This document shows, one piece after another, positions 1 to 64,000 of a stretch of DNA of 64,000 nt. The stretch is from Cristatella mucedo (Eukaryota > Bryozoa > Phylactolaemata > Cristatellidae): positions 186,001 through 250,000 of the forward strand of contig WPIO01000118.1 of the NCBI GenBank assembly GCA_009760855.2. Direction: 5' to 3'. The first letter of the stretch is position 1; every line of letters starts with the position of its first letter. The notes under the pieces are model-generated. The model saw only the letters and a list, made by a program, of their open reading frames with translations, had not been told where the DNA came from and ran no database searches. The translations under genes were made by a program, and so were the position numbers.

Positions 1-652
1 GAAGTACCGGTCATGTCCTCAGCAGTGTCAGCTACCGCGTCACGAGCAGCAGCAGTATTTGGTGGCTCATTGCTCGACATCCGGCGGCAGCTTGCCGACG
101 AAGTTGCTGAAAAAGCCGGCAACTTTGCCGGCGCATCACGGGCGATGGCAAAGTCAGCAAGACGAGCCCCAGGCTTTACGTCCCCAGAGTCGGGGCTCAT
201 GATTTCGGGTGGAGGAGCATCGCCCGACACGTTTGCGAAGCTCATGGGGGCATCACTAGCGAAGCTCATGACAGCATCGGCAAAGTGTCTCGTCTTGGAG
301 GCAGTGGGATGGGCAACACCCTCGTCAAGATCGAGGTCCGTCTGTATAGGCGTAGGCCTGGCTATCGTCATGTCCATGGAGATTTCGCCCAAGTCGGTGG
401 CGTCGTGCCGCTCAGCCATCACAAAGCTGCCACTGCTGCCGCCGGGCATCTCCGTAAGGTCCATGTCGGTGGCGTGCAGAATCGTTACACTACCGTCGTC
501 GGCAGCACACGTCCGTCGGCCACCTCTTTGCTGTGCCTTCGACGTACCGTGGCAGTTCTCAGGCACGGGGCGTCCAAGGGCACCTGCCTGTGGGATAGGT
601 GGGACGGCACCTCGGCCAGTGCTGGGCACATTTTCCTTGTCACATTCATTCA
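1..652 (-). CDS. KNL1: KNL1 exon 5, MELT motifs 4 and 5, open at the left edge
   Basis: The acceptor is CTTCTGTTGCAG|TG. The exon reads [10 protein letters not shown], then [16 protein letters not shown] and [14 protein letters not shown], then Ser/Ala/Pro-rich sequence with repeated MSFA. It is open to base 1 with no stop. A weak donor-like GTACTT at positions 7-2 is more likely coding sequence (EDMTGT). Sense codons fill the whole length, while the opposite strand gives only antisense reading frames. Confidence 0.85.
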
Positions 653-988
653 CTGCAACAGAAGACCAACGGGGGGGGGGTTAAGCCGTAACGGCTCACT
701 AGGTAAGGTGGTTGCTTTTCACGACCTCGGCCCCGAGGTCGTGGGTTCGAATCCTGCGGTGATCGATCCTTTATCGCCGCTGCAAGCGGTGGTGATAGCC
801 GTAAAGGCTCTTCTGTCGCTATTCAAAAAGAGGCTGTCATCTCAGCTATTATTATTATTATCATTATAAGATACGACCACACGAGCTCGGCGTCATAAAG
901 CTACCTCATGACTCATACCTAGTCATGTTGCACCTACCGAGAAAACCTAGAGTCGTGTCTTGGAGTGTGACTGACAGCTTATACACCG

Positions 989-1029
<41 letters not shown>

Positions 1030-1831
1030 TGTGTCAAAACCGTTTGTCAACCGTCTATACGATTCAACTCCACGACGAACAGCACGGCAGTCATTGCTAC
1101 GCTCTCTAGACCAGCTCTTGCTTATTTGCATTCGTGCAGTAAGCACATTAAAGCTGAGTGCTACTTCAAATAAAAGTGTATACATTTCAGGCACTTTGCT
1201 TACAAAATGAAACACTGGGTATCGGTTTACACTGAAATCATACTTTAATCACCAAAACTACAATGACAACAATTCACCGTATGTTCCATGCCTTCGTTAT
1301 TCTGCCGACGGCCAGCGAACACGGAAGTACGGCTAACCTCGAAGAACGTGGTATCAGTCTTCCGGCGTTGACCTGAGTGACTTAAGCACCACATTGACCG
1401 TGTTGCGTGACATGCAACTAAAAGCCCTCTCTCAGACTTAGCCACTGCAGTCACTCCGGCAGCCTTGTTTCATACCTAGAAGCACCCATTTGGCCACGGC
1501 TCCCCAACTGCTTTAGTACCAAGTGCATGTCAGTAGACCTTGCCTTCTGCTGTGTGAAAACAGCTCGACCTCTCTCACGTAGTGCTGTAGCAAGACCATA
1601 TTAACTCACCGGTGCGAGTAAGCTGTTCTCTAGATGCTGCACGTTTGGGGTCGAGGACAGCGATAACATTGGCTCTTGCAAAATTTTGCTCTTACACTTA
1701 CTTAGTTGCTGTTATTTGGTTCGTAAACATTTCTAAAATTATTTCTATAAAGTCCTATATCGGGCATATATACACTAATATATGTGTGTGTGTGCGTGCG
1801 TGCGTGTGTGTGTGTGTGTGTGCGTGCGTGC

Positions 1832-1872
<41 letters not shown>

Positions 1873-3355
1873 CAAGTGCAGAAGTATTGGAGGCCACCTA
1901 AACTGAATGGTGGACCCAAAAAGTTCTGATTAAGAAATCATAAAAACCTTATTGCAGTAATCATGCCAAGTACATCAAATTAACTTAAGCAGCATGCAAG
2001 CCAAGTTTTAGCACAAGTAAATTAATTTGTAGTGCTAAAATAAAGTTACACCACTGTGATAAGCAATTACATGTCTGAGCTGTTCTTGTATACAGCGAAC
2101 TATGCCTTTGCAAATATGTGCCTTATCGTTCTCCAAACGTCGAGCAAACTTGAGAAAAGCGATTATTTAAACACGATATGACCCACCTGAGCTCCGCGGG
2201 GGGCCTTCTATCCACTTTAACCCAGAGATACTCAATGGGATTCAGATCTGAAAATTAACTCGGCCAATCCGTTAGCGTAATGGCTCTTAACTAAATTCAT
2301 CAGTGTAGCGGAAAAACCTAGGTTCATTGTCCTGTTTAAAAGGAAATTATCTTCTAGACCACGTTAGGTACAGAAACGCTTTGGAGTAATTCTAAATAAA
2401 CATCTTGCGACATGATGCCAGGTATCAGCTAAAAAAGCCACCCCAGACCATGTACCAGGCGACACCAAATTCCCTCTTCAAATTTATATCTACAGAAGAC
2501 AATTATCAATGGGGCGAAGACATAGCCTTGCATACATTTTCAGTTACCAAAAATGGAAAATTTACATGTATTCCCTAATTCAATTTTTCTCCAGTCTTCG
2601 TGGGTTTAGTGTGCTCTAGCCCCAGCCCATTCCATAAAAGCCACTTTATACTTGACAGGCAGAAGTGGTTTCTATTTTACATTTGGAGCAAACATACCTT
2701 GTTATATAGTCGATGCCTGATCGTATCCTTACCAACTAGCTTCCCGGTAGCAGCTTAAGCATGAACACTCACAGGGGTGAAATGATGCTTAAAGATTCAC
2801 TCTTTATCAGTCGGTTCTAGCTCGTGTATCGACGACTAGGCACCCATCTCTTTGCATTATCGATGATTCCAGAAGTAGCCATCTTCTTCAGGTTTCGTGT
2901 CAAGGAAGTCTTGCTAATTTGAAATTCTATAGCAGTTGCATAGTTAGGAAGTCCCGTTTTGAGCAAAGCCCACATTCGGTCTTTCGTAAAACGTCATCAA
3001 CTATATAGCCATAGGCATGCCCATTAGCGATAGGGTGAGGTTAGACAATGAGCAAGCCGATGCACCGTTATTTTCATACTACTTTGCGTGTACAAGTACC
3101 TCCAAAAAAAGGACTGTAGTCGTCTTCGAGCAATATAAAATGGAGAAATAATCAGACCTCTTAAAATAAATTTTTATAGTCGAAGATGCTTTGTATCGTT
3201 ATTTGTATGTCGTATACACTGGTTTATGAAAAAGTCATCATGAAAAGCATCTTATTTAGGCACAAGCGCTCTTTGAGCGTAGGTCTCATGTTTCACGGTC
3301 GAATGCGAATGCCTACTCCTCAAAAATAGGGGATTGCCGATACTTTTGCTCACAA

Positions 3356-3438
<83 letters not shown>

Positions 3439-6400
3439 TAAAGACACACACACACACACACTTGAGCAAAGAAGTGTTGGAGAGGCTCCCTAAAATGGCC
3501 ACCGGACATAATAACTTGCCATCCTGATGAAAAGAACGTTAGTGAAATGTGCTGTAACAACGCTATGCATAATATAAATGAGGCTGTTAAATCATCTAAT
3601 ATTTATTTATGACTGCAGCAGTAAAAGTGTAATAGATTTTGCTCATAATTAGTGCATTAAGTATTAAAAGTCTAAACACCATGCAGTTGCTATGGATTTG
3701 TGGCATTAACAATAGCATTTCCAAACATTGACATGTCCATAATTTTTGTTAGTATTTTACTCTGTACAAGCTCTCTGGTCTCCGCAGACGCCTTGTCTCA
3801 GCAGACGCTGGGCATAAGGGGAGGTTATTCACTACCAACAGAAAAAAGGGCTTCATGGCGCTTAGATCAAGATGACTAGGTCAGCAAGTAGCCGACAGTA
3901 GCTTCCTGACAGCAAGTAGCCAATCTTTTCAGTAAAACTCGGGCTCTATGGAATGTTCTTCAGCAGAAGAAACAACACGGAAGCTGATGGCCTCTATGCC
4001 TGCCCAGACAAAGAGGTCATAAAGAATCGTAATGGAACGAGGGCACACTAAATGCAGAGTATTGATGTGAATTGACACAGATCATCCAAAAATACTCTGA
4101 GGCTTCCACTGCTATGCAGATGACACTCAGTTGTACCTTTACAGTGATCCCTCTTAACCCTCCAGCACGTCGAATTCTCTCAACTCCCTTGCTGCATGTT
4201 TTGATGACATCCGCACATGGATGGCAGCAAAATTTCTTAAATTGAATGGTGATAAAGCCAACTAAATGGTCATAGGTAAATAAAGTGTGTGTCAAATTCG
4301 AAAGGCTGACGCTCAAAATTGGCTCTGCCAAAATATCTCCTGTTGAATGTGCACGAAATCTAGGTGTCGTGTTCAAAAGTGATCTTTCTTTGGGCGACCA
4401 CCTAAGCTTCACAGTCAAGTCTGCTTACTTTCAGCTACATAACATCGCTAAAATTCGGGCTTGTTTAGACAGGGATACCACATCTAAATTGGTTCGTGCA
4501 TTTGTGACATCCCGTCTTGACTTCTGTAACTCACTGCTTGCTGGTCTACCAGCTTGGGCACTCGAGCACTTACAACTTGTGCAAAACTCTGCAGCTAGGC
4601 TTGCCTGTTGTGAGCATCAAAAATTGCCACATCACACCACTTCTCGCCGACCTGCACTGGCTTCCACTCAAGCAACGCATCGACTTCAAGGTTTTGTCGC
4701 TCACTTTTAGGTCCCTTCCTTCTTTGGCTCCAGCCTACCCATCAGATCTACTCCCCCACCAGGCTAAGCATCGTATCACCCACTTTTCGAAATCTAATCG
4801 TTTACTTATACCTCGGACGAACTTCAAACCCTTTGGAGATCGTGCCTCGGTTTTACCCTTTGTGTCGGGGCTTTGGTGAAGCCCGTGATGCACTGTGGCA
4901 CTATGTGCTGCAGGCAGAAGCAGTCGACGGGCGATGTACCGAGCCTCTGCCGAGCTCAGGGTGGTGCCCTACAGCAAGCCGAAGGTGAGTCGTGCCACGC
5001 ATATCTCTGCCGAGCAGCGTCGTTTAGTTTGCTCCCAGAGCCTGGAGCTCACCTCCAATTTGCGACATCCCCTGACTTGACCACATTTAAAAGGAAACTA
5101 AAAACACATCTATTTATCAGAGCTTTTGGTGGGTCCGTGTGATTCGTCACAGCATTTAGTGGGTCCATGTGATTCGTCCTTTACATGCTTATGCTTAAGC
5201 TTATGAAGGCTGACACTGTGCACACTTCCAGTAACCATATTTGCATGCTGACCCTTTGCAAGTCACCCCTAACCATGTTATGCTTGTTGTCATTGAGCAT
5301 GCTACCACTAACAATTCGATCTTGCTTCCTTAGCAGCAAATGTAAAGTGCCTAGAAAGAGATTGAGTTCTCTGAGGCTGCTATTTGCATAGTGCACTCAA
5401 AGCCAAAGCGGCTTTCGGTAGCCAACATACTTCATCTCAAGCAACAAAGAGAAAGTGAGAAGCATAGCTGAGTCAGGAGAGGAGTTGAGGTAGTGAGTAG
5501 TGAAAGTAGCAGCTCAGGACGGCTGGAGAGAATGTGCCATAGTCGGCAGCAGGAGTAGATGTTGCGTAAGAATTGTGGAAGTGAGTCCCAAAGTCTAGGA
5601 CCTGCAGAGCTAAAAGCTTCTATCGCCAACGGCCTTTAAGCGGAGGAATAGATCATGGAACTTTTACTAAAAATGCTACCAGTCGAAGGTTGTTGTTATG
5701 CCTGCCGCAGTGCCCAGCCTTGTGCGCGCAGTCAGGTGTCCAGCATGCACATTAAAGATGGGCACAGCAACGACATTGGGCACTCATAGACTCAATGCCG
5801 CTCGATGAGCAGTGCCAGGGACCGAGGTGCAACTGCCGATTGAGGGTGCTCCCGGGAGACACACCGAGCCCGCAAGGCGCTCGGCACAGCGAGCGTCAAA
5901 TCGCCACCTGACTACCAACGATCGACAGCTAGACCTCGCGCCGAGATTGCGACACTGCCCGGTAGACGTGCGTGGCGTGACTCACCTTCGGCTCGCTGCA
6001 GGGCATAACCCTGAGCGTGGCAGAGGTTCGGTACATCGTCTGTCGACTGCTTCTGCCTGCAGCATGTAGTGCCACAGCGCATAACGGGCTGTGCCAAAGC
6101 CCCGACACAAAGGATAAAAAGAAACCAACGCCATTCCGGCGCCGAACAGTAGTGTGGCCACGCCGGCGGTGTGCTAGTCAGCACTAGGCTGCACAACTCG
6201 TGACCCTAAGGACATGGACACAGAGTACACCACCGCGCTAATGAGAACACTGTATGCTGCCACGTGACTTGGTCTTACAAGAGGAGCAGCCATATCACTG
6301 GGGTAGGAAGTGCTCATAGCCAAGCCCCATTCGTTATGGAGGCACACTAGGTAAGGCGGTTGCTTTCACGACCTCTGTCCCGAGGTCGTGGGTTCGATTC

Positions 6401-9400
6401 ATGCGGTGGGCGATTCTTTATCGCCACTGCAAGCGGTGGTGATAGCCTTAAAGGCTCTTCTGTCGCTATACAAAAAGAGGCTGTTTACTCAGCTAGGATT
6501 TTTTTTTTATCATGCTCCAGCTAGCCCTATTATCCGGTTCTCATATAACGTTGTAATCATAATCTTGTATGAGCGGTTGCATGGCTGGCTTCGGGCAGAA
6601 ATTATTAGTAAACACTAGTACAAAAATATTGGCTTAACGAAGGCTTACAAGTGGTCTTATTAGACGAGTTGAGCGGTCTTATTAGACGAGTTGAGCGGTC
6701 TTATTAGACAAAGACCAGAGAATGCAGCATCCAGTCTCGTCCTACTTGAGTCCAAGATAAGACTGGCTACCACAGCCAAGGCTATGGCATTGTGCTTCCG
6801 CTGCTATGCATGTCGGGCTAGGCTCGGTATTGGCCTCTAACGTCCTATGGGGATGTGGCAGAGAGTGGAGAGTTCCTGTTGGAGAATGCTATCATACATA
6901 TCGAACAGCGCACGAGAGCAAGAGCAAGAGAAACGACTCGCGGTAGCCGAGTGAATTATCAAGATGCACATATTTTGTAATTTTAATGTCTACCGATGCT
7001 ATTCAACTCAGGCTCGCTCGTACGTATACTAAGGCAAACGCCTCAACATGCACGGTCGGTACAACTTGCCAGCTGGAAGAGCCCTAAGAACAGGCTCAAG
7101 TCACATGTTGCTTTGATAGGGTTTAGCATCAGGTCTTATTACCAAGGCGATATTATTAGTAAGAGGTCTTAGTAGCAGTTGACTGTATATAACGTAGCAG
7201 TTGACTGTATATAATGCAGCAGCAGTTGAGAACACTCTCTTTGACATGAACCATAAGCGATTGCTATGCAAGCTTTGCTGAAATAACCAAGTACTGAACT
7301 AGGTAAAACTTACTGGGTGACAGGATGCCACCTTTTCTGCCATCCTGTCCCCAAGTTGGTGGTCTACACACTTTAATCAATCTACATACCTGATATAATT
7401 CCACGGCCACGTGGGTGCAAAGCTCCAAAAGCATGCGTTTTATCATACCATTAAACACCCCCAGGCACTGTATGTTGCACCCAAGACAATACCAAATTCG
7501 ACGGGCTGCTTCACATTCACCGCCATCAGTGTGTACATTCCTTGCAGGAGAGAAAGCTAAGCAATCACAAAAGATTGCACATACATTGGGAGCAATCTAA
7601 CGGGATCTGACAGTTAATATATTTGGCAATAGAGTTGAAAAAGTTCAATTTGCTAAAAGGTAGGGAGGGATCAAAGCACATGTACAATTGCATTGTCATC
7701 TGCACAAAACTGTTGTCTATTGACATTAATGCTCTTAAATCTCTCACTGAGGAAGGACCGAAACCACTGAAGTGCAGTGGCACTGGGGCCCACACTAAAT
7801 GATAAGCGCTCAAAAGAGACTTGGTGATTAATAGTATCAAACGCTGCCGTTAGATGCAGCAGACTAGCAGAGGAACTTTGCATAGGTCAGAATTCCTTAA
7901 AAGGTTGCTATACACCCGAAACAGTCCGCCGATTGTGTAGTAAGCACCGAGTGACACAGCCCACCGGGCTTCGGCCACGTTTACAAATCGGTCTGAAGCT
8001 CCACATGATTCTTCAAGTCTGACCGACAATGCACGAAAAAACAAGGCAAACAAGGTAAGAAAATTAACAAATAAAAAATAAAAATAATTCATTTGTATAG
8101 CGCCCTAAGAGAACTTAATCTCTACCCCAGGTGCTTGACATATGCCTCGGGGACACCTTAACCCTGAACCAAACCAGTGTGGGCAAGGTTTCTGGTGCCA
8201 AGCTCACAGTGATTTCATCAATGGCGAGCAACTTAACTCTGGGACAAACCAGGGTGGCAAGCAAAATATGCCATATCTACCTATCTGACCGAGACACCAT
8301 AAACATGGTCACGAACAAATCTCACTCGTGGAAGGCCACACCTCGAGATTGATGAAAGCATGGGCTAAGAGGGCAGCTAGCACCCCACCTACTCTTTGGA
8401 GTAACCCCAACGGGAAAGCCAAACTCAACAGTTTAATCTTTTTTGGGAAGCTAGTGTGTATCAAAGCACCAGTATTATTAAGACATCACGTACATCTCTG
8501 CAAGACAAAGCAACAATGCCTAGTGACAAGAAGACAAGAACCTGAGAAAATGGTTCAGTGTCATTGCTAACACCTGCAAAGAGAGGTTCAATCGAAAGAA
8601 TAAAACCTCGGAGATATACCTGTAGAGATAGACAGATAGATAAATAGTCAGACTGACAATTCAAGATGAGCATAACATACCGGTCATGTCGCTGCACCTC
8701 GGCCATGATATCCTGATCGTTGGTAAGTGACCTTAGCTCAATTGGCTTGTAGTCTGCAACAGTCATCTCCATACTTTCATCATAATAACACGTGGTTAAA
8801 CCTTTGTGATCCCATCCTTCAGCATTATCGTCGTCGTATTGCACACTAATGGCATCGCCACAAACCGTTAACTGCATTGAGGTGTCGGCATCGTAGACGG
8901 TCTTATTGAACAGCAGCTCTTGTTTATTATCGCTGGGCCAGGCAGAGCCAGTAGCACGATAAGCAGTGACACTGCCATGTGCGTAATCCTTGGTGGTCTG
9001 GCGACTCTCATCCGAGCTGCTAGACGTCTCCACTGACTTGATGGGCCTTTCGTAGACGTTAGTCTATGCACAGATGGAATTAATAAGTGCTAACTTCTTA
9101 AATCAAGTTCAGGGCAAGTAATCACTCATGCTGTGTCACCAACCCATGGATCCACAAGTATCAAGGTACGCGAGATAGAAGCTTCTTATTGTGCTGCATC
9201 CTTAACGATATTATATTTTAAGAATATGCAAATTCGGACTGCTCTCACGAGCATACATTGGCTATCAGACCATGCCTCCAAAAATTAGACCAGATTATAA
9301 GCATCTACACGCCACATTAAAACTGATCTGGAAACAAAAAATAAATACTTAAGACAGGTGACAGCACAAAGGATAGACTGATAGTGATGGTGTAAGACAA

Positions 9401-12400
9401 GCCAGCAAATTCAAGCAACAATCAGACTATACCGGCCAATCTTTAACGGCATATAAGCCCAGATTGCAGACATCTGCATAGCCAAATGGCATGGAATGGA
9501 ATATAATATATCTCCTTATGTAGCTTCAAAGAGCCTCAAAGACTTAGTGGGTGTTAAGAAGGAGAGCTTTCTATAGCGAACTCAAAGCCTAAGCAACTTT
9601 CATTACACATTTGATAGCCAAAAGACTTCATCTCACGAAACAGAGATAAAGTGAGAAACATAGCTGAGCCGGAATGGCTCACTGGGTAAGGCGGTTGCTT
9701 TTCACGACCTCGGCCCCGAGGTCCTGGGTTCGAATCCTGCCGTGGGCGATCCTTTATCGCCTCTGCAAGCGGTGGTGATAGCCGTAAAGGCTCTTCTTTT
9801 GCTATATAAAACGAGTCTGTTAAATCAGATAGTATAGCTAAGTAAGGAGGGCAATTAAGGTAGTGAGTAGCATGGAGGTAGCAGCTCAGGACAGCTAGAA
9901 AAGATGTACCACAGTCGACAGCAGGAGAGTAGAGGTCGGTGAGTAAGAATTATGGGAGTGCGTTCCACAGACTAGGACCTTCAGAGCAAAGGTTTCTGCC
10001 ACCAACGATCATTAAGCAGAAGAATGGAACAACTAATGTATGTCTATAGATGACCTGAGAACACGAGAAGGCGGAAACCAGTGCAGCAGTTCAGCTAGGT
10101 ATGAAAAAGTCAAGCCATGGTGGGTCTTGTGGGTCATCGTAGGAAACTTTCCTCTATATCTGTTGATCAACCGGAAGCCATCGAAGCTCCTTCAGCAAAG
10201 GAGATAAATGGTCAAACCTCTGATTTTTTTAACTAGCCTTGCAGCCATAGTCATCACTAGCTCTGGTGGCCTAGTGACTTTTTCGGTAGCCCAGACAAAA
10301 TGGAATTACAATAATCTAGCCTAGATAGAACCAGGGAGCTAGGTAAATTTTGTGAGAGCACCGTGGTAGACAGTAACTAATCTCAAATAGGGATCGGACG
10401 GTATAGCCAGCTATGGAGGAGGTCTTCTTAATGAAACTTCCAAAATTTAGGCAGTTGTCAAAGACAATGCCTAAATTCCAAGCACATGACGGTTGCACAA
10501 AAGCATCATCTATTAAAAGAGCAGTCTTCTAGTCCAGCACCGCGCTTAGGGTGTCCTGAGAGTAGAATTTAAGCTTTATCGTTATTTCGTTGAAGGAAAT
10601 TTGCAGACATCCAGGATCAAATTTCTTTAGGGCAAGCAGTCAGTTTATCTTTCGGTCATTGCACCAGATTTGACGGTTTGAACGACAAATACAGCTAAGT
10701 ATCATCAGCATATAAGTAACATCCGACCCCATGGGTCTGAATCCCTTTTCCCAAAGGTTCAGTATAAATGGAGGCTGCAATGACCAAGAACAGACCCCTG
10801 TGGGACTCCCCAGGTGACTGGTCTGGTGGATGAGACAATGGACGAGATCCACATGACACGGATTGAACCCAATTGGAGAAGTACAATTTGAACCATTCCA
10901 GTGCCTCGTCTGCCTGAACGATCGTTGTTCTCGATCGTTAAAGTATAATACTGTGACCGATAGTGTCGAAGGCAGCTGATAGATCCAGCAAGGCCATGGC
11001 AGTGACATTCCTATCATCCTTGCTGCATGGAATGTCGTAGGTTACAGGGAGAACAGTTTCATTGGAGTGGTGTCACTTGACTACCGACTGAAATTTTTCT
11101 GGCGTGTACTACAAGCTGCTCAGCAGCAGTCTAAAAAAATTTAAAAAATCTTTGACGAAAAAGAAAGAAGGGAAACTGTGCGATAGTTTGCTAGGATCTC
11201 TGAATCTAATCCAGGCTTTTTAAATACCGGTCGAACGATAGCCGATTTGAAGGACTTGGGAACAATCCCATTATCGAGAGAACCATAAAAATCTGAGTTA
11301 TGGCTGGACTATATTTGTCTGCCAATCAAGAACACAGCGAGGATGGTATAGGGTTTACAGGAGACGGGCTCTTTTTTACTAGACTTTATTAAGATAGCCA
11401 CTTTGCACGCAGAAACCTCGTAAATCTCCTAAGAAAGGTCACAGGTTTCGACTCAACAGTGGCTTTAGTCGGAAGGGTCTTTATGGAAGTGAAACATGAG
11501 TAATATTTTTTCAAAAAAAAGCTGAAAACTTATCGACTGAGCCGTTAATATCCGAGGAGCAAGACCTCTTTGAGTAGGCAAGCAAATTGTTTACTGTCCT
11601 ATATATTTGTTTTGGGTTGAACTTGCAGGACTTCAGTTTTTGGGTGAAAAAAAAGCCCTGGCTTTTCTAAGCTTCTGGGTATAGACTAGAAAGAAGTGGA
11701 TAGATCGCAATTAGATCCAGACTTCTTAAAGCGGTATGCAAGCGAGCAAGCCTTAACATAAGGCACATGTTTGAAGTTTTTTCGTAAATTGAAAGGAATC
11801 TCCGCAACTCTTTACACTGCAGCAGTGAAGGTATCGAAGCTGTTGGCCGAGTCTGGATGCAGATCAAGAAGACCTGCATCGCAGAGTGATTTTAAAAATG
11901 TCTCCGAACAAAGCAATTCTTTTTAATTGCTGTCACTGGACAAACTCGGGGTTACCCTGCACGTACAAGGAAACAGAAGCAGTAACCAGACTGAGCAATG
12001 ATTTGAGGTGGTCAGCAAGGCAGACATCTTTAGTGATAACGAGATCCAGGATATGGCCATCGATATGAGTGGTATGATTAACGTGTTGGACTAAACCGAA
12101 GTTTTTCCGACAATCAAGAAATGAGCAAAACTGACAGCTGCCAGGATCGTCGATGTGAATGTTGAAGTCTCCTGGAATCAATAACAGCCTGACTCAAATC
12201 AGCCCATCTAAGCCTAGCCAAGAGTAAGCCAAGGAAGAGCCAGACCTTGACATTTTCAGAGCTTGCCAATACAGGAAGGCGAAGGAGCATGCAGGGTGAC
12301 CCGACAGCCCGACATGCCTTCAGGCCAGTCTAATGGGGAGGGAGACCATGGCCCGATATCTTTTCCAGGCTCCCATGAAGCCATGCGACTGCATATGTGC

Positions 12401-15277
12401 AAGCACTAGAGTGAATGCACTTCTATTTCAATAGGTAAAGCATTGTCAATAAGCAACAATGTCCATTTCATAAGAAACATCTGCAGGTTACTGTCACAAA
12501 TAAAAAATCAACTGCATCAATGGATAAAAGGTTTTTCGATTTATAAGTATTGACCAGCAATCGAAGTTTACCATTTCCATATATAGTTGTGTTGACGTTC
12601 GATTATCCACTGACGTTCCGGTGGAGGCAGCCAGTGGTGCAGTAAGCAAGGACTGGATGCTGGCTGCAGACAAGAACGGATTGCTACCGGTAGGCTCCTG
12701 GTGCTGCTGCAGCTCCTGGTGCTCGTCAGCATAACCAGTGCCGGCAGACATGGTGCCAGGCCTGCATGAACTGGCTGTAACGTCCACAAGCTCAGTGCTG
12801 AACAGCATGATAAACACATGAGTTCGCATGCAATGCAACAGCTATTAGCAAAGACCAAAATTAAAAATCCAGAGTAATATGCAACCAGGTTACGTGTGAT
12901 AATAGTAATAAACCTGTTACATTTTGAATGCAGCTAGGGCCAAGCACTTGAGTCTCATAAGGCAGAATGTCAAGAAAATACTTACAAAAATTGGTCTAAC
13001 AATCAAATATTTGCTTAGGCTACTTTCCAGAAGACATAAATGTTGGAAATAGGATCAGACGTTCTGACGACTTCCACATAAAATAAAAAACTGATTATGT
13101 AAACCATGCCTAACCTAGTTGTAAACCGGAAGCAGCAGATCTAAAGACAAATTTATCAATCTCTACATCGTATGCGACTTGTGTCCTAACTTCTTGAACC
13201 TTGGTATATCGAGGTACACGTGTGAAGCTTGTTGAGGTAAATGATTGTGACTTTTATGCAGCTTCACTTACAGCGTAGCTTTGTGCCTTGTAAATTCCAT
13301 AACTCAGCAAATACTTCACGGATCATAGTGAAATTTGAAATGCGAGTTCAGCTCTGCTGTACCACATTTTGAAAATTTATTTAATATTTCTGTTGGATAC
13401 GTTTTGCTATACAGATCTATAACTGCCGAAAATATAGTTCCATGGTGCTTGGTGACATGTATAGCGAAACATAACTTCTATGAAAAAATAAAAGTGAGAA
13501 ATTATACTGAGAAAGTACTAAACCAGGACAGCAATAGATTCACAAAAAGAGCAAAATGCATAGAATATATGAGCAACTATCAACACCAACGAGTAAAACA
13601 GAGGAAGCCTGGATTGCGGAAAATCAACGAGTGTGATTTTTGACAAACTCAAATATTTTGCATTTTACTCATTTATACAGATTTTGCAATATTTAGAATA
13701 ATAATAATAATAATAATAATTCACTTGATAAAGCACCCTCAGAGAACTCAATCTCTCTCTAGGCGCTTTACATTTGCTGTAAAGTGAAATGCAATTGAAT
13801 GGTAAGTAAAATCATGCTTGAAAAACAAACGAGATGTATGACTTTCAAGATTGTCATCATTAGGGTGGGCTCACCAGCTAGGACAGCAGACACTCAGGCT
13901 AGTCTTTCAAGCAAAGTTGGAGTTTCGCGATTTGTCACTGGTGTAGGCTGGGAATAAAACCTTTGCCTGGTGCCTTGAAAGAACTAAATCTCTTTCTAGG
14001 CACTTCACATATTCTCGGAAGAAGGAAGTCGATCAGTCTTTTTGTTCTGTTGTGGCTTTTTCGTGTGTACCTGCGAATAATTAAGTGCATGCTACTAGCC
14101 ACAGGGCATGCCAACCGGTGGCATGACTCGAGTGTCTTGATGTTTGCTTTAGTGATCAGGCCGAATCACAATACTTGTTTGCTTTCGTATGCTAAATACC
14201 GCGTATGTTGCTAACCCTTTGTTACTGATTCTCTTGCAGTGAGTTGTACAGCACCTAGAGAGAAATAAAGAAATAAAGTTATCTTAGGGTGCTAGATAAA
14301 CGACCTATCACTATTATCACTACTAATGCTGACTTCTTAATGAGGGGTCTGACAACAGCCTCTTTGAAGGATGCAGGGATGGGCCAAGAGGGTTAGTGGT
14401 CTTATTAGACTGAAAGATAAACTTCTTAGGTCGGCACAATGACCGCTAGGTATTGACTGAATAGTGAGCAGTTAAGGAGATGGTTGACACCTGCAGTTTT
14501 GGATTATGCACCTGTGATTCCACTAGGTATTTGTAGAAGCTAGACTTGGCCTTGGCTAGGGTAGATTAGTTCGACCTACAATAAATAGTGCTCGTAAGCC
14601 AGTCGATGGAAAGTCAGTCCTGATCTTTTGGTCACTTTTCAAGCTTTCGCCTAGTTGCCCTAACTAGTTAAACGGCTGCAGTAAACTATAAGCCATCTGG
14701 GACATGGGCATACAATATGCTTAGAGGAGTCAACTCATCCAGAACAGTAGCTAGTAACATAACGTAGCATTTTTGCAGACAACAATAACATCAAGGGACT
14801 TAAGCACTTGCATGCAACTGGTAGCTTACCATCAGCATCTGTTTCTGAAGAGCCATAGCCGTCTTTGACAAACTCTCTTCAACAAAAAATGATGGAAACC
14901 TGTACACATAAGGTAAATCAGACAACTGCAGCTCAAGCCAACTGCTGAGACATACTTGGAGCCTCTGTCCTATTAGATGGCTAATGAGTGAACACAAGGC
15001 ATTTGCAATAGGCTGACAGACTTAGAGGTACAACAGCAAAACAGGCTTGTGATAAAAAGGGTTAGACAATAAACAAAATAGAAAGAGTGGCCATATGATC
15101 CAGCCCCTATCCATTGATGGCAATTCCTGTTCTATATCAGGCAATAAGCTAGTAACGTTTGTTGGTTCTGATAATGTCAGCAGTAGCTTAATATGCACTT
15201 TCAGTTCGAGCCATTTATAAAGTTCACTTTGCGAAAAATACAAAACATTTTCCCTCACAAACCCCTCCCTCCCCCAC

Positions 15278-15360
<83 letters not shown>

Positions 15361-18300
15361 AAGAAGCTAACCACATCCATCTAACTAACCACATGCATCA
15401 GCCTTGACAATAATCCTAGATAATCAAGCATCTTTACAGAGGGACTTTAATCCATTCTTTGCAATGGTCTTCCCAATTATAAGCATATGCAGCTCTTGCA
15501 AAGACATGCCCACCATAAAATATATGAAAAAGGTTAGCTGATTTAACAGCCTCATTTGCATGGCAGAAAAGTGTTACCGGCTATTACCACTGCTTGCAGT
15601 AGACATAAAGGATTCCCCACTGCAGGACACGAACCCGAGATCAGGGTCGTGAAGAGCAAGTACCTTATATATCCTATGGCTTGGCAAAACATACACTCAG
15701 GTTAGATTTAGGACAGTATCGCCAACAATTACGACAGGCTAAGTGTCAATCTAGCCGTTCAAATGCAAGAAGAAATGCTGCTATTACTACTAGCAAGTCC
15801 CCCCCCCCCCCCGTAGAGCCTGACATGAAGCACGAACTTCCTTACACTTAAAGCTTACCCAAGGCATGCCGTTGTGCAACACAATAGCCTGTGATGCGAG
15901 CCAGAGCCCAAGCAGTGCTGATCGACCTTTTGGGGGCTCACAAATAAAATGATGTTGCTTTCCTTGTAGAACGAGGGGGGATGGCCATCAATAAATGCAC
16001 GATGCTAATTATGGGCAGAACGTGATCACGTGATTCGTGAGCATCTGCTGAAAGGAAGTAATAAGTTGTGTGTGCAGGTGGTTTTTCATAATGACCAAAG
16101 ACTTTTTCTTGGAGGTGAGCCAGTCCACGTCAATCATTCTCGCCTCCTGACATAGAGCGATCTCACGTGCGTTCGTGTTCGTTGCAGAATTCTTCCGAAA
16201 ACCGAAGTTCTTGCGAACATCATATACGTAAACGATACAGCTAAGACCTGTTTAAAGTTAATCTGATTCTTATTTGACCGTAGCTCGTAAGAAATTACGT
16301 GCCTATGGATATCTAAACGCTTATCGCTTCGGGCTGCTGGGTCTCACACGCCGGCGGCTGCCTTAGCTACGCAGGCTGCTAGTAACCTGCATGTTAATTA
16401 TGATCGTCAGCAGCTGTTATCGCTTCGTCATCGTAGATCAAATGCATTCCTAGATATTAATGCTGTTAAGCGGATTCGTAAACTATGCATTAACAAAAGA
16501 AAAGCACCCCGTAGACGCCGCGGTGGCCGGAACCGCCAGCTCAGACGCCGCTCGTTGGGCGGGAACTTCGAGCTGAGTACCCGCTATTTGGTATTCCTAG
16601 CATTGTCTCGAACCGCTCAGCACGCTCCCCCACATGCATCTCTGCGAATCTCTCTAACTTAGTGGTCATCAGGCCTGTTGTAACTCCATCGGCCAGACTT
16701 AACACTTGCCTTTGGAATCCTCAACCACTCTCAGATTAGCTCCTTACCTGATGATCCTTGTGATGATCTGGCTGATCGCTTCTCTCGATTCTTTGTGCAT
16801 AAGATAGACAAGACCAGAGAGTCTATCCCTACGATGACAACATCCCCCTAGAATGTTGTTCTCCAATTCCTGGCTGCACCTCTTTCATTTAAGCAGGTCA
16901 CTGGTGATCTCGTCCTGAAGTTCAGTTTCATACATAACTAACATTATTAATATGTCATTAGCCTCAGGTCATGTCCCAGCACCTTTCAAAAAAGCTGTAG
17001 TCAGGCAACTTCTCAAGAAAGTGACACTAGACCAAGAGAACTTGAGCAACTACCGCCCAGTCTCCCTTCTACTATTTCTATCAAAGACACTGGAACGGGT
17101 CATGGGGGACCAGCTGAACTCATATCTTGAAACTTCAAACCTTGCTAGTAAGTTCCAGTCTGGCTTTAGAGCTAATCACTCCATAGAGTCAGCATTGCTT
17201 AGGGTGTACAACGACCTACTTAGGAATGCAGACATGGGTAGAGTGTCTCTGCTTGTTTTGCTCGATCTTTCGGCAGTTTGTGATACCATCGATCACAAAG
17301 TTCTTCTAGAGCGCCTCTCATCTCGCCTGTGCATCACTGGCACTGCTCTGCAGTGGTTCAGGTCCTATCTCAGTGGGAGACTCCAGAGTATTGACGTGAA
17401 TGGAAAAAGATCATCTGAAGTACCTCTAAAATATGGAGTACCTCAGGGCTCCGTGCTAGGTCTGCTTTTTTTCACGGTTTATACTCTCCCTCTTGCTGAT
17501 GTGATTGCCAAGCACAATCTAGGCTTTCACTTCTATGCGGATGACACTCAGTTGTACCTTTGCTTTGATCCCTCCCAGCCTTCGAGCACCTCGCATTCTC
17601 TCAACTCACTTGCTGCATGTATTGATGACATCTGCACATGGATGGCAGCAAATTTTCTAAAACTAAACGACGATAAAACGAACTTGCTAGTTATGGGGAA
17701 CCCAGTAAGATTCAGAAATTGAAATAGCTGACGCTCAAAATGGCTCTGCCACCACATCTCCTGTTGAATCAGCTCGAAACCTAGGTGTCATATTCCAAAG
17801 CGACATCTTGTTAGACGACCACATCAGCTCCACAATCAAGTCTAACTACTTTCAGCTACATAACATTGCTAAAAGTCGGGCTTGTTTAGATAAGGATACC
17901 ACGTCTAAGTTGGTTGGTCCATGCATTCGTGACATCCCGTCTTGACTTCTGCAACTCACTGGTCGCTGGCCTACCGGCAAGTGCAATCAGGCGATTGCAG
18001 CTGGTGCAAAACTCTGCAGCTAGAATTGTCTGACGTGAGCGCCGAAGTTGCCATATCACACCACTTCTCGCCGACCTGCACTGGCTCCCTGTTAAGCAGC
18101 GGATCGACTTCAAGGTTTTGTCGCTCACTTTTAGGTCACTGAGATCGTGCATTTAGTTCGCATGCTCCCAAAGCCTGGAGCTCCCTCCCGACTTGTGTCA
18201 GAACATTCCCTGACTTGACCACATTTAAAAAGAACTTGAAAACACACCTATTTAGGACAGCATTTAGTGGGTCCCTGTGATTCGTCCTTCATGCGCTTAT

Positions 18301-19339
18301 GCGTGCTGACACTGTGCATGCTGCCACTAACCACATTTGTATACTGACCCTGTGCATGTCACCCCTAACCATGTTATTAATGTTTATCAAGCATGATATT
18401 ACTCACCATTCAATCGCGCTTCCCTTTGCAGCAAATGAGCAGCGCCTAGAAAGAGATTGAGTTCTCGGAGGGCTTTATCTAGTGCATTATTATTATTATT
18501 AATATTATCAATAACTGGCATTTGGCAGAGAGTAGACCGGACGTCTCATGAACCCCCGTTCCGTTTTTTGTAAAGTTTTGGTAAGTCAGTAGCTGAAATG
18601 GATCGGGATTTAAAGTCTAACCACGTCCAGAAAACCAGCAGATTCGGAAAAATCAGTGCAAAATCTGTTGTCTCTAAATATGCAGATAGATTCATAAGCC
18701 TGTAATCTATTAGCTCTCAGGACGACATGAATGCAAGCAGAGTGGACAGAGAAAAAGTGCTTTTCGCGAAGAAAAAGACCGGCAGGCATTTGGCTACTAA
18801 ATAAATTCTACAAGGGATGACCGGATGCACTCTATCAACAAACCAGGCCAACAACTAAAGCGTTTGGTGGTTTCACTGACGGTTCTCCTTCATATCTATC
18901 GAGCCAAGAAGCTCGACTACATTAACACAGGCAAATGGCTGCATAAGCCAACCAAGCTAGCAGCCGAGCCGTCCGAGGAGCCACTCCACTTCCCCTGGCC
19001 GCACAGATCCAGCACTGGCACATGAACCAGCCCTGATTTCGTTGTGCATTAACGGCAGAGATGATTTAAACGAATCCAACGCACGTGTGCAGCCTTCGGC
19101 ATAACGCCCACCGCACAGCATGAGCTACCAGCTCAGGGGCACATGACCACTTACTTGACAAGGCAAGTGTCAGCAAAACTAACTCTCCGTGACAGTCGCT
19201 TCTTCTTAGGCTCGACGGGCTCTGGTTCAGCAGCTGGCTTTACCGTGGCTGTCAATGGATCGTTTGCTAACTGCAAAGACGAAGTAGCTAGAGTTTTTGC
19301 TGGAACGCTGTCCCAGTGTGCACGACTAACAGACGCCAT
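1..19339 (-). CDS. KNL1: KNL1/Spc105 kinetochore scaffold, 5' part (partial gene)
   Basis: KNL1 is the outer-kinetochore scaffold that docks PP1 and, through phosphorylated MELT motifs, recruits Bub3-Bub1 for the spindle checkpoint. Exons, in transcript order: 19339-19155, 12797-12572, 9063-8681, 1674-1610, 652-1. They join in phase (phase 2, 0, 2, 1) to at least 503 residues with no stop. The PP1 motif RRVSFAD lies at residues 51-57, close to its place in vertebrate KNL1. A segment IQSLLTAPL (about 109-117) resembles the conserved NTLLSAPI-like segment. MELT-type motifs are MEMT 135-138, MQLT 200-203, MEMT 235-238, MDLT 350-353 and MDMT 379-382. Some have an upstream T-hydrophobic-aromatic module such as KTVYD. 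No SILK motif is seen. The coiled-coil and RWD domains would lie beyond the left edge. Identification rests on motif combination and spacing; total length and 5' UTR are unknown. Confidence 0.85.
681..868 (+). mobile_element. SINE1, tRNA-derived
   Basis: Shows an A-box-like GGCTCACTAGGTAAGG and a B box GGTTCGAATCC, then the family body (TTTATCGCCGCTGCAAGCGG and AGCCGTAAAGGCTCTTCTG) and a (TTA)n tail. It is intronic in KNL1; the end nearest the exon is a run of ten G bases about 20 bases from the exon 5 acceptor. Confidence 0.85.
991..1034. repeat. (GT)n microsatellite
   Basis: Uninterrupted GT repeat in KNL1 intron 4. The reading frames across it are artefacts. Confidence 0.98.
1610..1674 (-). 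CDS. KNL1: KNL1 exon 4 (65 bases)
   Basis: Exons 3 and 5 do not fit in phase without an intervening exon of length 2 modulo 3. This 65-base interval meets that need. It has acceptor TTTTGCAAG|A, donor CACCG|GTGAGT and an open frame reading [18 protein letters not shown]. The donor is strong; the acceptor tract is only moderate. No motif is recognised. Confidence 0.65.
1782..1870. repeat. (TG)n microsatellite with GCGTGC interruptions
   Basis: Compound TG repeat in KNL1 intron 3, abutting the end of a Tc1-type element. Confidence 0.97.
1871..3357 (-). mobile_element. Tc1-type DNA transposon remnant, copy 1
   Basis: On the minus strand a decayed DD34E transposase can be followed: a helix-turn-helix-like region near 2950-2870, the second catalytic Asp in QDNEP (about 2330), and [10 protein letters not shown] with the catalytic Glu (about 2240-2215). 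In-frame stops and shifts show it is dead. End sequences AAGTATTGGAGG (1891 side) and AAAAGTATCGGC (3350 side, complement) are matching terminal inverted repeats. Both ends touch microsatellites. Confidence 0.75.
3356..3461. repeat. (TA)n then (CA)n microsatellite
   Basis: TA repeat 3356-3440 with two small interruptions, then CA repeat 3443-3461. A Tc1-end-like sequence (AAGAAGTGTTGGAG) follows directly. Confidence 0.97.
4105..5395 (+). mobile_element. L2 lineage A retrotransposon, 5'-truncated
   Basis: Starts within the reverse transcriptase at a YADDTQLYL-type motif, continues through FLKLNGDK, an open stretch with [17 protein letters not shown] and [17 protein letters not shown], and ends with the lineage A 3' UTR (CTAGAAAGAGATTGAGTTCT). 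Stops and frameshifts are present. An unrelated segment at about 4845-5030 interrupts it. Confidence 0.85.
4845..5030 (+). repeat. Unclassified interspersed repeat, copy 1
   Basis: Inserted into the L2 copy. It contains GTGTCGGGGCTTTGG and CTGCAGGCAGAAGCAGTCGA and ends near CCGAAGGTGAGTCGTGCC. The flanks CTCGGTTTTA and CGTCGTTTA may be a decayed target duplication. An inverted copy lies 0.9 kb away. Confidence 0.55.
5400..5660 (-). mobile_element. L2 lineage B fragment, 3' part
   Basis: Minus-strand match to the end of the lineage B reading frame ([18 protein letters not shown]) and its tail region with GAAAGCCGCTTTGGC. Confidence 0.8.
5955..6135 (-). repeat. Unclassified interspersed repeat, copy 2 (inverted)
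   Basis: Inverse orientation relative to the 4845-5030 copy, sharing about 150 bases including CTGCAGGCAGAAGCAGTCGA and CCGAAGGTGAGTC. Similarity fades on both sides. Confidence 0.55.
6335..6510 (+). mobile_element. SINE1, tRNA-derived
   Basis: ACTAGGTAAGGCGG, GGTTCGATTC and the AGCCTTAAAGGCTCTTCTG body are present. KNL1 intron 3. Confidence 0.85.
6653..6709. repeat. 22-bp tandem repeat, about 2.6 copies
   Basis: The unit GGTCTTATTAGACGAGTTGA plus GC starts at 6653, 6675 and 6697. A related duplicated motif, GCAGTTGACTGTATATAA, occurs at about 7165-7220, so the 6.6-7.2 kb stretch may be one decayed element. Confidence 0.8.
7610..7920 (-). mobile_element. L2 lineage A fragment (reverse transcriptase)
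   Basis: The minus strand reads AAFDTINH and [15 protein letters not shown], then YADD-region remnants, close to the [13 protein letters not shown] and [13 protein letters not shown] of the copy at 16.3-18.5 kb. Confidence 0.8.
8075..8260 (-). mobile_element. SINE2, degenerate
   Basis: Shows the SINE2/L2-A shared 3' end (TGTATAGCGCCCTAAGAGAA) and CATATGCC; the tRNA part is too decayed to read. Confidence 0.5.
8681..9063 (-). CDS. KNL1: KNL1 exon 3, MELT motifs 1 to 3
   Basis: The acceptor is TGTGCATAG|ACT in phase 0 and the donor GACCG|GTATGT. The first codon supplies the T that completes MEM|T from exon 2. The exon holds TNVYERPIK, an acidic/Ser cluster, then [14 protein letters not shown] and [17 protein letters not shown]. 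The two latter blocks are internal repeats typical of the MELT array. It spans 127 codons plus two bases. Confidence 0.88.
9490..12190 (-). mobile_element. L2 lineage B retrotransposon, long inactive copy
   Basis: Transcribed from about 12190 down. It begins in the endonuclease C-terminus ([21 protein letters not shown]), passes the linker and reverse transcriptase ([18 protein letters not shown] at about 10715) and the C-terminal region ([19 protein letters not shown]), and ends at the lineage B tail near 9495. There are many stops and shifts. A SINE1 is nested at 9669-9833. It fills most of KNL1 intron 2 (9064-12571) and crosses none of the exons. Confidence 0.85.
9669..9833 (+). mobile_element. 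SINE1, nested in L2 lineage B
   Basis: Has the A-box region GGCTCACTGGGTAAGG and the B box GGTTCGAATCC. It is flanked by a 9-base target duplication, ATAGCTGAG (9660-9668) and ATAGCTAAG (9834-9842), one mismatch apart. Confidence 0.9.
12190..12570. other. KNL1 intron 2, unassigned stretch
   Basis: No recognised gene or repeat. Confidence 0.5.
12572..12797 (-). CDS. KNL1: KNL1 exon 2, LLTAP segment and first half of MELT 1
   Basis: The acceptor is TGCTGTTCAG|C and the donor ATG|GTAAAC. The 226-base exon completes the split codon left by exon 1 (AA plus C) and then reads [10 protein letters not shown] onward, through a Gln/His/Glu-rich stretch and [10 protein letters not shown], to QLYMEM. 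A second acceptor, TAATAG|CTG at about 12839, would extend it in another phase (see the candidate exon at 14.9 kb). Confidence 0.75.
13695..14300 (-). mobile_element. L2 3'-end fragments, two decayed pieces
   Basis: The (AAT)n tail at 13700-13722 followed by GAGAACTCAATCTCT and GCGCTTTACATTTGCTG is a lineage A 3' end on the minus strand (to about 13830). GAAAGAACTAAATCTCTTTC at 13977 starts another. At about 14245-14295, CACCTAGAGAGAAATAAAG is a plus-strand 3' end. Confidence 0.65.
14320..14720 (-). mobile_element. L2 lineage A fragment, upstream of the reverse transcriptase
   Basis: Matches the minus-strand copy at 57.9-58.6 kb (for example AGCTAGACTTGGCC and CAGTCGATGGA). The piece [15 protein letters not shown] corresponds to [15 protein letters not shown] of the main copy. 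Confidence 0.7.
14831..14900 (-). CDS. Candidate optional KNL1 exon (70 bases)
   Basis: Lies in KNL1 intron 1. The acceptor is TTATGTGTACAG|GTTTCC and the donor CTGATG|GTAAGC. The frame, entered in phase 2 from exon 1, is open and reads [20 protein letters not shown]. It leaves in phase 0, which fits exon 2 only if exon 2 uses the upstream acceptor TAATAG|CTG. The peptide is not recognised as KNL1. It may be an alternative exon or a chance match. Confidence 0.25.
15281..15357. repeat. (CT)n microsatellite
   Basis: Long pure CT repeat in KNL1 intron 1. Confidence 0.98.
15533..15662 (-). mobile_element. SINE1, degenerate
   Basis: On the minus strand the SINE1 body and a B-box remnant are recognisable; the A-box end has decayed. 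It is followed at 15799-15812 by a run of 14 C bases. Confidence 0.65.
16280..18515 (+). mobile_element. L2 lineage A retrotransposon, most complete copy
   Basis: A 5' coding remnant (about 16380-16690) carries [20 protein letters not shown] and an Arg/Gly-rich stretch, as found before the endonuclease in L2/CR1 elements. The endonuclease is mostly deleted. From 16740 the linker [15 protein letters not shown] leads into a 256-codon open reverse transcriptase (16952-17722) with [41 protein letters not shown] and [10 protein letters not shown]. The C-terminal region is frameshifted (DFCNS near 17950) and the 3' UTR ends in (ATT)n at about 18485-18510. Not functional. Confidence 0.9.
18540..19140. 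other. KNL1 intron 1, unassigned stretch
   Basis: Nothing recognised between the L2 tail and KNL1 exon 1. Confidence 0.5.
19155..19339 (-). CDS. KNL1: KNL1 exon 1, start codon and RVSF motif
   Basis: The ATG at 19339 has G at -3 and G at +4. It opens 61 codons plus two bases. The exon ends in [11 protein letters not shown] before a donor reading CAA|GTAAGT (donor GT at 19154-19153). A basic stretch, KKKRLSRR, precedes RVSF, as in KNL1 proteins, where it supports PP1 and microtubule binding. The frame stays open a short way upstream of the ATG through an Ala/Gln run, so a start slightly further 5' cannot be excluded. Confidence 0.85.
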
Positions 19340-19499
19340 TGCTTGTTGCGCTGCTGCTGCTGCCGAATGGACAGATGCCGAAGCATTCTTTCAAAAATTC
19401 TGGTTCTTCCTAACGAGCAAAGATGAGGTCGGAGGAGCGAAAGCCCATGAACAATTTTCTCAAACAGTACAATATATAACCTACGTATAACCTTTTTCG

Positions 19500-21960
19500 A
19501 AATCAGGCCTAGAAGAGTAATTTTATGAACCTTATTTTTATTAGGTGCTTCCAAGTGCAGACGTCCAACTGAAGGTCGCTTTAAAAAAATCCGGACCAGC
19601 CGTACGGCCAGCAAAATGAGAAATAAGGATTGTATTATAAAAAGCAAACAATGCGACGGCAACGCAACAGATAAGTTAGAGAACAGCTGAGGGCCAATGG
19701 TACACGGCATTACACGGTGATGATTGTGCCATGCAACTCCAATCGGCGAAGATGCGAAAGCACGACTGGACTCAGCTAGGGTACATACTAGAGGCACTGA
19801 ATCATGCCCTGGTATGCACGCAAAGGGGCACAGGATCGAAAAAAGACAGCTCACTGGGACACGGGCAAGCCGAGTGGAACAGATATGTCGTTACGCGGGG
19901 CCGAAAGCGATGGCCAGAGCATGCATACAAAGCATCTAATGGGCGCAGCAAGTGAGTCACACCTGGAGCTACTGGCGGCTGTCGACTAGCCTCCTCATGC
20001 AGAAGCAAAAGACTAATATGAACCGAAAACATTGACGGAAGCATGCATACAAAGGATAACCGTGACGGCAGTAAGCCTGCCACCCTAATTCCCCTACAGC
20101 TACATGGCTTGCCACGCAACACCGCGACACCCACTCTCCACATGTCACGGAAAATTTTAAGCACACATGGCTTGCTGCGCTGATACGCATTAGCTGTCCT
20201 TCGGCTGCTCACCGGTGTCTCGAAATGCTCTCTTCCCTAGCATGGAGTGCTGCTGCTATGCACACGGAACAAGCCACAGGATTATCTTTATGACTGAAAT
20301 AGACTACAAAGCTAATTTTTATTTTATTTTTGTTTTAGAGTAGTAAGCACTATTTCACAATTGCTTATGCCTCAAAAATATAAGAAATTGCTATTATTCT
20401 TCAAAAGCTTTGTATGCTTAATTAAATGATAAATTATAAGTTTACTTATTTTCCAGAATATTGCAGAAACAGCCAAGGCCAAAAGTCTTGTGTTATCCAG
20501 TTCAGTTTAGTTCCAGCAACTAAAGTGGGTGCATATATGCTTTTTCCTTAGATGGCATCAAGAGGATCCAAGCATGCTGCACACACATTTTATTATGTCT
20601 GCAGAAAATTTATCGAGGGCTAAGATGTGCTTCGTGGAAGCATGGGCTCAGATGTCTGAGGCATACAAGGTCCAAACACTGAGCACCTCAACTCATCTGT
20701 GCGAACAGCAAGAAACCTCTGGAGAAGGAAAAATTGTTCTCGAAATTATATTATACAATTGCTAGTCAGGAGGATAATAAATGAATCATGGGTGGAATAA
20801 TTTTACGAATTTACTATTAAAACGTTATATTTAATCTTCTGTAGTATGGAACAAAAGAAAAAAGAATAATGATACTAATAAGACATTTGTATAGCACCCT
20901 AAGAGAACTAATTATCTTTCTAGGTAATTTGTAATAGTTAGGTTTGTTATCCCAAGAATATGGCAGGAATGTGCTTATCACTAAATCAACTGCTAATTGT
21001 GTACGGTAGCCGATCCCGTGCGTCGGACTGGCAAGAACGAACCAGCCATCTCATTTCCAGACTTTCCTTCATGCATCCCCGGTGCCACATTGCCCTGAGC
21101 TCCCCATACCCACTCCTCCCGAGAGAGACCAGCCGTCTTCAGAAGTCTACGAGCAAGGAAGACGTATATCCAGACAGAGGAGTAGCTAAGAAGAGAAACC
21201 CATACTATCCGAAACAAAAGATATCGATGGCTTAATCAGAGATCTCGGTCTCACAGAGTCGAATGCCAGGCTTTTTTACGTCTATGAGGAAGCAGTGAAA
21301 CTTGTTGGGTGAAAGAGTGCTAGTCATAAGGAAAGATCAAAGGAAGCGTTTCCACCCTTTCTTCAGCTTCTTTTTTCACCAGTCAAGATGAGCTCTGCTT
21401 CTGCTACCGTGCAAGCAGTCGGCTCAAGACAATGGGGACAGAGCCTGTAACCAGATGAGTGACTCTTCTTCATTGGCAGCTCATCGAGGAGCCTCAAAGC
21501 CGTGCTTCACCATAATGAGACCGAGTACCCGTCTCTTCCTCAGGCTCACTCTGAGCATCTCAATGAGAATTACAAAAGCATCAGCATCAAGACCTTGCTG
21601 GACGCCTTGTAGGATAATGAGTTTGGCTGGAAGGTCGTCGGAAACTTCATAACGTTGGCATTCCTGCTGGGTTTCCTGGGCGGTTTTGCCAGGTTTGCTT
21701 GCCATCATTGCCTTTGGGAAACCATGTACTGAAATGCATACCAACAAAGGCCACAGCAGACCGGTTCTTTATGGTAGAGCAACTTCAAGTGCAAGCCACT
21801 GGTGAACCCCCCCTCCCGAAGCTGCTGATGCCATCACTGCCACATCATATTGGGGTTTATGAAACAACTTATCAGAGCTCTAGACGACGAGTCGGCAGCA
21901 GCTCGAGTACCTTCGAAACTTCTTCCCTAAGCTGTGCAAGGCAAAGGTCGAAGCCGATGT
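19500..21960. other. Upstream of KNL1, unassigned
   Basis: Holds scattered short open frames without recognisable homology. A scrap of an L2 3' end (CACCCTAAGAGAACTAATTA) lies at about 20895-20930. A minus-strand open frame at 21747-21481 is protein-like in composition but unidentified. Confidence 0.4.
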
Positions 21961-21961
21961 C

Positions 21962-22078
21962 TAAGAGTACTTAATCTCTATTCAGGCGCTGAACATATGC
22001 CACGGGGCTCGAGCCCACGACCTCAGTCAGACCTTGGTCGGGGCGAGCACCTGAACCACTGGGCCAAGCCAGCGTGGC
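21962..22078 (-). mobile_element. SINE2, tRNA-derived
   Basis: The minus strand gives TGGCCCAGTGGTTCAGG (A-box region), GTGGGCTCGAGCCCC (B-box region) and the L2-like 3' end GAATAGAGATTAAG. Confidence 0.85.
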
Positions 22079-22518
22079 AGATAAAGTAGACCACTGGGTG
22101 CAATGAATGAACTCACTCGTAAGAAAAGGTCGATTTGGAACAGCTTCGTGGCAGTTGTTCTGGGCTTCCAAGGCAATCGTAAGAATGAACACTACATAGA
22201 GCGAGTTGAGACTGTGGCGAAGAAATACGATAGTGTGTTGCAGGAGGTCCTTTAAAGTCCATATCATTAATGCTCGTCTTGGTAAATTCAAGAAGAGCAC
22301 AGGGTACTTATTCGGACAAGTAAGGTTAGCACTTTCCGCCAATATCGTATTACTGGGCCTCGACTGAGCGCCAGAAAGTACGGCACGAACGGCGTGACAA
22401 GAGACGCTTTCGCGGTCCACACACGGCAAAGAATGCCCATGCAGTCGCGCCGGCTTGGGGGCGTGCTTCCTAATCGAAGGCACCTTAACCTATACCGTCA
22501 CTGAGAGTCGCACTTACA

Positions 22519-22520
<2 letters not shown>

Positions 22521-22553
<33 letters not shown>
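22521..22553. repeat. (AC)n microsatellite
   Basis: Pure AC repeat on the edge of the CpG-dense block. Confidence 0.97.
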
Positions 22554-22555
<2 letters not shown>

Positions 22556-22599
22556 AAATACAATACTAGCCTGCTACAGAACTTGTGGGCATGCTTTTA

Positions 22600-23100
22600 G
22601 CTCGTGCTTCCTAACCGCGTTCAAACGCGACACAGTAGCGAGTCCGTTGGATCCGAGGCGCACCAGCCCCCAAACATTCGTGCATACGTACCCAAGACGA
22701 CGGCTTCGGCTGCGCCCGCCGACGGACGCCTGACGGCCTATCGACGCAGAAACAGATTCGCTCTGCGAGTTCGGACAGCACTCCGGCTTTCGCAGGCGCA
22801 GCAGGGCAGTGCCGAGTAATGGCGAAGCTCCGCGGGCAAAGCACGCCGAACTGAATCAGCGGACAATCAAGCAAACCGGCAGCCAAACGCTCCGCAAAGA
22901 ATAGGACCTTAAAACCGGAAGAGTTAATTGCGGGCAAGGCTGAACAGGTTAGGAAAGCCGCTTGCCTGTCCGATTCGTCCGCGGACGACATCCACCACCC
23001 GAACAGACAACCAGCTGCGGCGGCGCGCGCTAAATTCGAGGCTGTTGTGTCACGTGGTTACAGGGGTGGGTGTGTCTTGTAAGCTGAGCCGGTAGTGCGA
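22600..23100. promoter_or_regulatory. CpG-dense block, candidate KNL1 promoter or first untranslated exon
   Basis: GC-rich with many CpG dinucleotides, in contrast to the CpG-poor flanks. It lies 3.3 kb upstream of the KNL1 ATG. Open frames on both strands reflect base composition, not a recognised protein. Confidence 0.35.
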
Positions 23101-23249
23101 CCTCAGCGCTGCCAGCTGATAGGTATGGCCGTGCTGCGAGCACGACCGCGTGCCTCCGAGTGATACTGCTGCTTCTGCTTTTTTAAGCGCACTCGCAGCA
23201 CGAAAGAGCTGCGTAAATTCCGGTATTGCACTAGTTTAAGCGCGCCGAA

Positions 23250-23650
23250 ATAATAATAATAATGCACGTGATAAAGCGCCCTTAGAAAACTCATTCTCTT
23301 TTTAGGCGCTTTACATTTGCTGCAAAGGGAAATGCAATTGAACGGTTAGTAATATCATGCTTGATAAACAATATAAATAACATGGTAAGGGTGACATGCA
23401 CAAGGTCAGCATGCAAATGTGGTTAGTGGCAGCATGCACAGTGTCAGCACTCATAAACACATGAAGGACGAATCACAGGGACCCACGAAATGCTGTCCTA
23501 AATAGGTGTGCTTCTAAGTTCTTTTTAAATGTTGTCAAGTCAGGGTATTTTCTGACGCAAGTCGGGAGTTAGTTCCAGGCTTTGGGACCATACGAGCTAA
23601 ATGCACGGTCTCCAAAGGATTTGAGGTCTCCAAAGGAATTCAGCATTTTC
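23250..23650 (-). mobile_element. L2 lineage A, 3' end
   Basis: (AAT)n at 23251-23262, then the lineage A 3' UTR in reverse through to the end of the reading frame (codons for SSYGPKAWN). It stops near an unassigned GC-rich segment beside the LTR element. Confidence 0.8.
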
Positions 23651-24201
23651 AAGCAAAGCGCCTGCACGCTAGCTGCTTGCGCCCGGCCCGGCGACATCAG
23701 GTGCCAGCTACCGCTACCCTCCACCCGCAACGTGGTAGACGAGGATGGAAGGGGGAACCGAGAGATTGGAAGGAGAAGGCGGGAGATTCGAAGGGATTCA
23801 CACAAGTCTGTCTCTATTCGGCGGGACTCGTAAGCTCTACTTCCCAATCCTGCCTGTAGTGTGACATTCTCTATGCGGCAGGTACGCGATACCACACGGA
23901 ACACTGAAGCGGGCTCAAAGACGTGTATTCGCACGGACGCCGCACCGCGCCAGTACGCGACTGCCTGCCCGGCGCCCTCGACCTCACTACCGGGCCTTGG
24001 CACCCTTTACTTATATGCCACTGTCTTAAATCACAACAGGCCATAAGCCAACGACAATCTCATAATCTCAAAATAGTCACATTCCCCTTGATCTCAAGAT
24101 CAAATGGGGCAACAGCAAAACAAAGCTTTACAAGAGCGAAATAAAAATGCAAGCCATCCTTAACTGCCTTCTCATTTAGCACGAGGCTAGGTAACGGCCG
24201 C

Positions 24202-25300
24202 TCAGGGGAGGCAAGTGAAAGCACCGCCTTTGCTAACCTGCCGGCTAAATATGGCACGAGCTTTGCCGCAGTGCCGAGCCGTACATCTTTCTACCGCGCC
24301 ACAAGTCTCTAATGTGGGACCAGTCTCTGCCACCGCACGAGGCTTCCGGGCATTCGCCCTAACGCCGGCCGCTGTCTTCTGGACTGCAACCGGCGTCGCC
24401 TCTCGCGTCGCCCGTAAGGCAGATGCCTCGAGCCTCGGCTTTTGTACGACTGCCTTTATCAGCTCCGTTGGCCACTCCTGCGCCATTGCCTTCGGTCTCT
24501 CGGCATACACCTGTCGTGCCTCCTCGACGGGCGTCTCGCTCATGTCTTGTGCTGGCCCCTCGCGCGTCTCCGCCACCATCAGTTCGGAAACTGAGGCGAC
24601 CACAATGTGCGCCACCATCTGCTGCTGCCACTCCGCGCTATTCGCCTCCGGCAGCTCGGCAAGCATCTCCTGTGCCTTCTCGACGAGGGTCTTGCCCGCC
24701 TCCTTAGCTGGCGCTTCACGAACTTCCGCCGACGCCGACTCGCTGGCCACCGGCACTGTCTCGCTACAGGTGCTTTCCCAGCCGCCGCCACCTCTCTGGC
24801 AGACAGAGGCTCCTCTCTGGCAGACACAGTCGTCTCTCTCGCAGACACAGCCGTAGCTCTGCCGGACCCTACCAACTCTCTGTCGGACGCTGCCGTCTCG
24901 CTGCCGGTAGCTGCCGTCTCGTTGCAGGACGCTGCTGTCACTCTTCCGGACGCTGCCACCTCTCTTCCTGACGCTGCCGTCTCTGTAATGGATGGCTCCG
25001 CCTCACTCGTGGACGCCGCCTCTGCGGGCCCTGCCGCCGTCTCTGCCGCCGCCTATGCGGGATCCACCGGCGTCTCTGCTGACTGTGCCTTCGTCGCCCG
25101 GTGCACCGCTGGCGATTGCTACTACCGCTTCCGGTCGCTCTTATCAGCCTCCTTAGTCCAATCAGCGTTTACCGAATCCGAGTGCAGCAGTCGCGCTTTA
25201 CCCGCCTCCACCTCCAGCCGCTTCTGTGCTATCGCCTCCGCTTTCCTGGCACTCTTTAAGTTCGACCGCCGAACCCTCTCCTCTCTTCAGGGCTTGCACA
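24202..25300 (-). pseudogene. Decayed Glu/Ala-rich reading frame inside the LTR element
   Basis: The best reading is in two minus-strand frames. One (about 25300-24760) has in-frame stops, a helical charged stretch (KSARKAEAIAQKRLEVEAGK) and seven-residue repeats. The other, open at 24756-24202, includes EKAQEMLAELPEANSAEW and ends before the polypurine tract. It may be a Gag-type coiled-coil protein; no zinc knuckle or enzyme motif is seen. Confidence 0.4.
24790..25015. repeat. 21-bp minisatellite, about 10 copies
   Basis: Units of exactly 21 bases built on GCTGCCGTCTC, diverged from one another. On the minus strand each encodes seven residues of the type ETAASGR, so the phase is kept in the LTR element's reading frame. 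Confidence 0.75.
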
Positions 25301-25446
25301 CAAGTGTTACACGCAGCTGGGTGTAGTCCTCTTGCACCGAGTCATGAAGGATCGCAGCGAAAATTAATGCACCGTCTGCCAGGAACACTAAAATGTACAC
25401 AAAGCTAAATCGACACCTCCTTCATTAAGCCTCCGCTCCGAGTCGA

Positions 25447-25562
25447 GCAGCCAACTTAAAAAGTTGCAGCAAATGGAAAGCGCCTAGAAAGAGATTAAGT
25501 TCTCTGTGGGCGCTTTATCAAGTGCAGTATTATTATTAGTAGTAGTAGTAGTAGTAGTAGTA
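25447..25562 (+). mobile_element. L2 lineage A, 3' end only
   Basis: GCGCCTAGAAAGAGATTAAG then TTCTCTGTGGGCGCT and an ATT/AGT tail; inserted inside the LTR element. Confidence 0.8.
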
Positions 25563-26265
25563 TTCCAGCAGCATCTCCTAGCTCGGGCCACTCTGCCGTT
25601 TCTGCCGAAATAGCTTGTAGTTTGACATTCTCTATGCGGCAGGTACACGATACCGCACAGAACACCGAAGCGGGCTCAAAGACATTTATTCGCACGGACG
25701 CCGCACCGGGCCAGTACGCGACTGCCCATCCGGCGCCCTCGAACTCACTCCCGGGCCTTTGGCGCCCGTTACTTATATACCACTATCATCAATCACAACA
25801 AGCCATAAACCAACGACACTGCCATAATCTCAAAACAGCCACACAGCCGAATTGGGTGAGGCTCGTGGTAGATCTCTTCCAGAACATTACCGAAGACCTC
25901 GCCACCGGGTCTTTTAGCAGAGTTAAGATCACTGGACGGCCCAGGCTGTGGGCCCTCGCGCAGCACAATGCAATTCTGCTTTGTACTATGCATGCTGGGT
26001 AAATGCCCCTCAAGTGGCGTTTAGACGGTGAATCTTTCTTCCTTCCTACATCTATCCTACTTCAATCTTCTGTGTATACGTCATCAAGACTGGGGTGAGT
26101 TCGCCTGCGGCTTCTGCTGTTGTAATTAGCGAAGCGCCTTGACATTATTGTACGTGCCTCACCTGTGGCCAATAGTTTAGCCATTGACGCAGCAAAGCGG
26201 CAGGCCACTAATGAACGTTATATTTCGTGTCGTCTGCTGCGATTGATCGCGCTCTCATATATGTG

Positions 26266-26324
26266 CGAGACTCTTCTTTATTATTCTCAACGGTGCCCGT
26301 TGAGAAAAATAAAGAAGAGTCTCG
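26266..26324. other. Hairpin: 27-base arms, one mismatch, 5-base loop
   Basis: The arm at 26266-26292 (CGAGACTCTTCTTTATTATT...) pairs with 26298-26324 across the loop GTGCC, with one mismatch. It may be a fold-back transposon remnant or a structured RNA. Nothing else in 26000-27000 is recognised. Confidence 0.8.
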
Positions 26325-27004
26325 TTGACCGCGCACGTTCACCCGCTGTGTCTCTGTGTAACTTCCACAAGAACAGCCGCCGCCGGAGACACCGTTATAC
26401 AACAGATAGTCTACGACTTAGGGTAGACTTAACGAAGACTCAGCAGCAAAACGTGGTTCTAATTTCGGTCTAAGACTCGGCAAGACTGAGCAACCGAATA
26501 AGCGCCGTCAATAAGCGTCTTTTATGGGCAGACCTTCATAGCTTAGAAAAGAACGGTGGACTACTCAACCAGCGAAATCATCGAAGCGTTCCATGAGAGT
26601 TCCTATTTATGGAACACCAAGAGCTCATTACTTAAGCTTAGATAGTTAGGTGGTGGGTGATACAAACAATTGTGGAAGGTAAAAAGTCACCGGAGGGTCA
26701 TCCGGATGGCTATTTCCTAACTCCTAACCAAAAGCAATTTTCCACCATCGCTTAGGTGGCGGAACAAGTAGAAGGCACGACATAAATGTAGACCCCCTAA
26801 TCTTGATGACGTATACACCGAAGATTTAAGTAGAACAGAAGCAGGAAGGGAGCATGTCTCAGGCTGTAAACGTGGCTTTCATGAAGACTTTCTCAAAACA
26901 ACGAAAATAATTTCAATCGGGCCGGTTAGCACCAGGTGCTACATGCTTTCAATAAGAGCTCTGTGGCGGCGTGCAACAGCTAAGAGATCTTTTAATTATA
27001 GCAA

Positions 27005-27480
27005 GAGCAATACAAATATATTTGTATAGCGCCTTAAGAGAACGGTATCTCTCTCTATGTACTTTATATATGCTTTAAAGGAGGCACGTCAATAAGTTAG
27101 AGATAATATGCATACTATCAGCACGCATAAGTACGCACCAAACGCAATTCACACGGATCCAGCGAATGCTGCGAGGAACAAGGACGTTTTAGCTTCTTTT
27201 TAAATGTCGTCAAGTCAGTGGTCTCGTGAAGTCAGTCTGGAGTGAGCTTCAGGATTTTTGAGCATACGATTTTAAGTCATTGTCTCTAGATGATTTGAGG
27301 TGGTTTAAATGCGCTCCGAGCGACTTGAGTCTGCTGAGCTGGTTGCACGACGCCTAGCCTGGTAGGGATGTAGTAGGCCTGGTGCCAGAGAACGGAGGGA
27401 TCTAAAAGTGGGAGACAAAACGATGAAGTCGATACTCTGCTTGATCATTAGCCAGCAGGTCGGGGAAAATGGTTCAATGT
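27005..27480 (-). mobile_element. L2 3' part, variant of lineage A
   Basis: TTTGTATAGCGCCTTAAGAG at the start, then the reverse of the lineage A 3' UTR and reading-frame end (AATGTCGTCAAGTCAG). Some unit sequences resemble the variant at 27.6-28.2 kb. Confidence 0.75.
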
Positions 27481-27599
27481 CACTATTGAAGCGTTTACAA
27501 CAAAAAACTCCAGCTGCAGTAGCCGCCTTATTGAATATGCCGGAAGACCCATGAGTAGCAAGCTACAGAAGTCGAGACCGAATGTAACAAAGGAATTGA

Positions 27600-28200
27600 G
27601 CTTCTTAAATTGAACGACGATTAAAACCAGTCTACTTTGTTCTGAGCAATACTTGTTTTACCCAGAAATTTTACAAACTAACCCTAAAATGGTCTAGGCC
27701 GGCTTGTCTCCGTCCTGTTGCATCTGCACGCAATCCCGGCGTGCTGTTCAAAAGCAATCTTTCAGTAGACCACCACATGAGCTGCCCAATCAGGTCAGCC
27801 TACTCTCAGCTGCTGCTCCCCCACCAGGCGATGAGTCGTACAACCCGCCGCCGCTCTGACTCAAATCGCTTAGCCATACCTCGTACGAACCTCAAAACCG
27901 TCGGAGACAGTGCTTTTTGGTTCCTATGCTCCCAAAGCCTCCAACTCACTACCGACGCACGTCACAACGTCCCCTGACATGACGACATTTAATAAGAAGC
28001 TTAAAACCCACCTTTTTATTACAAAATGTGCTGGGTCTTTGTAATTCGACCTTTGTTTGCATGTACCTGCTTACATTATGCCTGCTGCCTGCGTACGTTA
28101 CCACCAAGCGTTTGAAAATGCTTTATATGCAGCATCTGTAAAGTGACTAGAGAGAGATCCAGTTCACTGAGGGCGCTATACAAATATATTATTATTATTA
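27600..28200 (+). mobile_element. L2 variant of lineage A, internally deleted
   Basis: LKLNDD region, then RSAYSQLL joined directly to LLPHQAM and SDSNRLAIPRTNLKTVGD, so about 140 codons are missing. The 3' UTR has a distinct GCATGTACCTGCTTACAT stretch and ends in (ATT)n. Confidence 0.8.
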
Positions 28201-28845
28201 CTTAGCATTGCGAAAGTAATCGGGCCTGCTTAGACAGGGATATCACATTTTTTCACGGATGCAGAAGCTCGGCTGACCGGCAACCCACAGGTGAGTAGGT
28301 TGCGCCACCTACCGGGAACGCAAAGGGGCCGGCCGGAATGGGCGGCCCAAGAAATAGTGAAGATCTTTTCGGTGGGACAAAGGTGGCCCGACCACAGCGT
28401 CTAATGGTGTGCTGTGTGTACTGCTCATTCTCAGCTCTATTTTCGGTTGCACCTTTCGCCGCCGCTTTGGCTCTGCGAGCTCATTGGGCACCACGATCAA
28501 AGGCCTGTGGTTATAATGTAGTCGGATACCGAGCCGGGTTGCTATAGCCCATCAAGCCACTTCCGCGACGAGAGCAGCCCCTTTAGTTAAGCCCTAACCC
28601 CGCCCCACCCACAAGCCCGGTAGCCTCTCCCTGGCCTCTGCTAGGGGCTTCCAGGTTTGGAGAGCGACTTTCCGGGCGGCTTTTCGCGTGCCCTTCACCC
28701 TATGCACTTTATTTTGCGAGTCGGCGTCTCGGGGTGTGGACCTTCAGCGGCTGCTAGACTCCTCCGGTAAGGAGCTGCTGGAGAATTTACGTTTTGGTTA
28801 GCTCTGCGGGCTGCAGTTACGAGGGGTTTTTCGTGGCTACTGCAC
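28200..28845. other. Unassigned GC-rich stretch
   Basis: GC-rich with short frames on both strands; no recognisable protein or repeat. Confidence 0.4.
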
Positions 28846-29130
28846 TAATGCAATGCAATGTATCTCTGTCTGTAACTCCACAAAGCCATAAAGACCGTGT
28901 GGGTGTTACGCAGGAGAGTTTTGTGTAGCCCACTTACAACCTCAGTAGCTTTCGGTACGCATTCGGTAGCCAACAGGCTTCATCTCATGCAATAAAGAGA
29001 AAGTGGGAAGCATAGCAGAGTCAGGAGGGCAGTTGAGGTAGTGAGTAGCATAGAAGTAGCAGCTCAGACCCGCTGAAAAGGATTATCCATAGTCGGCAGC
29101 AGGAGAGTAGCTGTCGTTGCGTAAGAAAAT
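28845..29130 (-). mobile_element. L2 lineage B, 3' end
   Basis: The tail ATTGCATTGCATT (minus strand), the 3' UTR GTAACACCCACACGG, then the reading-frame end. Confidence 0.85.
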
Positions 29131-29442
29131 GTCCTTTGCCACAATACAGCGCTCGCGACGGTGCTAGTTCTCACCGATGCGTGACATCGTGATATCGGTG
29201 AAGCTAGGGCCGCGAAGCACGGCTAGCTCACCTGCCATAGCGTGCAAATATCTAGTTGGACGCTCTGAGTATAACCTACACCGTCGATGCAAACGCACAC
29301 AATCGACTAACTGTTACGCTGGACATATCCGGTTACTACATGCTGTTTTTCAGAAGCCAATAATAATAATCTCTTAGGTTTTCATAATCTGCTGATAGAG
29401 CGTTGCAATGTTTCAGTGCTAAACAGCTATCTCTTGCATGGT

Positions 29443-29615
29443 GAGCTGTGATTTCGCACTAGGTAAGGCAGTTTCTTTTCATGGCCTTGGTCCCGAGGTC
29501 GTGGGTTCGAATCCTACCGTGGGTGATCCTATATCGCCGCTGCAAGCGGTGGTGATAGCCGTAAAGGCTCTTCTGTTGGTATACAAAAGAGGCTGTTAAA
29601 TCAGCTAGTATTATT
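29443..29615 (+). mobile_element. SINE1, tRNA-derived
   Basis: ACTAGGTAAGGCAG, GGTTCGAATCC and AGCCGTAAAGGCTCTTCTG are intact; (TTA)n tail. Confidence 0.88.
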
Positions 29616-29795
29616 ATCGTTATGCTGACCCTGTGCGTGTCACCACTAACCGTATTTTTCTCGCTGTTTATTGAGCATGCTCCCTCTAACCATTCGACTG
29701 TGCTTCCTTTGCAGAAAATTTAAAGTGCCTAGAAAGAAATTGAGTTCTCTCAGGGCGCTATATAAAATGCATTATTATTATTATTATCGTTATTA
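29615..29795 (+). mobile_element. L2 lineage A, 3' end only
   Basis: Directly follows the SINE1 tail. Contains TTGAGCATGCTCC, CTAGAAAGAAATTGAGTTCT and an (ATT)n tail. Confidence 0.85.
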
Positions 29796-30139
29796 CCTAC
29801 AGGTACTACCTGCTGCAGGTCAGCGAAAGAAATGACGTTCAGCCGTGACATTCTTCCTGGTTGTTTTAACACGGGACTGGAATGGGGCTACGTGTGCAAG
29901 AGTTATTGAACCTTCAGTTTTCCACTGAAAGATCGGGATAGTACCAGAGTTATTAGAGATGGGGTATCTAAAGGTTCGTCGCCTTCGGAACGCAAACTCA
30001 CGAAGTTAATGTAGAGAAAATCAACCTTTTTCGTAGATGATGATATACAGGCTACTAGGCCGGTTCGCATTCCGAGAACGCTTTTAGGGGCGACTTGCGG
30101 AGGCCGAATGCCGATTCAATCGTGAACTGCTAATACAGT

Positions 30140-30400
30140 GTATACAGCTAATACAGTCAGTCTGTAACTCTACAAATCCTCAAAGACTTAATGGGTGTTA
30201 CGAAGAAGAGTAATCTATAGCGCACTCTTAGCCTGAGTGGCTTTCGGTGTGCATACGGTGACCAACAGATTTTATCTCACGCAATAAAAGAAAAAGTGAG
30301 ATACATAGCTGAGTCCGGAGGGAAGTTGGGGCAGTGAGTAGCATGGAAGTAGCAGCGTAGGACGGCTGGAAATGAAGTGCCACAATCGGGAGCAATGCAG
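30140..30400 (-). mobile_element. L2 lineage B, 3' end
   Basis: TAATGGGTGTTACGAAGAAG then GGCTTTCGGTGTGCATACGG and GTAGCATGGAAGTAGCAG, as in the other lineage B copies. Confidence 0.8.
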
Positions 30401-31460
30401 AGCAAAAGATGAGACTCGGTCAAGCTTTAAACTTTACCATTAACCTAAATAGGAGCTTGTTTGGGAATCTCAGGTCTTGCTCATAAAAAATGTACCTAGG
30501 CAATGAGCCCAATCGGTCCCAACAAAATTTGAATGCTTTAAACAGAAAACAGCCATGTTTTAAAGTTGCCAAACAGGGAAAGTTATTTTTCAGACAGGTC
30601 ATAAGAGGCTTGGATTGAGCTCAGAAATCTCCAGATTGGGGTACATATTTCTATTAAGAAAAGCGACTCTAACACGATTTTACTCTCTTAGGGTTGATCT
30701 TCAGGCTCAGCCAAAGAATGAACAACACATTTTTAGAGGGGCTGAAAGAGCCTTTCTGAGTAGCAGTTTAAGATATTTCATATTTGAGATATTGCTATTT
30801 TTTAGACGGTGCTTTAAATAAGCCTGCAACTTCGTGCGTAAGCCCGCAGCTGCTCAAGCCTGCATCAGGGCACAGAGCCCTGGGGTGGGAGGGAGGGAGG
30901 AAGGGAGGAAGGGAGGAAGGGAGGATGGCAGCTTCAGATTCACATAGTAGTTTAACCATCGTGTGCAAAAATTCCGGCGATGCTCCCTAGGATACAGTAA
31001 TTTTTCATTTTGGAAGTTTTCAAGTAGAAATAGCGAGGAGCCAAATGATCAGCTGCAAAATCTGGGCTTCGGGTGAAAGTCTACGTGCTACCTTGCTGGC
31101 TCTTGCGGAGGGGGCCGCGTGGGCACGCAGGAAGTTATGTAATCAATAGGATTTATTTAGAACGTGTGCAATTGATGCAAGAACCATTCCTACTTTATTT
31201 ACAGAAGACTCTACATAGAAGCGGCGAGTAAGATGCGTTTCGCTTGAGTGTTTTGTTGCGAAGGCTCGCCTAAGCGGCCGTCGAGAGTGCAGGCGTCGAC
31301 ATTTTCAACGTCCCTCCCAAAATGGCGCCGATTTTGTGCCGATATCCATCTGGTTTGGACTACTACGCCACCAAATTTTGGGGTGAGGAGTGAAATCGGC
31401 CGGCTGTTATTTGGTGTAAGGTGCTTCTACTTTTGGGCTACTTGTTGGACCAGCCGTCCA
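30400..31460. other. Unassigned intergenic stretch
   Basis: A GGGAGGGAGGAAGGGAGG tract lies at about 30886-30925; otherwise nothing is recognised. Confidence 0.5.
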
Positions 31461-31612
31461 ATCGCGTCGCCTCTAACCGTATTACGCACGATGTCATTGA
31501 GCATGGTACCACTAACCATCGATCATGCTTTCTTTGCAGCAAACGTAAAGTGCCTATAAAGAGATTTAGTTCTCTGAGGGCACTATAACAAATTTATTAT
31601 TATTATCATCAT
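31460..31612 (+). mobile_element. L2 lineage A, 3' end only
   Basis: GTCATTGAGCATGGTACCAC, TTGCAGCAAACGTAAAGTGC and an (ATT)n tail. Confidence 0.85.
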
Positions 31613-31944
31613 AACGCCTAGGCTCGTCGCGTACATCCCCGAAGATGAAACACCATTGCCTGAAGTACGTAAGTTCAAGTTATATAGAGGCATTCTAGAA
31701 AGGTCCATGAACGTAGAAGGCTCATGCGTTGTAGCCACCGGTTAACCTTTTTCTACTCAGAAGACGCCGTGCGCCTTTTTATGAAATGTACCAACAAAGC
31801 CGTAGTGGTGCATATTACTTAGCATCATACACCAACATACCCGAAACGGCGCACATTACTTAGCTACACGAACTTTCCAAAAATTATATGCTTATCTTTT
31901 TTTCTTTATATTCTTCTCATAATTGTCTACATTGATAATTTAAT

Positions 31945-32690
31945 GTAATTTATCTCCGTCTGTAACTCCACAAAGTCACAAAGACCAGGTGGGTGTTACG
32001 CAGGAGAGCTCTGTATAGCGCACTCACAGCCTAAGCGGCTTTCGGTACGCATTCGGTAGCCAACAGACTTCGTCTCACTCAACAAATAGAAAGTGGGAAC
32101 CGTAGCAGAGTCAGGAGAGCAGTTGAGGTAGTGAGTAGCATGGAAGTAGCAGCTCAGGACCGCTGAAAATGATGAACCATAGTCGGCAGTAGGAGAGTAG
32201 TTGTCATTGCCTTAGAATTGTGGAAGCGAGTTCCACAGTCTAGGACCTGCAGATCTAAAGCTTCTGTCGCCAACGGTCTTTAAGCGGAAGAATGGAACAG
32301 CTAATTTATTGTCCACACAGGACCTGAGGGCGCGAACAGGCTGAAACTGATGCAGCAGTTCAGCTAGGTACGAAGGAGCCAAGCCGTGGCGGGCCTTGTG
32401 GGTCAGCGTAAGAACTTTGCTCTGTATTCGTTGCTCAACCGGCATCCATGCTAGCTCTTTTAGCAAAGGAGACACGTGCTCAAACCACTGGGACTTGAAG
32501 GCCAGCCTTGCAGCCATATTCATAGTCTGCTGCAGTGGCCTAATAGCTTTCTTTGGCAGCCCAGCCAAAAGGGAATTACAATAATCAAGCCGAGACAGAA
32601 CTAAGGAGCTAGTTAAATTTTTTTACAAGCAACCGTGGGGAACAGTTCCAATCTTGGATAGGGATCGAACGTGATGGCTATCTGTAGAAG
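31945..32690 (-). mobile_element. L2 lineage B, C-terminal third and 3' UTR
   Basis: An open minus-strand frame at 32568-32212 reads LPKKAIRPLQQTMNMAARL, WMPVEQRIQSKVLTLTHKAR and TVGDRSFRSAGPRLWNSLPQ, closely matching the copies at 54-56 kb. It ends at the lineage B tail. Confidence 0.88.
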
Positions 32691-33194
32691 CAATCTTGCT
32701 GCAGCGGCGAACTCAATTTCTGGAGGTGTTGGGTGAGCGGCTTTCAGAAGTAAACCTCTTTCATACCAGCCTCCCGCATTCGTTTAGGGCGCTGCGCGCG
32801 GGACTACGGTGGCCGTCAGCATTTCCTGAATCGGTGGTGATAGCGCATTAACAAGGAGGAAAGTCGATAGTGTAAACGCAGCTTAATTTATCCACCAGAC
32901 TAAAGCATTGTATGCAAGAAAGAAAAAGTGAGAAGCACGAGTCAGAGACAGAACGGGCTATTTTTTAGGGGCTCGTGCGACGGACGGCAGGGCGACGAAG
33001 AACGAAGCCCCCCACAAGCGAGTAGTAGTTTTGACGACGAAGGCTGTGTTTCACGAAGGCAAACACAAGCGGGCAAGCGTACGCATGAATGTAGAAGCCA
33101 ACGTGGAGGCAGTTTCGGAGTACGCGGAAAGAAAAGTGAAAGAGATAAAGTGGAGTGGATAGCGTTCGGACTCGGACGCAAGAAGTGAATTGGC

Positions 33195-33431
33195 ATGGAT
33201 ATGTCATGTGCCGGCAACGCCCGTTGGGAGGACGGTACGATGGCTGGGGCGGAGCCCCGTGACGGCGATGACTTGCCCACAATTTGCCCTCTCCTTGGGT
33301 CTCCGCAGCGTTTAAGTGGGCCCGAAGCTGCGCACCGATGGTACGCCGCCCTGGAAGCTTCTTTAGCCCTATCAGAAAGGAAATTGTTATCCACCCTGAG
33401 AGTTCGGAGTTTCTTAGCCCCGGATACATAG
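33195..33431 (+). CDS. Unassigned short open frame (78 codons)
   Basis: ATG with an open frame, MDMSCAGNARWEDG to RSFLAPDT. It lies in GC-rich sequence between L2 fragments and has no recognised motif. It could be an element's leader ORF or chance; the opposite strand is open too. Confidence 0.15.
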   Translation: MDMSCAGNARWEDGTMAGAEPRDGDDLPTICPLLGSPQRLSGPEAAHRWYAALEASLALSERKLLSTLRVRSFLAPDT

Positions 33432-33699
33432 CGCGTTGAGGCCCTCTTCTACTTGTCTAAAAGAATAGTCTCTAGTTACTAGATCTAAAAAAATTGATAC
33501 CCGCTCCCCTTAGAAACTGACCCGGCGGTTTCGCCTAGGGCAAACCCGTCGGCCTTCCCAGTCCCATAAAAAATTAGGATGAGCTCCTCTGGAGAAACAG
33601 CTTGAAGACATCAATCGCAGAAGCTTCGTTTCTAGGAGAAGCCTTTAGAGCCAACCTACGGAAGCACCGTAGCCTCACTTTCTCGAAGATAGTTACTAC

Positions 33700-34445
33700 C
33701 TCTGCACATAGATGCCCACAACTTTTCTTAAATTAAATGATGATAAAACTGACTTACTAGTTACGGGTGAACCAGGTGTGATTCGGAAATTGGAAAGGCT
33801 AACGCTTAAAATCGGCTCTGCCAGCATACCTCCTGTTAAATTTGCACGAAATCTAGGTGTCATGTTCAAAAATGGCCTTTCATTAGACGACCACATCAGC
33901 TCCACAGTCAAATCTGCCTACTTTCAGCTACATAACATTGCTAAAATTCGGGCTTGTTTAGATAAGGATACCACATCTAAGTTGGTCCATGCATTTTTGA
34001 CATCCCGTCTTGACTTTTGTAACTCACTGCTTGCTGGTCTACCGGCATGTGCAGTCAGGCGCTTACAGCTTGTGTATAACTCTGCAGCTAGGTTCGTCTG
34101 TCGTGAGCGCTGCAGTTGTCAAATCACACAACTTCTCGCCGACCTGCACTGGTTACCAGTCAAGCAACGGATAGATTTCAAGATTTTGTCGATCAATTTT
34201 AAGTCCCTTCATTCTCTGGCTCCAGCCTACCTATCAGATCTACTTCCCCCACCAGGCCAAGCATCGTACCAACCGCTTTTTGGAAACTAACTCTTTACCT
34301 ATACCTCGTGCAACCCACAAATCATTTGGAGACCGTGCCTTTAGTTCGTATGCTCCCTAAGCCTGGAACTCACTCCGACTTCTGTCACGACATACCCTGA
34401 CTTAACCGCATTTAAAAAGAAATTAAAAACGCACCTATTTATCAC
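33700..34445 (+). mobile_element. L2 lineage A, C-terminal part
   Basis: An open 192-codon frame (33712-34290) reads [33 protein letters not shown] and [16 protein letters not shown]. It is cut off in the 3' UTR near 34445. It is the longest intact lineage A C-terminal frame here. Confidence 0.88.
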
Positions 34446-34487
34446 AGCGGCTGTAGCTCCCCTCCTCATGAAGCCCGGTGGACCGCC

Positions 34488-34745
34488 CGAAGTAATAATA
34501 ATAATAATACACTTGTTAAAACGCCCTCAGAGAACTCACTGTCTTTCTAGGCGCTCTACATTTGCTGCAAAGGAAACATGATCGAGTGGTGAGTGGAAAT
34601 TACATGCTTGATAAACAACATGAATAACATGGTTAGGGTTGACATGCACAGGGTTAGCATGTAAGTGTGGTTAGTGGCAGCATGTAACAGTGTCAGCACG
34701 CATAAGTACATAAAGGACGAATCCCAGGGACCCGGTAAATGCGGT
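34488..34745 (-). mobile_element. L2 lineage A, 3' end, inverted to its neighbour
   Basis: (TAA)n tail at 34490-34507 followed by the reversed 3' UTR. It sits about 45 bases from the plus-strand copy ending near 34445. Confidence 0.85.
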
Positions 34746-34749
34746 GTGA

Positions 34750-36375
34750 TGTGTACCTAGCCGCCAGTCGACGGCACATCTGCAACTGGTCTTGCTGCAA
34801 AGATTGTTGTTGTTAGCTAATATTTCAACTCCGACCATGAGCAGCCACGGTGGTCGGATCCAAGGACTCTCTCTGAGCACCATGCTTACTATGGGTTAGG
34901 CGAAAAAATACCGACCCGGTTTTCTACCGGAATACCATGAAAGGGCTGATGGGTCGAAGCCAACTACATAAAGCCGCTTCTGAGTCATCGTGGTTGAATT
35001 CGAGGCTTCAGAGCTCGAGGCGCCGTATTAATGGTGGGCTAACTCGTGACCCTGGCGGCTAGCGGCCTGCGGAATTGTCGGTTGGTTGGCAGCTTGCAAG
35101 GCATAATCACAGGGTGGCTCAATGCCAACTTGAGCTCAAGGCCGATAACTAAGCCAGGGCGCCCATATTGCCACCGGCATCAACTACCCATTTCGCTTGA
35201 GGTCGAAGCAAAGAGGGCGAGAGGGCACTTGAGTGCACGCGAGATAGCTCGTTAACCGTAATATAGTCGTAATACATTGAGCTCCATGTTTGAGGAGATT
35301 TGAGTCGTCAGGCAAGGCCTTAGCCGGCAGGTACATATAGAGAGGAACTTGACCTGACTTGAGCCTTGATAGACATGACACGAGGTCCAGGATTTTTTTT
35401 ATAGAAATCTGCACGGAAAAACTATTTAGCCCGTCAATAAATTCTTTATTTAAATAGTAGTGCTATTTTAACTATTCAATTCGTGTTATTTTAGCTACTT
35501 CCTTTAGTTGCTAGTTTAATTCCTAAACATGTAGGAAAGCCTATAGCTCAGTGACAACGGCTTGGCACACAGTGGCCTCACTCAACCCAGTAAAAAGAAA
35601 TTCGCACCCCCAGTTTGGAAAAGGTTGAATCAGCTAGTCTAAGGTAGGCCCATTTTCACTTATGTACAAATAATTATCTATTCAGCAACTCTTAAAATGT
35701 GACAACCTTGAAACAAACGATAGCCCCCTCAGGCAACCACAAGCACAGCCTCTAAGGAAACCGCCAGCGAGTTAGCTCGAGAAGCCTTTCTGACCCATCT
35801 AAACAAAAAGTGAATGCCACTCCAGAGCAGCACCTTGAATCTGGGCCCGTCCTCAACACTCCTATAGGGCTGTCACGTTTCAAATTTATATGCAGGAATC
35901 TCACTTAGTAAATTCTTAAACTTGCGAGCCTACATTCCACAAACACACGCCAAAAACAGATTTCGATGCTTAGTTGCTGTTGAGGCATAAAATAACTGAA
36001 GTATCGAAGCATTTCATAAAATAAGGCTGCTGTTTTGCCTAACTGACTTCGAATTGCATTTAGTAAGTGTGCTATTCGGCTCGAGTAGCTAGTGGTTGCT
36101 GAAAGCAAGCATGTCGCAGGTCATGGCCCATCGACGACCTGTGATTGTATATTAATAAAGAACTCTTTTGATAGCATCTTAAAATAATTATTTTTAGGAA
36201 CTCCATAATGGTTAGAAAAGGAAGCATTTCAGATAAGTACAAATAGCATATAATTAAATTAATAAGTTTCGGCACACATTAAGAAGGCACGTAGACAATA
36301 TTGCTGTCAGTAGGACTTCGTGACGACGGTCAGTATGGCAAGTTCCCGGCTTTAAGTAAGAAGCATTTGGTATGT
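34750..36375. other. Unassigned intergenic stretch
   Basis: No gene, tRNA or repeat family recognised. Confidence 0.5.
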
Positions 36376-36379
36376 CTCA

Positions 36380-36680
36380 GCGATTCGTCCTTCGTGAATG
36401 TGCACCTGCTTACCTGCTCGTGCCTGCTGCTTAGTGTGCCTGCTGCTTAGTGCTGCCTGGAGGATGTGACCACCAAATATTTGGTAATGCTTTACATGCA
36501 GCATCTGCAAAGTGCCTAGACGGGATTCAGCTATCTGAGGGCGCTATACAAATTTATTAAGGAATCGAAGGCATGGTCTCCAAAAGATTTGAGGTTGATT
36601 AGAAGCACAGCTAAAATCCCCAGAGGGTCACGGGAGTGGTAATGCAGGGTTAAGGAATAAGTAGTTCAGATTGGTTAGCC
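36380..36680 (+). mobile_element. L2 variant 3' end (36380-36562) with an adjoining lineage A scrap
   Basis: GGTAATGCTTTACATGCAGC, CAAAGTGCCTAGACGGGATT and GGGCGCTATACAAATTTATT match the 3' end of the variant at 28.2 kb. Sequence after 36570 (TCTCCAAAAGATTTGAGG) is an opposite-strand lineage A scrap. Confidence 0.7.
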
Positions 36681-37134
36681 GGAGAAAGAGAATTGCACTG
36701 ATTCAATTGTGTCCACAAGTCCTCAACTCGAAGTACAATCCCTCTGCGTAACACCATTTTCCAATTATCAATATGTAATAATGTATTGGTCCTCTGACAC
36801 GGTTGAGTGCAACATATGAGTGCAAAGGCGAATTACTTAAAGGTCCTCGAAAGATTGGGCTCTAATAGTGCTTTGTATAGGATTAAACTGTTCACTGCAT
36901 GGCCGAATACACGACAAAGATGACAATGAAAAACCGTCATCTTGACCACTTGATGACCCAAATAAAAGCCAAAACATAAAAAACCTCCGATAGGCGATAA
37001 AAAACCACGGCCGACTTCATTATCCTTCACTATGTAGTTAATTCGGTGTGATGGCTACGAGATTAATACAATGTTATAGAGCACATGATGTCAAACCTGA
37101 AACACAATGGAGATGACATCGGGCGAATTGCAGT

Positions 37135-37140
37135 TTTATT
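37135..37140 (-). promoter_or_regulatory. Candidate poly(A) signal of the AMPK beta gene
   Basis: AATAAA on the minus strand, about 670 bases after the stop codon. Chosen as the most plausible signal noticed there; an earlier variant site may also be used. Confidence 0.4.
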
Positions 37141-37807
37141 CGATCACTGGGGAAAGCATGCAGGAGAGAGCATAGCTTGCACAATGAAGGCTGTATACAG
37201 GGACATATGCTAAAGTATCAAGGGACTCAGTTCCTGTTGTCATGGCAGCACATTATTGCCTGACCACTAATCCTTCAATACGGCTGTGATATCACTAAGC
37301 GACCTCTCGGCACTCCTATCTTACCGGAATAGAGTAGCCAGTCAGTCTAAAACAAGGTGGCAGGCTTTTGATGTGCGATCGCCACCATAGACGAGGCGGG
37401 GAGAGGGGGAAGATCAACAAGGCCGGTTCCACAGTGGCACGCTCAGTGAAGAGAGTGCAGCGTGCACATGTCCCTACCCTCTCCTCCCGGGGTCCGCTGG
37501 CACGCGGTTGTAATCACAGACAAGGTGGCAGTTAGGCAGACGTCATTAATTGACATGCCTAATGACATGTCGCCGAAGCCTCTTTTTATACTTCTTTACT
37601 GTCTACTGGACCGTGCATTACAGCCACCTCAATCCCGAGCATGGTCGCCCTAGTTCTAGACAACCAGTTCCGTAAACGACAGCATCTACAGCAGAGTGCA
37701 GCAGATAGTTTGTCGTGAGACTCAGGATCAGCTAAGCGAGGCTGGCAGGTCCGATTCTACAGAGTGTTCCAGTCTATCACGGTGAGGCTCGCCAGGTGAC
37801 AGCAGGT

Positions 37808-37891
37808 TTAAGAATCGATCGGCTTGTAAAGCAGGGTTGTCACATACTTCTTCTTGTATCGACAAGTAGAACTTAGCACCATGACACCATC
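37808..37891 (-). CDS. PRKAB: AMPK beta exon 7 (last)
   Basis: The acceptor is TTTTTCTAG|GAT. Its 27 codons read [20 protein letters not shown] then LYKPIDS and TAA at 37810-37808. This is the conserved C-terminal strand that packs on the alpha and gamma subunits. It lies 6.8 kb from exon 6 and in a different frame from the longest open frame here, so single-frame gene finding would miss it. Confidence 0.95.
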   Translation of the reverse strand, partial: DGVMVLSSTCRYKKKYVTTLLYKPIDS

Positions 37892-40800
37892 CTAGAAAAA
37901 AAATGGAACACATTGCTAAGTATACAATGAGACAAAAATCCTGTCGAACTAGGCTGATAGTGGAAGCACTGAATGATTGGATTCAGTGAAGTCAGCATCT
38001 GCACCTACAATTGGATGTACAATATGGACCATGAGTATTTATGCAGGCTAGATGGTCGTCGGACAACTAGCTCAATATCGTGCTGATAAATAAAGCTGCC
38101 ACCCAACACTCGACGAGCTCACGGAATGCCGATGTTTTACTGCACCATAACATAAACATATTGGCCATTTTAACAGGAATGTGTGATGCACTTCTTCAGT
38201 ACCTGCACGGGAAAATGCCAGGAATGCGATGGAATTCTTCAGCGCCAGCACAGGAAAAAGAACCCAGGACCACGATTCCACCATATACTTCACAGTGTGC
38301 TTCAGCCAGTCATCTCCGGATTCTTCACATTTTCTTAGGCTTACTCAAACACAGTTTGGTGTCTCAAAAATTGAAATTCTCTTTTGTCTGTCCCATAAAC
38401 CGAGCACCAATCTCCAGGAGTCTAGTGCGCATGACGTTTGGCAAAATACAGCCTTTCAGCTTTATGCTACGTACTCAGCCAGGACACTTTCTTGGCTACT
38501 TAATGACGTCAGATATTCTTTACTGCCTTAAATCTAGGCCGAACCGCATCCCTGCTCATTTTGGTCCCATAACGGCTCCTAGTGACTGCTCTAGCTCGGT
38601 CAAGCTGCACATCTCATCGCCCAGTGCAGCTGTCTTTAACAGACAGTTCTGAAGACTTAACTTCTTGTTCTCATGGCCTAAGCAGCAACTGCTGGCCATG
38701 GAGCCCTTGTACATAGCCAGATCATACCGGACACGATCAGGCTAAACAAGTACACAAACGATCCTCCTATTTCTCCAGCTCTGTTTGTGAAGGACTAGCA
38801 GACTATCTTATGCAAAGTCGTGTTGCTCCCTGGATTTCGGCATACTGGCAGTGTTACTGGTTGGAGCCCGACTTACAAGAAATGGTGAATAAAACAGGCC
38901 AGAAGGTCGTGATAATCTTGCACACTGCCACAGATCGCATGTCACAGAAAAAACTAGCATGCCAGTCTTCTTCAAGGCATACTTCTGAAAAGATTATATG
39001 TGGCCCTAACTTGGTCAATTTGGTCTATTTCTGTACACATACCTCATTGTACCATGCATATATGCTTCTAAAAGGTGAGATCCATCTTTTCCTTACTAAG
39101 GACGTCACTCTCGATCCGTTGAGCTACTTGTAGCCGCCAATAGCATCGGGATATGGCCTCTCAAATGCGTAAATATTTATGGCTTCGGGTGAATGTCAAT
39201 ACAGTTAGTGATAAGTGATCTCTTGCTAGGCATTTTGTGCATGCTGAAAAGGATGCATGTCAATTGGTCAGTGATTACATGCACAGCTTCAGCATGCATA
39301 AGCTCGAAAAGGATTACTCCTGTGGACGGAGCAAATACTGCGAAGAACAGGTCGGATTTGCTTTTTTTTAATGCTGTCAAGCCAAGGGATGTCACGACGT
39401 CGGCCGGAAGTTAGTTGCAGACTTCTGGAGTATAAAACTGAAGGCACGCCTCCCAAAAATTTGAGGCTGGTTAGAGACAGAGCTAAGCTACTAGAGTCAG
39501 AGGCAGTTTTACGATGCAAAGCCTGATTAAGAAGTATTTCCATACCTCCTCCGATAGGTAGGCTGGAGCAAGAGAACGAAGGAACCTAAAAGTGGGTGAC
39601 ATAACCTTGGGTAGTCGATACGCTGCTTGATGGGCAGTCAGCAAAAGTCGGTAAGAAGTGGTGTAGCGTGACACTTGCGGTAGGCCAGAGCAAGAGAACG
39701 AAGGAGCCTAAAAGTGTGGGCTGGGCCATGCCCGGTGACTATGCACAATTGATAACGAATGGGGCACGGGTAATGTGATCCTATTAGCACCGAATTCCAC
39801 ACTATCTGGCTGTCAGCCGACCTGAGCTGACGCTATCCTCTCATCTCTCTTCCTTCCTGCTCCGGAGAAGCCAATACGACGGCTACGACTAGCTAACACC
39901 AGTATGTATGCTGTCCGCCTGCCAGCATCTAATACAGCCGTCGTCGTTATTCACAACCCATACACTGGGGTGGGGGGCTTTATTCATCATTTCTTTGTAG
40001 TGGACCCCACAAAAGTGAGTCGCAGAACCTTAAAGTAGTCGATGCTGCTTGATAAGGAGGTAGTAAAGGTCGGTAAGAAGTGGTGCAATATGATACTTGT
40101 GACGTTCACAAAGAATTCGTCAAGCGAATCAATGAGGTAAAATCTTCACTTGCTACGACGATGGCCATAATACCACCTCAACTAAGAACCTTGATTCTAA
40201 CAGCTAACCTGGCATGCCTACTGTAATTCGGTCAGACAGTCGAGCAAGGCATCGGGGAAAAAATACAAATACTAGTAATAATAGGTACCAAAATCATAAC
40301 CTCCAGAAATTACACCTAGCCGTGAAGTTGGTTCGAAAATACAGACGTCGAAAGCTCCATAAGGGCACACGAGTCGTAAACCCTTAGTGAATCAGACCAT
40401 GGTAATGGACACCTTGCATCTGATATATCGAATATTTTCAGTCATTGAAAAGAGGTTTCGTACCGACTGCATGTCAATCAGTTGTTCGGCCAGCCATCCC
40501 AACAAAGCCTGGTCGTGTTGCACAGGCACTCTCCTATCGCGGATCCGTATCTCTTCTTCGACTGCCGTCTAAAATCCTTGATTTTTTAGTCACAGATCGC
40601 CTTATATAAAAAACATACACTTGACAAAGCACTTCCGTCAGATTTATAAGAACTCCATTCAAGCGAGCCGGTTCTGCTGGGCATTCTTAAGAACGTGCTT
40701 GCATCCACGTCCGGTCAAACCATGTATGGATTATTTCACTGGTTTCTTGACCTCTTGGGGCTGCTTTTGACATTGACCATGCGATACTGATAGCAGGCTG

Positions 40801-43800
40801 ACCTCCACTGTTGAGCTCCATGGCCCAGTGTACAACCGTGTCAGATTGTAGCTCGTGGAAAGACCTCACACTGTTCCCTCTAGCAGCAAATAGCTGCCAG
40901 GTGACATGAGGTACCCCTCAGAATCCATACTGGGCCCACTAGTTTCGACTGACACTACTCTTCTGGAGACGATCATGCGATCGCACGGTACCAAATATCA
41001 TTTCTATGCCGACTACAAGCAGCTCTATTGCTTTTCAGCCCACTGATTTGATCGCAAATTGGAATAACCCGTCTCTCTGATTCATTCATGGAGGTCATAT
41101 AATTTCCCAAAACTAAATGATAAAAAACATGCCACCTATAACCTTAATATGTTTGTTGACACTGATCATGCTGCCATTAACCATTCGATCAGGCTTTCTT
41201 TTCGGTATTATTCATTATTGAATTGAATTATGTAAAGTGCCCAGAAAAAGATCAAGTTCTCTAAAGATGATATACAAATGTATTATTATTATTATTACAA
41301 AACTGAACATGGGCCGGCAAATTTGAGCGCCAAGGTCTGGTATTCGACTGCAAAGATGACTCATAATTGCGTCTAGAGACTGTTCACGAACTCAGGGCAT
41401 AGTTTTAAATTATGCTCCATCTCCTGCTAACATTCTGTTAATATGTCGTCAAGTGTAAAGTAAGGCCATTATTATTTTTAAAACCTACCAGAGCCTAACA
41501 CATATGCTGCCATACGAAAATTGGCTTTGGTTGCTACAATGACTCATTCGGATAACCCATAACCCGGGAGGCTTCCATCAACTGGTCAGGGCAAGGTCGA
41601 GTCGAAGCGACGAGTTACCTGGAGCCCACTGAGGCCTCGGAAGACTCCTTTGAACAGGCCGAACAACTCGTTGACCAACAATGCGACTTCAAATCAATCA
41701 CCTCGTTGCTCAAAGAGTGAATTCAGTTCAAAACGCTTCTTTCGGCCTATAGGTATCGCATGGGTAAGCATCTCTTCTATGCTGCTGGCTTGGCACAGGA
41801 CTCCAAAAGATATGGGATCCGTCAGACAGCAGTCCAAGACAACCTCATCGCGATGGTGCTAGATAGGTCGTTTATCTCTAGGGCTGATGTGCTCGGCAAT
41901 TCTTTGCCTGAGCATATGCAGCAAGTTAGCTCCGTGCAGACCTTCCCCAGAGAGCTTACAGACATGCCACTTCCTCGTTACACACGAGTCCTGTGGCTTG
42001 ATTTGACGGCAGCAATCGAGGGCTTGCACATCCACAAATGCCATCAGTTCAGATCGATTCTCAATCGTTCAAGTAGGACATCATGGTCAATGGTGTCGAA
42101 GGCAGCTGATAGATCTAGCAGAGCTAGGGCAGTGACATTCTGTTGCCACATAGAATCCCATTGTTAACACGGAGGAGAGCAGTTTCAGTGGAGTGCTTTG
42201 ACAAAAAAGGAAGGGAGACTGGGCGATCGTTTGCGAGAACCTCTGTATCTAATCCAGGCTTTTTTAAGTATCGGTCAAACGATTTCCGATTTGAAAGAGT
42301 TGGGTACGACCCCTTTTTCCAAAGAAGCATTAGCAGTCTCGGTTATGGCACGGCTAAGTTGGTCTGCCAGTGAAGACCACAGAGTTGGTGGTATAGGGTC
42401 TTCAGGAGACGAGCTCTTTTTACTAGACCTTATTAAGGTAGCCACATTGCATGCAGAAACCTCGGAAAACCTTTTAAGGAAGGTCACAGGTTATGATTCC
42501 ACAACTGCTTTACTCGGAGGGGGCATGAAAGTGCACACTACGGAGGCACGAAAGTGCACACTTTTTTCAGTGAAGGCTGAAAACTTTTCGGCTGAGCCGT
42601 TAATATCTGGGGAGTCAGACCACTCAGCATTTACTGTCTTATAAATCTGTTTAGGGTCCGACTGGCAGGAATTCAGTTTTCGAGTGAAAAAAGAAGCCCT
42701 GGCTTTTTTAAGCTTCCGGGTGTGAACTCTAAGGAAGTCTTTGAAATTGACTAGATCTGCATCAGACCCGGACTTCTTAAACGACGTTCAAGCCTGTGCC
42801 TAACACGGCGCATGTTTTGAGGTTTTTTTGTAAATTGAAAGGAATCTCCACAACTCTGTACACGGATAGAATGAACGGGAGCATGCTTGTCAATAGCACT
42901 CCTAAGTGTCATGTTCACTGCATCAGTGAGGGTATCGAGGCTGTCGGTCGAGTCTGGGTGCAGATCAAGAAGACCTGCACCACAAACAGATTTCAAAAAT
43001 GTGTCTGTGTCAATACTTTTTTAAGTTACGTTGCTGGATAAGTTCGACATCACCCTGCAAGTACAAGGGAGCAGGAACGGTAAACGAGACTGAACAATGA
43101 TCTGAGAGGGTCACCACAAGGTCAGTGGGGAAGACATCCTTAGTGATCACGAGATCTAGAATATGGCCACCGACATTGGTGGTACGATTAACGTGTTGGA
43201 CCAAACCAAGTTCTCCAGACAGTCAAGAAATGAGCGGACCTGGCTGTTGATAGGGTTGTCAACGTGAATATTGAAGTCTCCAGAAATCAGTAACGACCTG
43301 TCAAACACAAATATTTTAGCAAGGAACTCCAAAAACTCCCCTATAAACGAGTTTAGACAGCCAGAAGGAGGTCGGTTTTTAGCGAGCGGACATTTAGTAG
43401 GTGGAATTTAAGAGGCTGTCCAACAATTGTACACCCTTAGCTGCATGCTTAGGCTCATTGTCGTGTTCAAAAAAAATTATCTCACGAAGGATCGATCATT
43501 CCAGTACCATTCTGGAGTAGTTATGAAATAAGGGTCTGGCATCATGATGCCATGTATCCGACGTAGAAGTAGCCTAGACCATGACCACTTTGCCACCAAA
43601 TTTCTTCCTAAATTAATGTCTACAAAAGGCAATTATCAATGAAACTTTAATAGAGCAACAACACAGCTCTGCATACATCTTCAGTTACCAAAATGGCCAA
43701 TTTACTCTAATCACTCCATTCGGTTGTGCTCCAGTCCTCGTGGGTCCAGTGTGCTCTCTCCCTAGCACACTCCAAACGAGTCAGTCGATGCTTGACATGC

Positions 43801-44491
43801 AGAAGTGGCTTCTTTTTGCATTCCAAGCAAACATACTGTGTTCATCTAGTCGGTGCCTAATCGCATGCCTACCAATTAGCCTTCGTAGTAGCAGTCTGCA
43901 GGCTTTGAGCATGAACCCTCGCAGGGGTGAAATGATATGTAAAGGTTTGCTCTGTATCAATCTGTTCTGTCGGATGTAGTGAAATGTGGGCGGTCGGGTC
44001 TCGTCGAGTTATTGATGATACCTGTCGTGGCCATCTTCCTAAGGTTTCGCCTCGCCGAATTACCACCAATTCACAATTGTATAGCAACTCCGACATAACC
44101 AAGTCCCGTTAATGCACAGAGCTCACATTTGGCCCTTCGTAAAAGCAGTAAACTAGTAAGCCTTTGGCAATTCTACTAGCGACAGTGAGAAGAAATGAGC
44201 TGAACTGCGGCTGTCGTACTACTCCACATGTTTAAGTACTTCAAAAAATTGGCAATGCAGTCATTTTCAAGGTACTGTTGAATGGGGAAATTTACCATTT
44301 TAAAAAAAATATTCTCTTAGACCCATTCTCTTGTTCTTTTTCTGTTGTATACACTGGTTTATAAAAACGCCACCGTGAACGGGAGGGGGGTTAATTGGGC
44401 ACATATGTTCTTCGTGCTTCGTTTTCTTCTTCACGATCAAATGCCTATTATTCATCATAAATAAGGGGTCACAGATATTTTTGTGCGTGCT

Positions 44492-44576
<85 letters not shown>

Positions 44577-44971
44577 TGTGCACTGCAGTAATAACCACTA
44601 GAATAAACGATCACAGCAACGCCAGCACCAGTCCAACTGCTTACTAGCAACAAAAACGTACGAACAAAATGCATGGCTCACACACGTGCCAAGCAAGAAA
44701 GGTCGATCACTTACCTTGATAGATAAGGCGTACAAGTGATTCAGCATAACATGGTTAGGCTCAGGGAGTAGCGAGGGCTCCAACTGAATATGCAAAAGAA
44801 CAGCAAAGCTTATCTCTGGATTCAATATCGAATTAACAGCAGACTTCAATGTGGACAATAACAAGAAGCACTATGAGTGACACAAAGTTTAATTAATGAG
44901 AAAAATCATCGAGCTTTCAGTGCATGCAAAGACAGACCTGCACGCTCACGTGCATTCACAGACGTGAGCAG

Positions 44972-45032
<61 letters not shown>

Positions 45033-48000
45033 TGCATGCACATGCGCACACACGGGCACACATACCTGCATGCATACTCTGTCACAATCTAGAAATTTCG
45101 AGTAATTACTTTCTGAGACTCAAGCAAGCATGTGAATTACTGAAAAGCACAGTTAAATACAATGCTGCCAATTCCTGAGCAAGCACCATCCAACTACCAC
45201 ACGGCAGCCAGGAGGCAATGATGCTTTGGGCATATAATCTACTATCAACAGTCGCTTTGTGCAACATCAGAAGTCAATGACCCTTAAGCTATTCTCGTTT
45301 TCACGTAATTTTCAGGACTTTTCACGGCGAGAGTGCTTCCCTTCAATTCGAAAGAGCTTGTGGTGCAGGTGACTGACGTTGCTGGGGTTTAAGCTGTCTC
45401 CCACTCCAGCTAATACAAGGCACAGTAGCCTGCAGTAGGCGGCAGTGTGGCAAGAGACTAACAGCAAAAACTTCCAGCGCCAGGAGGATTCATACTGGCA
45501 ACCACGGAGTCCTGAATCTATCTGACCGCACGAGGTCTGACTACAGCTGGAGAGTCCCAGGCTGTGGTATTCGGGCCTGCTTACACAGGAATACATATCC
45601 AAGTTGTCTATCCATTTGTGACATCCCAAATAGACTTCCGTAACTCACTACTTGCAGGTCTGCAGATCCCTGCTGATCGTAGGATCCATGCTGATCTTAT
45701 GCGAATGCCAACTATATTGAAACTTCAAACCTTGCTAGCAAGTTCTAGTTTGGTTTCTAAGCTAATCACTCCACAGAGTCATCATTGTTACGGGTGTATA
45801 ACGACCTACTTAGGAATTCACACTTAGGTAGAGTTTCTCTGCTTGTTTTGCTCGATCTTTCGGCAGCTTTTGATACTATCGATCACTAAGTCCTTCTTGA
45901 ACACCTCTCATCTCGCCTGGGCATCACTGGCACTGCATCACAACGGTTCAGGTCATATATCAGTGGGAGAGTCCAGAGTATTGATTGTGAATGGACAAAG
46001 ATCATCCGGGGAACCATTTAAGTACAGAGGTACCTCAGGGAACTGTGCTCGGTCTGCTTCTTTTCAATGTTTAACCCCTCTCTCTTGCCGATGTAATTAC
46101 CAGGCACATTCTAAGCTTTCCCATCTATGCAGATGACACTCAGTTGTACCTTTGCTTTGATCCCTCCCAGCCTTCGAGCACCTCCAAGTCTCTCAACTCC
46201 CTTGCTTCATGTATTGATGACATTCACACACGGATGGCAGCAAACTTTCTTAAATTGAATGGTGATAAAAACCAACTAACTAGTTGTGGGCATACCAAGT
46301 GTGATTCAGAAATTGGAAAGGTTAATGCTCAAAATCGGCTCCACAAGCGTCTCTCGTGTTGAATCTACACGAAATCTAGCTGTTATGTTCAAAGTGACCA
46401 TTAGGTGACCATATCAGCTCCAGTCAACTCTGCCTACTTTCAGCTACATAACATTGCTAAAATTCGGGCTTGTTCAGACAGGGGTACCACATCTAAGTTG
46501 GTCCATGCATTTGTGACATCCCGTCTTGACTTCTGTAACTCCCTGCTGGCTGGTCTACCGGCATGTCCAATCAGGCGCTTGTATCTGATGCAAAACTCTG
46601 TAGCTAGGCTTGTCTGTCGTTACCGTCAGTTGCCACATCTCACCACTTCTCGCCAACCTGGACTGGCTCCCAGTCAAGCAACGCATCGACGTCAAGGTTC
46701 TGTCACTCACCTTTAGGTCCCTTCATTCTTTGGCACCAGCCTACCTATTAAATCTACTTCCCCAGCAGGCTAAGCATCGTATCACCAACTTTCGAAATCT
46801 AATCGTTTACCCATACCTCGTACGAACCTTAAATCCTTTGGAGACCGTGCCTTTAGTTCGTATGCTCCCAGAGCCTGGAACTCACTCCCGACTTGCATCA
46901 CGACATCCCCTAACTTGACCACATTAAAAAGAAACTAAAAATGCATCTATTTATCAGCATTTAGTGAGTCCCTGTGATTCGTCCTTCACGTGTTTATTCG
47001 TGCTTACCCTGTGAATACTGCCACTAACCATATTTCCATGCTGATCGTGTGCATGTCACCCCAAACCATGTTATGCTTGTTGTCATTGAGCATGCTACCA
47101 CTAACCATTCAATCATGCATCCTTTGCAGCAAATGTAAAGTGCCTTAAAAGAGATTTAAGTTCTCTGAGCATGCTACGTCAAATGTATTATTACTATGGT
47201 TGATGATGTTACTCGAAGTAAGTGACGTGTTGTAACTCTTAGCTGCCCTAGACTTTGATCTCACTATAGAAAACTCTCCTGCATAACACCCACTCAGTGT
47301 TTGTGGCTTTGTGGAATTACAGACAGAGATACAATAGATTGTATTACCTCTTGCTTAAGATGTCCCAGGTTCAACTCTTTAGGAAAGAATGACACATTTT
47401 TCTTTCTAGCACTAAGATATCACAGAAAGTGTACACAAATCTAGCTATACAAATCCACAATCGATTTGGCTCCATTCTTTGAGTTTATCGTTCCAAGCTG
47501 AACATTACACATTCGAAAGGTGGCATCATGAAGCTGTAAGATGACCAGGGCTGTTCAGAGTGAATCGAAACCCCGGTTTGCCAGAGCGAGGGAGGAGCAC
47601 ATAAAAATACAGCTTAATGCTCTTAGAAAACCTTACATTATCCCCTGTCATTTGGCGGCACGGCAGCAGCACTGCAGCACTGGCGAGTGCGAGGAAGTTC
47701 AACGAGAGTCTCCGCCGGGCAGGCAATCACGCGCTCTGCCAGCAGCAAGAAAGCACCACTGCGTTCGAGTACACCGACCGAGCCAGCTGTGTGCTTAGAG
47801 GCTAAACTCGAGAGAACACGTTCTATCTTGGTGCGCAATAGCTTGGCATGCAATCGACCATGGAGCAAAGATTGTCCTCAAGGTCGTCCTTCTCCTGTGA
47901 CAAAATCAAAAGCGCTCCCACCAGCATCAGCACTGTGTAGACAATGACGGTCGCTACTGGATGGTGGTCACCCCCTGTTTATACCTGTGCAAGGCCTTGA

Positions 48001-51000
48001 GCTGCTGCTGCTTAGCCGAAACCTAACCTAGCCAAAGACATGCACTGCTGCTAGTGAAAGAAATAGTGGCGACACTAGGTTGGGATCCCCTACGGTACAC
48101 CTCAGGTGCTAAAACGAGATAAGCGTGACCTTCCGTCTAGTTAATCTTGACAAAGGTGAAATCGTCAAAGAGAATTCTATGATAGCTTAGCATCATGCAG
48201 TAGGCAAATCCTCTCAAGCAAAGGCTTTTTTAGGAGTCAACCAACAGCAGCATACTCACATCTTTTACGGAGGCTTTTTGTCTCTACGATAATTCGAGAA
48301 GTGTAGAACTAAGCTCAAGAAGAAAACGACAGGTTGCAGCACGGCCCGATGTACCAGGCTAGCCACGGCAGGTGAAAGCAGCTGAGAAGCCCACTTCGAA
48401 GTAGTGAACCATTCGAACTGGTTAAGTTAGACAGAAAGCTGCAAGTCAATGCTGCACTTCTGCCCTGGGCTTTATCGGATCCACCTCTGTGCGGCTGGTA
48501 GTGATATTTGTGCACAGCACGGGCGCAGCGCGAGTGCACACGGTACACGATGCTTGCCAGTCATCTTTCCAGGTGCAGCTATGCTTGCACGGGGACCGGG
48601 GACCGCTGCGAGCAGAAGCGGATTTAGTACGTACGTGCTCAGGTATGTCCTTGTTGAGGATAACCTGCAAGAGCTGTGGCGGCAATATCGGTGGACCCGT
48701 GTGCCGATCCAGTGGCTTTCGCGGCGGCACTTCCTGAGAGTACGTTCCAGGTGGAGATCCGGAGACTACAGCAATAATGAAAGCACGGTCCATGTGACCG
48801 AGAAAACACCACCGACAGTGGGGTGTGCTGTAGAGGAAAATTCGGCAGCGGAAATTCAGTTGCTTCTAGCTCATACAGTTACAGTTTAAAGGCGACCCGA
48901 AAGGGCAGGGCACGAAACACCTGCTTTTAAAGTGCACACTGGGTTTGCGTACCTGCGGATCTGCAGCTGTCATTACCTCGCCCTTCTCCTGCAGGACGTA
49001 TAAGGAAAGGTCTTGATCTAAGCATTCCTCCCCTGATAAAACGCAACTCCCAAAGACAGCCATGCAATCCTTGTGATCAGGCCCACCCAAGACGAAGCTT
49101 ACTAGGCAGCCACGGCAAGATATGTCTGACTTAGTTAAAGTAAGGACTCAGCAATCACGAAGCATGCATAAGCACAATGAAATTGGCAGCTAACTGCCGA
49201 CAAATTTAGGTCGGCAGTAAGATGCTGAAACCTAAATGAGCATTTGTAATTCTGACTAAAACGTTAGGGCAAGTTAATGAAGAGAATAGCTCTGCTGTTG
49301 TATACCCGCTAGACAAAGTGAGGAGTCGAAAAGAAGCAGCCACCTGTCTCTGCTAGACTGCTAGACAGCAAGCAGAGTTATGTGTAGCAATTGCAAACAG
49401 CAGTTTTCTCGTTTTAACAAGTGCTTTCACTAAATCATGCCACTCTTGTCGTTCTACAGATACCGAGCCAGACAGCTTCTAACAAATAAAAGAAGCTGTG
49501 CGATCAGAACTAGGTGCAGCCAATGTCAGAGCCAGGGGGTAATGGGACATCATCCCAGTGAGGCAGCAACTTGGGCCACCACTGATCCCTATGCGCCCCC
49601 CCCCCGACCATCACCAATGTCTCTTAATTTCAATCGACAAGCAACCACAGAGTTCGTGTCGAATAAGCAGCATGATCGTGCGCTATAATTTTTCATTAAT
49701 TGCAGGTCTAGTCCTGCTTACATGCAACCCTTTGGCGTCTTGCCCCCTAAATAAATATTTTGCAGGTCTTGCCCCCACATGAAAATCCTGGCTACCCCAC
49801 AGGGTGCAGTATCACGATAACCAAGCAAAGAAGACCGACCAAAGAGTGTGCTACAGAGAGCTTCAAAGAAATGGTGCAGCTGTAATACTGACCGATCTCG
49901 GTAGTCTTAGCTTGCACAGCGGCGATATCTTTCTCAAGTGCCTGAAAGATCTCGAAGTCTGATTTCTTGACAGTGACCACGTTGTTCACTGTTCCCAACG
50001 AATTATTCCGGAAGGGCTGAAACAAATTGGGTACCAGCATGAGTCACTTTGCGAGGTCAGTCACACGAAGTGATTCGCAGTGAACTGCATATGAGATGGC
50101 AAGCATTCAAGAGAGCACTCAATAACGATCGAACGGCTTCAGAGTTGTGCGCTAAAACTAAGGCTAAACGCTGTGGTCATCCATCTGCTACTGTATAGCT
50201 CAGCCTCTTCACAGATAACAAAATAGCACACCGAAAACGACTCAATGTGCACACGCAATGTGCCAGACACAATCACAACGAGCAAGCAAGTGCGTATTGA
50301 AGCGTGAAGGCCTGTTGTTACCTCGTCTGCATTGTGGACCCACTGTCCATCGACTAAGAACTTGTACTCGTGCTCCCCCTCGTTAAGGTTTACAATGGTG
50401 TAGAAATTATTGGTGCTGCAATAGATAAGCAGCACTAGCATGCAGTCCACTGACTTCTGAGCAAGCACATCACATTGCTAACGTAAGAAAAACGGCAAAG
50501 GAGTATATACGCACGCACAGACAAACACAGCAGCGCAGACGTTGGTCTGCACTAATCATTAGGCAATAGTGCAAAGTGGGCAATTTCGCATTGCACCTAC
50601 GATTCGATCCGTCTGGGCTAGTAGGGCACTGTGCAGTACAGTGACACAACTCGGTATTCCGTGCATTCGAATAAAAAAATACAGGGCTCTGTGGAAGGTT
50701 GGGGACAATGAACAAACAATGCCCACTACCGACAGAGAATGCTCAATAGCGCTGTGCAAAAAACCTGCAGCAGGGCTCTGTCGGTTTTACCATGAAGGCT
50801 ACTAGCTTGAATGCTCCTTGCAGAGCACTTGAAGCCTACTGACTGAAAGAGCAAGCACCCACGCACAAAACAGAATACAGCTCTGAAAATTCAAGTACTT
50901 GATCATGAACAGGGTGAAAGGGGTGCAGTCGAAAAGGAGTTTCGAGTCTCTCACAAACCTCTTAGGCCCTTGCATTGACATCATCCCCAGCACATGGCAA

Positions 51001-52400
51001 ATGCAAGTCGAATTTACCGCAAACCGATCGCTCTGTTTCTTCTTTAATCAATATTAAGCAGTTCTGCTATATTAATCTAGCTCAGAAAAACAGTGCCGAT
51101 GTTTCTCTAACTTTGTTTGAAGCGCTTTGTAATGATTCTGCAACCTGATTCCACGAGATCAAAAGAAACGAATTACTGGCACGAGACATACCATAGGCTC
51201 GCGAGCCACACACCAATGTTATGTGCAGTGGCACTACTTGTCGCATGCTACTGTCGAACAGTGCGAGTACCTCTTGACGAGCTGAATTTTTTTCCATCCA
51301 TTAAAGCTGCCGCTGACATATACTTCTTTGCCTCCCTTGTCCCACTTTATGACTGTGGGTAGTTGGTTGTCCTTAACTTGGAATCGAGGCGGCTCACTGA
51401 CTGACCCAGCCCTGTACCGGGCATAGATCACATCTTCCGCAGGCGATCCATTGCCCGGAGCATGTAGGCCAGCCGACTAGAGAGGAAAATGCATACAGAG
51501 ACGAAATGTTATATTTACAGCAGCTACTGCAACACAATGACTAGCCTTGCAAATCGAAGCAGTCCTGCACTGTGCACAGGAGGTTAATCAGGAATAGCAA
51601 TGCCACCTGCACGAGCCGGCGGACTCATATGCATGCATGTCAATGCAGCTAGTCATGTAACAATAGTGGTAAGCATTTTCAGCAAACAGCAACGAGCTAA
51701 ATCTCTTTCTAAGCACTTCACATAAAAGGGAAAGGAAGCAGGTCCACTGATTAGTGATACTAGCCAGCACAGAGGCAGGACTCACAAGCATCCCAGGACA
51801 AATGCACACGAATAAATTAATAGCATTACTAGGTCGCTTGCACGGCAACGTTCGAATACGCACAACCATTGCCCTCCATATTAGCACATGCTTCCCAACA
51901 ACCATTAGCCTCCATATTAGCACCTGCTTTCCTCCTTGCCTGATCGATCAATAACCATTTGAAAGTCAAAGATCCTAGCACGTACCAAGCTGCTGCTTTG
52001 CAAGCTAACTCGGCGGGCTTTCCGTCCCAATCAGTAACCACGAAACACGCGAGACATCTGTGGATGCTGCCAGCGCTCACGATGGGGCTGACTACACGCT
52101 GCGTGGGCAAAGGCACAGAGCCGGAAAGCCAGCTGCCACTTGCTGCCCTTCCCCCTCAGCTCTCACCTTGATCAGCGACTGGCTGAACTGGTACTGGTCA
52201 TCGAGAAGTGTGTGCGCTCCATGACCGGAAGAGACGACCAGCGGCTGCTCCTCGCTGATCGAAGGCCGCCTGGCGCGCTGCGGAGTGCCCAGGCCGGCAG
52301 CGCCACTGGAGCCGGCGGCAGCGGCACCGCCGATGGCACCAACCGTCGTGCTTGTCGAACTGGTGGTGGAGCTGCCTGCCGCCGAGTTGGAGTTACCCAT
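37808..52400 (-). CDS. PRKAB: AMP-activated protein kinase beta subunit (complete, 7 exons)
   Basis: Scaffold and glycogen-binding subunit of the AMPK heterotrimer, which senses cellular AMP/ATP. Exons: 52400-52167, 51476-51271, 50415-50322, 50016-49893, 48765-48635, 44783-44715, 37891-37808. Every junction is GT-AG and in phase; together they give 313 codons and a TAA. MGNSNS fits N-myristoylation of Gly2. The carbohydrate-binding module spans about residues 118-190: [14 protein letters not shown] (W139), [10 protein letters not shown] (K165, W172), then TVNN. Ser147 is placed like the autophosphorylated Ser108 of human beta1. The C-terminal domain has [31 protein letters not shown] and [12 protein letters not shown]. 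About 270 residues is usual; the excess is a low-complexity Ser/Thr/Gly/Ala N-terminus with [10 protein letters not shown], a possible basophilic kinase site. Confidence 0.96.
37900..39190. other. AMPK beta intron 6, unassigned stretch
   Basis: Contains a 190-codon plus-strand open frame (38080-38652) with no recognisable motif; nothing supports it as a gene. Confidence 0.45.
39195..40110 (-). mobile_element. L2 3' part with a local duplication and a later insertion
   Basis: The reversed lineage A-type reading-frame end and 3' UTR run 39195-39682. The block 39553-39682 (GAGCAAGAGAACGAAGGA to GGTAAGAAGTGGTG) then repeats as 39683-39717 plus 40010-40110, split by a 292-base unrelated segment. 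Confidence 0.65.
39718..40009. mobile_element. Unclassified 292-base insertion in L2
   Basis: Begins TGGGCTGGGCC and ends GTGGACCCCAC; it is bracketed by AAAAGTG on both sides, a possible 7-base target duplication. The ends are imperfect inverted complements. Family unknown. Confidence 0.4.
40870..41300 (+). mobile_element. L2 remnant, internally deleted
   Basis: A diverged YHFYADY remnant at 40999-41020 and PKLND, then a jump to the 3' UTR (GTAAAGTGCCCAGAAAAAG) and (ATT)n. Confidence 0.7.
41600..42030 (+). pseudogene. Possible LTR-retrotransposon Gag remnant
   Basis: The frame reads [19 protein letters not shown], a stop, then [18 protein letters not shown] and [20 protein letters not shown]. 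The order (acidic SFEQ, Leu, Cys-Asp-Phe, then a region of the DxLIxxVLDRS kind) recalls Ty3/Gypsy Gag proteins. It is broken and lacks a zinc knuckle. An L2 fragment begins just beyond it. Weak call. Confidence 0.3.
42035..43395 (-). mobile_element. L2 lineage B, endonuclease end to reverse transcriptase start
   Basis: From 43395 down: endonuclease remnants ([17 protein letters not shown]), linker ([20 protein letters not shown]), pre-RT ([20 protein letters not shown]) and the RT start ([20 protein letters not shown]). It is truncated at both ends and lies in AMPK beta intron 6. Confidence 0.85.
43400..44491 (-). mobile_element. Tc1-type DNA transposon remnant, copy 2
   Basis: Homologous to the copy at 1.9-3.4 kb. 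The minus strand reads [31 protein letters not shown] and [19 protein letters not shown] (second catalytic Asp), and then stops at the L2 copy, so the C-terminal part with the catalytic Glu is missing. The terminal repeat at the 44.49 kb end merges into a (GT)n tract. Confidence 0.75.
44492..44575. repeat. (GT)n microsatellite
   Basis: Pure GT repeat between the Tc1 remnant and AMPK beta exon 6. Confidence 0.98.
44715..44783 (-). CDS. PRKAB: AMPK beta exon 6
   Basis: The acceptor is GCATATTCAG|TTG and the donor ATCAAG|GTAAGT. Its 23 codons read [20 protein letters not shown] plus SIK. The spacing from NKD in exon 5 to PEPNH equals that in mammalian beta subunits (10 residues). Confidence 0.96.
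44972..45028. repeat. (CA)n microsatellite
   Basis: Pure CA repeat in AMPK beta intron 5. Confidence 0.98.
45560..47190 (+). mobile_element. L2 lineage A retrotransposon, inactive
   Basis: From a scrambled start, FDTIDH (45870), [33 protein letters not shown] and FLKLNGDK, to [17 protein letters not shown] and the complete 3' UTR ending ATTATT at 47190. There are several stops and shifts. AMPK beta intron 5. Confidence 0.88.
47255..47345 (+). mobile_element. L2 lineage B, 3' end only
   Basis: CTCTCCTGCATAACACCCAC then GTGGAATTACAGACAGAGAT. Confidence 0.75.
47345..48630. other. AMPK beta intron 5, unassigned stretch
   Basis: Short overlapping frames at 47.5-47.95 kb on both strands, none recognisable. 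Confidence 0.45.
48635..48765 (-). CDS. PRKAB: AMPK beta exon 5
   Basis: The acceptor is ATTGCTGTAG|TC and the donor GAGCAC|GTACGT. It encodes [12 protein letters not shown] and the family signature [17 protein letters not shown], the start of the C-terminal alpha/gamma-binding domain. Confidence 0.95.
49512..49800. mobile_element. MITE-like repeat, copy 1
   Basis: Shares order and sequence with the element at 60149-60445: GGGCCACCACTGATCCCTA, TTTCATTAATTGCAGGTCTA and, at the end, AATCCTGGCTACCCCA. The ends are decayed. AMPK beta intron 4. Confidence 0.65.
49893..50016 (-). CDS. PRKAB: AMPK beta exon 4
   Basis: The acceptor is TTTGTTTCAG|CCC and the donor ATCG|GTCAGT. It reads [18 protein letters not shown] then [12 protein letters not shown], matching the family's link from the glycogen-binding module to the C-terminal domain. 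Confidence 0.95.
50322..50415 (-). CDS. PRKAB: AMPK beta exon 3, second half of the glycogen-binding module
   Basis: The acceptor is CTATTGCAG|C and the donor GACGAG|GTAACA. It encodes [19 protein letters not shown] and [11 protein letters not shown], including the glycan-contacting Lys and Trp. Confidence 0.95.
51271..51476 (-). CDS. PRKAB: AMPK beta exon 2, first half of the glycogen-binding module
   Basis: The acceptor is CCTCTCTAG|TCG and the donor AAGAG|GTACTC. It holds 68 codons plus two bases, including [18 protein letters not shown] and [18 protein letters not shown]. The final two bases (AG) are the start of a Ser codon finished by exon 3. Confidence 0.95.
51690..51935. repeat. L2 3'-end scrap and a short tandem duplication
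   Basis: AGCTAAATCTCTTTCTAAGC at 51695 is a minus-strand L2 3' end scrap. At 51865-51933 CCTCCATATTAGCAC occurs twice, about 36 bases apart. Both lie in AMPK beta intron 1 or its upstream flank (exon 2 begins at 51476). Confidence 0.55.
52167..52400 (-). CDS. PRKAB: AMPK beta exon 1
   Basis: Begins [10 protein letters not shown] and ends YQFSQSLIK before donor AAG|GTGAGA: 78 codons, phase 0 exit. It is GC-rich and low in complexity, unlike the conserved exons that follow. A CACACAG acceptor-like site about 23 bases upstream of the ATG would allow a separate 5' untranslated exon. Confidence 0.9.
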
Positions 52401-52439
52401 TCTCTGCCGTGGTCTGAGGCTGTGTGATCGTTAGCGTGC

Positions 52440-53140
52440 TTTAACTGACAAAAGGATAAACAACAACATCGTGAATTAACAGCACGACTTTCTGCAACAC
52501 CAGCATCAACAACCCACCCACTTAACCTCATGTTTTCTTCTTGTGTATGACAGATGTATATTGTATATGACAGATTTCTTTCAGCAAACATCAGAAGCAC
52601 CAAAAACTGGTGGAAAGATTAACACAATATCCACGGCCGAGTGGATCCGGAATCATCTCAGCCCACGTAAGAGACATAACATACACCTTCAGTAAAAGTT
52701 AAGGCAGCCAAGCTCAGTATTATATAAATTATTACATTAGTATTATTGAACTGGGCAGCACACGCACGACAGATCTTGAGATCACAGCAATTGTGGAGCC
52801 TTGTGGGAGGGCTGCACGAATCATACACTTCTGTCAGTGCCATACCTATACAAAGTATCTAAAGTATCTACAGCATAAACATCGCAAGCTGTGTCTGCTT
52901 TCTACTTTGCTAAGATCACCAAGCGAACCACAAGTCAGTGCCATCCCGTTGGATAAAGACAGAACTCTATTTATGCCTGCCTCACCACGAGAGCTTTGCT
53001 GATCGAGATACTTTAGATCGACTTGACAGAGCAAAAAGTTCCCCCAGGAATGAAAGGATACATCGAGTCTTTGAAGGGAGCTTCGAAGATATAGCTGTTA
53101 TAGCAATCAGCACTAAAAACCATCAGTGATGACTTACTTA
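52440..53140. other. Upstream flank of AMPK beta, unassigned
   Basis: No TATA box or recognisable repeat. The ATG lies at 52400; the transcription start is not visible. Confidence 0.4.
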
Positions 53141-53146
53141 TTGAAA

Positions 53147-53290
53147 GCCGGTTTGGCCAGGTGGTTAAGGTGCTCACCCCGACCAAGGTCTGGCCGTGGT
53201 CGTGGGCTCGAGCCCCGTGGCATATGTGAAGCGCCTGACTAGAGATTAACTTCTCTTAGGGCGCTATACAAATGAATTTTATTTATTTAT
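53147..53290 (+). mobile_element. SINE2, tRNA-derived
   Basis: Best copy: TGGCCAGGTGGTTAAGG (A box), GTGGGCTCGAGCCCC (B box), CATATGTGAAGCGCCTGACT, then AGGGCGCTATACAAATGAAT and a (TTTA)n tail. Confidence 0.9.
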
Positions 53291-53506
53291 ATTTAAGCTA
53301 AAAATGCTTGACTACATTGACAGCTGACATATCGCTGGCCAGGCGCTATACAAATGAATTTTATTTATTTATATTTAAGCTAAAAATGCTTGACTACATT
53401 GACAGCTGACATATCGCTGGCCAGGCGCTATACAAATGAATTTTATTTATTTATATTTAAGCTAAAAATGCTTGACTACATTGACAGCTGACATATCGCT
53501 GACCAA
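53261..53506. repeat. 82-bp direct tandem repeat, three copies
   Basis: Units start at 53261, 53343 and 53425 with GCGCTATACAAATGAA and run to GACATATCGCTGGCCAG. The copies are almost identical, the third differing near its end (GCTGACCAAG). Each unit contains the last bases of the SINE2 plus flanking DNA. Confidence 0.95.
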
Positions 53507-53509
53507 GCA

Positions 53510-54110
53510 AGTGATCTAGAAATGACTGCCTCCGAAATAACTAGGAGCAGAGATGAGTCTTTTCACTTTACTGCAATAAACCGTAAACATACTACATACA
53601 GGCCAGACCAGCGGCTTGCAAGGTGATGAACATCAGCAGCACTGCCACAGCACTACCAGAGCCAACACTGTTCAGGGACAGACTACTCCCTCACGACAGC
53701 TGCACAGATTTAGACTCCAATCCCCAGCCCCTGTGCCTCGTGATACATTATAACCAACACCCCTACAGACCTAAGTGATGCCGTGTGACCTGATTCACCA
53801 ATCAAGCAATTCACCTGCACAAAAAAGCAGTTGTGCAAGCTGAGCTCAGATGAAGGGCAGCCGGCATGCCTGCAGGAAGGTACGATCGAGCTAGTGCTAG
53901 TTCAAGAGAACACTTGGTAAGCCACCCCAGTGATAGCTGACTGATTCATGAGGCGAGAAAGCAAATTAGTGGCAAAGGCACGAATCTTGCAAAGAGGGGA
54001 ACAGGAAGAGGCCAAATATGCTGACACCCTCAGAATAGGACCGACTCGATAAGGTGTAGGCAGAGCAGGCAAGCAAAAGTGGGCTGCTGCCAGGACTTAT
54101 GGGTTTGGAG
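53510..54110. other. Unassigned stretch
   Basis: No recognised gene or repeat. Confidence 0.5.
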
Positions 54111-54114
54111 TTGC

Positions 54115-55645
54115 CTAGCAGCCTTCGCCCAGTTTCCCTTCTTCCTTTCTTGCTAAAGATTCTTGAAAAAATTGTCGCTAAGCAGCTAGTTGAAAATATT
54201 GAAAAGAATGAAATGTCAGAAACATTTCAATCGGGTTAGAGAGGCAGCACACCACTGAAACTGCTCTCCTCCGTGTTAACAATGACATTCTATGCGGCAA
54301 CGATGACGGGAATGTCACTGCCCTAGCTCTGCTAGATCTATCAGCTGCCTTCGACACTATTGATCACGATGTCCTACTTGAACGATTGAGAACAACGATT
54401 GATCTGGCAGACGAGGCACTGGCATCGTTTAAATCGTACTTGCCTGACTGTGTTCAATCCGTGTCGTGTGGGGGTCAGGTGTTACCCACGACACTGGTCG
54501 CCTGTGAAGTCCCTCAAGGGTCCGTCCTCGGTGCCCTGCTGCTCTCCATTTATACTCAACATCCAGGAAAAGTGATTAAGGCCCATGGATATCACTTTTA
54601 TGCTGACGATACTCAGCTGTATTTGTCATTTAAACCGTCGGAATCTGCTGCAGCAACTGAAAAACTGAATGCTTGCCTTGCCGACATTCGATCCTGGATG
54701 TCGGAAAATTTCTTGAAACTAAATGACGATAAAACCAAACTGCTGCTCATAGGAGTGTAGCTGGACTAAAAGGCTTTGCTTTTCTAATAGGTGATGCTGT
54801 TGTGCGACCATCACCAAGCACTCGAAATTTAGGTGTCGTTTTCGACAGCTGCCTAAATGTTAAAAGCTTCATTCAGAAGACTGCTTCCAAAGCTGGTCAT
54901 CACATCCAATTCCTATCCAAGATCCTACCTATCTATGTAAGATTAGGAGCTGTCTTCCACAGTGGCTTGCAACAAATTTAACTAGCTGCTTAGTTCTGTC
55001 TCGGCTTGATTATTGTAATTCCCTACCAAAAAACAACTAGGCCACTGCAGATGGCTGTGAATTCGGCTGCAAGGCTAGTTTTTCAAGTCCCAGAGGTTTG
55101 ACCACGAGTCTCCTTTGCTAAAAGAGCTAGGATGGCTGCCGGTTGATCAACGGATACAGAGCAAGGTTCTTACACTGACCCACAGGGCCCGCCACGGCTT
55201 GGCTCCTCCATATCTAGCTGAACTGCTGCACCAGTTTCGGCCTCCTCGTGCCCTCAGGTCCTGTATGGACAATAAACTAGCCATTCAATTCTTCTGCTTA
55301 AAGACCGTTGGCGACAGAAACTTTGGCTCTGTAGGTCCTAGACTGTGGAACTCGCTTCCACAATTCTTAAGCAATGACAACTACTCTCCTACTGCCGACT
55401 GTGTCTCATCCTTTCCAGCCAGCGGTACTGAGCTGGCCACTCACTACCTCAACTGCTCTCCTGACTCTGCTATGCTTTCCACTTTCTCTTTGTTGCGTGA
55501 GACGAAGTCTGTTCGCTACCAAATGCGTACTGAAAGCCGCTTAGGCTGTGAGTGCGCTATACAAAACTCTCCTGCATAACACCCACATATTCTTGATGGC
55601 TTTGTGGAGTTACAGACAGAGATACATTACATTGCATTAGCAGCT
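54115..55645 (+). mobile_element. L2 lineage B retrotransposon, 5'-truncated, first of a pair
   Basis: Starts in the RT (LLSFLAKILEKIV-like), with an open frame at 54386-54760 containing [30 protein letters not shown] and [15 protein letters not shown]. The C-terminal frame at 55115-55579 reads LGWLPVDQRIQSKVLTLTH to AIQNSPA and a stop. The tail is ACATTACATTGCATT. Confidence 0.9.
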
Positions 55646-55649
55646 AGCA

Positions 55650-56475
55650 GCTGAGCACTAAACAAGTCCGATGGATGGCATGTGCTCACGGACTACATAT
55701 CGATCAGGCACAGACTGCCTCTACAGCTAGCCATCACATCCGATCCCTATCCAAGATTAGAAGCTGTCTCCCACAGTGGCTTGTAAAAAATTTAACTAGC
55801 TCTTTAGTTCTGTCTCGGCTTGATTATTGTAATTCCCTTTTGGCTGGGCTACCAAAGAAAGCTATTATGCCACTACAGCGGACTATGAATATGGCTGCAA
55901 GGCTGGTCTTCAAGTCCCAGCGGTTTGAGCACGTGTCGCCTTTGCTGAAAGAGCTAGGATGGCTGCCGGTTGAGCAAAGGATACAGAGCAAAGTTCTTAC
56001 GCTGACCCACAAGGCCCGCCATGGCTTGGCTCCTTCGTATCTACCTGAACTGCTACATCAGTTTCAGCCTGTTCGCGCCCTCAGGTCCTGTGTGGACAAT
56101 AAATTAGCTGTCCCATTCCTCCGCTTAAAGACAGTTGGCGACAGAAGCTTTAGCTCTGCAGGTCCTAGACTGTGGAACTTGCTTCCACAATTCCTACGCA
56201 ACGACATCTACTCTCCAACTGCCGACTATGGCGCATCTTTTTCAGCGGTCCTGAGCTGCTACTTCTATGCTACTCACTACCTCAACTGCTCTCCTGACTC
56301 TGCTATGCTTCCCACTTTCTCTCTGTTGCGTGAGACGAAGTCTGTTGGCTACCGAATGCGTACCGAAAGCCGCTTAGGCTGTGAGTGTGCTATACAAAAC
56401 TCTCCTGCGTAACACCCACATGGTCTTTATGACTTTGTGGAGTTACTGACGGAGACATTACATTACATTACAGCA
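55650..56475 (+). mobile_element. L2 lineage B retrotransposon, second of a pair
   Basis: An open 245-codon frame (55675-56412) joins [57 protein letters not shown] and a closing NSPA. The tail is (ACATT)n at 56454-56472. It lies head to tail with the preceding copy and is less decayed. Confidence 0.9.
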
Positions 56476-57330
56476 CCTGGAGGGAGGGGGCCAAGCCCTG
56501 GAGAGTAGTAGCTTAGTGACTGACCATATATGCTTGTCGAGACTAGACCAGCGGGATTCAGCTTGCTCATTTTAAAGGTCCCAATGCATCCGAAGCTGAG
56601 ACAGCTGCACTCTCCACGGTCATCAAACGTCATGGAGCATTTTTTTTCTGCAGTCATGGACATGTATGGCAAACCTTATCAGACCGAAATCAGAAATAAT
56701 CTAGCTTCCTGTTGCATAAGCAGAGCTGAACTCGCATTTCAAATTCCACTCTGAAATATGAAGTTTTAGCCGGATGGAATGTACAAGGCACAAACCTAAA
56801 CTGGAAATGAAGCTGTATGAAGCACGTATTGAACAGCCTCCCCAGTCTCTTGTGACGTAACCACCTAGCACCGTTGAGTGAAGCAGGACAGAAGAAAGAC
56901 AGGCTGTGCACACAAGGCATTTGACTGGTTGGCACAGGCAAGGTCATCCATCGTTAAGCTGCCTCGAAAATTTGTGGCAGACACAGATGCAGGGTCCCCT
57001 CTCAGGTACCACAAGAGCCATTAGTTAGAAGACACTAGAAGTAGAAAGTATGTAGGCAGTAGAAGTATCGGCAGGGGGCTCATCATACCTGCTCTGTCTC
57101 ATACTTCATTCAACTTTTCCCAATCGCAGACGAAGAGGGATTTTAGATGCTGCAAACTCTCAAAAGCGAGGCATGCCACTGACCTAGTTACCTAGTTACC
57201 CTTCAGCCCACTTGAATGGGCCCCCCTAAGCCAAGTCAAGGTAAAGCCTCCTAGGGGATGAACACCTATATTCGATGTGATGCTGCAAGCAACGAACTGT
57301 GGTCACCTACTCTCAGATGATAAACGAGAA
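56475..57330. other. Unassigned stretch
   Basis: No recognised gene or repeat. Confidence 0.5.
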
Positions 57331-57511
57331 AAAATTACACATTTGTATAGTGACCTCAGAGAACTTAATCTCTTTCTAGGAACTTTACATAAACTGCAAA
57401 GAAGGCATGATCGAACGGCTAGTAGTAGCAAGCTCAATTTAAACAAGCATGACATGGTTAGAGGTGTTCTACACAGGGTCAGCATGCAAATATGGTTACT
57501 GGCAGCACTCA

Positions 57512-57635
57512 GTCTTATAATTGATTTATATAATTCATTTGTATAGCGCCCTAAGAAAACTTAATCTCTATTCAAGCGCTTCACATATGCCACAGGGCTC
57601 GAGCCCACGATCTCGGTCAAACCTTGGTCGGGGCA
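57512..57635 (-). mobile_element. SINE2, 5'-truncated, nested
   Basis: Shared 3' end, GTGGGCTCGAGCCC on the minus strand, and flanks AGCACTCA (57504-57511 and 57636-57643) as an 8-base target duplication. Confidence 0.85.
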
Positions 57636-57789
57636 AGCACTCATGAGCCCACAAAGACGAATCACATTGATCCACTAAGTGCTGCGATAGATAGGCGCAT
57701 CTTTAGCTTCTTTTTTAATGTCGTCAAGACGGGATGGTGTGATGTCGAGTTCAGTGGATCTGCCACGACTTGTTTCAGTACATTTCATA

Positions 57790-57929
57790 GGACCGCCGAG
57801 CTGGTTTGGTCCAGCGGTTAAGGTGCTCCCCGACCAATGTCTGGCTGAGGTCGTGGGCTCGAGCCCCGAGGCATATGTGAAGTGCCTGAATATAGATTTT
57901 TCTCTTAGGGTGCTATACAAATGAATTAT
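57790..57929 (+). mobile_element. SINE2, nested
   Basis: TGGTCCAGCGGTTAAGG, GTGGGCTCGAGCCCC and GGGTGCTATACAAATGAATT; flanks ATTTCATA (57782-57789 and 57930-57937) form an 8-base target duplication. Confidence 0.9.
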
Positions 57930-58699
57930 ATTTCATAACTATGTTTTAAGGGAGACTGGGTCGGAACTTGCTCAAGTTCTCTTGGTCTAGCATATCTTTC
58001 TTAAGTAGTGGCCTGACTAAAGCCTTTTTTTGAAAGGCGCTGGGACACGACCTGAGGCTAATGACATATTTATACTGTTAGTTATGCATGGTAGCAGCAG
58101 AACTTTGCATCAAAGAAGCAGGACAGTGGGAATAGGATCTAGCGAACTAGTTTTCTTCTTTGATTGCGACATGAACTTCAGGATGAGGCCACTAGTGGCC
58201 TCCTTGAATGTAGACATTGAGGTGCTGCATGGAATTGTGGGACATGATTCCAGAGGGAATGTTGTCACCCTAAGGATGGACTCTCTGGTCTTGGCTATAT
58301 TGTTGACAAAGAAGCTAGAGAAGCGATCGGCTAGATCACCACAGGGATCCCGAGGTAAGGAGCTAACCTGGGCGCGGTTAAGGTGATGGTTGGTCGTAGA
58401 TATCAGCATTTTTTAATTGTGCAACTGTGATTTTTATTTAACAATGTTTTCTATACAAGCTAAACTTGGCCTTTGCTAGGATCGATTAGTATGATCTACA
58501 GCAGTCCCGGTATGCCTGTCGATGGATAGTCAGTCCAGATCTTGTGTATGCTTTTTCAAGCTTGTGTTAAGTAGAGCTAGCTAGTTTAATGTATGCAGTA
58601 AAAATTAGCCGGGGCATTAGTCGCAAATCTCAAGCTGGTGGCATGGCAAATAACAGTTCCTTCTTGCACAACTCATGCTAGGGTGCTGACATGGTGCTC

Positions 58700-59300
58700 G
58701 ATCATCAGGCTGAGAACAGGAAATTGCTAGCCGGCAGCACTACTCTCAAAGACAGCTACTGATTAGTTACCTTGACGGTTCCAACTTTCACAGATCGGAT
58801 AGAAGAGCTTTACACTGCAATTGCTACTCGAGCCTCACTAACAAAGTGACCCTAGACTTCAAAGGAGTGAACAGCCGAGCCACCTGACCCGAGAAGCTGC
58901 CACAGGCTGCAATTTCATGGGGCAGCTTGAAAAACCAAGTAGGCATGGCTCGCTCGTTCGTACACTGTGAACACACGAAAACGTCCGTATTTAACCGACT
59001 ATCGTGGCAGACGGTTCTATTCTAACAGCCATCAAGCCGGCTATCCGACGGCTATTCAGCGGAGGCAGCTGATGGCAACAGATGATGTCTCTACTGCCTT
59101 CGTAGCCGGCTAAATAAATATACAACAGCACTTTATCAATGCCAGTGCATTGCAATAAGCTACAACGATATAGGGAGCTTCGAGGTGATGACCACTGACC
59201 AGACAGCGTAAAAAGGCACAGCATCGACACAAGTCAACTTAATAATACTCAAAGTTATCACCCTCCAAAACTGGAGAAAGGGCCAATAAACCAAGTATTA
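58700..59300. other. Unassigned stretch
   Basis: No recognised gene or repeat. Confidence 0.5.
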
Positions 59301-59440
59301 GCCTTGAACGATCAAGATCACGGGCTCGAGCCCTACGGAACACGTAAAGGGCCAAGATAGAGATTAAGTTATCTTAGGGAGCTATACAAATGATACACAT
59401 ATATATATATATATTTATTTATTTATTTATAAACATATAT
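59300..59440 (+). mobile_element. SINE2, 5'-truncated
   Basis: ACGGGCTCGAGCCCTACGG, GAGATTAAGTTATCTTAGGG and GCTATACAAATGA, then TA and TTTA tracts. Confidence 0.8.
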
Positions 59441-59707
59441 TATAGCTGAACTACATGAGGCGAACCCAGGGAGATGCACAGGAAGAGGGGGCTACCGAAC
59501 CCTGCCCCCACTGACCTTCAGACCCCTACGACTAGCTGATATTCACAAGGTCAAGATCTGAATCATTCTCTGCTTACTCCTAGCTTTACCTATGAGCTAT
59601 GTAAAGGGCAACCCAAATACTCGTGGTTGTCATGATATCAAGCAGTACTAAATTATGATTCGAATATATGTTTAGTTAGCAAATTGCAAAGATACGTATG
59701 CCCATTG

Positions 59708-59709
<2 letters not shown>

Positions 59710-59780
<71 letters not shown>
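59710..59780. repeat. (TA)n microsatellite
   Basis: Pure TA repeat. Confidence 0.98.
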
Positions 59781-59782
<2 letters not shown>

Positions 59783-60148
59783 TATCAACTGCTACTCATT
59801 GTTTCTAGCTCTAGTTCCTCGCAGCCTAATCCGGATGCTCCTATTTCTAGAAACCGTCTGGCTATGGCTCAAATGAAATCTACGATTCTTTTGTTGGTAC
59901 CCAGCATTTTCACAATTTGCTACTTGTACATATTTCAGTCTCCAATTAATGACCACGAGCAAGAACAAACCACGTTTGGCTGCAGGACCACTCCAGGTTA
60001 GTGACATAGAGCACATCCTCGTGTCCACTGGCAAGTACTGGAGCAGAGCAAGTCATATAGTCCCGGCGCCACAATGTGAAACAATACTTACAAAGGTGAA
60101 TTTTTTCAGGGATCGCCATACGGCAGCAGTCGAAATGTGGCCTGCATG

Positions 60149-60445
60149 CAGTGGTGGTGCCAGGGGGCAGAGGGGCATTTGCCCCCCCCCCCACCGCAGG
60201 TCAGCAACCTGGGCCACCACCTATTCCTAAGCCTCCCAACCGCCACCAACGACAAAATTTGGTCTTGAATTCCACTAAATGAGCTACTTGCTGAGTTGTG
60301 TTGCATCAACACTATGGTTTTGAGCTAAAATTTTCATTAATTAACAGGTCTAGCCCCACTTACATGAAAATCTTGTGGATCTTGCCTTCTACGTAAAGAT
60401 GTTGCAGGTCTTATCCCCTAGATAAAAATCTTGGCTGCGCCACTG
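60149..60445. mobile_element. MITE-like element, copy 2
   Basis: About 297 bases with inverted ends: CAGTGGTGGTGCCAGGGGG at the left and, on the complement of the right end, CAGTGGCGCAGCCAAGATT. It holds a run of C bases and no coding capacity. No clear target duplication. Confidence 0.7.
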
Positions 60446-60664
60446 CACGCAGGCTACATTAGGTGTCACCGTGCTCAATTACCCTGGCCTCCTCCTCGAA
60501 GAAGCCAGAAATATAGGTCAGTCAAATAAATCATGGAGCATCGAGATAAAGTAAGGGAGCTGGAAAGAGTGCGACATGGAGCAGTTTGAACAGAAATTTA
60601 GTGAGCCAAATATGCTGGCAAGCACGGCATAAGCACCGAAGTCACGCTATTATAAAATAAAAAT

Positions 60665-60830
60665 ACTCGCTGATTCAACAGCCTCTTTTATATAGAGACA
60701 GAAGAGCCTTTGCGGCTATCACAACCACACAGCTTCAATAGCAGATCGCTCACCGCAGGATTCGAACCCACGACCCGGGAGCGAGGTCGTGAAAAGCAAC
60801 CGCCTTGCCTAGTGAGCCATCACGGCTCAT
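60665..60830 (-). mobile_element. SINE1, tRNA-derived
   Basis: On the minus strand: GGCTCACTAGGCAAGGCGG, GGTTCGAATCC and the family body. Confidence 0.88.
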
Positions 60831-60904
60831 GCAATCGTCATCCTTCTGATCCTAATAGCCTGTTCTAAGAGAGGCATCCAGTAAAAGGCAACGATTTGAC
60901 AGCC

Positions 60905-60968
60905 ACACAAGACCTCGAGACCGAGGTCGTGTAAAGCCACAGCCATAGTGTGCCATCAAGGCTCGCCG
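60905..60968 (-). mobile_element. SINE1 fragment
   Basis: Only the tRNA-like 5' part (ACGACCTCGGTCTCGAGGTC on the minus strand) remains. Confidence 0.6.
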
Positions 60969-60969
60969 A

Positions 60970-61935
60970 TCGTTTGTAGTCAGTGGTCAGGAAGGGGCAG
61001 AGGGTCATCAGCCTCCCCCCTTACCGATTCCAAGGGTCGGTTAGACTCACTTGCCACCTGACCTGCCACATCAGTAATCCCACAACTTGCTGCCGTTGGC
61101 AAGGTCCAGGGAAGAGGCCTTCTTCGACTGAATCTGGATATGCCAGTGCTATTGCTAGTCTAGTGGCACAGCTCCAACACAGAACGTGGCTACCACGGAT
61201 GGTGGCCATATGTGGCCTCTATGTGTCCTCGGGCAGAAGGAACAACCAACAGCTAGTTTGTTGTCCTTCTAGGAGCCTGGATAATAGAAAGGGCTATCCA
61301 CCTCTGCGGTATCAGACTGGTATCAGACTTCTGGCGGTAGGTTTCGGTGCCAGCTGACCTAACACCAGCTGTGAAAAAACTCCCTCTGAGTCTGCAAAGC
61401 TATCAATGCCTAGAAGTAGAAAGACTTAAGAAGAGAATTAATGGATTAGCTGCAGCTTCAAAATCAGCAGCCAGCCCTTGAGGCACAGTAACTAATCCTC
61501 GAAAAAAGGCACCAGCAGCTGCTCCATGCTGGTGCAGTGTGGGAGCAGGGCACACCGAGCAGCCAGCCATACCGCCCACGTGCACCAGAGCCATTCGGCC
61601 AGCCGGTCACTCATAGCTTGCAGTGTGGAGGTGAGTTAGATGGCAACCGATAACATATCGCTCCGATACAGGTGACCAGAAACACACGAATCCACGTCCT
61701 GGCGAAGGTCGAACAGCAATGCCCAGGGCTCCAACCACCTGCACACCGATGGGATGAGGAGGAGGAGGAGGAGGAGAAGGAGAAGGTGGAGGGGGTCTCT
61801 CCTTGTACTGGCCGGAAGGGGCACGCAGAGCCTCCTGCCGGCTGGCACACCCCCTATAGCTCTCACGTGAGTGGCAGCCCCGGGTGCCTCGAGGCAGTTT
61901 AGGTTCGATTACGAACTGCTATACCAGATTGATCC
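60970..61935. other. Unassigned stretch with a (GGA)n tract
   Basis: A GAGGAGGAGGAGGAGGAG tract lies at about 61755-61780. No recognised gene. Confidence 0.5.
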
Positions 61936-61940
61936 CTACG

Positions 61941-62230
<290 letters not shown>

Positions 62231-62299
62231 TGATATTAAAGATCGCGACAGACCTTGCGAGGTTAATCGCACTACTCTGCTTTTACACTTCCGAGATTT

Positions 62300-63700
62300 G
62301 TCACTTCAAGAGATATATAGCGACAGAGACAGAGAAAGACAGAGACAGTGAGAGACAGACAGACAGCTCTCGACCGACGAATCGCAACGGAACAGCCGCC
62401 GAGTCAACAGGAGCAGGGCAAGAACTAGCTGCTCCCCGAGCTCGACGCAGCATTGACTACAGACTCCCGAGGCCAAGCAACTGCACTGACGCTGGCGTCT
62501 TTCAGGTGACAGCGCAGCTATTCGTTGCTGCATCTGGGCCCGGGCAATCGGCAGCACGGCCCCGGCTTTTTCTTCGGATGGGCAAAGTGCACGGTGCAAT
62601 TGGGCATGTGCTGGTGCTCGACCGCAGCCGGCGAGCGGACGACGTCCGCAGCAGCCTCTCTGCAGCCGGCCGCAAGCCGGCGCGAATGCGTGCGCGGCGG
62701 CAGACGGTATGGCGCACTAGTGGGGCCAGCGCTGCTCGCTTGCAGCAGGGAGATAAGCGTGGCACCAGGCGACGATCGGTGCCACGCTTGGCTCGCACGC
62801 ATGCATTTCGAGGGCAGGCACGACCCTGAGGGCTATCCGCAGTGGTCAAAATTTTAACGCTAGGCGTTCACAGAAGCCGCGACGGTGGCCCCGGCGGGCG
62901 TCGCCAAAATGGTAGCGAGCGGCGGAGGCCACCGCCGTCGGGGCGAGGGGTACGCTCCGCGAGCAAGCGAGCAGACCAAACGTCGCGACGCGGGGAGCGC
63001 GCATGGCACCGGGCGGCGCCGAACGGCTGCGTAGCGGCATCAGCAGAACGCTCACGCTATGCCTCGACATAGCCTCCAGCCCGCACCCACGGATCAGGAC
63101 GAAGGGGCAGTCAGTTGAGACGGCGGTTGCCTACCAGCAGAAAGTGCTGCGCTGGGCCGTAACGTCGCAACGCGCTTAGGGCGAGATAGGTTCTAAGCTA
63201 AGGACGCAATATAGATCTCGGCCTTACCGGTTATTGCACGTACTATAGCGGCCCGTGGGACGGCGCTTACCGTTGGGTCTCGACAGAGGCGCTTAATGTC
63301 CAAATGGCGAAGGCGTCGGGTACTACGCAAAGCAAACTCGTAAACAATAATGGCGTCTGATTGGGACGTCCAGGGAACCGGTTGGGGGCGTGGACGTGTT
63401 GCCGCTCGCCATGTCCGGCTTTTTCCGGGGGAGGGGTGAGGAAGGAAGCGAGCGCGCAGGGACAACCGGGTGAAGAAAATTTTTGTCCTACATATAATTT
63501 CATCCGACGGAGACTTCCGGAAAGACTGTGGGGGCGAGGGCGTGGAGGACAACGTCGACGGAGATTAAGCTTCGGCGAGTTGCGGCCGCGAGCGCCTCCA
63601 GTTCACGCAGGGGGCCGCGTAGGTAGATTGGGCACAGCCGCTGGATGGAAGAAGTAACGGAGTTTGCGCTTAAGCCACGGTCAGTTCGAACGAGTGCTCA
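62300..63700. promoter_or_regulatory. CpG-dense block, candidate promoter region
   Basis: About 1.4 kb of GC-rich, CpG-dense sequence immediately beyond the long (TA)n/(CA)n tract. On the minus strand it contains donor-like sites CCG|GTAAGG (about 63228) and AACG|GTAAGC (about 63269). It could be an untranslated first exon and promoter of AMPK beta 10 kb downstream, or belong to a gene past the right edge. No overlapping open frame resembles a known protein. Confidence 0.35.
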
Positions 63701-64000
63701 GGAGGATGACGTATGGCGCGCAGCGTGCGATGTGTTTCCTTAGATCGCGTCACTCCTCTGTTCACAGACCGCGTCATAGCCCACTATAGACTGTGGGCTT
63801 TTTTCACAAGTCGAGGAGGCAGTGCAAAAAACTGTGAGCTCATTCATATCAAACAGCAGTCGCTTTTTTGCGCGATTCTCCGCCTCAAGACTAACTCCTA
63901 TCTCACCGCTCTTGCCGACGGTAGTGCAGCAATGTTGTCGTGTAACTGGCGCGTCGAGTCGCGGTAGTTGCGTTTTTTTTAGCTAGTTCGCAAGCAGCAC

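Follow-up and report, generated by a model that had tools for sequence, protein, structure and literature searches.

A very probable KNL1 (Spc105/CASC5) locus in the bryozoan Cristatella mucedo

KNL1 is a scaffold protein of cell division and contributes to the correct separation of chromosomes. Its RVSF motif is a docking site for protein phosphatase 1 that phosphorylation inactivates under the control of Aurora B; the RWD domain of the protein binds the Mis12 complex. The yeast proteins Spc105 and Spc7 share the general layout of the KNL1 described here. According to PMC7614552, Bub3:Bub1 is recruited once Mps1 has phosphorylated the MELT threonines, and the mechanism based on Ser-His-Thr after the MELT is thought to be restricted to vertebrates. 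Rapid evolution of KNL1 is described in PMC7614552 and PMC5579357, where a 2015 study by Tromer et al. is cited. The original prediction for the locus treated here likewise took KNL1 to diverge fast.

This locus, on the minus strand of a Cristatella mucedo contig (hereafter C20), is very probably KNL1 as judged from its sequence, with the 5' third of the gene running from position 19339 leftwards out of the window, that is, the whole stretch of 64,000 nucleotides that was analysed. Window positions equal contig positions minus 186000. The predicted gene spans about 56.6 kb, from 19339 of the window to near C20:148692 on the minus strand, with 19.3 kb inside the window. The assignment rests on an RVSF within a basic N-terminal stretch, on five motifs of the MELT type and on an RWD domain at the C-terminal end, the exons of which are phase-compatible.

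Compared with human KNL1 (CASC5/AF15q14), the RVSF near the N terminus and the MELT motifs are common to both proteins (the human side in part after PMC7614552), and the C-terminal RWD domain aligns with the human structures 4nf9 and 4nfa along most of its length. Human KNL1 has 19 MELT-like motifs according to the same paper, whereas the window exons of Cristatella have five; Spc105 and Spc7, for which 5 and 8 are given there, likewise have few. In contrast to the human protein, the Cristatella one shows no Ser-His-Thr after these five MELTs and no SILK in exon 1, and its MELTs are distributed over several exons, one of them being cut by a splice junction. The best PDB matches of the Cristatella RWD domain were human KNL1.

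Exons and motifs inside the window

Exon 1 (19155..19339, minus strand) starts with an ATG at 19339, encodes, close to the N terminus, a basic stretch that contains the PP1-docking motif RVSF (RRVSFAD, RRVSF codons at 19175..19189), and ends in phase 2 with a GTAAGT donor after 19155; no SILK motif was found in this exon. Exon 2 (12572..12797, minus strand) has its acceptor before 12797, includes the stretch IQSLLTAPL, which resembles a stretch of vertebrate KNL1, and ends with LYMEM and a GTAAAC donor after 12572. Exon 3 (8681..9063, minus strand), with its acceptor before 9063, begins with TNVYERPIK, and the first MELT-type motif, MEM-T, is put together at the junction of exons 2 and 3 with the T from the first codon of exon 3. 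Two further motifs, MQLT at 8877 and MEMT at 8772, lie on the minus strand within exon 3; the top-scoring donor of this exon is the phase 2 site after 8681. Exons 1, 2 and 3 are in phase without a stop over 264 codons plus 2 bases, with small extra exons in between being possible. The protein of exon 3 gave a single match among the best candidates scored in the search of the genome (572 Mb, 688 contigs), namely its own locus.

The remaining two motifs, MDLT at 464 and MDMT at 377 (within ISMDMT), belong to a large minus-strand exon that extends from 652 to 1 and on to C20 185999 or 185889. In total, the MELT array of KNL1 is represented by five motifs in the assigned window exons, none of which (0/5) is followed by Ser-His-Thr, the subsequent residues being NVY, VCG, VAD, EMP and IAR; such an absence is consistent with an animal outside the vertebrates or with a loss. 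The RRVSFAD and the five M(E/D/Q)(L/M)T motifs that had been noted on the minus strand were all located. Of the five phase-consistent exons claimed alongside them, four are supported, whereas the fifth, expected in the interval 653..8680 (minus strand) linking exon 3 to the 652 exon, was not found, and the best splice sites of the two flanking exons clash in phase.

In exon 3 the donor with the highest score is 8681 (7.7, phase 2), whereas the acceptor that scores highest in frame for the 652 exon as a whole (7.1) needs phase 1; the gene would accordingly use an additional exon here or a splice site of lower score. Weaker alternatives are the exon 3 donors 8658 (score 3.0) and 8574 (4.1) in phase 1, and a phase 0 combination of the donor 8698 (3.6) with the acceptor 587 (8.0). 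Three ways of searching the interval from 8680 to 653 for an exon that would close the gap gave no clear winner. The highest in rank of the candidates with fitting phases, 7540-7314, was rejected, KNL1 features being absent by eye, as was 7652-7585, which by eye has a reverse-transcriptase-derived look. The best score in the 653-8680 interval (17.2) belonged to the candidate 1372-1278, the phases of which misfit the best donor of exon 3; it contains KTDTTFF, which is faintly like a human KI motif, one of those near MELT1 in vertebrate-type KNL1.

Elsewhere in the window, the minus strand carries an exon for the beta subunit of an AMP-activated kinase (AMPK1_CBM, E 2e-9; region of 50139-50477 and 52092-52430), upstream of which a frame that contains MGNSNSAAG, with no Pfam match, may be the first exon. 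LINE-like reverse transcriptase fragments occur on the plus strand at 16919-17719 and 54212-54757 (RVT_1, E 1.2e-25 and 5.2e-18, respectively). A minus-strand open frame of 265 codons at 24202-24999 includes a tandem repeat with a 21-bp unit (24813-24984) and had no Pfam match at E 0.1, and an 82-bp tandem repeat at 53260-53505 consists of three copies with 99% matches. An Rfam scan of the window at gathering scores returned nothing, and 40% of the 224 kb examined matches another part of the same 224 kb.

The middle of the gene and the RWD domain

To the left of the window, further open minus-strand exons were found at C20 184897-184464, which contains the [MILV][ED][MILV]T-type motif LDVT, and at C20 181047-180760. 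A chain based on codon usage and splice sites proposes exons between C20 180.7 and 155 kb, the top-scoring of which, 160990-160868 (ARALDCRIEALQQQRRAEEPTAEELAHYEKQRCELEQTSQ), appears helical, charged and coiled-coil-like by eye, tentatively suggesting that coiled-coil exons may precede the RWD domain. This model-based chain is weak evidence because 11 exons assumed to belong to the same gene served to train its codon model, and the tentative middle exons, including 160990-160868, gave no match to a KNL1 profile.

Five open, phase-compatible exons with AG acceptors and GT donors were assigned to an RWD domain on the minus strand of C20. RWD exon 1 (154870-154719), with a weak acceptor (1.9), came from a weak tblastn lead, in which the human C terminus matched C20:154872-154720 at E 6.8 among many chance matches. 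RWD exons 2 (152397-152294), 3 (151786-151659), 4 (149552-149427) and 5 (148801-148692, stop included) were chosen by phase and likeness by eye. The original prediction had named the DNA left of base 1 as the place to look for an RWD domain, and five same-strand exons there indeed encode a domain like Knl1_RWD_C. With exons 1-4 joined, the best Pfam family was Knl1_RWD_C at E 0.0012 and 19.4 bits, and with exons 1-5 joined it was again Knl1_RWD_C at E 0.0013 and 19.3 bits, both below the curated Pfam cut-off of 27.8 bits for this family. The top two PDB matches of the joined domain were both human KNL1, 4nfa (E 0.009, query residues 4-189 aligned with 5-193) and 4nf9 (E 0.011). A Smith-Waterman alignment with the human RWD domain scored 98 against 34.6 +/- 6.2 for shuffles, 0 of 2000 of which scored as high, a significance that is overstated because resemblance to human KNL1, judged by eye, partly guided the choice of exons.

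Taken singly, each of these pieces is weak. The similarity score of RWD exon 1 alone was equalled by 7 of 100 shuffled queries; among phase-compatible candidates, RWD exon 2 ranked 25th of 63 by similarity, RWD exon 3 second of 86 (in a tie with its own shorter variant) and RWD exon 4 first of 64. With the first exon omitted, RWD exons 2-5 scored 51, and 27 of 2000 shuffles scored at least that much. When the human RWD domain was used in a splice-aware chain search over 46 kb, the score was 106 for the minus strand, 84 for the plus strand and 96 for the reversed sequence, compared with a mean of 98 and a maximum of 150 for 40 shuffled queries; it was uninformative because splice-site terms dominated the score, and the fixed-chain shuffles and per-step ranks were therefore used instead. 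Searches by pattern for words conserved in the coiled coil and the RWD domain gave nothing or one chance match, and the Pfam match to Knl1_RWD_C was no longer reported once the tentative middle exons were placed ahead of the RWD exons. Across the whole genome, Knl1_RWD_C drew no match at E 0.001, and at E 10 the KNL1 locus, whose RWD domain is cut over exons, was absent from the matches. On balance, though not by the Pfam cut-off, a C-terminal RWD domain appears to be present.

The profile comparison that had been suggested for the joined protein came out divided. Its RWD part has Knl1_RWD_C as best Pfam match, albeit below the cut-off, whereas the N-terminal part drew no KNL1 model of any weight: for the N-terminal 265 residues MELT_2 was reported at E 5.5, below UPF1_1B_dom (0.028) and Pcf11_C (0.29), and a comparison of 264 N-terminal residues with the PDB yielded no KNL1 chain.

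Alternatives to a single KNL1 gene

If the RVSF and the MELT-like tetrapeptides had emerged by chance from six-frame translation of noncoding DNA, similar words should be frequent in random sequence, and for the bare MELT pattern this is so. In its six frames the window has 9 occurrences of M[EDQN][LMI]T, compared with 3.15 on average per sequence in a set of 60 first-order Markov sequences of the same composition, and the pattern is weak on its own because of this chance expectation. Words of the type [RK][RK][VI]SFA, on the contrary, are expected 0.017 times per window in these 60 sequences. MELTs preceded by an upstream element (Thr/Ser plus an aromatic or aliphatic residue, looser than the Txx-aromatic element of PMC7614552) number 5 in the window, whereas the 60 Markov sequences average 0.93 and reach at most 3, an enrichment that is supportive only because the pattern was composed after the exons had been seen; 4 of the 5 lie in the claimed exons, and the neighbouring 140 kb contain 2. 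Together with the shared phase of exons 1-3 and the RWD domain downstream on the same strand, these figures make an origin by chance extremely improbable. Two neighbouring genes, one with the RVSF and MELTs in the window and an unrelated one downstream with an RWD-like domain, could also be imagined, considering that the middle, C20 from about 180.5 to 155 kb, is bridged by a model-based exon chain; but the strand is shared, the order is right and both halves indicate one family, and this arrangement is accordingly regarded as hardly probable.

A decayed or partial KNL1 copy at this place, with the working gene elsewhere in the genome, would be consistent with the difficulty of joining exon 3 to the 652 exon and with a second RWD-like place on another contig, C87:399579-399824. 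The latter reached 24 bits in the genome-wide Knl1_RWD_C search at E 10 and had Knl1_RWD_C as its best family in a Pfam scan (14 bits, E 0.055). However, a stop interrupts its frame within the match, nothing was found for it in the PDB, and its alignment with the human RWD domain scored 27, no better than shuffles (mean 27.8), and it was rejected as a rival RWD domain. Of 14 control genomes, 3, each of them prokaryotic, likewise gave below-cut-off matches in the Knl1_RWD_C search, indicating that such matches arise by chance. At the locus on C20, no stop or frameshift occurs within the assigned exons, AG/GT ends are present, and the exon 3 protein matches its own locus alone among the best candidates scored; a pseudogene is thus very unlikely. 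The claim that this is the KNL1 of the species has instead gained support from the RWD exons left of base 1, which lie on the same strand, in the right order and in compatible phases.

Predicted function and significance of the locus

Transcription of the KNL1 gene would start at about 19339, run leftwards along the minus strand beyond the window and end near C20:148692. By analogy with known KNL1 biology, the RVSF of the protein would dock protein phosphatase 1 and be turned off by phosphorylation, its MELT threonines, once phosphorylated by Mps1, would bind Bub3:Bub1 and run the spindle checkpoint, and the RWD domain would anchor it to the Mis12 complex at the kinetochore. A more particular reading, in which a divergent animal KNL1 does without Ser-His-Thr after the MELTs and without SILK beside the RVSF, distributes its MELTs over several exons with one made by splicing, and could alter its number of Bub3-binding sites by alternative splicing, is rather unlikely. 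Narrow keyword matching, which says little, found no literature on the intron/exon layout of KNL1 MELT motifs in metazoa; nor did it find any on lamprey KNL1 MELT, which again says little.

The locus is a real and otherwise ordinary gene, the peculiarity of which is the difficulty of recognising it, and it adds one KNL1 to the known family. A call based on motifs foretold a domain beyond the DNA in view, and the species gains a KNL1 locus with usable exon coordinates. For the fast-evolving KNL1 family, absences from catalogues may be failures of annotation.
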